Shown here: positions 1-64,000 of the stretch, piece by piece
Position numbering within the stretch: position 1 is the first letter of the stretch
How the letters are laid out: each line of letters begins with the position of its first letter
Assembly: GCA_948144175.1 (NCBI GenBank)
Contig: CANXME010001453.1
Location: 1,736,001 to 1,800,000 of the forward strand
From: Closterium sp. NIES-65
Taxonomy: Eukaryota > Streptophyta > Zygnematophyceae > Desmidiales > Closteriaceae
Direction: 5' to 3'
DNA length: 64,000 nt
Notes under the pieces: model-generated
Databases searched by the model: none
The model's input: only the letters and a program-made list of their open reading frames with translations
What the model was told of the DNA's origin: nothing
Program-made: the position numbers and the translations under genes

Positions 1-770
1 ACGACTACTCGCGTTACACCACGGTCTTCCCCTTGCACCGCAAGGGGGAGGTCCTTGATGTTCTGATCCCTTGGATCCGCGCTTTTTGTCTCCAGCTCCG
101 CGAGCGGTTCGAGACGAACCTTCTAGTCGTGCGTCTGCACATTGACAGAGGTGGTGAGTTTTCCTCCGACCTCTTGTGGACCTTCTGTCGTGTGGAGGGC
201 ATTCGCTAGACGTTCAAGCTTTCGGCCTCTCCGCAGCATAATGGGGTTGCTGAGCACCGCATTGGCTTTGTCATGGACGTCGCTCATACCTCCATGATCC
301 ATGTGGCTTCCCCCCATTTTCTGTGGCCGTTTGCAGTCCAGTACGCTGCGCATCAGCTCAACCTCTGGCCCCGTGTCTCCTTGCCGGAGACCTCGCCCAC
401 ACTGCGTTGGACAAGGGAGGTTGGCGATGCCTCGGTGTTCCGGGTCTGGGGATGTCGAGCCTTTGTCCGTGATACATCCGCGGACAAGCAATCCTCCCGC
501 GCCGTTCCCTGTGTCTTCCTTGGCTTTGTCTCTGACGCGCCTGGCTGGCAGTCTTACCACCCCACCTCGCGCCTTGTCCTGCCCTCTCAGGACGTCACGT
601 TTGACGAGTCGGTTCCCTTTCACCGTCTCTTCCCCTACCGCACTGCCTCTCTCCCTCGTCCGGCGCACTTCCTAGCACCAGGTCCTCCTCCGGTAGACCC
701 TCTTCCCCCTCAAGAATCTGCTCCCTCAAGTGTGTACCAGGTAGACCCTGTCGAGCTTGTTGAGGTAGCT
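1..770 (+). pseudogene. C1 integrase core fossil
   Basis: The translation shows the copia integrase signature: a DDYSRYTTVF block at the very start, then a DRGGEFSS-type block, a PQxNGVAE-type block and the FLWPFAV segment, followed by the post-integrase region ending in a Pro-rich stretch. This is the DDE-type enzyme that inserts retroelement cDNA. It corresponds closely to the integrase of C2 and C6 in this window. Degraded fossil. Confidence 0.85.
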
Positions 771-2600
771 GTCAACTCTGGTACTACTAGAGGTGGTGTG
801 TCGGGGGGTGCTGAGCCTGTGGGTGCGGGGCCTGGGGGTGCTGAGCTTGAGCGTGCGGAGCCTGGGGGTGCTGAGCCGGGGGGTGCTGAGTCTGAGGGTG
901 CGGAGGCTGGGGGTGCTGAGCCTGCGGGCGCGGAGCCTGGGGGTACTGAGCTTGAGCGTGCGGAGCCTGGAGGTGTTGAGCATGGGGGTGCTGAGCCCGA
1001 GTGTGTTAAGCCTGGAGGCCCTTCGGGTGTCTTATCGCGGCCAGAGTCTCTCACTTCACTGCAGCTGCGCGAGTGGTTTGCTCGGCGCTGGAGCCTCCAG
1101 AGTGTTGCTGTTGGAGCTGGAGGTGCTGGAGCCACTAGTCCCGGAGATGCTCGTACTGGGGGTACTGGAGCTGCTAGGGTTGGAGGTACTTCCGGAGCTG
1201 CTGGAGGTGCTGGTTCTGCTGGAGCTGGAGCTGCTGGGTGTACTGCTGGAGCTGGTTCTGTTGGAGGTTCTGGAGCCACTAGTCCCGGAGGTGCTCGTAT
1301 TGAGGGTACTGGAGCTGCTGGGGCTGGAGGTACTACAAGAGCTGCTGGAGGTGCTGCTGGAGCTGGAGGTGCTTCAGGAGCTGGAGCTGGAGTTGCGGGC
1401 CTTTTGTCAGGCGGAGGGTATTCGCCAGCAGTTCACACTTCCGACCTCTCCGCAGAAGAATGGGGTTGCTGAGCGCCGCATTGGCTTGGTCATGGAGGTT
1501 GCTCGTACCTCCATGATCCATGCGGCTGCCCCCCATTTTTTGTGGCCGTTTGCAGTCCATTACGTTGCGCATCAGCTCAACCTCTGGCCCCGTGTCTCCT
1601 TGCCGGAGACCTCGCCCACACTGCATTGGACGGGAAAGGTTGTCGATGCTTCGGTGTTCCGGGTCTGGGGATGTCGAGCCTTTGTCCGCGATACGTCCGC
1701 GGACAAGCTCTCCTCCCGCCCCGTTCCCTGTGTCTTCCTTGGCTTTGTCCCTGACGCGCCTGGCTGGCAGTTTTACCACCCCACCTCGCGCCGTGTCTTG
1801 CCCTCTCAGGACGTCAAGTTTGACGAGTCGGTTCCCGTTTACCGTCTCTTCCCCTACTGCATTGCCCCTCTCCCTCCTCCACCGCTCTTCCTAGCACCAG
1901 GTCCTCCTCCGGTAGACCCCCTTCCCCCTCAAGCTTCTGCTCCCTCACGTGTGTCCTAGGTAGACCCTGTCGAGCCTGTCGAGGTAGCTGTCGACTCTGG
2001 TGCTGCTAGAGGTAATGCGTCGGGGGGTGCTGAGCCTGCGGGTGCGGGGCTTGGGGCTGCTGAGTTTGAGCATGCGGAGCCTTGGGGTGCTAAGCCTGGG
2101 GGTGCTGAGTCAGAGGGTGTGGAGCCTGGGGGTGCTCAGCCTCAACGTGCGGAGCCTGGAGGTGCTGAGCCTGGGGGTGCTGAGCCCGAGTGTGATGAGC
2201 GTGGAGGCCCTTCAGGTCTCTTGTCGCGACCGGAGTCTTTCTCTCCACTTCAGCTGCGGGAGTGGTTTTTTGGAGCCTCTAGAGTGGTGCTGCTGGAGGT
2301 AATGGAGCCACTAGTCCCGGAGATGCTCGTACTGGGGGTACTAGAGCTGCTGGGGCTGGAGGTACTACTTGAGCTGCTGGAGGTGCTGGTTCTGCTGGAG
2401 CTGGAGCTGCAGGATGTGCTGCTGGAGCTAGAGCTGCCAGAGGTGCTAGAGCCACTCGTCTCGGAGGTGCTCGTACTGAGGGTACTGGAGCTGCTGGGGC
2501 TGGAGGTACTACTGGAGCTACTGGAGGTGCTGCTGGAGCTGGAGGTGCTTCTGGAGCTGGAGTTGGAGTTGCTGCTGGAGCTGGAGCTGGTGGAGGTACT
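194..2600 (+). repeat. Tandem duplication of integrase 3' part plus linker in C1
   Basis: Two consecutive copies of about 1.2 kb, roughly 194-1390 and 1400-2600. Each begins in the integrase at the EGIR-type block, passes through FLWPFAV and the Pro-rich end, and finishes in a GAEPGG-type minisatellite. Related elements C2, C3 and C6 have a single copy. The copies have diverged, so the duplication is not recent. Misaligned pairing between the minisatellite arrays could explain it (inference). Confidence 0.75.
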
Positions 2601-2629
2601 GGTGCTGTCGGTGCTGGTGCACGGGGTGT

Positions 2630-3452
2630 TGTGCGACCGCGACCGTACTTCGCTCCACTGCTTCAGCAGGTTCTTGGTCACCCGCCTTCTGCTGACCTTG
2701 CTCCTCCCAACCTGTGTCCACCACCTGACCAGTTCCAGCCACAACTACTGCCAGCCTCTCCCTCGCCTGCTCCTTCTCCTAACACTGAGCAGCGCGGAGG
2801 TCTTACTGAGCATCGAGAGCCTGCGTCTCGTCCTGCGCCGCCTGTTAGCCTTGGTCGCACTGGTCGTCGTGTTCCGCGTCCGCGTCCTCCTCCTGTCCTC
2901 GGCACACACCAGATGGCACTTCAACGTTCCTCTGTTCCACTGCGTGTCCCTCTGCCGTCTCCTCCTGCGTCCTCCCTTGCTGACGGTCCGAACCCGCAGT
3001 CTGACTCCCTTCGTGCGACTCGTCCTACTGACACGCGTCTCCTGGCAACTGTTGTCATCGACCCTTCCTTTGAGGCAGTGCCTCTAATTAAGTTGGAGCT
3101 GCAGAAGAGACATACGTGCACAGACCTAGGTGATCTGCGCAGCTATCTTGGCTTGTAGATCACCAAGGACAGAGCACGCCGCACCATTACCTTGACTCAG
3201 TCACACATGGTGCAGCAGGTCCTTCAGCGCTTCGACTTCCAGTACTCCTCGCCATAGGCCACTCCTCTGCCTACTGGTCACTCGCTCTCAGCGCTGCCTT
3301 TGGATGAGTCCGTAGAGCCGAGTGGCTCGTATCCAGAGCTTGTGGGCTGCCTCATGTACCTGATGACCTGCACTCGACCTGACCTTGCTTACCCTCTTAG
3401 CATCCTGGCACGCTACGTTGCACCCGAGAGACACCGACCAGAGCACTGGAAG
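2630..3452 (+). pseudogene. C1 reverse transcriptase remnant, left part
   Basis: Holds the Pro/Ser-rich region that precedes copia reverse transcriptase and then the tail of that enzyme (ELQKRHTCTDLG, ITLTQSHMVQQVLQRF and LVGCLMYLMTCTRPDLAYPLS-like blocks), which match C2 and C6. Most of the catalytic palm is not present. The last five bases (3448-3452, GGAAG) are the left target-site copy of the G1 insertion. Fossil. Confidence 0.8.
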
Positions 3453-3822
3453 TGTGAGGATCTAGGATCGAGCTGAGAAAAGAGAAATTTAATTGAATGA
3501 TTCACCTGGGTACAACACGAGGCTATATATAGTCTCGACACAAGGCCAATTACACAGGTGTTACGCGAATGTTCTGAGGGTCGCGAAGCGTCCCGAACAG
3601 AACCTTCCCAAACTTAGTAGAAAGCAATTCGGTGGAAACCGAATAGGCTTAAGTTCGGTACACGTAACCTGGTTCGGTGCTATAACTATAATGAAATATA
3701 GGAACGCACCTAACCTAGGAAATCAAGCATATCTATGCATGATAAATAAAACCCAAGCTAGATATAGCATAATAAAGTCTAGGCAAGCTAGCAAAGCCAA
3801 CATAAGCCGTCTTACTCTCACA
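3453..3822 (-). repeat. G1 3' LTR
   Basis: 370 bp, TGTGAG...CTCACA, matching 11578-11946 nearly end to end. It includes a TATATATA stretch typical of an LTR promoter. Adjacent to it on the element's internal side is a C-rich run, the complement of the polypurine tract. Confidence 0.95.
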
Positions 3823-3862
3823 CGTCCCCCCCTCAAAGCTGGGTGGCGTGAGAAACACCCTG

Positions 3863-4580
3863 CTAGACAAGATAGGTCTTGAGAGCATGGCATGCGTTGC
3901 CCATATCAGCTTCTGCAACCCAACTGTCCTTAGTGGGGTTGTATCCCTTCCTGCGTATTAGCAACTCGAGGGCCTTGCCACCGCGGCGCCGATGAGTGAG
4001 AACACGTTCCACTTCATACTCTAGTTCATCCTGTACGAGAACAGGTGGTTGTGGCGGTAGCTGCCGTCTTTGGAACTGTTGGTTGGGGTCCTTGTAGGGC
4101 TTCAATAGCTGAACATGGAAAGCGTTGTGAAGCTTCTAAGTAGTAGGTAAGCGCAAGCGGAATGTTACTGGTCTCACATATGCCTCAACGAGAAAAGGAC
4201 CACAGAAGCGAGGCCGGAGTTTGGATGAGAGGTGAGACGGGTTCAAGTTGCGCGTGTCAAGAAGCACCTGATCTCCGACTGCTACTGAGTGATCTCGTCG
4301 CTGACGATTGGCATACTGCTTCTGGGAGGTCTGCATCGTGTTGAGTCATCGCTGAGTCTTCTCCCATAGCTGCTGCATAGTGGTGACGAAGTCATGTGCG
4401 GCTTGGACATATGCTGGTGTGGTTGGCTGCTGTGGGGTAAGTGGTTCCCGTCCGTAACACAGGAAGAAAGGAGTTTTCCCTGTGGCCGCATGTGACGCGT
4501 TGTTGTAAGCAAACTCTAGGGTCAGTAGCTGTTGGAATAGACCCTTGAGCAGAGGGTTCATCCCGTCGAGCTGGATGCCT
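3863..4580 (-). pseudogene. G1 integrase C-terminal part and chromodomain
   Basis: Minus-strand translation gives the integrase end (FAYNNASHAATGKTPF-like block, then QKQYANRQRRDHS), and downstream a chromodomain around 4070-3880 with the EVERVLTHRRR, LIRRKGYNPTKDSW and NACHALKTYL blocks. In chromoviruses this module binds modified histones and steers integration to heterochromatin (family knowledge). The integrase catalytic core is not recognisable as a whole here. Fossil. Confidence 0.85.
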
Positions 4581-4599
4581 ACTAAATGTCCGGGGCGGC

Positions 4600-6500
4600 T
4601 CAACGCGTTTGCCTTGTTGTGTAATCCGGGCTTGTAGACGATGTCGTAGTGGAAGTGAGTTTCCAGGATGTCCACCCACTGCACCTGTCGTCGTGAGGGC
4701 GTCGGCTGCGACTTCAGGTATTTGAGACTACAGTGGTCAGTATAAAACTGTAGTCTTGGCTCCCTCTACGTAACACCTCCACGCCTTGAAGGCTACGACT
4801 ATGGCTAAGGCTTCTTTGTCATGGATGGGGTAGTTCAGTTCTGCTCCGTGTAGCTTCTTACTGAGGTAGGCGATTGGCTGCAAACCGTTCCCGTGATCCC
4901 GCATCAGTACTACTCCGATTGCTTGGTCACTAGCGTCTGCTTCCACCACGTAGTCATTGTTTGGGTTCGGTAAGATGAGTACCGGCGATGTAGTCAATGC
5001 TGTCTGTAGCTGCTCCATGTCTTGCTAATGAGGCGTATCCCATTTGTAGGGCGTATCCTTTTTCAGTAGGTCGGTCAGTGGGGCTGCTATCTTAGCGTTC
5101 TGTGGCACGAACCTGTTGTTGTAGTTGGCGAAGCCTAGGAACTACTGCAACTCCTTCACGTTCTCCGGTACTTTCCACTTCTTGACGGCTTCGATCTTCC
5201 GTGGGTCCACGTGTACGCCCTCAGCACTCACCATGTGCCCGAGAAATCGCACCTTCTCCAGGGCGAAGTCGCTCTTCGACAGCTTCACGTAGAACTTGTT
5301 TTTCCGCAGGATTTCGAACACCTTCCGAAGATGCTTCACGTGCTCCTTCATGTTCTTGGAGTAGATAAGAGTGTCGTCTAGGTACACCACTTCGCACTCG
5401 TCCAACAGGGGTCATAAGATGTGATTCATCTCCGCCTGAAACGTTGCTGGTGCGTTCAAGAGTCCATACGGCATCACCAAGTATTCGTAGGAGCCATATC
5501 TGGTACGGAACGCCATCTTGTGGAGCGAGTTGTTTGCCATCTTGATCTTCCAGTAGCCCGACCGTAGGTCCAGCTTCGAAAAGAATGTTGCTCCATGCAG
5601 TTGATCCAGTAGGTCGTCTATGCGCGGTATGGTATATTAGTTTTTTATTGTCTGTTTGTTCAGTGCCCGGTAGTCGATACACATCCGTAAACTGCCGTCT
5701 GATTTTGGAATGAAGAGGACTGGTGCACTGTAGGGAGAGGTGGAGGGGCATATCAGTTGTCTGTCCAGTAGATACTCTATCGGTTTCTTCATGTCTGTCA
5801 GCTTGGTCGGACTCAGTCGGTATGGTGCACGTGAGACGGGTTTCGCACCTGGTTCCTCCTCGATCTCATGCTTGTGGGTGCGTGCTGGAGGTACGCCTAG
5901 AGGTAGGTCGTCGGGCATTATATCCTTGTACTGCTCCAAGACCTCCTTCACTGCTGCAGGTTGCTCCGAACCCGGCTTCTCCTCCTCTGCTGCTGCCATA
6001 ACCAGTGCTAAGTAACCCGTGTTACTCTCGTTCACCGTCTGTTCGAATCTTGCCAGTGTCGTTTCCGGAATGCTTCCTGTATCCATCCAGCTTCGCAGCT
6101 CCACTCGTTTCCCGTTGTTGTAGATGCACGCCTTCGTGTTGACCCAGTCGATTTCGGGGTTGAACCGCTTCAAGCAATCTCGCCTCAAGATGAAATCTGA
6201 TCCCTTGATATTCGTGATCGGCAACGTCGGCTTCCACCTAAGCGCCCCTATGTGCAGCTACAATGATGCTTCGCCGTTGATGGGAAGTTTCGTACTGTCC
6301 ACCATCGTTGCCGTGAACTTGGTCTCCTCCGAATGTTCTCTAATTTTCTCCCATGTCCCTTGGTCGCACACCGAGTGAGACGCACCGCTGTCCACAAGTG
6401 CCTGGAGGCGTTGCCCGTGGCAGATCACCTCAAGTACTAGTGGTTGTTGCTGCTCCGAGTAACCGTAGATGGTCTCGCTTATAGGATCGTAGGGTACGTC
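4600..6500 (-). pseudogene. G1 protease, reverse transcriptase and RNase H
   Basis: In element order: an aspartic protease with LVDSGASHSVC around 6430-6380; reverse transcriptase with the [22 protein letters not shown] and VYLDDTLIYS blocks (about 5930-5140); and RNase H with the VEADASDQAIGVVL and [12 protein letters not shown] blocks (about 5020-4600). These are the standard Ty3/gypsy pol enzymes and match G3 closely. Fossil with several breaks. Confidence 0.87.
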
Positions 6501-6559
6501 GAATAGATCATCCCTCGGTCCTGCGCTCGAAGCTGCTGACTCCATATCAGTTTTAAATT

Positions 6560-7200
6560 GAGTTGGGTTAGAAGGATTTATCCGAGGCCGATTGAGCTTC
6601 ATCTTGGCCTCGAACCTTCCCTTAAGCCATAGCAGCTGTGTAGGCTTCTCCTGTGGGCAATGGGGAGCCTTAACACTACGTTGCGGGGAGAGAATATTAA
6701 CTCCTTGGAACGCACGACCCTTTTCAATGCTCCGGAGTGGTTTGCCCAACTTCTCAGGTACTTGAATAATGTCCGAAGGCTTTTTCCTGGCCTTGAAATC
6801 TCTCCTGAATTTTTTAAAGGCTTGAAAACCTCGAGAGGGAATATTCTTACTCTCGGGGGTGTTCGGCTGGAGTTTCTTGGTCGGTGGAGAGTCTTGTTTC
6901 GCGGAGCCTCCATTTGTCTCGGCAATTTCCCCTGTTGTCGGCCGGTCGTGACGTTTGAAATTCGCGCCATCGTGTCCTCCTTTTTTTGCCATTGTTGATG
7001 TCGCACTGTTGTTGCCCTGCAGCTCCGCTCGTGCCTTCTTCATTTATCAACATGCCAAGAATCGATGTCCTGGTGCGCCGCAAAAATTGCAATTCATTTT
7101 TGTCGGCCGCTGCTTTGCGTCGATCTTGTCGATATACATCGGGTCGTCGGTCGTGGGTGGTGCCGATCGCTTCGTGTCGAATGATCTGTTTGGCACGTGG
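6560..7200 (-). pseudogene. G1 gag, C-terminal part (left of N1)
   Basis: Lys/Arg-rich minus-strand reading between the zinc-knuckle region and the protease, with blocks shared with G3 such as GFQAFKKFRR and GRAFQGVNILSPQ. It ends at 7196-7200 (CGTGG), one copy of the N1 target duplication. Fossil. Confidence 0.7.
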
Positions 7201-7416
7201 TGTCAGATTATAATGCATGTCTAGTCTATAGTGGGGTACTCAAAAGTGAGTATAACCCTTTTAGGGCTTACTACTTATATCCCCCTCCTTTCTAGTTTCA
7301 CCATTCTCCTTCCACAATTCTCTCGACATTTTCCTTACACCCTGCACCCTCGAACTTCACCAAGTCACTTAAAACTACCATGGCTCCTAAGCCTACCAAA
7401 CGCTAGGATTCTAACA
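7201..7416 (+). repeat. N1 left LTR
   Basis: 216 bp, TGTCAG...CTAACA. Contains the TAGTGGGGTA core shared by all the short-LTR copia elements in the window. Confidence 0.93.
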
Positions 7417-7479
7417 TGCTATCAGAGCTTAAAGCTCCTGGCCTGTGGGCCCACTTGCTTCCGCTGCCCTACTGTGTGG

Positions 7480-8350
7480 CGCGCGCTCCGTGGCACGCGA
7501 CATTCTATTTTTCTTCCCGCCATGCGCTCGGAACGCGTGGCGGTTTTCTGCCCGCCGTGCGCCCCGAGGCGCGCGGCGGGTTCCTACCTCGTCGCGGCAT
7601 TTTGGGGGCCCGCACCCAGGCCCTGTCAGAATGTTATCTTATGCTCTAGCCTGTATTGGGGCGCTCTATAGCGAGTACAACCCTTTTAGGGTTTCCTATT
7701 TGTATCCCCATTCTTGCTGGTGCAGTCCTCTTCTTTCTTCTAGATTCTCACATGCTATCAGAGCAGGTCGAACCCCTTGGATCGATCCTGTGGGTGAACT
7801 TACCACCTCGTTGCTTTCGCTGCAACTCCTACTGCTACTGCTATCACTACTCTCTGTGCCGCACGCCCCGTGGCGTGCGGCAGTTTTTCATCCCGCCGTG
7901 CGCCCCGAGGCGTGCGGCGGTTTTCTGCCCGCCGTGCGCCTCGAGGCGCGCGGCGGTTCTCTTCCCGCCGTGCGCCCCGAGGCGCGCGGCGGGTTACTGC
8001 CCCGTCACGCCGCGCGCCGCTCTCAGGAGGCGCTGCGACGGGCGACGGGGACCTCCGCGTCGCCCCCCGTCGCCCGTCGTGGCCTGCGCGCGGCCCGTAC
8101 AGCCTGCGCGCGGCACGTACGGGCCGCGCGAGACCCGTCCGCGGCCCGTACGGGCGGCGCCAGGCCCGCGCGCGGCTCGGGCCGCCTACGCGCGGCTCGG
8201 GCGACCCTACCTGCGGCCCTGGCCTCGGCCCCGCCGCCCTACCTGCGGCCCCGTCGTCCCGTCGCCCTACCTACGGCCCGGCTCCGTCGTCCTACCTACG
8301 GCACCGCCCCCCCCCCCCCCCCCTTTTCCCGTCGCCCGTCGCGGCTCCTT
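7480..8350 (+). repeat. GC-rich leader minisatellite of N1/N2
   Basis: Imperfect repeats around CCGTGCGCCCCGAGGCGCGC recur about five times (7550-8000, split by N2). They are followed by (C/G)-rich units of the CCCTACCTGCGGCC type to about 8310. The same unit types occur in the leaders of N3 (38850-38890) and C2 (13720-14290). Long open frames across this stretch in several phases are a by-product of the composition and are not called as genes. Confidence 0.75.
7624..7750 (+). repeat. N2 left LTR
   Basis: 127 bp, TGTCAG...TTCTCA; pairs with 8976-9104. Confidence 0.9.
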
Positions 8351-8975
8351 CGGGGGCCGCGACCTGGGGGGTGGCGGGTGTGTAGTCTCCCCTGCTCCTC
8401 CTCCTCCTCCTCTGTCTCACACTGCTGCAGCTACTGCTGAGAGGGGTGGGTGTGTGGGATTCAACGGAGTGGTGCTAGGGGGTGGGGTGAGAGTGGAGCT
8501 AGGGGTGTAGTAGCGGGTGTGTGTCAGGGGGAGTGGGATCATTTGGGGAAGCTGAATGGAGGTTGCCGTCGTGTCGCCAGCAGCACCTGTATTCCGAGGA
8601 CTTTGTCCGGTAGCCCAGTCGTAGCCAGCTGTGCCAGCCGCCCGAGGGTCCGTTGCTCGTCTGCCGCTACTTTAGCCGCGGGGCCAGTTACTCCAGTATT
8701 CCGGAACGTTGTTCCGGTAGCCGCTGTGCCAGTGTGCCTCCTATTGCCCGTGTGTCTGCAGCTTCATCCGTCGCCTCCTATCTCCTCTCCTCTCACTCTC
8801 TCTCCTCCTCCTCACTTGCCCGTTGTGACTACCACTAGCTTTGCTCATAATTGTTAACTTTAAACTATTGCTTCTTGAACTTGTGCTCAGAATGTGTGGT
8901 GACATTGTGATCCACCCTGAGCTTGTACTGCTTTGCTTGCTCTGCTGATTACACCCCACTTTGGCTATGGGGGTG

Positions 8976-9104
8976 TGTCAGAATGTTATCTTATGCTCTA
9001 GCCTGTAGTGCGGTGCTCTATAGCGAGTACAACCCTTCTAGGATTTCCTATTTGTATCCCCATTCTTGCTAGTGCAGTCCTCTTCTTTCTTCTAAATTTT
9101 CTCA
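8976..9104 (+). repeat. N2 right LTR
   Basis: 129 bp, TGTCAG...TTCTCA; immediately follows the purine-rich TATGGGGGTG end and is followed by the second GGCCC target copy. Confidence 0.9.
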
Positions 9105-9314
9105 GGCCCCTCCCATCGCCTCGTCGCGGCACTTTCGGGGCCCGCGAGCCGGCCCCTCCCGTTGCCTCATCACGGCACCTTAGAAGCCTGCGAGCGGTCC
9201 CCTCCCGTCGCCCGTCGAGGCACTTTCGGGGGCCTGCGCGGCTCCCTAGCACGTCGCCCGTCAGGGCACCCTGGGGGCCACGCCCTTCCCCTCCCCTCCC
9301 TCCTAATTTCCGCT

Positions 9315-9480
9315 ACAGCAGCAGCCCCTGGAGCAGCCGCCCCAGCAGCAGCAGCACCTGGAGCAGCCACCCCAGCAGCAGCAGCCCCTGGAGCAGCTGC
9401 CCCAGCAGCAGCAGCCTCTGGAGCAGCCGCCCCAGCAGCAGCAGCCCCTGGAGCAGCCGCCCCTGGCCCCTGCAGCAGCC
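9315..9480 (+). repeat. CAGCAGCAGCCCCTGGAGCAGC minisatellite in N1
   Basis: A 30-bp unit built on CAGCAGCAGC and CCTGGAGCAG is repeated about five times with few changes. It lies in the part of N1 right of N2. It reads as Ala/Pro or Gln-rich in different frames, but no gene context supports translation. Confidence 0.7.
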
Positions 9481-9907
9481 GCTCCTGGACCCGGTGCAGC
9501 CGTGGGGGGGTGGGTGTGGGGGTGATGGTTGTGGGGGTGTCGGTTGTGTGTGCCGTCCCCTCCTCCTCCTCCTCCTTTGTCTCCCACTACTGCAGCTATC
9601 GCTGAGGGGGGTGGATGTGTGGGAGTCTGGGGTTTAGGGTTTAAGGGGGTGCTGTGGGTGTAGGGCTAGGGTTTGAGCAGGGGGTGTGTGAGAGGGGCGT
9701 TGGGCAGCTGGGGGAGGTTAAGTGGAGGCAGCAGTCTTGTCGTCAGCAGCACCAGCAGTCCGGAGGCTACAATCTCCGGTAGTCGCCAGTCGCCTGTGGG
9801 TCAGCTGCTCGTATGCCGCTACTTTTGGCCGCGGAGCCAGTTACTCCTGTAGTCCGGGCCTTTGCTTCGGTAGCCACTGAGCCAGCAGCTCGTCTGTGTG
9901 TCTGCAG

Positions 9908-10039
9908 TGAGAAGACTGAAGCGAGAATGATTGAACTATGAATGAATTGGGTACAAGTACTAACCCTAATTGGGTTGTACCCCATATGGGCTACCCCACT
10001 ATAGCCTACACAATATGCATAAGCTACAATGTTCTGACA
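9908..10039 (-). mobile_element. Solo LTR of the copia lineage inside N1
   Basis: 132 bp, minus orientation (reads TGTCAGAAC...CTTCTCA on the minus strand), flanked by the exact duplication TGCAG (9903-9907 and 10040-10044). It is most like the C6 right LTR (59891-60019). No internal sequence is present, so it is the usual product of recombination between the two LTRs of one insertion. Confidence 0.88.
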
Positions 10040-10197
10040 TGCAGCGTCAGCAATCGCCTCCCATCTTCTCTCCCCCATAGTCTCTCCTCCTCCTCACTTG
10101 CCCTTTGTGATTAGCTCTAGCCTTACTTACCTATTGTGAACTCTAGCTCTATGCCTACATGCTGTACTGATTATACCCCACTTTGACTATGGGGGTG

Positions 10198-10412
10198 TGT
10201 CAGATTATAATGCATGTCTAGTTTGTAGTGGGGTACTCAAAAGTGAGTATAACCCTTTTAGGGCTTACTACTTGTATCCCCCTCCTTTCTAGTTTCACCA
10301 TTCTCCTTCCACAATTCTCTCGACATTTTCCTACACCCTACACCCTCGAAATTCACCAAGTCACTTAAAACTACCATGGCTCCTAAGCCTACCAAACGCT
10401 AGGATTCTAACA
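10198..10412 (+). repeat. N1 right LTR
   Basis: 215 bp copy of 7201-7416; followed by the second CGTGG target copy. Confidence 0.93.
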
Positions 10413-11150
10413 CGTGGCGTCGTGTCTCGGGTTAATCTCGCGTCAGCGCATCGAATCTCTCTGCTGCACACACCTTGTTGCGGTAGTTGTTGTAGTTCGC
10501 GGCAATCACCTGTCGGCGCACTTCCATCTTTAGCCCCTTAGTATACGCTTGGATTTTTTCCACTTCGGTCAGGTAGGTTATTCGGTTGAAGAGGCTCTCC
10601 ATCTGCTGCGTATACTGTGTTACACTGCCGAACTGTTTATGCCGATGAATGTGCTGCCGTGCCATGTAGCTGGAGTTGATTGGTTCGAAACGTTGAATTA
10701 AAGCTTCCCAAAACTGCGTCCATGATCCCTCGCCTCGGACTTCGTTGCTATTGTAAATCCACTCGTAACAGTGTCGCTACGAGCCGAATCCGCATTGCAT
10801 CGTGTCTCAGGGTCGTACAGCCAACGGCCTCGAAGTAAATTTCGAGGGTCGTAATGAATCGACGGGCGTCGGTGTCACTCGCATTTGGATTGAACGTCTC
10901 CGATTGCCTCGGACGTGCCGCCTCAAGATTCACTCTAGCCACTGCCGCTGCTGCTGGGTGAAGTATCGGTGTAGCCGCTGCTGCTGCTGACGTCGATGTT
11001 GCATTCGCCGTTGTGTTTGCTGCTGCGGTGGCAGCTGCCGACTGGTTCGCGAGAAGCTCCTCTATTCGCTGGAGTGCTGCTCGCGTCTGGTCCAGGCTCG
11101 TGTGTAACTCCGTAATTTTTCGTACGGAATTATCACCATTTTCATCCATT
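10413..11150 (-). pseudogene. G1 gag, N-terminal part (right of N1)
   Basis: The minus strand begins MDENGDNSVRKIT near 11149 and runs through ARPRQSETFNP, RRFITTLEIYFEAVGC and the MARQHIHRHKQ block, all matching the gag of G3 (50560-51480). Gag forms the virus-like particle that packages element RNA. Fossil. Confidence 0.85.
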
Positions 11151-11577
11151 TGACGATTTACAAGAAGATTTGCGACGAAACAAATTGAATTCTAGGTGCT
11201 GGTCATCTTATTGTGAGTCGAATCGACTGTAGAAATTACAAGCACTGATTCTGTAGGTCGCGTGATTCTCCCTTAGTCGAAATCCGCGTCCGATCTCAGC
11301 CGTTGAGAAGAAATTCGATCCGACGCTCCAAATTCCAACGTTTTTTGGCGAAATTCTTAGGGCCGTTGAGATTCGAATCGATCCGACGATCAAAATTCCA
11401 ACTTTTTTGCCACTGGACCTGAGAAATTCGAAAACCGGTTCGAGGGGGGCGTTAAAAAATAGGCGGAACTAGTTTACGTATCCGAAATCGGCGCTTTCCG
11501 TCGTCGCCGCCGCAGTTTTAAAAGCTATTTTTTAGCGGTCGAAAAACTTCGCTTCTAAACAGGCTCTAATTACCAAG

Positions 11578-11946
11578 TGTGAGGATCTAGGATCGAGCTC
11601 AGAAAAGAGAATTGTGATTTCAGATTCACCTGGGTACAACACAAGGCTATATATAGTCTCGACACAAGGCCAGTTACCCAGGTGTTACGCGAATGTTTTG
11701 AGGGTCGCGAAGCGTCCCGAACAGAACCTTCCCAAACTAAGTAGAAAGCAATTCGGTGGAAACCGAATAGGCTTGAGTTCGGTACACGTAACCTGGTTCG
11801 GTGCTATAACTATAATAGAATATAGGAATGCACCTAACCTAGGAAATCAAGCATATCTATGCATGATGAATAAAACCCAAGCTAGATGTAGCATAATAAA
11901 GTCCAGGCAAGCTAGCAAAGCCAGCATAAGCCGTCGTACTCTCACA
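11578..11946 (-). repeat. G1 5' LTR
   Basis: 369 bp, TGTGAG...CTCACA. It has a TATATATA box at 11648-11655, expected upstream of the element's transcription start. On the minus strand a TTGGTAATTAGAGC-like primer site lies just inside (about 11563-11577). The stretch 11151-11577 is the untranslated leader; no further feature is seen there. Confidence 0.94.
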
Positions 11947-12480
11947 GGAAGGCCGCTAAGAGGGTGATGTGCTACTTGTGCAGTACGTTGGGCATGGGGC
12001 TCGTGCTTGGAGGACAGAGTTGAGTTGTCCTCACTGGTCACGCAGACGCTTCTTGGGCTGACGACTTGGCTACTCAGCGGTCGTCACAGGGTTACACCTT
12101 CAGCCTTGGTTTTGGCTCTGTTTCGTGGTGGTCTACTCGCTCGTTTTTTGTTCTCAGCTCCAGCTGTAAGGTTAAGATCTACGCAGGGTTTACGGCTGCA
12201 CAGGAGTTACGCTGGCTCACCTACCTACCGACCGACCTGGGAGAGGCGCCTCGTTCTCCTCCAGTTCTGTACGTTGACAACAAGGCCATGATTGCCTTGT
12301 GTCAGGAACACAGGCTGGAGCACAAGACGAAGCACATCGCTCTGCGTTACTTCCTTGCTTGAGAGTTGCAGCAGCGTGGTCATCTTCGTCTTGCTTACGT
12401 GGCCTCTCGGGCCAACACTGCTCATATGTTCACCAAGGCTCTTCAGCCTTGTGATCATCATCGTTTCTGTACTATTCTAC
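11947..12480 (+). pseudogene. C1 RNase H fossil, right of G1
   Basis: Resumes C1 after the GGAAG target copy. Shows the RNase H blocks GHADASWADD-like, AQELRWLTYL-like and VLYVDNKAMIALC, then KHIALRYFLA and ANTAHMFTKAL, parallel to C6. RNase H removes the RNA strand during reverse transcription. Fossil. Confidence 0.85.
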
Positions 12481-12736
12481 GTCTTGTGCCTACCTGGCCT
12501 CACTTGCTCACTTCTTGACTTTGCTTGTACTGTGATCTATATACTTATACCTGCATGCTTACACTTGCTAGGTTCCGATCACTGTACTGTTTGTTCTCTT
12601 TTATATATAACTGGCCTTGTGGCCATTTGCTTGTGCTCAGAATGCGTGGTGACTTCGTGATCCACCCTGAGCTTGCTTAGCCTTTCTTGACTGGTCTGGT
12701 GACCTCTTGTTCTCCCCCACTTTGCCTATGGGGGTG
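12481..12736 (+). other. C1 3' tail with conserved motifs and polypurine end
   Basis: Non-coding tail shared with C2, C3, C5 and C6: a pyrimidine-rich TATATA-containing stretch, the GTGGTGACTTCGTGATCCACC motif, then CCCCCACTTTGCCTATGGGGG ending at the LTR. The last block combines a polypurine tract with a six-base-pair hairpin. Confidence 0.8.
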
Positions 12737-12868
12737 TGTCAAACTATATGTGCTGCTTGTTGTCTAGGCTGTAGTGGGGTAGCCCATATGGGGTACAACA
12801 CAAATTAGGGTTTTCTACTTGTACCCATCCTGCTGCTAGTTCATTCATTCGTGTTCGTTATTCTGACA
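12737..12868 (+). repeat. C1 right LTR
   Basis: 132 bp, TGTCAAAC...TTCTGACA, with the shared core GTAGTGGGGTAGCCCATATGG. It borders the minus-strand gag of X. The right boundary is inferred from TG...CA ends and the resumption of X at 12869. Confidence 0.8.
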
Positions 12869-13419
12869 GTTTCTGCAAATCTTGCAGTAAAGGCGCCGCG
12901 GCCGTCGCTCTTCAGTGTTATCGGCGTAGAAGGCAAGGCATTCCCGGTCTCTTCGCGGCGCTGGTTGCTGCTGGTCCATATCCCTTTGTTCGACGAGAAG
13001 TGCGGCGCATAGGCGGCCTCCGAGATGACCCCTGCTGTCGGAGTAGCGCCTTGCAGGGCCGAGCCCTTGGAGCACAATGTTCATGAATATTTCTTTGGAA
13101 ATGTTGCTCCCCAACTTCGCAATTTGATCGCGTAGGCTCCGAGAGAGCAGGCGGCTCGATGAAACCGAATCCTTCGGTTGGTACACACCGTTTGGGTAGC
13201 GCCAAGCGTAGAGGGCTGGATCATGTGAAATCGTATACGATCTGATGCTCAACTACTCCGCCGGCGACCTCTTCCGCAATAGAACGCCGTACGTCATCAA
13301 CGACTCGTTGTAGTACTGCGCCCGGGCGACAGCGGTATCCTCAGCGGGTCCTGAGTTGCTCCTGTTGAAATAGTGGATTATCTTCGCGTTTTGCAACAGC
13401 AGCTCCAGCTCGAAGCTCC
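12869..13419 (-). pseudogene. X: gag C-terminal part of an older copia element
   Basis: Minus-strand translation has AWRYPNGVYQ, LLSRSLRDQIAKLGSN and LVEQRDMDQQQ blocks and ends near a CKIC zinc-knuckle start at the C1 border. These suit a copia gag (helical capsid region, then zinc knuckle). C2 is inserted at its right end: GCTCC at 13415-13419 is repeated at 20681-20685. X continues left of C1, outside the window. Degraded fossil. Confidence 0.7.
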
Positions 13420-13540
13420 TGTCAAATTATAATGTTCTGTAGGCTGTAGTGGGGTAGCCTTTATGGGGTACCCAATGCTAGGGTTGCATACTTGTATCAC
13501 TTTCATTCCTTAGTCAATCATTCTCATTTCAGTTTTCTCA
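13420..13540 (+). repeat. C2 left LTR
   Basis: 121 bp, TGTCAAATT...TTTTCTCA; about seven differences from the right LTR. Confidence 0.95.
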
Positions 13541-13590
13541 TGGTATCGAGCAGGATCCCTCATGGGAACTATGCCTAGGGCCCACCAAGT
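13541..13590 (+). promoter_or_regulatory. C2 primer site and leader hairpin
   Basis: TGGTATCGAGCAGG matches the plant initiator-Met tRNA primer site. It is followed by a small stem (TCCC/GGGA, 13556-13567) and CTAGGGCCCA, an arrangement repeated in C3 and C5 with compensating changes in the stem. Confidence 0.75.
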
Positions 13591-13719
13591 CGAAAAAAAA
13601 AAATTCTTGCCCGGAGCGCGCTCTTCCCGAGTCGCGCTCCCTTCTCTGACCTCGTCGAGCCGCCCTAGCGGCCAAGTCGCGCCGCCTTAGCGGCCCCTGA
13701 TCCGTCGCCCTAACGGCTC

Positions 13720-14290
13720 CATCGCCCTACCTGCGCCTCGGCCCCGTCGCCCTACCTGCGCCCCGGCCCCGTCGCCCTACCTGCGACCCCGGCCCCGTCG
13801 CCCCCCCCCCCCCCCCCCCCCCCCCCCTACTCTTGCGACCCTGGCCCCATCGCCATACCTGCGACCCCGGCCCTAGCCCCGTCGCCCTACCTGCGCCCCG
13901 GCTCCGGCCCTGTCGCCCCGCTTGCAACCTCGGCCCCGTCGCACCACCTCCGACCCCGGCCCCGTCGCCCTACCTGCGCCCTGGCCCCGGCACCGTCGCC
14001 CTACCTGCGCACCGGCCCCGTCGCCCTACCGTCGACCCGGCCCCGTCGCCCTACCTACGGCCCGGCCCCGGCCCCGTCGCCCTACCGTCGACCCAGCCCC
14101 GTCGCCCTACCTGCGCACCGGCCCCGTCGCCCTACCTACGGCCCGGCCCCGTCGCCCTACCATCGACCCGGCCCCGTCGCCCTACCTGCGCCCCGGCCCC
14201 GGCCCCGTCGCCCTACATGCGCACAGGCCCCGTCGCCCTACCTTCGACCCGGCCCCGTCGCCCTACCTACGGCCTCGCCTTAACCGCCTA
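13720..14290 (+). repeat. C2 leader minisatellite
   Basis: More than 20 imperfect copies of an 18-27 bp unit built on CCCCGTCGCCCTACCTGCG. A run of over 25 C residues lies near 13801-13827. This is in the untranslated leader between primer site and gag. C3 and C5 carry related arrays (as their complement) in the same place. Confidence 0.85.
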
Positions 14291-14309
14291 CGCAGCCGAG
14301 CAACCCAAG

Positions 14310-14400
14310 CCGCCGGAGCCGCCCGAGCCACCCGAGCCGCCCGAGCCGCCCCAGCCGCCCCAGCCGCCTGAGCCGCCCGAACCGCCTAAGCAGCTGAGGA
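14310..14400 (+). repeat. GAGCCGCCC short tandem repeat
   Basis: A nine-base unit of the type GAGCCGCCC/CAGCCGCCC is repeated about ten times at the end of the C2 leader. No coding role can be supported. Confidence 0.7.
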
Positions 14401-14538
14401 GCCGAGCAGCGGGTGCCGCTGAGCCGCAGTTGCTGCAGAGCCGCCCGAGCTGCCCGAACCGCTCTGTCTGGTGAGCGCAGCGCTTGTGTCTCTGCACTGC
14501 CCCTGCTCTACAGTTAGCGCTACTAGTCTACTGCTGTC

Positions 14539-16000
14539 ATGGCTACCCCTAGTGTCCTCGCTTTTGACGCCGAGGGTCGAGCCATTGACTTTGACGTCTA
14601 AGTAGATGACCTGCAGCTGTTCTTGCAGTATGATAGGGCACAAGGTCTCTCCCTCTTTGACCTCACCTTTGGTGCCTCTCCTGCTCCTGCTGCTGATGCT
14701 GACGCCACTGTTCGCTCACAGTGGGCCACGCGCGATGCTGCTGCACGTCTTGCTGTGCGTCGCCACCTCCCTACCTCTGAGCGTGCGCACTTTAGTTAGT
14801 ACAAGAGTGCTCAGACCTTGTACGACGCTGTAGTTGCACGCTACTCCTCCCCTGCCACTACTGCACTGAGCCGTCTCATGCTACCGTACCTTTTCTCTGA
14901 CCTTGCTGCCTTTCCCACAGTCACTGACCTCATTACGCACCTCCGCACTAGTGACCCTCGCTACCGCGCTGCGCTTCCTGCTGACTTCTGCGCCAAGAAC
15001 CCCCCCCCCCCATGTACATCACTCTCTACTACATAGTCACTCGCCTCCCTGACTCCCTTCGCGTAGTCAGGGACCACTTTCTCTCAGTCTGTCCCACCAC
15101 TCTCATTGTTGACCTCCTCGAGAAGTCCCTCCTAGCGGCCGAGAAGAGCATAGTCGCTATAGGGGCCTCTTGTGGTGACCCGCGCACCCCCATCTTTGAG
15201 GGGTGTTCCCCCTCCCCCCTTCTGCCCTCTGTTGCCTCTGCTGCTGCGGCCAACCTCCTTGGTCTTGAGTCGGTCGGTGCGGCGTCTGCCTCTAGCGGGA
15301 GACGCCTCTCTGGCAGGGGCAAGGGGGGCAGGGGCGCTGGAGGAGCGAGCGGGGGCGGTGGAGGTGGAGGTGGAGGCGGCGGGAGGAATGGGGGTGGCGG
15401 TGGGAGTGGAGGTGGGGGTGGAGGTGTCGGTGGCGGCAGTGGAGGCGGAGGCGGCGGCGGCAGTGGCGGTGGGAGCGGAGGTGGCGGAGGTGGTGGCGGT
15501 GGAGGAGGCGTCGGAGGCGGCGGTAGTAGCGGAGGCGGCGGAGGCAGCGGAGGCGGCGGGGGTGGCGGTGCAGCTGGTCGCGGGTCTACGCAGAGGAGTG
15601 GCTCCGGTGGTGGTCCACGCCAGCAGCAGCAGCGCGGTCGTGAGACCTTGTCCCCTCAGCAGCTCCGTGAGTGGTACACTGCACGCCAGCGGGGCGGGGG
15701 CTTTGGTCCGTGCACCTACGTCCTGCGCACTGGCGACCGTGCGGGTGAGCAGTGTGGCGGTACGCACCCAACCCAGGGCTGCTTTGGCCGCCAGACGGAC
15801 GCGTGGCGTCACCAGTTCCCTGAGGCCGCAAGAATCCCTCGCTGGGGCGAGCTGTCTAGGGCGGGCCTTGCCATCTATGATCTTGATTTTGATGATATCC
15901 TTTCTGCCATGTATGCTGTGACGATTAGTGATGAGGGTGACTGTTACCGGTGTTTCCCGCCCGACCCGGGCATTGAGACTGCTGCTCTACGTACTGGTGA
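14539..16000 (+). pseudogene. C2 gag fossil
   Basis: Starts with the family-conserved ATG (MATPSVLAFDAEGR), also seen in C3 and C5. Parts: an alpha-helical capsid-like region with the RLMLPYLF and TDLITHLRTSD blocks, a conserved DHFLSVCPTTL block, a very Gly-rich segment (about 15345-15580), then a possible zinc-binding motif C-x13-C-x3-H-x4-C at 15711-15782. The zinc motif spacing differs from the usual retroelement C-x2-C-x4-H-x4-C. Fossil. Confidence 0.85.
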
Positions 16001-16089
16001 GGCTGCTCTTCTAGGTACCAGTGAGGCTCCTGCTCTTGGTGCCAGTGCGTCTGCGTCCTCAGGTGCTGGTGAGTCTGCGCTCTCAGGTA

Positions 16090-17450
16090 CCGCGTCGGCT
16101 TCGCCCTCCCTCACCTTCACACTTGACTCGGGGGCTTCTCGCTCCTTCTTTCGAGACCGCACCACACTCACGCCGCTTGGTCGGCCGGTTGCAGTCTCCT
16201 TGGCAGACCCCTCTGGGGGTCCTGTCCTTTCTCACTTCTCCACTGTCCTCCCGTGTCCGGCGGTCCCTTCTGGCACCTTGTCTAGTTTGTACCTCCCCTC
16301 GTTCCCTATGAACTTGGTAAGTGGTGCTCACCTACAGGATGCGGGGGTTCACCAGTTTTCTCCTGCGAGTCAGAGGGTGACCCACTGCACGGACGCTCGC
16401 ACAGGCCGGCACCTGGCCACGTTTACGCGTCGGCCGGGGTCGAGCCTGTACACCCTAACCACTGAGTCTCCTCGTGTGCCTGCGTCTGGTCAGGTAGCTG
16501 CGTCGGTTCAGGTATTTGGTGCAGCGTCCAGGTCTGGTCCTGAGGCTGCCCCCTGCTCGTGTCGCCTCCTGTCTCACAAGACTCTCCTCTGGCACCACCG
16601 CCTTGGTCACCCCTCCCTGCCTCGTCTCCGAGGCATGGCCTCCCGTGTCCTTGTCTCTGGTCTTCCCCGGTCCCTCCGTCCCCCTCCTCCGGGGCCTGGC
16701 CCCACCTGCGTCCCCTGTGTCGAGGGGCGGCTGCAAGCTGCCCCTCACTCCCCTCAGTTTCCCCCGGCAGAGGCCCCGCTCCAGACGCTTCACATGGACG
16801 TGTGGGGCCCAGCCCGCATCCGCGGACAGGGTCACGAGCGCTACTTCTTGCTGGTGGTTGACGACTACTCGCGTTACACCACAGTCTTCCCCTTGCGCAG
16901 CAAGGGTGATGTCACTGAGGTGCTGATCGACTGGATCCGCGCAGCTCGTCTCCAGCTCAGGAGGAGCTTCGGCTCAGACTTTCCTATTCTGCGTCTGCAC
17001 TCTGACAGAGGTGGAGAGTTCTCCTCTGGCGTTCTGTGAGCCTACTGTTGTGCGCGAGGCATCCGCCAGACCTTCACGCTTCCGGACTCTCCGCAGCAAA
17101 ATGGGAGTGCTGAACGCCGCATTGGCATGGTCATGGACGTCGCCCGTACGTCCATGATGCATGCGGCTGCCCCCCATTTTCTGTGGCCGTTTGCGGTCCG
17201 GTACCCGGCGCATCAGATCAACCTTCACCCCAGGGTCTCCATGCCGGAGACCTCCCCAACTTTGCTGTGGACGGGGAAGGTAGGCGATGCGTCTGCGTTC
17301 CGTGTCTGGGGATCTCGGGCATTTGTCCGCGACTTGTCTGCGGACAAGCTGTCCCCTCATGCTGCTCCTTGTGTCTTCCTTGACTTCCCCCCTGACGCGC
17401 CAGGGTGGCAGTTCTACCACCCCACCTCTAGTCGTGTTGTGTCCTCTTAG
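16090..17450 (+). pseudogene. C2 protease and integrase fossil
   Basis: Protease with the LDSGASRSFF active-site block near 16122-16150. The pre-integrase zinc region has LLWHHRLGHPS (about 16580-16610) and a CVPCVEGR block. The integrase core runs from DVWGPARIRG (about 16800) through DDYSRYTTVF and HSDRGGEFS to FLWPFAV. Together these cut the polyprotein and insert the cDNA (family knowledge). Fossil. Confidence 0.88.
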
Positions 17451-17599
17451 GACGTCATGTTTGACGAGTCGGTCCCCTACTACCGCCTCTTCCCCTACCG
17501 CACTCCGTCCCTCCCCCCGCCACCGCTCTTCCTTGTGCCAGGTCCCCCCCGGTAGACCCCCTGCCCCCTCAAGGTCCTGCCCCTTCAGGTGTGTCCCAG

Positions 17600-17860
17600 G
17601 TAGACGCAGTCGAGCCTGTCGAGGTTACTGGTGACTCTTGTGCTGTTGAGGGTGTGGAGCCTGAGGGTGCTACTACTGGGGGTGCTGAGTCTGGGGGTGC
17701 TGAGCCTGGAGGTGCTACACCTGGGGGTGCTGAGCCTGGGGGTAATGAGCCTGGGGGTGCTACGTGTGAAGGTACTGAGCCTGGGGGTGCGGAGCGTAAG
17801 GGAGCTGGGCCTGCTGGTGCTGTGCCTGGCGGTTCTCTGGGTGCTTCGTCTTGCCGAGAG
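17600..17860 (+). repeat. EPGGA-type pentapeptide linker of C2
   Basis: A 15-bp unit GAGCCTGGGGGTGCT and variants, about 12 copies, reads as (E/A)PGGA pentapeptides between integrase and reverse transcriptase. It occurs in the same position in C1 (two arrays), C3 and C6, so it is a lineage trait. Confidence 0.82.
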
Positions 17861-18189
17861 CCACTCTCTCCAGAGGAGCTGCGTGAGTGGTTTGCCCGGC
17901 GCTGGAGGCGGGTTGCTGGAGCTGGAGGTGCTGCGGGTACTAGAGGTTATGTTGCTGTTGAGGGAGCTGGTGCCACGAGTCCCGGAGGTGCTCGTACTGG
18001 GAGTACTGGAGTTGTTGGACCTGCGCGTACTTCTGGAGCTGGAGCTGCTGCGGGTGTTGGCGCGGAGGCTACTGCTGTTGGTCCTGGAGGCGGCCCTGTT
18101 GGGGGTATTACTGGAGCTGCTGGAGGTACAGGAGCTTGAGCTGCTACTGGTGCTGGTGCTGCCACCTGGGGTGCTCGTGCTGTCCCTAC

Positions 18190-20340
18190 TGTGTCTAGAG
18201 TCGCCGCGCGGCCTCGGCCGTACTTCGTTCCGCTCCTTCAGCAGGTTCTTGGTCTCCCGTCTTCTACTAGTCCTCCTCCTCCCTTAGAGTGTCCACAGCC
18301 TGTCCCGTCTAGTTACAGTTACAGCCGGCCTCCCCACTGCCTACTCCGTCTCCCTACACTGGTCCTACTGGAGGTCTTGCTGAGCGTCGTGAGCCTGCGT
18401 CTCGCCCTGCGTTGCCTGTCTGTGCTGCTCGCACTAGTGGTCGCAGTTCGCGTCAGCGTCCTCCTCTTGTCCCTGGCACGCAACGTATGTCTCTGCATCC
18501 GTCCACTGCTCCTCTCCGTGCTCCTTTGCCTTGTCCTCCTGAGTCTTCTCTTCCTGCTCTTGCCGACCCAGAGTCGGACTCTCTTCGTGCTGCCAGTCCT
18601 ACTGTCACGTGTCTCCTTGCTACTGTCGTCACTGACCCTTTTTTTGAGTCCACTGCTGCGTCTGCCCTAGTTGCTGAGCTCGTCAACATTGCTGCTCGCT
18701 GTCGTCTAGACTACGCTGCTAGTCTGGTCGCTGAGTCTGAGTCTGTCTGTCCTCCGTCCATCGGGGGTGAGTGTGCCCTTGGCACGGACGTCCTTGAGGA
18801 CAGGCAGGAAGAGTTCCAGTGTCTAGCTGCTGCTTCACCTCATCTCGTGTCCGTACTGCTTACCCCTGAGGGAGACCCGGATGCACTTGACATCCCGACT
18901 CCGCGCTCTTACGCGGAGGCCGTAGAGGGTCCCTACTCCTCTCAAAGGCAGGCACCTATGGATGCAAAGATGGCTTCCTGGAGGTCCACTGGCACCTACG
19001 TTGACGCAGTTCCCCCACCTGGGGCGAACATCGTCAGTGGCATGTGGATCTTCAGGGTGAAGCGGCCGCCAGGTTCTCCACCTGTCTTCAAGGCGCGGTA
19101 CGTGGCTCGTGGCTTCAGTCAGCGACGGGGAGTTGACTACTTTCAGACCTTCTCTCCCACCCCAAAGATGACCACTCTTTGGTTGCTGCTGCACATAGCC
19201 GCTCAACGCGACTACGAGCTTCACTCTCTTGACTTCAGCACTGCTTTCTTGCAGGGTAGCCTGCACGAGGAGATCTGGCTGCGCCGCCCACCTAGGTTCA
19301 CTGGGACTTTTCCTCCTGGCACCTAGTGGAGCCTCCGACGACCAGTCTACATCCTCGTGTACGTCGACGACTTGGTCTTTGCCACTTCTGACACTGCTGG
19401 ACTCGCCCACGTGAAGTCCGAGCTGCAGAAGAGACACACGTGCACAGACCTGGGTGAACTGCGCAGCTACCTTGGCTTGCAGATCACCCGGGACAGAGCA
19501 CGACGCACCATTACTCTGACTCAGTCACTCATGGTGCAGCAGGTCGTTCAGCGCTTCGGCTTCACATACTCCTCGCCTCAGGCCACTCCTCTGCCTACTT
19601 GCCACTAGCTCTCAGCTCTGCCTTTGGATGAGTCCGTAGAGTCGAGTGGCCCGTACCCAGAGCTTGTTGGGTGCTTCATGTACCTGATGACCTGCACACG
19701 ACCTGACCTTGCATACCCTCTTAGCATTCTTGCACGCTATGTTGCTCCTGGGAGACACAGACCGGAGCACACGGCTGCAGCGAAGAGGGTGTTGCTCTAC
19801 TTTGTGCAGTACGTCGGGCATGGGGCTAGTGCTTGGAGTGGGGAGTCCAGTGGTCCTCACTGGGCACGCTAACGCTTCTTGGGCTGACGACCAGGCTACA
19901 CAGCGGTCGTCACAGGGTTACACCTTCAGCCTTGGTTCCGGCTCTGTTTCGTGGAGGGCTACTAGCTCGTCTTCCGTTCTTGGCTCCAGTTGTGAGGCTG
20001 AGATCTACGCAGGAGCCATGGCTGCACAGGAGCTTCGCTGGCTCACCTACATGCTGACTGACCTCGGAGAGCCGCCTCGTTCTTCTCCAGTGCTGTACGT
20101 AGACAACAAGGCCATGCTGGACTTGTGTCGGGAGCAGCGCCTGGAGCACAGAACGAAGCACATTGCTCTCCGCTACTTTCTTGCTTGTGAGCTGCAGCAG
20201 CGTGGTCAGTTGCGACTTGCGTACCTGGCCTCTGAGCCCAACACTGCTGATATCTTCACTAAGGCACTTACCCCTTTTGATCATTAGCGCTTCTGTACTC
20301 AGCTTGGTCTTGTGCCTGCCTTGCCTCACTTGCTCACTTC
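18190..20340 (+). pseudogene. C2 reverse transcriptase and RNase H fossil
   Basis: Pro/Ser-rich lead-in, then reverse transcriptase blocks SGMWIFRVKRPPGS, YVARGFSQR, LHSLDFSTAFLQGSLHEEIWL and the catalytic VYVDDLVFAT (about 19360). RNase H follows, with AQELRWLTYM and YVDNKAMLDLC, and the C-terminal ANTADIFTKAL-type end near 20280. A little shorter than C6 around the polymerase active site. Fossil. Confidence 0.87.
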
Positions 20341-20559
20341 TTGACCTTGCTTGTACTGTCATATATATATACTCCTGCTCTTGCTTGTTTAGCCTTATAT
20401 ATATATATATATATATATGCTTCTGCATGTGAACTGGCCTTCTGGCCTTGAACTTGTGCTCGGAATGTGTGGTGACTTTGTGATCCACCCTGAGCTTGCT
20501 TTGCTTTGCTTGACTGGTCTTGTGACCTCTTGTTCTCCCCCACTTTGCCTATGGGGGTG

Positions 20560-20680
20560 TGCCAAATTATAATGTTCTGTAGGCTATAGTGGGGTAGCCT
20601 TTATGGGGTACACAATGCTAGGGTTGCATACTTGTATCACTTTCATTCCTTAGTCAATCAATCTTGTTTCAGTATTCTCA
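20560..20680 (+). repeat. C2 right LTR
   Basis: 121 bp; preceded by the CCCCCACTTTGCCTATGGGGG end block and followed by the GCTCC target copy. Confidence 0.95.
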
Positions 20681-20724
20681 GCTCCACGTATAGAAGTCTT
20701 TGCCGTTAAAACACACACTTGTTT
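20681..20724 (-). pseudogene. X: 44-bp gag island between C2 and C3
   Basis: Between two unrelated LTRs lies a short piece whose minus-strand reading (CFNGKDFYTW-like) fits the start of the X gag. It begins with the GCTCC copy of the C2 insertion and ends with TGTTT (20720-20724), the left target copy of C3. It shows that C2 and C3 hit the same old gene about 40 bp apart. Confidence 0.75.
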
Positions 20725-20847
20725 TGAGAAGAAACGAGAATGAAATGACTAAGGGAATGTTGGGTACAATTACAAACCCTAGAGAGCTGTACCCCATATG
20801 TGCTACCCCACTATAGCCTACAGTAGCTATGTCAAATAAATCTGACA
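20725..20847 (-). repeat. C3 3' LTR
   Basis: 123 bp; adjoins CACCCCCATACGCAAAGTGGGGG, the complement of the polypurine hairpin block. Confidence 0.95.
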
Positions 20848-21129
20848 CACCCCCATACGCAAAGTGGGGGAGAACAAGGGGTCACAAGACTAGTCAAGCA
20901 AAGCAAAGCAAGCTCAGGGTGGATCACAAAATCACCACACATTCCGAAAACAAGTTCAAGGCCACAAGGCCAGTTCACATGCAGGAGTACATATATATAA
21001 AGAACTAGACTAGCAAGAGCAGGTGTATATATATGCAATAGTACAAGCAAGGTCAGGAGGTGAGCAAGTGAGGCAAGACAGGCACAAGACCTAGCTGCGT
21101 GCAGAAGCGCTGATGATCACAAGGCGCAA

Positions 21130-23210
21130 GGGCCTTGGTGAAGAGATCAGCAGTGTTGGCCTAAGAGGCCACGTACGCAAGCCGCAACTGACCACGCTGC
21201 TGTAGATCACGAGTAAGAAAGGAGTGAAGAGCAATGTGCTTTGTTCTGTGCTCCAGTCTCTGCTCTCGACACAAGGCCAGCATGGCCTTGTTGTCTACGT
21301 ACAGGACTGGAGGAGAACGAGGCGGCTCTCCAAGGTCGGTCAGCAAGTAGGTGAGCCAGCAAAGCTCCTGTGCAGCCATGGCCCCGGCGTAGATCTGAGC
21401 CTCTTAACTGGAGCCGAGAACAGAAGACGAGCGGGTAGCCCGGCACGAATCAGAGCCGAACCAAGGCTGAAGGTGTAACCCTGTGACGACCGCTGCGTAG
21501 CCTGGTCTTCAGCCCAAGAAGCGTCCGCGTGCCCAGTGAGGACCACTGGACTCCCCCCTCCAAGCACTAGCCCCATGCGCGACGTACTGCACAAGTAGCG
21601 CAACACCCTCTTCGCTGCAACCATGTGCTCTGGTCGGTGTCTCCCAGGAGCAACATAGCGTGTGAGAATGCTCAGAGGGTATGCAAGGTCAGGTCGTGTG
21701 CAGGTCATCAGGTACATGAGGCAGCCAACAAGCTCTGGATACGGGCCACTCGACTCTTCGAACTCATCCAAAGGCAGAGCTGAGAGCGAGTGGCGAGTAG
21801 GCAGAGGAGTGGCCTGAGGCGAGGAGTACGTGAAGCCGAAGCGATGAAGGACCTCCTGCACCATGTGTGACTGAGTCAGGGTAATGGTGCGGCGTGCTCT
21901 GTCCCGGGTGATCTGCAAGCCAAGGTAGCTGCGCATTTCACCCAGGTCTGTGCACGTGTGTCTCTTCTGCAGCTCGGACTTCACGTAGGCGAGTCCAGCA
22001 GTGTCAGCTGTTGCAAAGACCAAGTCGTCGACGTACAAGAGGATGTAGAACGGCGGCAGAGAAGTGTCGGTGCGCAGAAACAGCGACGGGTCGGCAGTAG
22101 AAGGAGCAAACCCAAGAGCCGCAAGCGTAGTCCTCAGTGTGCCATGCCACTCACGTGGCGCCTGGCGGAGACCGTAGACTGGACGCCGGAGACTCCACTG
22201 GGTACCAGGAGGGAAAGACCCAGTGAAGCCAAGTGGGCGGCGCGGCCAGATCTCCTCGTGCAGGCTCTCATGCAAGAAAGCTGTGCTGAAGTCAAGAGAG
22301 TGAAGCTCGTAGTCACGGTGAGCAGCAACGTGTAGCAGTACCCTAAGAGTGGTCATCTTCGGGGTGGGAGAGAAGGACTGAAAGTAGTCAACTCCCTGCC
22401 GCTGACTAAAGCCACGAGCCACATAACGCGCCTTGAAGACAGGCGGAGAACCCGGCGGCCGCTTCACCCTGAAGATCCACATGCCACTGGCGATGTTCGC
22501 CCCGGGAGGGGGGACAGCGTCAACGTAGGTGCCTGTAGACTTCCACGAAGCCATCTCTGCATCCATAGCTGCCTGGCACTGAGAGGAGTAGGGACCCTCT
22601 ATCGCCTCCGAGTAAGAGCGCGAAGTCAGGATGTCAAGTGCATCCAGGTCTCCCTCAGGGATAAGCAGTACACACACAAGATGAAGTGAAGCACCGGCCA
22701 AGCACTGGAACTCCTCCTGCCTGTCCTCAAGGACGTCCGTGCCAAGGGCACACTCACCCCCGACGGACGGAGGACAGACAGACTCAGACTCAGCGACAAG
22801 ACCAGCAGCGTAGTCTAGGCGACAGCGAGCAGCAAAGACGACGAGCTCAGCAACTAGGGCAGACGCAGCACTGGACTCGAAAGAAGGGTCAGTGACGACA
22901 GTAGCCAGGAGACGTGTGACAGTAGGACTAGCAGCACGGAAAGAGTCCGACTCCGGGTCGGCAAAAGCAGGAAGAGAGGACTCTGGAGGACAAGGCAAAG
23001 GGGCACGCATAGGAGCAGTGGACGGACGCAGAGACATCCTCTGCGTGCCAGGGACAGGAGGAGGACGCTGACGCGAACCACGACCACTAGCGCGAGCAGC
23101 ACAGACAGGCGACGCAGAGCAAGACGCAGGCTCATGACGCTCAGTACGACCTCCAATAGGACCAGTGTAGGGAGAAGGAGCAGGCAAAGGGAAGGTAGGC
23201 TGCAACTGTA
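21130..23210 (-). pseudogene. C3 reverse transcriptase and RNase H fossil
   Basis: Nearly the whole reverse transcriptase is readable: SGMWIFRVKRPPGS, YVARGFSQRQGVDYF, LHSLDFSTAFLHESLHEEIW, GLRQAPREWH and LYVDDLVFATADT (about 22030), then the ITLTQSHMVQ connection and RNase H to about 21150. Length and order match C6. Fossil. Confidence 0.88.
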
Positions 23211-23679
23211 ACTGTGACGGGACTGGCTGTGGACAGTCTAAAGAAGGAGGAGGACCAGTAGAAGGCGGAAGACCAAGAACCTGCTGCAGGAGTGGAACGA
23301 TTTACGGTAGAGGCCGCGCGGCGACGCCAGACACAGAAGGTACAGCACCAGTCCCCCCAGCAAGAGCACCCGCTCCAGCTGCACCTCTAGTAGCGCCAGA
23401 ACCTCCAGCAGTACTAGTAGTAACTATAGCAGGACCGCCAGCAGTAGTCTCAGCTCCAACACCCTCAGCAGCACCAGCTCCTGTCGAACCCGCAGGCCAA
23501 GCAGCACCAGTACTCCCAGTACGAGTACCTCCAGGACCGGTGACAGCAGCACCCTCAGTAGCCGAAGAACCTCCAGCACTAGCAGCACGCCTCCAGCGCC
23601 GGGCAAACCACTCACGCAGCTCCCATGGAGAGAGTGGCTCCCGCAGAGACGAAGCACCCGAGGAACCCCCAGGCGGAGC

Positions 23680-23940
23680 ACCTCCAATCTCAGCACCCCC
23701 AGGCTCAGCACACCCAAGCTTAGCACCCCCAGGCTAAGTACCCCCAGGCTCAGCACCCCCAGGCGCAGCACCCCCAGGCTCAGCACCCCCAGGCTCAGCA
23801 CCCCTAGCCGCAGCACCCCCAGGCTCAGCACCCCCAAGCTCAGCACCCCCAGTCGCAGCACCCCCAGGCTCAGTACCCTCAGCAGCACTAGAGTCACCAG
23901 TGACCTTGACAAACTCGACTGCGTCTACCTGGGACACACC
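23680..23940 (-). repeat. C3 EPGGA-type linker array
   Basis: Tandem 15-bp units, complement AGCACCCCCAGGCTC, about 15 copies between integrase and reverse transcriptase, as in C2 and C6. Confidence 0.8.
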
Positions 23941-24059
23941 TGAAGGGGACGGACCCTTAGGGGGGAGGGGGTCTACCGTAGTGGGACCTGGTATGAGGAA
24001 GAGCGGCGGCGGGGGGAGGGACAGAGTGCGGTAGGGGAAGAGGCGGTAGTAGGGGACCG

Positions 24060-25340
24060 ACTCGTCAAACGTGACGTCCTAAGAGGACACAACACGGCGG
24101 GAGGTGGGGTGGTAGAACTGCCACCCAGGCGCGTCAGGGGGGAACCCCAGGAATACGCAAGGAGCAACACGAGGGGACAACTTGTCCGCAGACAAGTCGC
24201 GGACAAACGCCCGAGATCCCCAGACCCGGAACGCCGACGCATCGCCAACCTTCCCCGTCCACAGTAAGGTTGGGGAGGTCTCCGGCCTGGAGACCCTGGG
24301 GTGTAGGTTGATCTAATGCGCCACGTACCTCACCGCGAACGGCCACAGAAAATGGGGAGCAGCCGCATGCATCATAGACGTACGAGCGACGTCCATGACC
24401 ATGCCAATGCGGTGCTCTGCAATCCCATTTTGCTGCGGGGAGTCCGGAAGCGTGAAGATCTGACGGATTCCTCGTGCGCGACAGTACGCTCTCAGAAGGC
24501 CAGAATAAAACTCTCCGCCTCTGTCAGAGAGGAGACGGAGAACAGGAAAGTCCGAGCCAAAGCTCTGCCTGAGCTGGAGACGAGCTGCGAGGATCCAGTC
24601 GATCAGCATCTCAGTGACATCACCCTTGCTGCGCAACTGGAAGACTGTGGTGTAACGCGAGTAGTCGTCAACAACAAGCAGGAAGTAGCGCTCGTGACCC
24701 TGTCCACGGACGCGGGCTGGGCCCCACACGTCCATGTGAAGCATCTGCAACGGGGCATGTGTCGCAGGAAACTGGGATGAGTGAGGGGCAGCCCGCTGGC
24801 GCCCCTCGACACAGGGGACACAGTTAGGGCCAGGGCCCTGAGGAAGGGGAGGGAGGGACCGAGGGAGACCAGAAACAAGAAGACGGGAGGCCATGCCTCT
24901 GAGCCGAAGCAGAGAGGGGTGACCAAGGCGGTGGTGCCAGAGGAGAGTCTCGTGAGACAGGAGACGACACGAACAGGGGGCAGACTCAGGACCAGACCTG
25001 GACACTGCTGCAAGCACCTGACCCGACGCAATGACCCTACCAATCTCAACAACCGGAGGAGACGGAGTCGTCAGTGTGTAAAGGCTCGACCCTGGCCGAC
25101 GGGTAAACGTAGCCAGGTGTCGACCTGTGCTAGCCTCTGTGCAGTGCGTCACCCGCTCACTTGCAGGAGTGATTTTGTGTACTCCCTTATCCTGTAGGTC
25201 AGCACCACTCACCAGGTTCGTAGAGAACGAGGGGAGGTAGATACCATACACGGTGCCAGAGGGAGCCGCCGGACACGGGAGGACTGTGGAGAAGTGAGAC
25301 AGGACAGGACCCCCAGAGGGGTCAGCCAGAGACACCGCAA
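24060..25340 (-). pseudogene. C3 pre-integrase and integrase fossil
   Basis: Minus-strand reading shows LLWHHRLGHPSLLRLRG (about 24950), the CVPCVEGRQRAAPHSSQF block, DVWGPARVRGQGHERYF, DDYSRYTTVF, LSDRGGEFYS and PQQNGIAEHRIG, then FLWPFAVRY. The D, D and E positions of the integrase triad region are recognisable. Fossil. Confidence 0.87.
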
Positions 25341-25344
25341 CCGG

Positions 25345-26982
25345 CCGACTAAGCGGCGTGAGTGTGGTGCGGTCCCGAAAGAAGGAGCGAGAAGCCCCAG
25401 AGTCAAGGGTGAAGGTGAGGGAGGCTGAAGCCGACGTAGTACTTGAGAGCGCAGACTCACCATACGTGAGGACGCAGACACACTAGCACCTAGAGCAGCA
25501 GCGTCATAAGCACCTAGGGCAGCCGCCTCACCAGTAACTAGAGCAGCAGTCTCAATGCCCGGATCGGGCGGGAAACACCGGTAACAGTCACCCTCATCAC
25601 TAATAGACAAAGCATACATGGCAAAAAGGATAGCATCAAAATCAAGATCATAGGTGGCAAAGCTCGCCCTAGACAGCTCGCCCCATCGAGGGATCTCTGT
25701 GGCCTCCGGGAACTGGTGACGCCACGCGTCCGTCAGGCGGCCAAAGCAGCGCTGGGTGGGGTGCGCACCCCCACACTGCTCACACGCACGGTCGCCGGTG
25801 CGCAGGACGTTGGTGCACGGACCAAAACCCCCACCCCGCTGGCGTGCAGTGTACCACTCACGGAGCTGCTGAGGTGACAGGGTCTCACGACCGCGCTGCT
25901 GCTGCTGGCGCGGACCACCATCGGAGCCACTCCTCTACATAGACCCGCGACCAGCTCCACCGCCACCCCCGCCGCCTCCGCCGCCTCCGCTACTACCGCC
26001 GCCTCTGCCGCCTCGTCCATCGCCGCCACCTCCGCCACCTCCGCTCCCACCGCCACCGCCGCCGCCGCCTCCGCCTCCACTACCGCCACCGACACCTCCA
26101 CCCCCACCACCACTCCCACCGCCACCCCCACTCCCCCCGCCGCCTCCACCTCCACCTCCACCGCCCCCGCTCGCCCCTCCAGTGCCCCTGCCCCCCTTGC
26201 CCTTGCCACAGCGGCGTCTCCCGCTAGGGGCAGACGCCGCACCGACCGACTCAAGACCAAGCAGGTCGGCCGCAGCAGCAGAGGCAACAGAGGGCAGAAG
26301 GGGGGAGGGGAAATACCCGTCAAAGATGGGGGTGCGCGGGTCACCACAAGAGGCCCCTACAGCGACTATGCTCTTCTCGGCTGCTAGGAGGGACTTCTCG
26401 AGGAGGTCAACAGTGAGAGTGGTGGGACAGACTGAGAGGAAGTGGTCCCTGACTACGCGAAGGGAGTCAGGGAGGCGAGTGACTATGTAGTAGAGAGTGA
26501 TGTACATGGGGGGGGGGGGGGTTCTTGGCGCAGAAGTCAGCAGGAAGCGCAGCGCGGTAGCGATTGTCACTAGTGCGGAGGTGCGTAATGAGGTCAGCGA
26601 CTGTTGGAAAGGCAGTAAGGTCAGGGAAGAGGTACGGTAGCATGAGACGGCTCAGTGCAGCAGAGGCAGGGGAGGAGTAGCGCGCAACTACAGCGTCGTA
26701 CAAGGTCTGAGCACTCTTGTACTGACTAAAGTGCGCACGCTCGGAGGTAGGGAGGTGGCGACGCACAGCAAGACATGCAGCAGCGTCGCGCGTGGCCCAC
26801 TGGGAACGAACAGTGGCGTCAGTATCAACAGTAGGGCCAGGAGAGGCGCCAGAGGTGAGGTCAAAGAGAGAGAGACCGTCTGCCCTATCGCACTGTAAGA
26901 ACAGCTGCAGGTCATCTACCCAGACGTCAAAGTCAATGGCTCGACCCTCAGCGTCAAAAGCGAGGACACTAGGGGTAGCCAT
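25345..26982 (-). pseudogene. C3 gag and protease fossil
   Basis: Gag begins at the conserved ATG (complement of 26980-26982), with MATPSVLAFDAEGR, VDDLQLFLQCDRADG, the SERAHFSQYKSAQTLYD block, the DHFLSVCPTTL block and a Gly-rich stretch of about 70 residues. The wide-spaced Cys/His motif lies near 25740-25815. The protease LDSGAS-like block lies near 25395-25425. Fossil. Confidence 0.85.
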
Positions 26983-27049
26983 GACCACAGTAGACTAGCA
27001 ATGCAACAGTAGGGTGAGGGCACTGTAGCAAAAAGGAGGCACTGTGCTC

Positions 27050-27380
27050 ACCGGACAGGGCAGCTCGGGCGGCTCGGCAGTAGGGCGGCTCGGCAGATCG
27101 GCGGCTCGGCTACTGGGTGGCTGGGCGGCTTGGCTGCAGTGCGGCTCGGCGGTCCGGCGGTTCGACTGCTGGGCGGCTCGGCTGCTGGGCGGCTCAGCTG
27201 CATGGTGGCTCGGTTGCTGGGCGGCTCGGCTGCTCTGCTGCTGGGCGGCTCGGCGGCCGGCTGTCTGGCTGCTCGCTTGCCCGGGCGGCTCGACGGTGCT
27301 GCTGCAGGGTGGCGCGGCGGTCGGCTGCTCGGCTGGGTGGGGTGGGTCGGGAAGCCCGGGCGGCGGGCGGCGCTGCAGCA
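27050..27380 (-). repeat. C3 leader, GGCGGCTCGGC short repeats
   Basis: Irregular tandem copies of GGCGGCTCGGCnGC between the gag start and the main minisatellite. A related stretch occurs in C5 (46860-47050). No coding role. Confidence 0.65.
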
Positions 27381-27389
27381 GGTGACGGG

Positions 27390-28110
27390 GCCGTAGATGA
27401 GAGCGGCGGGGCCGCCAACGAGAGGGGCGGGGCCGCAGGTGAAAGCGACGGGGCCGCAGGTGAGGGCGGCGGGGCCGCAGCAGAGGGCAGCGGGGCCGCA
27501 GGTGAGGGTGACGGGTGAGGGCGACGGCCGCAGTGAGAGCGACGGGACCGCAGGTGAGGGCGGCGGGGCCGCAGCAGAGGGCGGCGGGGTCGCAGGTGAG
27601 GGCGACGGGGCCGCAGGTGAGGGCGGCGGGGCCGCAGGTGAGGGCGGCGGGGCCTTAGGTGAGGGCGGCGGGGCCGCAGCAGAGGGCGGTGGGGCCGCAG
27701 AGAAGGGCGGCGGGGCCACAGTTGAGGGCGGCGGGGCCGCAGCAGAGGGCGGCGGGGCCGCAGAGAAGAGCGGCGGGGCCGTAGTTGAGGGCGGCGGGGC
27801 CGCAGCAGTTGAGGGCGGCGGGGCCGCAGCAGTTGAGGGCGGCGGGGACCGCAGGTAAGGGCGGCGAGGACCGCAGGTGAGGGCGGCGGGGCCGCAAGGG
27901 CGGCGAGGCCGCAAGGGCGGCGAGGCCGCAAGGGCGGCGCGCGGGGTCGACGGGTGGCGCAGGGGGCCGCTAGGGCGGCTCGCGGGGTCGACGGGCGGCG
28001 CAGGGAGTCGCTAAGGCGGCGCGCGGGGTCGACGGGTGGCGCAAGGAGGGGCCGCTAGGGCGGTGTGTGGGGTCGACGGGCAGCGCAAGGGGCCACAAAG
28101 GGCGGCGCTA
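27390..28110 (-). repeat. C3 leader minisatellite
   Basis: About 30 units of 18 bp on the pattern GAGGGCGGCGGGGCCGCA (plus strand), then longer units around GGGGTCGACGGGCGGCGC to 28110. Position and composition correspond to the leader arrays of C2 and C5. Confidence 0.85.
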
Positions 28111-28201
28111 CGGTAGGGAGGGCACACGGGGCGCGTGCGACTCGGTCTAGTCCAAGGCGCGCTCCGGGCAGGAAAAAAATTCGTGCTGGGCCCTAGGTAG
28201 C

Positions 28202-28217
28202 GTTCCCACTAGGGAAC
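28202..28217 (-). promoter_or_regulatory. C3 leader hairpin downstream of primer site
   Basis: GTTCCC-ACTA-GGGAAC, a six-base-pair stem. C5 has GTCCC/GGGAC and C2 has TCCC/GGGA at the same place, each followed by GGGCCC. The pattern points to a conserved RNA structure in the element's leader (inference). Confidence 0.6.
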
Positions 28218-28231
28218 CTGCTCTGAAACCA

Positions 28232-28453
28232 TGACAGAATCCCAACCACTAGACCATTGGGATAAAAAGGCTTGTTTCAGTAGCGGGTCAGTCCGCCCAT
28301 AACCCCCCAGGCGAACGCGCCTGTAACCCTCTCCGGGATCAATCGGGTATCCACAGTGCAGATCTACTGACACCCCCCCACAGTGGGAGGCCCAGGACTA
28401 AGCACAGCGGCAACGGCCTACATGTGCATACACCGGGAATCGAACCCGAGACC
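28232..28453 (-). mobile_element. tRNA-like SINE piece, boxes in permuted order, at C3 primer site
   Basis: 222 bp absent from the relatives, bounded by near-identical 12-mers GCTCTGAAACCA (28220-28231) and GCTCTGATACCA (28454-28465). On the minus strand a Pol III B box GGTTCGATTCC (complement of 28436-28446) sits in a proper T-arm stem. About 150 bp of body and a TTTTT run follow, and only then an A box TGGTCTAGTGG (complement of 28246-28256). A normal SINE has A before B. Head and tail are therefore joined, as in a circular or head-to-tail copy. The acceptor halves do not pair, so it is not a working tRNA gene. Confidence 0.55.
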
Positions 28454-28465
28454 GCTCTGATACCA

Positions 28466-28588
28466 TGAGAAGAAACGAGAATGAAATGACTAAGGGAAAG
28501 TTGGGTACAAGTACAAACCCTAGAAAGCTGTACCTCATATGTGCTACCCGACTATAGCCTACAGTAGCTATGTCATATAAATCTGACA
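28466..28588 (-). repeat. C3 5' LTR
   Basis: 123 bp; the PBS complement lies directly inside, and the TGTTT target copy directly outside at 28589. Confidence 0.95.
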
Positions 28589-29012
28589 TGTTTTTATTTT
28601 TTATATGCTCAAAAACCTTAATTGCGCAGAGAGAATTGCTTCTTCGCTGGGACGGGGAGTCTTGGGAGTAGAGCCATTTGTGTCGAAGGAGAAGGTGTGC
28701 GAGGCGGTATTGTGGCCGTTCGAGGCCGGTTGAGAGGGTTGGGAAGAAGTTCCCACGTTGCCATTCCGCAATCTTTGGAATCCTTGCTCCAAGCTGGTGG
28801 GTCGCTGAAGCGGTTGTGCGAGAACGCTGGTTCCAATCGTCGTCATTTCCTCGCTTGTCGCAGCTGGGTTGGTCTGCGCTTCAGCTGTCAGATTCGTCTG
28901 ACCACCAGATCCTCCGGCCATTCTCACGCGCAAGCGTGTGCCTAACGCCACCTTTCGATCGCCGAAGTTTTCGGACGTGGCAGTGCGAAGGATTCCCGAG
29001 TCACTCTTATAC
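28589..29012 (-). pseudogene. X: gag N-terminal part and leader
   Basis: Minus-strand reading from about 28951 leftward is Ser/Thr/Pro/Gln-rich (for example FSFDTNGSTPKTPRPSEEA), then approaches the island at 20681-20724. TGGTATAAGAGTG (complement near 29000-29012) looks like a primer site. This is the 5' end of the copia element hit by C1, C2 and C3. Fossil. Confidence 0.6.
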
Positions 29013-29450
29013 CATGCTGCGATCAGAAATTGATCGTCCCTAGGATCACCTCAGGAAGGTTCGCACACAACTGGTTCTGTGGTGGTGGGCCCTTGACCTA
29101 AAAAGTAGAGTGAATGTAAAATGTTTGAGATTAAAACATACAAATATAAAGGTATAAATAAGAGTACAGGGAGGAATACGAAGCGACCTAGCTAGCCATG
29201 TATTCTAAGGGGTGCATTCCCTTATTACAGCAAAATTCAACCGTGCGGCTCCATACGATTACGAACTGCCTGGGCAGAATCCTCACCACTACTACTGCCT
29301 GATGCGGTCTGCCCGACGGTCAAGATCCTTTCGTGACCGTACGACCCTTTGCGTCACTTCCACCTTTTTGTCTTCAGCCTCGATAGTGCGTGCTTCGATT
29401 GCTGCGGTGAGGAGTGCACAGTAATGCTTCATCTTTTACTATTCGTAACA
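29013..29450 (-). repeat. Possible 5' LTR of X
   Basis: Inferred from the primer-site-like sequence to its left and from TG...CA-type ends (plus strand TGCTGCGATC...TTCGTAACA, so the minus strand starts TGTTACGAA). It contains AT-rich TATA-like sequence near 29140-29160. The partner LTR would lie outside the window, so the outer boundary cannot be confirmed. Confidence 0.35.
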
Positions 29451-29941
29451 CCCTTCTCTCCATTCCATCACGATGTGGACTTAATTATCCGTTCTATTCG
29501 TCCCGTTTCTAACCAGCGACCTGAGTTGTCTGCTTCAACCTCATCTCCGACTAGAAGCATACGGCTGGCCAGTGACTGCCAACACAACCTCAACACCTCC
29601 AGTGTTCTAGGAGGAACGCCACAGGTCTGCGAATCAAGGCCTGAACAATTACTCAAAATCGTGATCAAGGTTCACATAGAAAAGGCCTGAATAGCATCTT
29701 AGAGCAACCAGGATGTTTTCATTATGACCTTGCCCATGTCTGTTTGGCTCGCACGTTCAACAATTTACCAAAAAAATGTTGATTATTGATGTTGATGATG
29801 GGTCATGGAATTAGGCTGTTACTAATACGGCTGTACCATATCTCAGATCAATTGAGACGGAGGTCAATCAAATTCTACACGTTACAACCCAAGCGCAGGT
29901 CATAAAATTCGTCTACGAGTTTTATTGGTAGCTTTCAGTCT
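29451..29941. other. Intergenic, no gene seen
   Basis: Moderately AT-rich sequence. Short open frames show no recognisable protein and no splice-supported structure. No repeat or RNA gene was recognised. Confidence 0.6.
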
Positions 29942-30325
29942 GGGCTGCGTTCTGCAGACGCATCAGCTCTGATGCGTCTGAGGCTCGGCCTGAACCGCAC
30001 ATTGAGAAATTGAGGTTCGGAAATTGCGAATTGAAAATTGAGAGATTGAGGTTCGGACATTTGAAATTGAGGTTTGGAAAATCTGGCGAAATTGATTTGG
30101 GGTCAAGAAATTGGACATTCAATTTCTTGACGAATGAAAAAAATGCGAATGCGTGAGCCAAAAAGGCCGTTCTGCAGGCATTCGGGTTTGTTTAGCTTCG
30201 GCAGCCATACGCTTATCGCGAACCTTGATAACCTGTCGGCAGGTTATCGTAGAAAATACCTGGAGCCATGGTAGAACGCATCAATGTACATTGATGCGGG
30301 CTGATGCGCCTGCAGAGCGCAGCCC
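29942..30325. mobile_element. MITE-like element with 26-bp terminal inverted repeats
   Basis: Terminal inverted repeats at 29942-29967 and 30300-30325 begin GGGCTGCG and agree at 24 of 26 positions. Inside lie a perfect 12-bp stem with a 2-base loop (29955-29980), a perfect 22-bp palindrome (30277-30298), a 9-bp stem (30227-30248) and loose copies of GAAATTGAGGTTCGGA (30000-30080). Non-coding, about 384 bp. Size and folding suit a MITE derived from a DNA transposon. No clear target duplication is seen, so the superfamily is left open. Confidence 0.55.
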
Positions 30326-31093
30326 TGGTGCCCAAACGGTTTTAAGCGGTGAAGAGACAGACCGCTCCCAACCGTGATGTGAGGAGTTCGACCGAGCTAA
30401 GGAAGCCCAAAATGTAGAAATATGACGCCCCCCGAGCATCTCCATCATCCACACCCCATCCTTTCCAGGATCGCGTTCTGGCAGTCAAGCACACCAATAA
30501 CGTAATTGATCGCAGTTCCGCTGACAGTGTTTCCAGTCGACCGCGTATTCGCGCCATCTCTGCGGCAATGCGAGATGTTGAGTATTAGCGATATGCAGCG
30601 TCGTCCAATCATCAGCGTCGACTCATCCGCCGTGCGCCATCGCCGGATGGCTGCACTAAGGTTCTCCTTCACGCTCTCTTCACCTCCCGCTCTCGTCCCT
30701 CCCCCGGCTATGGCGGCAGTGGTAGCCGTTTTCTCACTACATAAGCGCCCCCCCCCCTTCCCTCCGTTCATCATATCTTGCCATTCCACACGCGTATTCT
30801 TCCTTCTCGCTCTCACCTCACGCATCGCTGCACCTTGCGACGCTTGCGACGCGAAGTCGCACTAATTCGCCGCAAAAGCTCTTTCCGCCACCTCCTGTGG
30901 ACGACGAGAACGACGAGATTGCGCCATTTTTCTTCAGCGTGGCATCCTCCATCGGAACAACAGCCTTCAGTCCAGAGCCGTAGGCGCTACCTAGTGGCGG
31001 ACCGCGGCACCACGTGGTCACGTCACCACGGTGCATCGCCCAGCATCAGTTTCCGTTCGCCATCAACCACTCTAGCCTCTCCGCGTCGTCATC
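30326..31093 (+). promoter_or_regulatory. Upstream region of the host EGF-module gene
   Basis: 768 bp between the MITE-like element and the start codon. A pyrimidine-rich stretch with a C run (about 30745-30760) and GC-rich sequence nearer the ATG are typical of a promoter and 5' leader. No clear TATA box was found; ACATAAGC near 30738 is only a weak candidate. Open frames here have no gene-like features. Confidence 0.35.
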
Positions 31094-34000
31094 ATGGCGC
31101 GTCGCGGCCGGCCACGTTCCGCCCTTCAATCCGGCCTCGCCGCGGCCCTCGCTGCTTTCATTGCCCTCGCGGCGCTCCTCGCGGAAACCAGCGCGTTAAC
31201 GTGCGACACGGATGTGCAGTTCAAAAGCTCGGGTGGACTCTTAGGTGGATTGTTATCGTCAACGTTTTCCAGCGTTAAGAGCGACCCTCTGTGCGACAAC
31301 GTGAATCGCGACAAGTTCGCCAAGGGGTCGCAAGTCTCGGCGACGATCGCGTGGGGCGCAAAGAGCCGCATTATCAATATCGGCAACCCCACGTGCAACG
31401 CCATCGCCTTCCACTCCGCGCGGGACTGCGCGGGAGGCCCCGACGTGACGTACCTGCGCCCCCCGTCGATCCCCGACGACACCAAGTGGTGAGTACGCAC
31501 TCACATCTGCCGCGCAACGGTCAAAGCTTCCTGCCGAGGCAGTTGGGGCAGCTTGTTTGGTTCGGTGGGTGCTGATTTGCCACTCTCTCCACCGTCCACG
31601 TGTCTCTGCGATTGACATGAGCAATCCAGATAATCTCCTGTGCCCCCTCGCCGCCTTTTGAGGCCTTCAAACGTTTTTCACGTATCGCAAGTCTCACCAT
31701 CATTTCGTGTGCGCCCCTGCTGCCGCCATGCCCTCTCGGCTGCTCTCAGGACGCTCAATGCCGCCGACCTGCCAGCGTCAGTGCGATGCGAGAGGGGTAA
31801 GATTGCACGGCTGCACCAGCACTCCTTGCAATGCTCTCCCAGCGGCATGCATGTGCCAAGTCCCGCCGCCCACACTGCACTGCACCGCGCTGCTCAGCTC
31901 TGACTCCTCGGGGTTTGCTGCGGGGTTTGCTGCGGGGTTTGCTGTGTGGTGTAGAGGTGGTGTGGCGCAATGTGGTGTGGTGGTGTGGTGTGGTGTGGTG
32001 GTGTGGTGTGCGCATGCCCAGCCGGAAGGCCGATGCTGAGGTTCATTCAGCATGGTACACGGCATGTGTCACACACACGCTGCCACATGCACGATGCATC
32101 AGCTGCCACGTCACCGACGCCAGCAAGTTGCTGTGTCCTTAGCATCTAGTCGCAAGCTCAATGGGATGTAGAATGCTGCATTTGAACCAGGAACCTCGAT
32201 AATTTCGTTCTTCTCCCTCCGCCTTCCCTCTTATCCTCCCTGCCTCCACGATTGCACCCTGCTTGTCCCTAGGCTGCTGGCTGGACTGTGGGTTGACTGC
32301 TAGGTGCGTCGAGAGGAACGGCAATCAGATATGTGTGTGCCCTCGCTCTCAACTCTACTCCGACAAGCAGAAGGGGTGCTTCGGTGAGTGGCGCATGCAT
32401 GATTGAGTGGGAGTGGTGCATGCATGCGTAAGGAGAGTGAGTGCGTCGTGAGGCAGGCAATGCTCTGAGTGTGGGTGCCCGAGACTCAAGCCTCTCTATT
32501 GGTGAATGTATTTGAGTGCGCCCTGAGAGAGGCAGCCTTCCGTGCTCATCCCTCACCTTGTCACCAGTTCCTTAGAGTGTATGTCACGAGGGGGTGTCAT
32601 GAGGGGGTGTCACGAGGGGGTGTCATGCGGATTGGTCCATTCACCTGACAACCGCTCGCCTATCTGCTTTCGCTCCTTCATGAGCTTTCCCCATGTCAGA
32701 ATGCAGTGGGGGTTGCGGTGAGGTCGCTCAGTGCACTCTGAGGGACGACGGCACATCACAGTGCGTGTGCCCGGGGAGCCTCTCTTTCATCACCGCTACC
32801 AAGACGTGCCAAGGTCAGCACAGCACTGAGCCATGCCGCTCAAGGGTCACTCCTACTCATGCTCCTCAACTGTCGGATGGGTGGCAATGTTTTGTCCCAT
32901 CCTAACCACCATTCGCCTTCTCGTCACTTCTGTTTCTCAAGTGTCGGATGGGCAGCAATTTTTGTCCTTACTTAACCACTGCTCGCCTCTGCAATCCCGT
33001 ATACTCTCCCTGCCTTGCCATCCAGATCCAGCCAAGCCTTCCACGCCAGTGTGCAGTGAGGATTGCGGTGAGACGGCTAAGTGCACTCTGAGGGACGACG
33101 GCACATCACAGTGCGTGTGCCCGGGGAGCCTCTCTTTCATCACCGCTACCAAGACGTGCCAAGGTCAGCACAGCACTGAGCCATGCCGCTCAAGGGTCAC
33201 TCCCACTCATGCTCCTCAACTGTCGGATGGGCGGCAATGTTTTGTCCCAACCACCAAACTCCTTTCTTCACCACTTCTGTTTCTCAAGTGTCGGATGGGC
33301 AGCAGTATTTGTCCTTACCTAACCAACGCTCGCCTCTGCAATCCCGTATACTCTCCCTGCCTTGCCATCCAGATCCAGCCAAGCCTCCCACGCCAGTGTG
33401 CAGTGAGGATTGCGGTGAGACGGCTAAGTGCACTCTGAGGGACGACGGCACATCACAGTGCGTGTGCCCGGGGAGCCTCTCTTTCATCACCGCTACCAAG
33501 ACGTGCCAAGGTCAGCACAGCACTGACCCATGCCGCTCAAGGGTCACTCCTACTCGTCCAGACGAGCCTCCCACGCTGCCAGTGATTTATTTTTATTTTT
33601 TTAAGTTTCTTTTCTTCAGAGTTCTTTCCTCTTAGCTGATGGCTTCCCTGTGTGGGAGAGGCCTTGTGTATATGTTAAACGCCGTGCTCATCTTCCGTCT
33701 ACCTTTCTCTCCCCCCTTCCCCCCTCTCACTCCCCCCTGAATCACGCCAGACATGGATCCGTGTGCGGCTACCAAGTGTACGGCGAATGCGGTGTGCAGT
33801 GCGAAGACGAATGGCAAGGCAAAGTGCGAGTGCAGCACAGGCTTCGTTAAGAAGAATGGCATTTGCACTGGTGAGGAGTGATGGGCAATGTTGAGCACAA
33901 TGCGTTTCTTACATCGCTCGGGAAACTTTGGGGCTCGTGTGACGATTTACGCATGTCTCACTTTCTTCATACCTCAAACATAATCTTGCAACTCCTTCAA

Positions 34001-34581
34001 TACATTTCCATCCTTTTATCGCCTTCACTCCTCGTTCTACCAGATGTGCATCGCATACTTCACACGTCGTTGCGGCGTCTCGTCACTCGGCGTTTTCCTT
34101 TCTGTGGCATCTTTTCCCGTCCGCAGCATTCTGCAAGCCTACCTGCCCCATTAACGCCAAGTGTGCAGTGGTGGCTGCGAAGCCCACATGTCGCTGCGAG
34201 AGTGGATACACCATGATGAGGAAGAATAAGAATAAGAAGAACATCAGCAAGAGCAAGAGTGACATCAAGTGCGTGCGTGTGACCCGGAGGCGCAAACGGG
34301 GAGCTGGACGAACTGCCAAGAACAGTGAGTTGTGTTTTATTCTCCCCACCCCCCTGCAGAAATTTGTGGGTCGCCCCACATTCACCCCACATTCACCCAA
34401 CATTCACCCCACTATCACAGAATGTTTGTAATTTCTCCATCCATCAACACTCCTCATCTACAGCAATCATATCCAGCCAATGATTTTACTGAGTGAATGT
34501 TCTTCCCTATTGTGTGCATTTCCTCCACTCTTTGGTGTGCAGCGGTGGGAGGAGCACCTGGCAAGGGGCTGATGGGTTAAG
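31094..34581 (+). CDS. Secreted protein with six EGF-like modules, nine exons
   Basis: Inferred exons: 31094-31488, 31750-31796, 32273-32383, 32700-32813, 33050-33163, 33397-33510, 33751-33870, 34127-34324 and 34544-34581, all with GT-AG borders and consistent phase (about 416 residues). Residues 1-37 form a signal peptide: Arg-rich start, long Ala/Leu core, cut near TSA. Residues 38-148 are a Cys-containing domain I do not recognise. Each of exons 3-8 is a phase 1-1 exon encoding one EGF-like module, C-x3/4-C-x5-C-x8/9-C-x-C-x10/12-C. The sixth has a Lys-rich 24-residue last loop followed by a basic RRRKRGAGR stretch. Such modules usually mediate extracellular or wall-side protein contacts; the function here is unknown. 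The last exon is the least certain. Confidence 0.75.
31900..32020 (+). repeat. Simple repeats in intron 2 of the EGF-module gene
   Basis: Three copies of a 12-bp unit (TGCTGCGGGGTT, about 31910-31945) are followed by an irregular GTGGTGTG tract (about 31950-32013). Both lie inside the intron at 31797-32272. Confidence 0.8.
32582..32620 (+). repeat. 13-bp triplicate in intron 3
   Basis: Three tandem copies of TGTCAYGAGGGGG and part of a fourth, inside the intron at 32384-32699. Confidence 0.85.
32700..33580 (+). repeat. Tandem exon-intron duplication encoding EGF modules 2-4
   Basis: Three exon copies of 114 bp (32700, 33050, 33397) have a period of 350 then 347 bp. Copies two and three appear identical throughout; copy one differs only in its first 35 bases or so. 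The introns between them are nearly identical, and the duplicated intron sequence fades about 60 bp after the third exon. Because introns are copied too, the event was genomic and recent. The unit is a symmetric phase 1-1 exon, so copy number can change without changing frame. Confidence 0.9.
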
Positions 34582-34638
34582 CAGGGTAGCAGTGGGAGAG
34601 CACCAGGCAAGGGGCTGATGGGTTAAGCAGGATAGCAA
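34546..34638 (+). repeat. Tandem duplication across the proposed stop codon
   Basis: Two copies, 34546-34592 and 34593-34638, of a 46-47 bp unit beginning GTGGGAG and containing GGCTGATGGGTTAA. The first copy supplies the proposed last codons and stop of the EGF-module gene; the second falls in the 3' untranslated region. Confidence 0.85.
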
Positions 34639-35532
34639 CACTTTCTGTTTTCTAGCCCGGGATGCTCGGCATGGTCAGCAGGCAGCAGCCTGCTTCTCCT
34701 TGCCTGCTGCCTTCTTCACAGAGAGAGCAGGGAGGACAGCTACCTTCTTGAGAGCATCAATGCTGCTGCAAGGGTTTATGGCATCACTTTGCTGCATTTA
34801 CGTGGGCTGTGATTTGTGGGCTTCTGTCTCTAGGCGCCTATGGCGAATGTATTGTAGTGTACACTACATTTCGTGGGGGTGGATAATTGTGTGCCTCTGC
34901 TTACTTTGTATTGTCGATGCTGGCTGAAAAAAAGGGGTTCACAACAAATCTGTTGGCAGGTCCTCAGCTGAAACATTCTGCTCTTCTGTTTTATACTCAG
35001 CTTACGGTACCTTGCCAATGCTATCAATCTCATGGTCAATTCTCCTGGGGGGTCAGTTGCTTGAGAGAAGGCTCTCTAAGGTTGTGGACAGCCCTTCCAG
35101 CCAGCGTGAAGGGCCGTCTCCAACCCAGTGCCTATTTTATCAGTGCAAATTACCCTTGTACACAAATGATCAGGGTAGTTTTCTTGGCTCACACTTTTTG
35201 CCCTGATTTCTTTTTTCCGAAGGATTAGTTTTTCCCTGATCTGTCAATGTAGTGAAATATTTCACACTGATGCCTCAGAGTACTAACTTTTTTCCTTAGC
35301 GAGTTTTACCCTGAACAGAGTACAACCCCCCCACCCTCCCCCCCTCCCCCCCCCCACTTCTCTCCCCCCCCACCCCTTTACCCAGGAACCCGACGTTACG
35401 GTGCATGAACTCCGAAAACTTTCGCAAGTTATGATAATGCGCTGGCGGCAGCCTGTTCTGTGACTGGTTCGGTTTACATGTTTCAAATATGTCAAGTCAA
35501 GTAGGCGCAGAGGGTTGTGCAATGTTGCCAGC
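34639..35532 (+). other. 3' flank of the EGF-module gene and spacer
   Basis: An acceptor-like TTTTCTAG at 34648-34655 opens a frame to 34927 that could be an alternative last exon with a hydrophobic end, but the 34544 acceptor is preferred. A perfect 14-base palindrome GTGAAATATTTCAC lies at 35252-35265, and C-rich tracts at about 35325-35375. No further gene is seen before the G2 LTR. Confidence 0.5.
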
Positions 35533-35905
35533 TGTAAGGATTATTTTAGCATTCCTTATGGCGTTCTTCAACATCGCATACAGCAGCAGCCGTTATTCGA
35601 CCGTTACTGCTAACGGGGCTTCGCCAACTTCGCAGCAGCGGTTATTCGCCCGTTACTGCTAACGGGGCTTCCCCAACTTCGCGCGCACTGTTTCACCAAA
35701 CCATGCACCGCTGGCCCGGCTGAGTCGGCCTACGCTTCTGGGCTAGCCCGAACCTCGATGTCAGCCTAGCACTAGCTAGCTCGCACGCACCGCGTAACCG
35801 TTGCATGTTTCGCACATAAGTATCCGCTCATGCATTCGCTCATACTTTGTACTCATTTGACACGTAGTGGAATCGACGCTATCTCGTTCCATTGCACCCG
35901 TAACA
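35533..35905 (+). repeat. Proposed G2 5' LTR
   Basis: 373 bp, TGTAAGG...CGTAACA, the same size class as the G1 and G3 LTRs and directly followed by the primer-site-like TTGGTATGCAGAGC. It includes a 49-bp unit in two tandem copies (35584-35632 and 35633-35681). The partner LTR is outside the window, so the left boundary is inferred. Confidence 0.5.
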
Positions 35906-36078
35906 CTTGGTATGCAGAGCAATTTTTTTATTTCGGACCGCGTATCTCCGCACCCAGAGAAATCAACTTTTGATTTTTGCACTCGAAGGGACTCACGCCT
36001 CTTAGCACCTAGGAGCCGATGTCTTTGCATTCTCTTGTAAGCGCGTGCAACCACATCTGCGCCTAGAGCTAAGACAAA

Positions 36079-37290
36079 ATGCCGTCCTTCGACATGGCCG
36101 AGCACGTTGATGTCCCGACATTCATGCAGGAGCGCCTTAAGGAACTACTGCAGTAGCTGCGTGGAAATTATGAAGAAATCGCGGCGCTGACGACAGAATG
36201 TACGTCGCTGCAAACTGATGTCGTTTGGGTGCAACAAGCACAGTCACAAGCACAAGGCACATACGGACAAGCAGCACGTTGAGATTCGCAACACAGAAGC
36301 GTGGGGCAACACTCGAGCACGGCTAGTGATGGCGTCACCCGCAACGACAGAGACGACGACCACGACACGATAAACCCCGAAGCGACGAATGCGGCAAGAA
36401 GCCAACATCGCGTCACGATTTCGGTGCCGACCGGTGAGTCAGCACTACCGTCGCCGATGCCGCTCAAGGTGCAATATCCGCCTTGCTTCGACCCAAGCCA
36501 GCGGGGTGGTCTGGTCCAACCGTTCAGACGTGGTTGGTCACGATGAACGTTTTCTTCAACGCCAACTAAGTCTCGGAAGTCTCGGTGAAGATTCAATACT
36601 CCATGTCACTGCTGCTAGGACCCGCCATGGACTGGTGGCGCGTCGTCGTCACAAAGTCGGTGGACTACGAAACACTACCGACACAGGAAGGACAAACTGG
36701 ACCCTGGGCGCCATCGCATTTTGTGGACGTACCCCAATATCGCACGTGGGATGCGTGGTGTGCAGGTCTGTGTGCATAATTCGAGCCAATCGCGTCTTTG
36801 ATTGCGGCGCGACACAGGCTCCGCACTTGGCGCCAGCTTGGTTCCATCCAGGACTACACCAGCGGGTTTCTGACGTTGTACAAGCAGGTGGGCTATATGC
36901 ACGAGGGAGAGCGCATCGACCGCTACATTGGCGGCCTGAAGCACGAGATCGCCCAAGAAATTCAGCTTTGCAACATCACCTAATTTCACAACATTTTCGT
37001 TCTGGCGGAGATACGACGACTGGGACCGGGGTCCTACGGCAGCAGCAGCAGCACCAGCTGGGAACATCGGCCTTGTGGAACATACGAGCACGCCACGATA
37101 CGTGCTGTTGCCGCGAATGCCGCTGCCGCACCATTTAAAGGGCGCTGCTTTGCATGCAACATGCCAGGGCACCGTAAGAGCGAATGCCCGGAAAACGCTA
37201 AGGGAAAGGGGGATGCTGAGCAGCAAAAACAGACCACGCAGCAAGGAAACGATAGGAGTCAGTAGCAGACGGGCCCTCTAATGACAGGTC
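36079..37290 (+). pseudogene. G2 gag fossil
   Basis: Begins MPSFDMAEHVDVPTF. It contains the retrotransposon-gag region (WARVVV-like and RTWRQLGSIQDYTSGF, LYKQVGYMHEGERIDRYIGGLK blocks, about 36600-36970) and a canonical zinc knuckle C-x2-C-x4-H-x4-C, CFACNMPGHRKSEC (about 37146-37187), followed by a Gln/Lys-rich end. Fossil. Confidence 0.78.
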
Positions 37291-38592
37291 ACGCCGCTCG
37301 CTCGACCGAATCGACCCTCACCGAGTGATTGTGCTGGTTCACGCAATTGACCACACCCGGCCGAATAAGGAGGGTACACTGGTAGACAGCCCCATACTGC
37401 TTAGCGGGAAGATACAGACGGACTTAATTAAAATATTCATAGACGGACAGGGGGGCTAGTCACAGCCTGATCAACACCACCACAGCATAGAGAGTGAAAC
37501 TGGCACTGGACAAATGTTAACCTGAGATTGATGCAAGTTTGGTCAACGGCACACCACTTGCGATACGAGAACGTGTGGACCGAATTCAGATTCGATGCGG
37601 GGGTAGCTTCACGTTTACCCAAGAAATGCTCGCAACGACCCTTGACGGAACCGACATTTCACTCAGCCGTGATTGGCTATGATGACACAATCCGCAAATC
37701 GACTGGACGACGGGTGAGTGCACCGTGAGAGTGAACGGTAACAACATTGCCCTACCTCGCTAAAGCTTGCATGAGTCTTCGTTGGTGCGTGTCAATAAGA
37801 TCACGATGAAATGCGCCGTGTACGCGGTTGACATTCAGGAAGCCGAGGCAGCAGAGAAGTTGAGTGATTTGCAGAAACTGCTTGCCGATGTACCGCATGA
37901 CTTGGCAGCGCTACTGAAGCAGTATAGCGGGTTTTTTTCCGGACGATCTACCGGAGGGACTGCCACCTCAGCGACCGAACAACCTTAGGATAGAACTGGA
38001 ACCGGGGGCAGAGCCGATAGTACATCGACAATTTTGACAGACCCAACCCAAACTGGACGAACTACGGAATCAGCTGGATTATGTGCTCGAAAAACGGTTC
38101 ATTTGCCTGAATTCGTTGCCTTTCGCAGCACCAATACTATTCATATAAAAAAAAGACGGGGTGTTTTGCATGTGCATAGATTAGCTCACACTGAACCGAG
38201 TTATTATCAAATTCAGTTACCCCATCCTACGAGCCGACGAACTAATCGACCGACTTTGCACAGCCAAAGTCTTCTCGAACATCGACCTAAGAGGGGTTAC
38301 CACCATGTCTGAGTCAATCCGCCCGATTGCTCGAAAACCACCTTCTGAACCTGATATGGATAATTCGAATACACGGTAATGCTTTTTGGATGGACCAACG
38401 CCCCTAAAAGCTTCCAAATGACCATGAACGAAGCCTTTCGCTCGCTTTTAGATAAGTGCGTCATTGTCTACTTAGACGATATACTGATTGACAGCCCAGA
38501 CAGAGCACAACACCTGCAGGATATCAAAAAAGTTTTTAATTTACTAGGTGAGAACCACCTACTGGCCAAAGCCTCTGAGTGTGAGTTTCTAC
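37291..38592 (+). pseudogene. G2 protease region and reverse transcriptase, left part
   Basis: A poorly conserved stretch where protease is expected, then the pre-RT segment (SDLQKLLADVPHDLAALLKQY) and reverse transcriptase pieces up to YLDDILIDSPDRAQHLQDI near 38468-38530. TCTAC at 38588-38592 is the left target copy of N3. Fossil. Confidence 0.75.
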
Positions 38593-38732
38593 TGTCAGAA
38601 TGTTACTATCTAGCCTTTAGTGGGGTGCTCTATAGCGAGTACAACCTAGTTAGGGTTTCCTATATGTATCCCAACTGCTGCTAGTGAAACCCCTCCTTTC
38701 TTCAATTTTGTTTCTGCATGCTAACTTTGACA
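38593..38732 (+). repeat. N3 left LTR
   Basis: 140 bp, TGTCAG...TTTGACA; shares the TAGTGGGGTGCTCTATAGCG core with N2. Confidence 0.92.
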
Positions 38733-38900
38733 TGGTTTCAGAGCAGGTCGACCCCCTTGGGTCGATCCTGTGGGTGGGCACACCATCTAACTGCTTCCGC
38801 TGCTACTTTGTCTGTTGCACCCCCCGTGGCGTGCGACGCCTTCTTCCGGCGAGGGTTTTCTGCCCGCCGTGCGCCCCGAGGCGCGCGGCGGTTTCCTACC

Positions 38901-39728
38901 TGTTGGTGCAACCCTACGGTTTGCACTCGGCTTGTTGTCCGTGTGCGTGCATGTGTGTGTGTATGAAATGGTATGAGAGCATGGGATAATATATATTTCA
39001 TGCTTATAATTGTGTGTGAATGTTGATTCATGATGTCGAGTGTGTGTGTCGAGTCAATAGCGAGTTATCGCTAGACGCGTGTTACCCGGTCGTTTGTGTC
39101 TCGCACGCGGTTTCTATTTTGTCGTGCGCGGTTTCTATTTTGTCCTGTGTCGAACGTTCGGCGTGTCGCAGGTGTGTGTAGAAGACCCATCAAGAACTCA
39201 AGGATGAGTTTGTGATGAAGAGCCTGAGCCTTGGTGTCAAGCCTCAAGTGATTTCGAAGCTCGCCAAAAGGGTGCACCTCAAGATATTGAAGATAGTTAC
39301 ATTACTTTGTGTAGTGTAACATTTCACTTGGTGTAGGCCCTAGTGAAGGGTAGTTTCGAGACCCTTCGTGGTTGGGGACAGTGTGGCACTGTTCCACATC
39401 ACTGTACCTCGGCTCTTGGGGTTTGTAGGAGCTGGGAGTCATTCCCAACTCGTAACTCTTCATATCTCTTCCTATCTTGTGTTCTAAGACTATGTTGCTG
39501 CCATAGTGCCGTTCGTTCAAACCAACGCTGTGTCGTCAATACTTGGTCAAATTGTGCGATCTAAATTGCCTAGTGTAGGCAAGAGTAAGACGCTCCAGAT
39601 CCAAGTTGAATCAAGTCATTTGATGTTGTGACCGGAACGCTATGATCGTTTGAAGCTGCTGTGCAGAAATCCGACAGTGCACTCTATCTTTCGTTTTAGG
39701 CACATAGGAGCCTACTGTGACTATAACA
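38901..39728. mobile_element. Unassigned 828-bp insertion in N3, possible solo LTR
   Basis: Composition changes sharply at both edges compared with the GC-rich N3 leader. The piece starts TGTTGGTGCAACC and ends ATAACA, and is bracketed by CTACC (38896-38900) and CTATC (39729-39733), a four-of-five target duplication. It has TG...CA ends, a TGGTATGAGAGC-like primer match near 38969, and a short reading KTHQELKDEFVMKS-like near 39185. It could be a solo LTR or a TRIM remnant. No coding was supported. Confidence 0.45.
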
Positions 39729-39739
39729 CTATCGTGGGG

Positions 39740-40060
39740 GACCCGCGCGCAGCCCCCTGCCCTTCCCGTTGCGTCGCCCTGCAGGCCGTGCACGGGCCTG
39801 CAGGCCGTGCGCGGCCTGTCTGCCCGTCGCGCGGCCTTGGGGACCCGCGCGCGGCCCCCACCCTGCTCGTCGCGGCGTCCTGGGGAGCACGCGCGGCCCC
39901 CGCCCTTCTTGTCGCGGCGCCCTGGGGAGCCGCGCGTGCCCCCCGCCCGTCCGTCGCGGCGCCCTGGGAAGCCGCGCGCGCCCCCTTGCCTGTCCGTTTT
40001 GGCGCCCTGAGGAGAGACGCGCGGCCCCTCTTGTACCCTCCCCCCCCCCCCTCCCCCCCC
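39740..40060 (+). repeat. N3 leader GC-rich repeats
   Basis: Irregular tandem units of about 35-50 bp on the pattern CGTCGCGGCGCCCTGGGGAG with GCGCGCGGCCCC. Comparable to the N1/N2 leader arrays. Overlapping open frames in all phases reflect composition. Confidence 0.7.
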
Positions 40061-40673
40061 CCGTGCTGCCCATTCCTCCCGTGCTGCCGTGCGTTCCGCG
40101 GTGGTGGGGGGTGTGGGGTGGCGAGCATGGGGGTGCGCGGTGTGGGTAATCTCCTTCCCTCTCCCCACCTCCTTGTTTGTCTCCCACTACTGCAGCTGCT
40201 GCTGAGGGGGGTGGAGGTGTGGGAGCCGAGGGGAATGGCGCTAGGGGGGTGACGTGGGAGTGGAGTTAGAGGTTCAGCAGGTGGTGTGTGTCAAAGGTGT
40301 GGGTCAGTTGGAGGAGGTTGTGTGGAGGTAGCTGTTGTGTCGCCTGCAGCGCCTGTAGTCCGTCGCCCTTGCTTCGGTAGCCAGTGAGCCTGTTGCACCA
40401 GTCGCCAGTGGGCCCGTTTCTCCTGCCGCTCGTCTTAGCCGCGGAGCCAATCACTCCAGTAGTCCGTCGCCCTTGCTTCGGTAGCCACTGAGTCAGCCAC
40501 TCCTGTGCTCGTGCCTTTGCAGCTTCAGTCGTTGCCTCCCATCTTCTCTCCTTCTACAGTTCCTCCTCCTCCTCACTTGCCCGCTGGGATTACCTCTAGC
40601 TTTGCTTATTATTGTGAACTCCTGCTATGCGTGCTCATTGTGCTGATTACACCCCAATTTGGCTATGGGGGTG

Positions 40674-40813
40674 TGTCAAAATGTTATTATCTAGCCTGTA
40701 GTGGGGTGCTCTATAGCGGGTACAACCCAGTTAGGGTTTGCTATATGTATCCCTACTGCTGCTAGTGAAACCCCTCCTTTCTTCAATTCTTTTTCTGCCT
40801 GCTAACTTTGACA
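40674..40813 (+). repeat. N3 right LTR
   Basis: 140 bp partner of 38593-38732, followed by the TCTAC target copy. Confidence 0.92.
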
Positions 40814-40818
40814 TCTAC

Positions 40819-41835
40819 AAGACACACTAAAGTTGTTAGAGCACATTATTTTAGCCGATGGAGTGGAAATAGACCCGAAGAAGATCGCGACGATTCAAGC
40901 ATGGCACGCGCCGACAAACTTGACTGAGCTACATTGTTTTTTGGGGTTCGTCAACTACGTGCGCCGGTTCGTCCCCGACATGGCGAAGCTGACTGGCCCC
41001 ACTGACAGATCTCCTGAGGAAGGGGGTTGAGTACACGTGGGGGGAGAAAGAGCAAGCTGCCTTCTTGGCCCTCAAGAAAATTCTCGACGCCCGTACTGCA
41101 CATCGCTTACCCACACCAAACGTTCGAACTGGTCACCGACGCAAGCGACATCAATGTGGGAGCAGTACTATAGCAGGATTTTGGGAACGACCTTCAGCCA
41201 ATCGCGTACGAGTTCCGCAAGCTTCACCCGCCCAAACGCAACTATACGATACACGACCGCGAGATGCTGGCGATCGTGCATGCGTTCAAAGTGTGGCGAT
41301 GCTACCTCACCGTAGCAGACCTGACAGTACGGACAAACCACCAATCACTACTGTACCTTCACGCCCAACCGAACCTCAATTCGCGACAGATTTGTTGGTT
41401 GGAATATCTGGAGTCCAACTTCCACTACACCGTCACGTACATAAAAGGAGCGTCGGACATTGCTGACGCACTCAGCCGCCCCACCGCCCAACTTCTCGCC
41501 ATCCTACTCGCCCAAACCAACCCACTGTTAATAGGCCTATTCACCCAGGGATACCACATTGACCCATTTTTCACAGCAATTGACAGAAACAAAGATAGAG
41601 TATTACGTAAAAGCAGGTACCAATCGTATCTGGGTACCAGCATGTTCATTGCTGAAGGAACTGCTACTGCAGGGGGGACACGACGGGGTTACCGAGGGTA
41701 GAATTAACGCGACAGCAACTGCAGCGCTATTACTACTAGCCAGAGCTGTTGACCGATGTACATCACCACGTGGGGTCATGTCCTACGTGTCAGGTGATGA
41801 AGAGCTCGTAGAAAAGAAAGGCGGGTCAATTGTGT
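40819..41835 (+). pseudogene. G2 reverse transcriptase end, RNase H and integrase start
   Basis: The plus strand shows the thumb/connection block (LTELHCFLGFVNYVRRFVPDMAKLT), RNase H (LVTDAS-like, IHDREMLAIVHAFKVWRCYL, TNHQSLLYL, WLEYLESNFHYTVTYIKG and ADALSRP) and the first integrase part, with a His/Cys zinc-binding stretch cut by the C4 LTR. Fossil. Confidence 0.82.
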
Positions 41836-42245
41836 TGTGTGACTATCATATGCATTCACGTCTGTCTACCTCCCATCCTGTGTTCGTACGTCGCATGTGT
41901 GGTGTGAGCGTGCGCAAGAATTTGTGTTTGATGTTGCCTAGACTTTGTGAGTGTGTGTGTGTATGTGTATGTGTGTGTGTGAATGCTATTCTACTTGAGC
42001 ATATATCTGAAGTGACTCCTGTGCTCAAGAGCTTTCTGATGAACCAGGTAGCTCTTCGATCGGAGCACGAACAAGAAAGTTACTAATGGTTGAATTTCGT
42101 GTGCTTTTGATATTTCGTTGCGGCAACTATGGGAATATGCGGAGTGAACTATATGGGGTATAGGCTTTTGGGGGTTGTGAAATTCGTCACTTCTACTAAA
42201 GTTTATTCCAAGTGGTTGGGAGAAGCCAAACTTGGTAGGCAAGTG
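41836..42245 (+). repeat. C4 left LTR, part 1
   Basis: Starts TGTGTGACTATC and aligns with 63216 onward. It contains a (GT)n tract near 41948-41982. It ends with AAGTG (42241-42245), the left target copy of the C5 insertion. Confidence 0.88.
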
Positions 42246-42380
42246 TGAGAGAATGAGAACGAGAGAATGAATCAACTATGAAATGAGTGAGTACAAGTAC
42301 TAACCCTAATTGGGTTGTACCCCCTATGGGATACCCCACTATAGCCTACACAAATGTATAAGCTATATAGCATTCTGACA
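42246..42380 (-). repeat. C5 3' LTR
   Basis: 135 bp, TGAGAGAATG...TTCTGACA on the plus strand; adjoins CACCCCCAAAAGCAAAGTGGGGG, the polypurine hairpin block. Confidence 0.95.
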
Positions 42381-42649
42381 CACCCCCAAAAGCAAAGTGG
42401 GGGAGAACAAGGGGTCACAAGACCAGGCAAGTAAAGCAAAGCAAAGCAAGCTCAGGGTGGATCACAAAGTCACCACACAGTCCGAGCACAGGGTCAAGGC
42501 CACACGGCCACTTCACATGCAAGAGTACACACATATGTATAAAGCTAGACAAGCAAGAGCAGGTATATATATATGTGAGAGTACAAGCAAGGTCAAGAGG
42601 AGAGCAAGTGAGGCAAGACGGGCACAAGACCCAGCTGAGTGCAGAAGCG

Positions 42650-44770
42650 CTAATGATCACAAGGCGGAAGCGCCTTGGTGAAGACATCAGCAGTGTTGGC
42701 CTCAGAGGCCACGTACGCAAGCCGCAACTGTCCACGCTGCTGTAGCTTACGAGCAAGGAAGTAGCGGAGAGCAATGTGCTTTGTTCTGTGCTCCAGTCGC
42801 TGCTCTCGACACAAGGCCAGCATGGCCTTGTTGTCTACGTACAGGACTGGAGGAGAACGAGGCGGCTCTCAAAGGTCGGTCAGCAGGTAGGTGAGCCAGC
42901 GAAGCTCCTGTGCAGCCATGGCCCCGGCGTAGATCTCAGCCTCACAACTGGAGCCAAGAACAGAAGACGAGCGAGTAGCCCGCCACGAAACAGAGCCGGA
43001 ACCAAGGCTGAAGGTGTAACCCTGTGACGACCGCTGCGTAGCCTGGTCGTCAGCCCAAGAAGCGTCTGCGTGCCCAGTGAGGACCACTGGACTCCGCCCT
43101 CCAAGCACTAGCCCTATGCCCGACGTACTGCACAGGTAGCGCAACACCCTCTTCGCTGCAGCCATGTGCTCTGGTCGGTGTCTCCCAGGAGCAACATAGC
43201 GTGCGAGAATGCTAAGAGGGTATGCAAGGTCAGGTCGTGTGCAGGTCATCAGGTACATGAGGCAGCCATCAAGCTCTGGGTACGGGCCACTCGACTCTAC
43301 GGACTCATCCGAAGGCAGAGCTGAGAGCGAGTGGCGAGAAGACAGAGGAGTGGCCTGAGGCGAGGAGTACGTGAAGCCAAAGCGCTGAAGGACCTACTGC
43401 ACCATGTGTGATTGAGTCAGGGTAATGGTGCGGCGTGCTCTGTCCCGGGTGATCTGCAAGCCAAGGTAGCTGCGCAGTTCACCCGGGTCTGTGCACGTGT
43501 GTCTCTTCTGCAGCTTCGACTTCACGTAGGCGAGTCCAGCAGTGTCAGCTCTAGCAAAGACCAAGTCGTTGACGTACACGAGAATGTAGAACGGCGGCAG
43601 AGAGGTGTCGGTGCGCAGAAACAGCGACGGATCGGCAGTAGAAGGAGCAAACCCAAGAGCCGCAAGTGTAGTCCTCAGTGTGCCGTGCCACTCACGTGGC
43701 GCCTGGCGGAGACCGTAGACTGGACGCCGGAGACTCCACTGGGTACCAGGAGGGAAAGACCCAGTGAAGCCAGGTGGGCGACGCAGCCAGATCTCCTCGT
43801 GCAGGCTGCCCTACAAGAAAGCTGTGTTGAAGTCAAGAGAGTGCAGCTCGTAGTCACGGTGAGCAGCAACGTGCAGCAGTACCCGAAGAGTGGTCATCTT
43901 TGGGGTGGGGGAGAAGGTCTCAAATTAGTCAACTCCCTGCCGCTGACTGAAGCCACGAGCCACGTAACGCGCCTTGAAGACAGGCGGAGAACCCGGCGGC
44001 CGCTTCACCCTGAAGATCCACATGCCACTGACGATGTTCGCCCAAGGAGGGGGGACATCGTCAACGTAGGTGCCTGTGGACTTCCAGGAAGCCATCTCTG
44101 CATCCACAGCTGCCTGCCACTGAGAGGAGTAGGGACCCTCTATCGCCTCCGCGTAAGAGCGCGGAGTCGGGATGTCAAGTGCATCCGGGTCTCCCTCAGG
44201 GGTAAGCAGTACGGACACGAGATGAGGTGAAGCAGCTGCCAGACACTGGAACTCTTCCTGCCTGTCTTCAAGTACGTCCGTGCCAAGAGCACACTCACCC
44301 CCGACGGACGGAGGACAGACAGACTCAGACTCAGCGACAAGACTAGCAGCGTAGTCTAGGCGACAGTGAGCAGCAAAGTCGACGAGCTCAGCAACTAGGG
44401 CAGACGCAGAAGTGGACTCGAAAGAAGGGTCAGTGACAATAGTAGCAAGGAGACGCGTGATAGTAGGACTGGCAGCACGGTGAGAGTCCGACTCCGGGTC
44501 GGCAAGAGCAGGAAGAGAGGACTCAGGAGGAGAAGGCAAAGGGGCACGCAGATGAGCAGTGGACGGACGCAGAGACATCCGGTGCGTGCCAGGGACAGGA
44601 GGAGGACGCTAACACGAACCACGACCACTAGTGCGAGCAGCACGGACAGGCGGCGCAGGGCGAGACGCAGGCTCACGACACTCAGCCACACCTCCACTAG
44701 GACCAGTGCAGGGAGAAGGAGCAGGCAAAGGGGAGGTAGGCTGCAACTCTAGCTGGAACGGGACAGGCTG
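42650..44770 (-). pseudogene. C5 reverse transcriptase and RNase H fossil
   Basis: Minus-strand blocks: SGMWIFRVKRPPGS, YVARGFSQRQGVD, GLRQAPREWH-region residues, the YV(D/N)DLVFA active-site region (about 43570), ITLTQSHMVQ, LMYLMTCTRPDLAYPLS and RNase H GHADASWADDQATQ through AQELRWLTYLLTDL to about 42650. Matches C6 closely. Fossil. Confidence 0.87.
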
Positions 44771-44849
44771 TGGACACTCTAAAGGAGGAGGAGGACCTGT
44801 AGAAGGTGGAAGACCAAGAACCTGCTGCAGGAGTGGAACGAAGTAAACA

Positions 44850-46790
44850 CCTGACCCGACGCAGCTACCCTATCAGACTCAGCAACTGGAGGAGACGTAG
44901 TGGTCAGAGTGTACAGGCTCGACCTCGGCTGACGGGTGAACGTAGCCAGGTGTCAGCCTGTGCCGGCCTCTGTACAGTGGGTCACTTGCCGTCACGTAGG
45001 AGTGAACTGATGGACACCCACATCCTGTAGGTCAGCACCACTCACCAGGTTCGTCGAGAACGAGGGGAGGTAGAGACCAGACAGGGTGCCGGAGGGAGCC
45101 GCCGGACACGGGAGGACTGTGGAGAAGCGAGACAGGACCGGACCTCCAGAGGGGTCAGCCAGAGATACCGCAACCGGCCGACTAAGCGGCGTGAGTGTGG
45201 TGCGGTCCCGAAAGAAGGAGCGAGACGCCCCGGAGTCAAGAGTGAAGGTGAGGGAGGCCGAAGCCGACGTAGTACCTGAGAGCGCAGACTCACCAGTACC
45301 TGAGGACGTAGACACACCAGCACCTAGAGCAGCAGCGTCGTAAGCACCTAGGGCAGCAGCCGCACTAGTACCTAGAGCAGCAGTCTCAATGCCCGGATCA
45401 GGCTGGAAACACCGGTAACAGTCACCCTCATCACTAATAGACACAGCATACATGGCAGAGAGAATAGCATCAACGTCAAGATCAAAGATGGCAACCCCTG
45501 CCCTAGACAGCTCGTCCCAGCGAGGGATCTCGGAGGCCTCCGGGAACTGGTGACGCCACGCGTCCGTCAGGCGGCCAAAGCAGCGCGGAGTGGGGTGCGC
45601 ACCCCCACACTGCTCACTCGCACGGTCGCCAAATCGCAGGACGTAGGTGCACGGACCAAATCCCCCACCCCGCTGGCGTGCAGTGTAACACTCACGGAGC
45701 TGCTGAGGGGACAGGGTCGCACGACCTCGCTGCTGCTGCTGGCGCGAGCGACCACCTGAGCCACTCCTCTGCAAAGACCCGCGATCAGCTCCACCGCCAC
45801 CCCCAACACCTCCACCGCCTCCGCTGCCTCCACTGCCGCCGCGGCCTCCACCGCCTCCTCCACCTCCGCTCCCACTGCCACCGCCGCCGCCGCCTCCGCC
45901 TCCACTACCGCCACCGACCCCCCCACCCCCACCTCCACCGCCACCCCCACTCCCCCCACTGCCTCCACCTCCACCTCCACCGCCCGCTCCTCCAGCTCCC
46001 TTGCCCCCCTTGCCCTTGCCAGAGTGGCGTCTCCCGCTAGGGGCAGACGCCGCACCGACCGACTCAAGACCAAGGAGGTCGGCCGCAACAGCACAGGCAA
46101 CAGAGGGCAGCAGGGGGGAGGGAGAACACCCCTCAAAGATGGGTGTGCGAGGGTCACCTCGAGAGGCTCCTACAGCGAATATGCTCTTCTCTATCGTGAG
46201 GAGGGCCTTCTCGATGAGGTCTACAGTGAGTGTGGTGGGACAGACTGAGAGAAAGTGGTCCCTGACTACTCGAAGGGAGTCAAGGAGGCGAGTAACTAGG
46301 AAGTACAGAGTGATGTACATGGGGGGGGGGTTCGCGTTGCAGAAGTCAGCAGGAAGTGCAGCGCGGTAGCGAGTGTCACTAGTGCGGAGGTGTGTAATGA
46401 GGTCAGCAACGGTGGAAAGGCTGCAAGGTCAGGGAAGAGGTACGGCAGCATGAGACGGCTCAGTGCAGCAGTGGAAGGGGAGGAGTAGCGCGCGACTACA
46501 GCGTCGTACAAGGTCTGAGCACTCTTGTACTGACTAAAGTGCGCACGCTCGGAGGTAGAGAGGTGGCGACGCACAGCAAGACGTGCAGCAGCGACGCGCG
46601 TGGCCCAGTGGGAGCGAACAGTGGCGTTAGCATCAGCAGCAGGGGCAGGGGAAGCGCCAGAGGTGAGGTCAAAGAGAGAGAGCCCGTCCGCCCTATCGCA
46701 CTGTAAGAACAGCTGTAGGTCATCTACCCAGACCTCAAAGTCAATGGCCCGACCCTCAGCGTCAAAAGCGAGGACACTAGGGGTAGCCAT
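44850..46790 (-). pseudogene. C5 gag and protease fossil
   Basis: Gag begins at the complement of 46790 (MATPSVLAFDAEGR, VDDLQLFLQCDRADG) and has the capsid-like helical region. A Gly-rich stretch follows (about 45790-46000) and the wide-spaced motif C-x13-C-x3-H-x4-C near 45580-45660. The protease has LDSGASRSFF (about 45205-45240), followed by NLVSGADLQDVGVHQF. Fossil. Confidence 0.86.
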
Positions 46791-47049
46791 GACAGCAGTA
46801 GACCAGCAGTGCAAGCAGCAAAGGAAGGGCACGCAGTGACAGAGGGTCTGTGCTCACTGGCCAGGGCTGCTCGGGCGGCTCGGCTGCAGGGCGGCTTGGC
46901 AGCTGGGCGGCTCGGCAGCTGGGCGGCTCGGCGGCCGGGCGGTCGGCTGCACGGCGGTTCAGCTGGTGGGCGGCCGGGCAGCTCCGCTGCAGTGCGGCTC
47001 GGCGGCGGGGCGGCTCGGCTGCTCTGCTGCTGGGCGGCTCGGCTGGGCC

Positions 47050-47550
47050 GCTGAAGTAGGGCGGCGGGGCCGCTGCAGAAAGGGCGGCGGGGCCGCTAGA
47101 TAGGGCGGCGGGGCTGCTGCAGAGAAGCGGCGTGGCCGCTGCAGAAGGACGGCGGGGCCGCTGGGTAGAGCGGCGGGGCCGCTGCAGAGGAGCGGCGGGT
47201 CCGCTGCAGAAGGGCGGCGGGGCCGCTGGGTAGGGCGGCGGGGCCGCGAGATAGGGCGGCGGGGCCGCGTAATGGGGTGGCGGGGCCGCGAGGAAGGGCG
47301 GCGGGGCCGCTAGGTAGGGCGGCGGGGCCGCGCGATGAGGCGGCGGAGCCGCGAGGAAGGGCGGCGGGGCCGCTAGGTAGGGCGGCGGGGCCGCGCAGAA
47401 GGGCGGCGGGGCCGCTAGGTAGGGCGGCGGGGCCGCTAGGTAGGGCGGCGGGGCCGCGCAGAAGGGGCGGCGAGGCCGCGAGGTAGGGCGGCGGGGCCGC
47501 TAGGTAGGGCGGCGGGGCCGCTAGGTAGGGCAGCGGGGCCGCTAGGGCGG
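47050..47550 (-). repeat. C5 leader minisatellite
   Basis: About 24 copies of a 21-bp unit GGTAGGGCGGCGGGGCCGCTA with small changes. Same position and core (GGCGGCGGGGCCGC) as the C3 array, different unit length. Confidence 0.87.
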
Positions 47551-47646
47551 CTTGACTCGACCGTAAGGGCGGCACGACGGGCCGCTAGGAAAGAAAAAAA
47601 AAGGGAGAGCGCGACTCGAGGCGCGTTTTGGTGGGCCCTAGGAACA

Positions 47647-47662
47647 GTCCCTAGGAGGGGAC
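47647..47662 (-). promoter_or_regulatory. C5 leader hairpin next to primer site
   Basis: Stem GTCCC/GGGAC with a six-base loop, directly beside the primer site. It corresponds to the C3 hairpin at 28202-28217, with changed but still paired bases. Confidence 0.55.
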
Positions 47663-47676
47663 CTCCTCTGATTCCA

Positions 47677-47811
47677 TGAGAGAATGAGAACGAGAGAATG
47701 AATCAACTATGAAATGAGTGAGTACAAGTACTAACCCTAATTGGGTTGTACCCCCTATGGGATACCCCACTATAGCCTACACAAAGGTATAAGCTATATA
47801 GCATTCTGACA
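47677..47811 (-). repeat. C5 5' LTR
   Basis: 135 bp, one difference from the 3' LTR; followed by the AAGTG target copy. Confidence 0.95.
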
Positions 47812-47816
47812 AAGTG

Positions 47817-48279
47817 TGGCCAATCTGGGTGAGGTGGATTTGGGAGATTGGGAAAGTGACAAAGGTCAAAGTGGGGTCACTATAGGGAGGGAATATTGAA
47901 TGCTTATGGGGTTTCCTTGGTTGGGAACTCCTTGGGGACCTTCCCTCTTTTGTCCTCCTACCTGGTTTCTATCCACTCTAATTTCCTTGTATGGTTCTTC
48001 GGTGAACATTGCGATTGAGGTAAGTTTCAGTTTTAGCATACCCCCCAGTGCGCCGAAATTCATAACTCAAGGTTTAGTTCATCTTTTAATACGTTTCAAA
48101 ATGGATATTGTAGCCACGGTCTCAGGCTACAGCATACCTGAAATTGGCAAAATTTTAGTCGTGGACTTTTTGTTGACGGCGTTTCTTTTGGAGTCAACAT
48201 TTCTGTCCAGAAATTTAGTCCAACAATTTTGTGTAATTTTGGCCCCTAGTCTTCCTAGACTGCGTCCTTGATCCTAACA
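47817..48279 (+). repeat. C4 left LTR, part 2
   Basis: Resumes after the C5 target copy (TGTGGCCAATCTGGGTGAGG) and aligns with 63558 onward of the right LTR. It ends GATCCTAACA before the primer site. Confidence 0.87.
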
Positions 48280-48514
48280 AACGGTATCAGAGCTGATTAA
48301 GGACTTGGTGTGGAGAGTCTACTGAGATGTGGAGAATCATCTAGACCCACCATGGCCTGTGGGTGTGCCTAAGTGGAATCTGAAGGTTGAAAGTGACTTC
48401 CGCTAAAGGGAAACTCTGCCAAAATTTCTTTGGCGCCGATTGTGAAAACATTTGAGGATCTAGAGTGTGGACAGCAAAGAGGGGAGCTGAAACGTGCAAT
48501 TGAGAGAATAGAAG

Positions 48515-49745
48515 ATGAATGAAGGAAGTGGAAACGCAGCTGTGAAAAGGAGTGAGCCGCCACCATCCAAGATCGAGGCATTGGATGGCTCCAATTATGA
48601 GGAATGGAGCGGGTGGATGAGGAGTGCCTTCAAGCACTACAAGCTTCTGAAACTTGCCATGGGAGAAGAGAAGATGCTTGAGGAAGGAGAGACCTGCGAC
48701 CGATGGATTGAGAGGCGTGTGATATTGTATGACCTCATTCTGCAATCGGTCAACAACGACATGTTTCAGCACATCAAGGATTTGGTGGAGTTGGATGATT
48801 CGGGACCGAAGGCGTGAAAGCTACTACACGACGTGATTCAGCACAACACGCTGCCGATGGTGATTGTGTTGGAAAAGGAGTTGGCTGCCCTCTCCATGCG
48901 ACCAGACGATGATGTGAAACTGGTCCTTGACAAGATGGACACCTATGCGAGGACGGCAACGGCATGCAGTAAGGTGTCGCAGAAGCAGCAGCGCACCAAG
49001 ATCATCTTGCTGCTTGACAACTCGTGGGACAACCTTATCCCCACCCTCAACACCCAGCACGATCAGTGGACACATGAGTGGCTACGGCAGCAGATTCTGT
49101 AGGAGGACTTCCACAGGCGCCACACGGGAGGTGGTGCTGCCAACAAAACTGCTGAGGGGTATGGAGTTGTAGGAGGAAGTAGAAGAAGAGGGGGTGGGAG
49201 AGGTCGAGGGCGTGGGAAAGGCTTTGGTAGAGGGAGAGGCCGAGGTGACTATAATGAGGGGCATGGGAGGTCTGGTGGCACGGGGAGCACCCAAAAGAAG
49301 GGAGTCTGCTGCTACTGCAAGAAGCTTGGACATCCATGGTTCAAGTGTTTCAGCCAGCCTAAGGGATGGGCACCTCCACGCATGAAGCTGCGAAGTGGTG
49401 AACGCGCACAAGGTGGCGCTGTGTAAGGTTCAGGTGCAGGTGCACATGGTAAAGCCTCTCTTGGGATGTGAAAGGGAGTGGGAATGATGTGGGTTCGGTT
49501 GGGAAGGTTGTGATGCACTCGATAGACTCAGGTTGCACAAGTCACATGACCCTACGAGCAGATTTGCTTGATGAGGTAAAACCCTCTAGGAAGATTACGT
49601 TTGTGGCTGCCGCTTCAGGTGCTTTGCTCCCGGTGATTGGTGTTGGCAATGCCAAGGTAATGAGAGCTAATTGGTAGCTTGTGGGGCTTGGGAATGTGTT
49701 GCTGGTTGAAGGTTTGCCCGCTAACTTTCTTTCTGTGTGTCAGCT
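48515..49745 (+). pseudogene. C4 gag and protease fossil
   Basis: Gag starts MNEGSGNAAVKRS and has LDGSNYEEWSGWMRSAF, typical of copia gag, a helical region, and a Gly/Arg-rich stretch. A canonical zinc knuckle C-x2-C-x4-H-x4-C (CCYCKKLGHPWFKC) lies near 49308-49350. The protease has SIDSGCTSHMT (about 49520-49552). GCATA at 49746-49750 is the left target copy of G3. Fossil. Confidence 0.83.
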
Positions 49746-49750
49746 GCATA

Positions 49751-50127
49751 TGTGAGAGTACGACGGCTTATGCCAGCTATGCTTGCTTGCCTCTACTTTA
49801 TCATGCTATTTCTAGCATAGGATAATCATATGCATGCATGAATTGCTTGATTTCCTAGGCTAGGTGCTTTCCTATATTTTATTATAGTTATAGCACCGAG
49901 CTAGGTTGCATGCACCGAATTCTGGCTTTTCGGTTGCCACCGAATTGCCTTCTACCGAATCCGGTAAGGATCTGTTCGGGACGCTTCGCGACCCGTGGAA
50001 CCTTCGCGTAACACCTGGTTACGGGGCCTTGTGTCGAGCCTATATATAGCCTCGTGTTGTACCCAGGTAGAATTCAATTCAATTCAATTTGAATCATCTT
50101 TTCTGAGCTCGATCCCAGATCCTCACA
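49751..50127 (+). repeat. G3 5' LTR
   Basis: 377 bp. A TATATATA box at about 50040-50048 precedes CCTCGTGTTGTACCC, and a short AATTC repeat follows near 50072-50092. This is the expected promoter of the element. Confidence 0.94.
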
Positions 50128-50559
50128 CTTGGTAATCAGAGCGCGTTTACACGCGATGTCTTCAACCGCTTAGTTCCGGCCTTTAAAAACCGCGGGGGCG
50201 ACGACGAAAGCGCCGATACGGGTATGTAAAACCAGTTCCGCGCAATTTTTCTAAGTCCCCCTAGATTCGGTTTTCGAACACCCCTCAGATTTACTGGTGA
50301 AAAGGTTGGAGTTTTGACCGTTCGATCGAGTTTCATCTCAACGGCCCAGAGAATTTCGCCCCAAAAAGTTGGAATTTGGAGCGTCGGATCGATTTTCTCC
50401 CTCCACGGCCAAGATCGGACGCGAATTTCGCCTAAGGGAGATTTACGCAACCTACAGAATTCACGCTCGTCGATTCTACAGTCAATTTGACTTGCAATAA
50501 GTCGACTAGCACCTAGAATTCGATTATTTTCGTCGCGCATCTTCCTGTAAATCACCAAA

Positions 50560-51480
50560 TGGAGGGCCAAGGCGACAACTACGCGACTACGAGCGACATC
50601 GCGAGCCTCCGCACCGACATGGAGCAGACGTAGGCGACGCTTCGTCGACTCGAGGCTTTTTTGACAAGCCAACCAGGGTTCGCCACAGCAGCAGTGGCGA
50701 CACCGACATTTCACGGACCAATGGCACCACTGTCGCCGAACCTCGAAGCAGCACGACCGAGGCTCCCGGAGGCGTTCGATCCAAGCGCAAAGGGATCAGA
50801 CGTCCGGCGATTCGTGGCCACCCTCGAAATTTACTTCGAGGCCATTGGCTGTTCGACCCCGCAACACGACGCAACAAGGATTCGGCTTGCAGCAACACTG
50901 TTACGTGGACCGGCTCTCGAATAGATTTACTACACCGACGTAGCCCGCGGGGAGAAAACGTGGCACCAGTTTCGGGCAGATTTAATCGAGCGTTTTGAAC
51001 CAATTAATACAACCTACATGGCGCGGCAGCAGATACACCGACACAAGCAATACAGTAGTGTAACACAGTACACGCAGCAGATGGAGTTACTGTTCAACCG
51101 CATCACCGACCTGACCGAAGGCGAAAAAATCCAGGCGTACACCGAAGGATCAAAAATGGAGATTCAGCGGCATGTGATTGCGGCGAATTACAACAGCTAC
51201 AGAGACATCGTGCGTGCTGCCGAGCGATACGACGCGCTAACTCGAAGTCAACCCGAAACACGACGCTTCACGCCGAACCGTACATTTGGCACCGAGCGAT
51301 CGGCCACCCCCACGTTCACCGAACCAATGGATATCGACAAATATGACGCGAAGCAGCAGCCGACAAAATGCGAATTTTGCGGCGTAGCAGGACATCAGTT
51401 TTTGTCGTGCTACAAAATGAAGAAAGCACGTGCGGCACCCCGGGACGGAAATAGTGGAGCACCCCCGAAGTAAAAAAACG
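50560..51480 (+). pseudogene. G3 gag fossil
   Basis: Starts MEGQGDNYATTSD. It contains ARPRLPEAFDPSAKGSDVRRF, ATLEIYFEAIGCSTPQHDATR, the MARQQIHRHKQYSSVTQYTQ block and a zinc knuckle CEFCGVAGHQFLSC (about 51369-51411). Parallels G1 gag. 50128-50559 is the untranslated leader. Fossil. Confidence 0.86.
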
Positions 51481-51689
51481 GGAATCGCCAGTAGCCGCGG
51501 ATCGACCTGGCGATCGCGTAAAGATCCGAAAAGCAGGAAACGGCGACGACGTGGCGACTTCGGAGCGGGTGAAAAAAGGAGAAAATGATGGCGGGAATTT
51601 AAAACGTCACGACCGGCCGGCATCAGGGGAAATCGCCGAGGCGAAGGAGACTCTGCACCGACCGGGAAACTCCAGCCGAACACCCACGA

Positions 51690-53310
51690 AAGTAAGAATT
51701 TGTTAAAAGTACCCCATAAAGATGCTCTAACGAAGAATATTGCTTCTCGTGGTTTACAAGCCTTCAAAAAATTCAGGGGAGGTCTAGAGGCCAAGAAAAA
51801 GCCTTTAGAAATTATTCAGGTACCTGAGAAGTTGGGCAAAATACTACGGAGCGTAGAGAAGGGTCGTGCGTTCCGTGGAGTTAATATTCTCTCCCCGCAG
51901 CACAGTATTAAGGCTCCCCGTCGCCCACAGGTGAAGCCTACACAGCTGCCAAGGCTTAGAGGAGACATCCAGGCTCAGGAAAAATTATACAAGCCTCGGA
52001 AAAATCCTCCTACCCCCCAGGTGAAGTTGGAAAGCGCAAAGTCAGGTATAGGAAAAAAGGAAGGTATTAAGTTCGATGTACCCTATGATCCTATTAACGA
52101 GACCCTCTTTGGCTACTCAGCACAACAGAAACCAATACTCCTCGAGGTGTTATGCAATGGGCGACGCCTCCAGGCACTGGTGGACAGCGGTGCATCTCAC
52201 TCGGTGTGTGACTGCGGAGCATTGGAGAAAATTGGAGAGAAGGCGGAAGAGACCCAGTTTTCAGCAACCATGGTGGACGGTACGAAGCTTCCTATCCACG
52301 GCGAAGCATCTCTGCAACTGCAAATAGGTGCGTTGAGGTGGAAGCCGAAGCTACCAGTGACCAACATCAAAGGATTAGATTTTATCTTGGGGCGAGATTT
52401 CCTGAAGCAGTTCAACCCCGAGATCGATTGGGTCAACAGCAAGGTGTGCATCTACAACACAGGAAACGAGTGGAGCTGAAAGGCTGGACGGATACAGGGC
52501 ACATACCTGAAACGACACTGGCACGGTTCGAACAGACGGTGAACAAGAGTAACACGGGTTCCCTAGCACTGGTTATGGCAGCAGCAGAGGAGGAGAAGCC
52601 GAGTTCTGAGCTACCTGCAGCAGTGAAAGAGGTCTTGGAGCAGTACAAGGATATAATGCCTAACGACCTACTTGCAGACGTACCTCCAACACGCACCCAC
52701 GAGCACGAGATTGTGGAGGAACCAGGTGCGAAACCCGTCTCACGTGCACCATACCGACTGAGTCCGACTGAACTGACAGACATGAAAAAACAGATAGAGT
52801 ATCTACTGGACAGACAACTGATCCGCCCATCCACCTCTCCCTACGGCGCACCAATTCTCTTCACTCCAAAACCAGACGGCAGTCTACGGATGTGCATCGA
52901 CTACCGCGCACTGAACAAACAGACAGTAAAAAACAAATATCCCATACCGCGCATAGACGACCTACTCGATCAAATGCGTGGAGCAATAGTATTTTCGAAG
53001 CTCGACCTACGATCGGGCTACTGGCAGATCAAGATGGCAGACAACTCAGAACTAAACTACCCCATTCACGACAAGGAAGCCTTAGCGATAGTCATATCCT
53101 TCAAGGCGTGGAGGTGTTACCTAGAGGGAGCCAAGACTACAGTCTATACTGACCACTTCAGTCTCAAATGCGTGAAGTCACAGCGGACACTCTCACGACG
53201 ACAGGTGCGGTGGGTGGACATCCTGGAAACTCACTTCCACTACGACACTGTCTACAAGCCCGGGCTATACAACAAGGCAGACGCGTTGAGCCGCCCCGGA
53301 CATGTAGCAG
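51690..53310 (+). pseudogene. G3 protease, reverse transcriptase and RNase H fossil
   Basis: A Lys/Arg-rich gag end, then protease LVDSGASHSVC (about 52176-52210) and the [18 protein letters not shown] block. Reverse transcriptase has [22 protein letters not shown] and [15 protein letters not shown] (about 52790-53040), then RNase [19 protein letters not shown] to ADALSRPGH. The polymerase region is shorter than usual for the family. Fossil. Confidence 0.86.
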
Positions 53311-53319
53311 GCATCCAGC

Positions 53320-54320
53320 TCGACGGGATGAACCCTCTGCTCAAGGGTCTATTCCAACATGGGTACTCCGTGGACGCAGAGATTGCTACATCACAGACCA
53401 AGAAGCTATTACAGTGGGAGAAAGACTTTAGCTGTAAGGAAGGGTTCAGGAAAGATTTGGGTACCGAATTACGCCCCGCTACGGCAGATCCTATTGGAGG
53501 AGTTTCACGACGTACCTTACGCGGGACATTTCGGGAGCAACAAGACGTTAGCAGGGATAGCAAAGTATTACTTCTGGCTCGGGATGGCAGCAGACGTGCA
53601 GCAGTTCGTCACCTCTTGCAACACGTGCCAGCGGATGAAGAGCAGCAAGCAGAAAAAAGCCGGGTTACTTCAGCCTCTACTCGTACCGGAGCAGCCATGG
53701 CAGGTCGTTAGCCTCGACTTCATCACAGGGCTTCCTTCGACCTCACGGGGACATGATTCCATCCTCGTGGTGATCGATAAGTTCTCCAAAATGGGTCACT
53801 TCATACCGACCAACGCCACAGCTACAACTGAAGCAACTTCTCGCCTCTTCTTTGACCGCATCATCACCATCCACAGCATCCCCGCTACACTCATCTCAGA
53901 CAGAGACCCCAAATTCACCAGTAGGAGCTCATGGGACTGTTGGGGACAAAGCTTGCAATGTCTTCAGCATACCACCCCCAGACTGACGGACAGACAGAGC
54001 GACTCAATCAAGTGGTTGAGCAGTTACTACGCACAGCTTGCAATGACGACGTCAGCCACTGGGACACACAGTTACCAACCCTAGAGTTTGCTTACAACAA
54101 CGCATCACATGCGGCCACAGGGAAAACTCCTTTCTTCCCGTGTTACGGACGGGAACCACTCACACCACAGCAGCCAACTACACCGGCACACGTCCAAGCC
54201 GCACATGACTTCGTCACCACCATGCAGCAGCTATGGGAGAAGACTCAGCAACGTCTCACCACAATGCAGAACTCCCAGAAGCAGTATGCCAATCGTCAGC
54301 GGCGTGATCACTCAGTAGCT
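53320..54320 (+). pseudogene. G3 integrase fossil
   Basis: Zinc-binding part with H...H and [13 protein letters not shown], then the core: [35 protein letters not shown] and SAYHPQTDGQTERLNQ, with the catalytic D-D-E regions recognisable, then FAYNNASHAATGKTPFF. It stops at QRRDHSVA where C6 begins. Fossil. Confidence 0.87.
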
Positions 54321-56690
54321 CGCCTCCCTGACTCCCTTTGTGTAGTCCGGGACCACTTCCTCGCGGTCTGTCCCACCACCCTCACAGTCGAGTGCCTCGA
54401 GAAGGCCCTCCTTGCAGCAGAGAAGAGCATAGTTGCTGTAGGAGCCTCTCGAGGTGACCCCCGCGCCCCCATCTTTGAGGGGTGTTCTCCTTCCCCTCTC
54501 CTGCCCTCTGTCGCCTCTGCCGCTTCGGCCGACCTCGTTGGTCTTGAGTCGGTCGGTGCGGCGTCTGCCCCTAGCGGGAGACGCTGCTTTGGCAAGGGCA
54601 AGGGGGGCAAGGGAGCGGGTGGGGCCAGTGGGGGCGGTGGCGGTGGAGGTGGAGGCGGCGGAGGGAGTGGGGGTGGCGGTGGAGGTAGTAGCGGGGGTGG
54701 GGGTGCTAGTGGCAGCAGTGGAGGCGGGAGTGGCGGCGGCGGTGGCGATGGTAGCGGAGGTGGCGGAGGTGGCGGCGGTGGAGGTGGAGGCGGGGGCGGT
54801 GGAGGCGGAGGCGGGGGTGGCGGAGGTGGAGGTGGTCGGAGTAGAGCTTCGCAGCGGAGCGGCACTGGTGGCGGTCAGTGCCAGCAGCAGCAGCAGCAGC
54901 AGCGTTCTCGCGACGTCCCCACCCCTCAGCAGCTCCGTGAGTGGTACACGCAGCGTCAGCGCGGTGGGGGTTTTGGTCCCTGCACCTACGTTCTCCGCAC
55001 TGGAGAGCAGTGTGGGGGTGCCCACTCCGCCCAGCGCTGCTTTGGCCGCCTGACGGACGCTTGGCGTCAGCAGTTCCCGGAGGCCACGGAGATCCCCCGC
55101 TGGGGAGAGTTGTCTAGGGCCGGTGTAGCTATCTTTGATCTTGATTTTGATGCTATTCTTGCTGCCATGTATGCTGTGACCATTAGTGAGGAGGGTGATT
55201 GTTACCGGTGTTTCCCGCCCGACCCGGGCATTGGTACTGCTGCTCCAGGTGCCGGTGAGGCTTCTGCTCTAGGTGCCCGTGCGTCTGTGCTCCCAGGTAC
55301 TAGTGCGTCTGCGCTCTCCGGTACTGCGTCGGCTTCGGCCTCCCTCACCTTCACTCTTGACTCTGGAGCGTCTCGCTCTTTCTTTCGAGACAGCACCACA
55401 CTTACGCCGCTTAGTCGGCCAGTTGCGGTTTCCCTGGCTGACCCGTCTGGGGGTCCTGTCCTGGCTCGCTTCTCCACGGTCCTCCCGTGTCCGGCGGCTC
55501 CCTCTGGCACCCTGTCTGGTCTCTACCTCCCCTCGTTCTCTACAAACTTGGTGAGTGGTGCTGACCTACAGGATGTGGGAGTCCACCAGATCACCCCTGC
55601 TAGTCAGCGAGTGACGCACTGCACGGAGGCTAGCACGGGTCGTCACCTGGCTACGTTTACACGTCAGCCAGGGTCGAGCCTGTACATACTGACCACTGCT
55701 TCTCCTCCAGGTGCTGAGTCTGGTAGAGTCCCTTCGTCTGGTCAGGTGTTTGCTGCAGCGTCCAGGTCTGGTCCTGAGTCTGCCCCTTGTTCGTGTCGCC
55801 GTCTGTCTCACGAGGCCCTCCTCTGGCACCACCGTCTTGGCCACCCCTCTCTGCTTCGGCTCAGAGGCATGGCCTCCCGTCTTCTTGTGTCTGGTCTCCC
55901 CCGGTCTCTACCTCCCCTTCCTCAGGGCCCTGGCCCTGCCTATGTCCCCTGTGTCGAGGGGCGCCAGCGTGCTGCCCCCCACTCCTCCCAGTTTCTTCCG
56001 ACAGAGGCTCCGTTGCAGACGCTTCACATGGACGTGTGGGGCCCTGCCCGCGTCCGTGGACTCGGTCACGAGCGCTACTTCCTGCTGGTGGTTGACGACT
56101 ACTCGCGTTACACCACAGTCTTCCCCTTGCGCAGCAAGGGTGATGTCACTGAGGTGCTGATCGACTGGATCCGCGCTGCTCGTCTCCAGCTCAGGCAGAG
56201 CTTTGGCTCGGACTTTCCTGTGTTGCGTCTGCACTCGGACAGAGGCGGAGAGTTCTCCTCTGGCCTTCTGCGTGCCTACTATCGTGCGCGAGGCATCCGC
56301 CAGACCTTCACGCTTCCGGACTCCCCGCAGCAAAATGGGATTGCAGAGCGCCGCATTGGCATGGTCATGGACGTCGCTCGTACGTCCATGATGCATGCGG
56401 CTGCCCACCATTTGCTGTGGCCGTTTGCGGTCACGTACGCGGCGCATCAGATCAACCTCCACCCCAGGGTCTCCAGGCCGGAGACCTCCCCAGCCCTTCT
56501 GTGGACGGGGAAGGTTGGCGATGCATCGGCGTTCCGGGTCTGGGGATCTCGAGCGTTTGTCCGCGACTTGTCTGCGGACAAGCTGTCCCCTCGCGCTGCT
56601 CCCTGCGTCTTCCTGGGGTTCCCCCCCGACGCCCCTGGGTGGCAGTTCTACCACCCCACCTTTCGACGTGTTCTGTCCTCATAGGACGTC
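54321..56690 (+). pseudogene. C6 gag, protease and integrase fossil
   Basis: Gag with the DHFLAVCPTTL block, a Gly-rich run of some 80 residues (about 54620-54840), a Gln run, and a Cys/His motif with shorter spacing, C-x9-C-x3-H-x4-C (54981-55040). Protease LDSGASRSFF (about 55357-55385). Pre-integrase LLWHHRLGHPS (about 55818). Integrase DVWGPARVRG, DDYSRYTTVF (about 56095), HSDRGGEFSS and PQQNGIAERRIG. An open reading frame runs across the G3 boundary into gag as the sequence stands. Confidence 0.88.
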
Positions 56691-56859
56691 ACGTTCGACG
56701 AGTCGGTACCCTACTACCGCCTCTTCCCCTACCGCACTCCGTCCCTCCCCCCGCCCCCGCTCTTCTTGGTACCAGGTCCCCCCCCGGTAGACCCCCTCCC
56801 CCCTCAGGGTCCTGCCCCTTCAGGTGTGTCCCAGGTAGACGCGGTCGAGCCTGTCGAGG

Positions 56860-57090
56860 TCACTGGTGACTCTGGTGCTGCTGCGGGAGCTGAGCCTGGG
56901 GGTGCTGAGATTGGAGGTACTACGCCTGCGGGTGCTGAGCCTGGGGGTGCTGAGCCTGGGGGTGCTGTGCCTGGGGGTACTGAGCCTGGGGGTGCTGTGC
57001 CTGGGGGTACTGAGCCTGGGGGTGCTGAGCTTGGGGGTGCTGAGACTGGGGGTGCTCCGCCTGGAGGAGCTTCGTCTCGCCGAGAGCCAC
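56860..57090 (+). repeat. C6 EPGGA-type linker array
   Basis: About 14 tandem 15-bp units of the GAGCCTGGGGGTGCT type between integrase and reverse transcriptase. Confidence 0.82.
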
Positions 57091-57399
57091 TCTCCCCTCA
57101 GGAGCTATGTGAGTGGTTTGCCAGGCGCTGGAGGCGTGCAGCTGGTGCTGGAGGTTCTTCGGCTGCAGAGGGTACTGCTGCCGAGCGTCTCGGCGGTGCT
57201 CGTACTGTGGGTGCTGGAGCAGCTGGGTCTAAGGGTTCTCCTGGAGCTGGTGCTGCTGAGGGTGTTGACGCTGAGACTGCCGCTGGAGGTCCGACTGGTG
57301 GTGCAACTGGTGATACTGCTGGAGGTTCATGAGCTACTGGAGATGCTGCTGGAGCGGGTACTCCTGGTGGGGGTACTGGTGCTGTCCTTGCTGTTTCTG

Positions 57400-59678
57400 G
57401 CGTCGCCGCGCGGCCCCGGTCGTACTTCGTTCCGCTCCTGCAGCAGGTTCTTGGTCTTACACCTTCTCCTGGTCCTCCTCCTCCTCCCTTAGAGGGTCCT
57501 CAGCCTGTCTCGTCACACTCACAGCTACAGCCTGCCTCACCTTTGCCTGCTCCTTCTCCCTACGCTGGTCCGACTGGAGGTCTTACTGAGCGTCGTGAGC
57601 CTGCGTCTCGTCCTGCGTCGCCTGTTCGTACTGCGCGCACTAGTGGTCGTGGTTCCCGTCAGCGTCCTCCTCCTGTCCCTGGCACGCACCGGATGTCTCT
57701 GTGTCCGTCTACTGCTCCTCTGCGTGCCCCTTTGCCTTCTCCTCCTGCTTCCTCTCTTCCTTCTCTTGCCGACCCGGAGTCGGACTCTCTTCGTGCTGCT
57801 AGTCCTACTGTCACGCGTCTTCTTGCTACTGCTGTCACTGACCCTTCTTTCGAGTCTTTTGCTGCGTCTGCCCTTGTCACTGAGCTCGTCGACTTTGCTG
57901 CGCGCTGTCGCCTAGACTACGCTGCTAGTCTTGTCGCTGAGTCTGAGTCTGCCTGTCCTCCGTCCGTCGGGGGTGAGTGTGCCCTTGGCATGGACGTCCT
58001 TGAGGACAGGCAGGAGGAGTTCCAGTGTCTGGCCCCCGCTTCACCTCATCTCGCGTCTGTACTGCTAGCCCCTGAGGGAGACCCGGATGCACTTGACATC
58101 CCGACTCCGTGCTCTTACGCGGAGGCGATAGAGGGTCCCTACTCCTCTCAGTGGCAGGCAGCTATGGATGCAGAGATGGCTTCCTGGAAGTCCACAGGCA
58201 CCTACGTCAACGCTGTTCCCCCTCCTGGGGCGAACATCGTTAGTGGCATGTGGACTTTCAGGGTGAAGCGGCCGCCGGGTTCTCCGCTTGTCTTCAAGGC
58301 GCGTTACGTGGCTCGTGGCTTCAGTCAGCGGCAGGGGGTTGACTACTTTCAGACCTTCTCCCCCACCCCGAAGATGACCACTCTTCGGGTATTGCTGCAC
58401 GTTGCTGCTCACCGTGACTACGAGCTGCACTCTCTCGACTTCAGCACAGCTTTCTTGTACGGCAGCCTGCACGAGGAGATCTGGCTGCGTCGCCCACCTG
58501 GCTTCACTGGGTCTTTCCCTCCTGGTACCCAGTGGAGTCTCCGGCGTCCAGTCTACGGTCTCCGCCAGGCGCCACGTGAGTGGCACGACACACTGAGGAC
58601 TACGCTTGCGGCACTTGGGTTTGCTCCTTCTACTGCCAACCCGTCGCTGTTTCTGCGCACCGACACCTCTCTGCCGCCGTTCTACATCCTCGTGTACGTC
58701 GACGACTTGGTCTTTCCCACAGCGGATACTGCTGGACTTGCTTACGTGAAGTCCGAGCTGCAGAAGAGACACACGTGCACTGACCTGGGTGAACTACGCA
58801 GCTACCTTGGCTTGCAGATCACCCGGGACAGAGCACGCCGCACCATTACCCTGACTCAGTCACACATGGTGCAGCAGGTCCTTCAGCGCTTCGGCTTCAC
58901 GTACTCCTCGCCTCAAGCCACTCCTCTGCCTACTCGCCACTCGCTCTCAGCTCTGCCTTCGGATGAGTCCGTAGAGTCGAGTGGCCCGTATGCAGAGCTT
59001 GTTGGCTGCCTCATGTACCTGATGACCTGCACACGACCTAACCTTGCATACCCTCTCAGCATTCTCGCACGCTATGTTGCTCCTGGGAGACACCGACCAG
59101 AGCACATGGCTGCAGCGAAGAGGGTGTTGCGCTACTTGTGCAGTACATCGGGCATGGGGCTAGTGCTTGGAGGGCGCAGTCCAGTGGTCCTCACTGGGCA
59201 CGCGGACGCTTCTTGGGCTGACGACCAGGCTACGCAGCGGTCGTCACACGGTTACACCTTCAGCCTTGGTTCAGGCTCTGTCTCGTGGCGGGCTACTCGC
59301 TCGTCTTCTGTTCTCGGCTCCAGTTGTGAGGCTGAGATCTACGCCGGGGCTATGGCTGCTCAGGAGCTTCGCTGGCCCACCTACCTGCTGACCGACCTTG
59401 GAGAGCCGCCTCGTTCTCCTCCAGTCCTGTACGTAGACAACAAGGCCATGCTGGCCTTGTGTCGAGAGCAGCGACTGGAGCACAGAACAAAGCACATTGC
59501 TCTCCGCTACTTTCTTGCTCGTGAGCTGCAGGAGCGTGGACAGTTGCGACTTGCGTACGTGGCCTCTGAGGCCAACACTGCTGATGTCTTCACCAAGGCA
59601 CTTGCGCCTTGTGATCATCAGCGTTGCTGCACGCAGCTGGGTCTTGTGCCTGTCTTGCCTCACTTGCTCACTTCTTGA
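57400..59678 (+). pseudogene. C6 reverse transcriptase and RNase H fossil, well preserved
   Basis: Ser/Pro-rich lead-in, then SGMWTFRVKRPPGS (about 58243), YVARGFSQRQGVDYF, LHSLDFSTAFLYGSLHEEIWL, GLRQAPREWH and the catalytic VYVDDLVF (58692-58715). The connection and RNase H follow, with GHADASWADDQATQ (59197), SSCEAEIYA, YVDNKAMLALC and EANTADVFTKAL, ending near 59678. It served here as the reference for recognising the parallel parts of C1, C2, C3 and C5. Confidence 0.9.
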
Positions 59679-59890
59679 CCTTGCTTGTACCTTGACCTAT
59701 ATATACTCTTGTTCTTGCTTGCTTGACTCTTGTATATCTCTATATATGATCTTGCATGCGAACTGGCCTTGTGGCCCTTGACCTTGTGCTCGGAATGTGT
59801 GGTGACTTTGTGATCCACTCTGAGCTTCGCTTTGCTTTGCTTGACTGGTCTTGTGACCCCTTGTTCTCCCCCACTTTGCCTATGGGGGTG
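59679..59890 (+). other. C6 3' tail and polypurine end
   Basis: TATATA-rich pyrimidine stretch, the GTGGTGACTTTGTGATCCAC motif and CCCCCACTTTGCCTATGGGGG next to the LTR, shared across the lineage. Confidence 0.8.
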
Positions 59891-60019
59891 TGTCAGAACA
59901 TTATAGCTTACTTATTTGTGTAGGCTATAGTGGGGTATCCCATAGGGGGTACAACCCAATTAGGGTTTCATATTTGTACTCACTTCATTCATAGTTCATT
60001 CATTCTCGTTCAGTTCTCA
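59891..60019 (+). repeat. C6 right LTR
   Basis: 129 bp, TGTCAGAAC...AGTTCTCA, closest to the solo LTR at 9908-10039. Confidence 0.9.
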
Positions 60020-60022
60020 ACA

Positions 60023-60292
60023 TGCTTTCCTATATTTTATTATAGTTATAGCACCGAGCTAGGTTGCGTGCACCGAATTCTGGCTTTTCGGTTGCCTCTG
60101 AATTTCCTTCTACCGAATTTGGTAAGGATCTGTTCGAGACGCTTCGCGACCCGCGGAACCTTCGCGTAACACCTGGTTACGGGGCCTTGTGTCGAGCCTA
60201 TATATAGCCTCGTGTTGTACCCAGGTAGAATTCAATTCAATTCAATTTGAATCATCATTTCTGAGCTCTGAGCTCGATCCCAGATCCTCACA
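60023..60292 (+). repeat. G3 3' LTR, partial
   Basis: 270 bp matching the last part of 49751-50127, including the TATATATA box. It begins just right of C6 and is followed by the GCATA target copy. Confidence 0.92.
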
Positions 60293-60297
60293 GCATA

Positions 60298-61640
60298 AGA
60301 GCACGGCTTAAGTTACCTTCGGCCCAACCAGCTGCCGTGCAAAGCCTGGGAAGTTGCTGCTGTGGAATTTGGAGGAGGAGAAGAGAAGCTGCATCAAGGA
60401 CTTAAGGTAGCTGCCCATCATCCCTTGGAATGGGAAACCGCCAGCAACGGCAACGGCAGCAACAGTGGCTAAAGCAGCTGCGGGAGGAGAGGAGACAGCA
60501 GCAACTGTTGGGGCCTTGGATGAAGTCAAGAAGGTGGAGCTGCCACAAGAGTCACATGGTGAGGTGCTTGCTGGTGTGGATGGGACAGCTGCATGGGCAA
60601 AGCTTTGATGTGAGAGCGGTGAGGCCGATTGTGAGACATGGCATGAGAGGCTATGCCATGTGAAATTTCCTATGCTACAGAAGTTGGTGAAGGATGTGAG
60701 CTTGAAGGGGTTGGAGGTGCCCTACATGCCTACGAAATTCACCAAGTTCCCTTTAAGCAGCAGGACTTGCCAAGGCCCCACTTGTGCTTGTGCACATGGA
60801 TGTGGAGGGCCCTACGAGGCCCCCTTCCCTCATGGGCAACCGCTACTTCTTGACCGTCGTGGATGATCCCACGCGTGCGGTGTGGGTTTATCCTCTCAAG
60901 AGCAAGGGGGAGGTGGCAGCGGCTATTCTTAAGGAGTGGATGCTGAGAGCTCAAAGGGAGAGCAGACACAAGGTGAAAGAGATCCGCACTTGTGATGGGG
61001 GAGAGTTCATCGATGCTGATTTTGAGAAGGAGCTCAACCGGAAGGGAATCTAGCATCAGCTCACAGTGCCCTACAACCCACAGCAAAACGGCGTGGCTGA
61101 GCGGTTCAACCCGACCCTCTAGGAAGGTGCACGCACTCTCCTTGGACGTGCAGGGCTGCTCAATCCGTTTTGGGTGAAGGCACTGCGGCAGGTCACTCTT
61201 GTGAAGAACAGGGTGCTGGCGACCATGGGGGACAAGCAGTGGGTCCCCTAGACAAAGTGGTATGGGAGTGCTCCAATAGTCAACATGCTGAGAGCATACG
61301 GCTGCATGGTGGTGTTTCATGTGCCTAAGGAGAAGAGGGAAAAGCTGAAAGCTTCTGGAAGATGGGGTGTGCATTTGGGAATTGCAAAGGACCACAAGGG
61401 CTGGCTGGTACGGGACTTGACCAGCCAGAGGTTGACTGTGTCAAGGGATGTGAAATTCCTTGAGTCCCTGTACTACAAGGAGAGGAAACAGCAGCAGCAG
61501 CAGAAGCTTCCTACTACACCGCTCATTGTTAAGGCCGATGAGGTGCAGCGGCCTTATAGGCAAGTGGAGTTCTCTGTATCTGAGGAAGAGATCTCTGGGT
61601 TGACTAAGGATGGGGGAGAAGCTGAGGTGGAGTAGCATCA
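60298..61640 (+). pseudogene. C4 pre-integrase and integrase fossil
   Basis: Resumes C4 after G3. Has the WHERLCHVKFPMLQKL pre-integrase block (about 60640), then integrase VHMDVEGP, NRYFLTVVDDPTRAVWVYPLKSKG (about 60840), TCDGGEF, and PYNPQQNGVAERFN. The FHVPKEKREKLKASGRWG and VHLGIAKDHKGWLVRD end follows. Fossil. Confidence 0.82.
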
Positions 61641-63200
61641 GCAGCAGCAGCCTTAGCAACAGCAAGATGCTCCATCACGGGCCCCACACCCGCTTGAGCG
61701 TTCTAGGAGGGATGTGCGCCCTCCTGCCAGGCTGACATATCCGAGTCGTGGCACGCCAAAGGTGGTATGGGCTGGGAGTGTGGCTGAGCAGTGTGATGAG
61801 GACGAGATAGCGTACTGCTACTAAGCAGTCATCCCTGAGCCCAAGACACCAGCTGAAGCATTGAGCAGGCCGATGTCAAAAAGTGGAAGCATGATGTTAA
61901 GGAGGAGTATGAGATCTTTGTTTCAGCAGACAAAGGGAAATGAATTTGATGAGATCTTTGCTCCTATGAGGAAAAGGACTACACTGAGGTGATTTTGACG
62001 GCTGCAAACCGCGGATGGAGGATCAAGCAGATGGATATCACTACTATTCTCTTCAAAGGGATCATTCTGGAGGAGCTGTATATGCTACAGCCTAAGGAGT
62101 AGGCTGATGGGAGCGACAGGGTGTGCAGGCTGAAGGAGGCCATCTATGGCCTCGAACAAGCTCCTCGTGCATGGTACCACAAGCTAGAGGAGACATTGCT
62201 GCCTGGGAGATTCAAGAAGAGCGAGTGTGATCACAGCTTGTTCCTGCTGCAAAAGAAGGAGCAATTTGTCATGCTCCTCGTGTATGTGGACGACATCTTT
62301 CTCTTCTTTGAGTTGTCTGCTATGATTGACCATGTGGAGGCGACGCTAGATATACAGTTCAAGTGTTCCAAGATGGGAGATGTGAAGTACTACATTGGGA
62401 TGCATGTGGAGAGGGACCTTGACAAGGGAGTGTTAAGGTTGCATTAGAGGAAGTATTGTGAGAGGCTGGCTGAGAAGTATGGGCTGCAAGATGGAGGAAA
62501 GCCAGCAACCCCATTGCCTTCGGGCTCACTATGGAGCCCTGTGCTGATGAGGAGATAGTGGGTGAGAGTGACAGGAAGCTGTTTCATTCCATGGTTGGGG
62601 CACTCAACTATGCGGGGAACCACACGCGGCCTGACAATGCCTTCGCTACATCCAGGCTCTCCAGTGTGGTTTCATGTCCTAGTCATGAGCAGCTGGAAGC
62701 GGCCAAGAGGTTGGTCCGCTATGTGACTGCTACACCATAAGTGAGATTGGAGTATAGTGCTATGAGACAGAATCTGCAGAGTGGTGCAGCTAAATTGAGC
62801 AGGTGCAGAAAGAAGAAAAATGTGTGAGACAAAGTACATGGTCCTACAACATGGGGCCAAGGAGGTGGTGTGGGTGAGGCGTTTGTTGGAGGAGATCGGT
62901 GTTTGTCAAACACAGTCGACTGTGATGTTCTGTGACAATGAAATGGCAGTGAATCTGGCCAAGAATGTGTGCCTTCATGGCCTGACAAAGCACATCAGGC
63001 CTAAGTGGCATTGGGTGAGGAGGCTCCTGGACAAAGGAGGTGCGACTAGAGGTGGTGAAGACCCAGCAGCAGGCGGCTGATATTCTTACCAAGCGCCTGA
63101 CTGACCTGAGCATTGGAGGGGCATGAAGCTTGCTGGAATGAGTGCACATTGAGGGTGCATGTTTGAGTTATGGCAATGTGGAGTGATGGTAGGCAGCCAG
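61640..63200 (+). pseudogene. C4 reverse transcriptase and RNase H fossil
   Basis: Gln-rich lead-in, a reduced reverse transcriptase with KQMDITT and KEAIYGLEQAPRAWYHKLEETL, the LLVYVDDIFLF active-site block (about 62275-62310), and YYIGMHVERDLDKG. RNase H-related blocks follow: FHSMVGALNYAGNHTRPDNAF, YMVLQHGAKEVVWVRRLLEE, FCDNEMAVNLAKN and ADILTKRLTD near 63100. Fossil. Confidence 0.8.
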
Positions 63201-63215
63201 AGGGGGAGGTTTTTA

Positions 63216-64000
63216 TGTGATGCTATCATTTGTATTCATGTATGTCTGCCTCCCATGATATGTTCGTGCGTTGCATGTGTGGTGTGAGCGTGTGCGAGAA
63301 TCTGTGTTTGGTGTGGTTTGGAATTTCTGAGTGTGTGTGAATGTTATTTGGCTCGAGCGGAGTGACTTGTCTGTTCAAGAGCTTTCCGACGAACCAAGAA
63401 TCGTCGCGATAGGAGCAAGAACGAGAAAGTTTTGATCGTTCAAAGTTTTGATTGTGATGCGGTGACTTTGGAAATTTGTGGAGTGACTCTATATGGGGTA
63501 TAGAATTTTGTGGGTTGGGAAATTCGTCACTTAGTTGCTGCCAAGTGGTTGGGAGAAGCCAAACCAAGTTGGGAAGTGTGGCCAAGTTGGAGTGAGGTGG
63601 ATTTGAGAGGTTGGGAAAAAGACAAGGGTGAAGGTTGGGTTTCTATAAGGAGGGAATGTTGTGAGTATATGGGGTTTCCCTGGTTGGGGACTCCTTGGGG
63701 ACCTTCCCTCTCATCCTCCTCATTCCCTCATACCTGGTTTATTGCTACCCCAACTCTCTTGTGTGGTCCTTGCGTGTACAATTGTGATTGAGTTAAGTTT
63801 CTGTGGCAGCATACCCCCTAGTGCGCCGAAAATCATAACTCCAGTTTTATTTCACCTATTGATACGATTCAAATTGGGAATTGTAGCCATGGTCTAGAGG
63901 TACTTCATATCTGAATGGGTGAAGTTTAAACGGTACAATTTTTGCCGGCGGCGTCTCTTGTGAAGTCGACACTTCTATCAAGAGATTTAGTCCAACGATT
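63216..64000 (+). repeat. C4 right LTR, cut by window edge
   Basis: 785 bp seen of about 874. Begins TGTGATGCTATC after the AGAGGGGGAGG purine tract and parallels 41836-42245 and 47817-48279. Confidence 0.88.

Follow-up and report, generated by a model that had tools for sequence, protein, structure and literature searches.

The locus analysed here raises the question of how a gene comes to carry three closely similar exons in a row, each encoding one EGF-like module, and whether the number of such modules still changes. The gene lies within a window of 64,000 nucleotides (the whole stretch of DNA that was analysed, C1450:1736001-1800000), and searches for related sequences covered an assembly of 874 Mb in 2400 contigs. 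The explanation that we consider likely is that the gene is nuclear, belongs to a green plant, encodes a predicted secreted multi-EGF protein, and has gained and lost modules by recombination between phase-1 introns.

The corrected gene model comprises nine exons with 1299 coding bases, including the stop codon, and predicts a protein of 432 residues (Table 1). Exon 1 was placed from its open reading frame and the donor AGTG/gtgagt; a phase-2 donor is found at the same point in the paralogs, and the exon is 39-47% identical to six paralog sequences. A first model, in which the EGF exon started at 32304 and exon 2 was missing, contained only half a module at this point. It was ruled out by the paralogs, in which the phase-2 end of exon 1 does not fit the phase-1 start of the EGF exon, a mismatch that a microexon reconciles. 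The 47-nt exon 2 restores the frame between exons 1 and 3, and a counterpart of 47 or 50 nt with the pattern W...[LM]P-x-S-x-x-C occurs in all eight paralog stretches scanned (L043 left out), several of which are near-duplicates. From intron 2 onward every intron is predicted to be in phase 1. The splicing of the nine-exon model is predicted from the sequence; for exon 9 another acceptor, giving an exon start at 34656, is possible. The predicted last exon and stop codon are overlapped by a 46-base tandem duplication (34541-34637, 2.1 copies, 92% matches).

Table 1. Predicted features of the EGF-module gene (window positions)
Feature	Position	Strand	Description
Exon 1	31094..31488	+	Start codon, predicted signal peptide and most of the N-terminal domain; ends in phase 2
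Exon 2	31750..31796	+	47-nt microexon, phase 2 to 1 (W-TLNAADLPASVRCER)
Exon 3	32273..32383	+	First EGF-like module, type A, phase 1-1; six-Cys pattern and splice sites
Exon 4	32700..32813	+	EGF-like module of type A, unit A, phase 1-1
Intron 4 (unit A)	32814..33025	+	93.7% identical to intron 5
Exon 5	33026..33163	+	Pro-rich linker and EGF-like module of type A, unit B, phase 1-1
Intron 5 (unit B)	33164..33372	+	
Exon 6	33373..33510	+	Linker and EGF-like module of type A, unit C; 137/138 bases as in exon 5
Candidate lost fourth unit, linker remnant	33557..33584	+	Inside intron 6; local alignment compared with shuffles
Exon 7	33751..33870	+	EGF-like module of type B, phase 1-1; similar exon in paralogs
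Exon 8	34127..34324	+	EGF-like module of type C with long basic insert, phase 1-1
Exon 9	34543..34580	+	End of the protein, stop TAA; least certain exon

A preliminary description of this DNA had proposed exons of symmetric phase in a secreted EGF-module gene, and the reading frames and predicted splice sites agree with EGF-type exons of phase 1-1. It had also placed the acceptor of exon 5 at 33049/33050. This site is retained as an in-frame alternative, but the first AG past the pyrimidine tract ends at 33025, and at 33372 for exon 6, giving exons of 138 nt. With this first acceptor, the exons that follow introns 4 and 5 gain a Pro-rich linker (DPAKPSTPV or DPAKPPTPV). Further in-frame acceptors lie 6 and 24 bases downstream, for exon 5 after 33031 and 33049, and the choice of acceptor for exons 5 and 6 is uncertain. 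These additional sites favor variation in splicing and symmetric exons can be skipped without a change of frame, such that exons 5 and 6 might be alternatively spliced cassettes, with splicing rather than genomic copy number setting the number of modules. We regard this as unlikely, given that frame-preserving exon skipping is reported, in the accessible sections of PMC8001218 and PMC6335736, to be enriched in animals and not in plants.

The predicted protein begins with a hydrophobic, signal-peptide-like N terminus, as judged by eye from the translation, and an N-terminal domain of ~110 residues for which the corrected protein gave no Pfam match. This is followed by six EGF-like modules in the order A-A-A-A-B-C and a short tail. 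Five of the six modules match a strict six-cysteine EGF pattern that includes C-x-C, and the module of exon 8 has six cysteines with a last loop longer than the strict pattern allows. The Pfam EGF cut-off of 27 bits was not reached, the best scores being 25.2 bits in the first model and 23.2 bits in the corrected protein. In the latter, the scan returned EGF-type models and one non-EGF match (E 6.6) only, with no enzyme domain and no ligand-binding domain identified. A phmmer search of solved structures matched a chain of the multi-EGF Rh5-interacting protein (E 5.2e-7), NELL1 (4.5e-4), and LRP6 (0.0019), which shows EGF-like character only and not function. For this search and that of the genome, the query was the earlier 406-residue model without exon 2. 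As the start is signal-like, the modules are cysteine-rich, and the Pfam scan gave no enzyme domain, we infer a protein that is secreted or resides in the wall or mucilage, and whose several similar type-A modules would provide length and multivalency.

Three tandem units of ~350 bp, each composed of an EGF-type exon and an intron, occupy 32700-33555. The tandem exon duplication noted in the preliminary description is real: Tandem Repeats Finder reports 32702-33555 with a period of 347, 2.4 copies, 94% matches, and a score of 1522, and a repeat search recovers three in-register copies with start-to-start spacings of 350 and 347. The claimed identity of exons 5 and 6 was likewise reproduced, at 114 of 114 bases for their cores (33050-33163 and 33397-33510), with 137 of 138 bases identical in the longer forms. 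Exon 4 differs from each of them at 8 of 114 bases, and in its alignment with exon 5 all eight differences fall within its first 30 bases. The description of the introns as almost identical was overstated, however, as introns 4 and 5 show 13 mismatches in 207 ungapped columns plus seven gap columns, and the likeness of intron 6 to the array introns is confined to its first 45 bases (two differences).

Units B and C differ at only 3 of 183 comparable bases. Because the divergence of units A and B differs from that of B and C, the array points to two duplications, and the type-A module would have been copied at least twice, in an older A/B event (introns about 6% apart) and a younger B/C event (about 1.6%). 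The proposed recent origin therefore suits units B and C and less so units A and B, the older duplication being less recent than was first thought because of the intron 4/5 divergence. Units A and B, moreover, differ at clustered sites, with 124 successive alignment columns free of differences (reached by 4 of 20,000 random placements) and both intron ends clean (7 of 20,000). Gene conversion or constraint could account for the 124-column stretch, which leaves the ordering and dating of the duplications soft.

A repeat of this kind could in principle be a false duplication introduced at a read or contig join, and duplicate stretches do exist in the assembly: C1420:1-1817 is identical to part of a related array on C1052, which may thus be assembled twice. 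Such an artefact would copy exactly, whereas introns 4 and 5 have diverged by the substitutions and gaps given above and exon 4 by its eight differences, and the whole array spans less than 0.9 kb inside a contig of 4.1 Mb. The concern raised in the preliminary description that the repeat is an assembly artefact was thus not borne out, and we consider this origin most improbable.

Directly after the 45 copied bases, intron 6 contains a 28-base stretch (33557-33584) that resembles the start of the linker in exons 5 and 6. Its local alignment score of 18 is reached by 3 of 3000 dinucleotide shuffles of the 195-nt intron remainder and by none of 3000 dinucleotide shuffles of the adjoining 60 nt, and 500 mononucleotide shuffles peak at 17. 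The simplest reading is that this stretch is probably the remnant of a fourth unit, most of which has been lost.

The protein search of the genome gave 44 matches at E values up to 0.001, seven of which are the window gene itself. Paralogs that match exon 1 were found on C2025 (two), C1840 (two), C321, C655 (two), C1692, and C520, with a weaker partial exon 1 match at C1840:1732722. By the strict pattern, four intact type-A modules are present in the window gene compared with zero or one in nine paralog stretches (L040-L048): seven of these contain one intact A module, and L047 and L048 contain none. A B and a C module are also present in L040-L043. Two decayed A exons precede the intact one in L040, L042, and L043, and L041 has one decayed and one intact A exon. 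The A-B-C order together with the N-terminal domain is found on C1450, C2025, and C1840. The same module order occurs on C1052 in L049 (C1052:837000-846900), a 9.9-kb stretch that shows no match to the N-terminal domain. Here nine type-C exons stand in a row (positions 3686-7062 of the stretch), forming an array larger than that of the window gene, in which five of the eight steps measure 337-357 bases; in two neighboring units the exons are 99.1% and the introns 86.5% identical. The DNA upstream of the window gene (30601-30845) is 65-77% conserved before several paralogs and also on C773, C1652, and at C1840:1733311, which suggests a shared promoter or 5' leader.

Substitution patterns within these arrays were compared at nonsynonymous (pN) and synonymous (pS) sites. 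Selection across the family appears mixed, with a pooled pN of 0.076 below the pS of 0.193 in the L049 array, little difference in L061 (pooled pN 0.197, close to pS 0.226), and the reverse between exons 4 and 5 (pN 0.060 and pS 0.033, from 5.2 and 0.8 changes, respectively), where there is no sign of purifying selection because pN exceeds pS. General concerted evolution of the exons was rejected for the C1052 array, in which pS (0.193) compares with an intron p of 0.262, and homogenization of exons in L061 is unsupported (pS 0.226 and intron 0.229). Exon homogenization is local at most, as in units 3 and 5 of L049 (pS 0.045 and intron 0.260).

The values for exons 4 and 5 and for L061, together with the decayed A exons that sister genes carry in their introns, would fit a gene that is itself a decaying pseudogene in which the repeat is neutral. 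Against this, all nine exons of the window gene are open, in frame, and bounded by predicted GT-AG splice sites, the microexon and exon 1 are conserved among the paralogs, and pN lies below pS in the C1052 array. Decay of the gene is consequently an improbable explanation.

The preliminary description had suggested that module number can vary between individuals. In its strongest form, the array would be a population-variable recognition gene in which differences in module number are selected for diversity. Phase 1-1 exons permit such variation and the probable loss of a unit from intron 6 fits it. L040 and L041 are tandem paralogs whose 5' parts share 98.0% identity across 2763 aligned bases. 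With decayed exons counted they hold three and two A-type copies, respectively, but each has a single intact A module. Turnover of modules is further favored by the decayed exons and by the four A modules of the window gene compared with zero or one in its paralogs, although all of these are differences between genes and not between alleles of individuals. The number of modules is constant in three other sets of near-duplicates, with one A module each in L045 and L046, none in L047 and L048 by the strict pattern, and four C-type hits in six of six copies of the C1813-type gene. A DNA search, in which very common words were skipped, found no second copy of the array in the assembly, and the stretch 30600-31500 has no other match there above 82% identity or about 245 bases. 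Because the array DNA occurs only here and the matches to 30600-31500 are weak, no second allele of the array locus was found. Furthermore, exons 5 and 6 encode the same module and so add length without sequence diversity. Taken together, these data make a population-variable recognition gene quite unlikely, and gain and loss of modules by recombination between phase-1 introns is the reading that we retain.

The phases of the introns were assessed across the family by calling the nearest plausible donor and acceptor, blind to frame, around 42 EGF modules in nine stretches, one of them on both strands. The donor patterns allowed for GTCAG, a form found in the window gene, and recurring peptides were removed from all stretches other than the window and L049. 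The set omits the near-duplicates L042, L043, L046, and L062, and L047 and L048, which have no pattern match. Phase 1 was called for 35 of 36 callable donors and 31 of 32 callable acceptors, counts that come from related modules and are not independent. By module, 28 of the 42 are (1,1), two are discordant (one 1-0 and one 0-1), and 12 lack one or both calls. One third of sites would be expected in phase 1 by chance if sites were independent, and duplicated modules inherit their phases. On predicted splice sites, the modules of this family are class 1-1 in the animal sense.

The surroundings of the gene and of its paralogs bear on the genome to which it belongs. Matches to the chlorophyll a/b-binding family above the cut-off were found on C1450 (one, 39.6 bits), C1052, C1840, C2025, C655, and C1692, all of them contigs with EGF relatives, and on the last five the matches fall into pieces as if interrupted by introns. 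Other contigs carry cellulose synthase genes, and plastid rbcL is full length, with solved relatives that we take to include entries from pea, spinach, and Chlamydomonas, the best being 9chz. Because of these chlorophyll a/b-binding, cellulose synthase, and rbcL matches, the EGF gene is assigned to a green-plant nuclear genome, probably that of a streptophyte. The EGF paralogs on C2025 and C1840 form pairs 64 and 71 kb apart with chlorophyll a/b-binding genes nearby, one of which lies within about a kilobase of the second C2025 EGF copy. Several rbcL copies in both orientations are found per contig, for example on C1848, C2174, and C75, as if concatemers of plastid DNA had been assembled. A genome-wide search with the Pfam EGF_3 model gave no match, and its controls were likewise unmatched. 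In a search for radial-spoke genes, aimed at separating flagellate from non-flagellate lineages, none of the controls matched.

Within the window, eight open reading frames of at least 300 codons are listed and six were scanned, of which five match reverse transcriptase or integrase models of the copia or gypsy type and one has no match. Earlier ranking of the EGF gene as the most interesting locus of the window is reasonable on this comparison with other large open reading frames. Retrotransposon open reading frames for integrase and reverse transcriptase flank the gene at 15012-23037 and 52575-59678, and 15-base tandem repeats of GGGGGTGCTGAGCCT or its complement occur at several sites. Scans of the window with Rfam (at the gathering threshold) and for tRNA were empty.

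Collectively, these data suggest a mechanism in which each EGF-like module corresponds to one exon between phase-1 introns, and unequal recombination between similar introns would add or remove a whole module with the frame kept. Intron 6 appears to have lost one more unit. The genes of the family appear to share an A-B-C core of modules, and the module that was amplified differs from gene to gene. A longer protein with several like modules in the cell wall or mucilage would be the likely result, giving multivalency or reach. The repeat, the reading frames and phases, and the paralogs with their module differences are direct observations; splicing, secretion, recombination as the mechanism, and an extracellular role are what we infer from them.

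EGF-like modules are familiar in green plants from the wall-associated kinases and vacuolar sorting receptors, in which a few of them stand beside a kinase or PA domain, respectively. The window protein is like these in carrying such modules and unlike them in that its Pfam scan gave only EGF-type matches and the one non-EGF match noted above. EGF is also counted among the class 1-1 modules shuffled in Metazoa. The window gene resembles these in that each module is a single exon flanked by phase-1 introns, in its predicted extracellular multidomain product, and in the tandem growth of modules; it differs in its green-plant host, in an N-terminal domain that has no Pfam match, and in Pfam EGF scores below the threshold. 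In their accessible sections, PMC8001218 and PMC6335736 regard symmetric class 1-1 modules as a trait of Metazoa that is linked to the multicellularity of animals, the former describing them as the currency of exon shuffling and asking why such shuffling is restricted to Metazoa, and the latter giving exon shuffling a minor role in plants, with a printed reviewer comment that disputes parts of the argument. The closest non-animal parallel that we discuss is that of the brown-algal ROCO genes, in which, according to the available part of PMC11378527, one LRR motif per exon is shuffled and diversifying selection is reported. The two cases share a lineage outside the animals and a single repeat that is a single shuffling exon, although the ROCO motifs are LRRs in GTPases and those described here are EGF-like modules in a predicted secreted protein.

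EGF exon arrays in streptophytes were absent from the open literature searched, which was of limited coverage. It is plausible, if not quite probable, that this lineage independently evolved animal-style class 1-1 EGF exon shuffling, in a family of predicted secreted proteins with interchangeable one-exon modules that are still gained and lost and with different genes amplifying different modules from the shared A-B-C core. If this is true, a green plant with class 1-1 EGF-type exons by the dozen, in arrays that are growing, would be an independent case. It could show whether the argument set out in PMC8001218, which is based on the proto-splice site and glycine linkers, is enough to explain the phase-1 bias with no feature peculiar to animals. 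By mechanism the window gene is an ordinary exon duplication; it is unusual by lineage, and its main interest lies in the presence in a green plant of class 1-1 EGF exon arrays, which have been described as metazoan.
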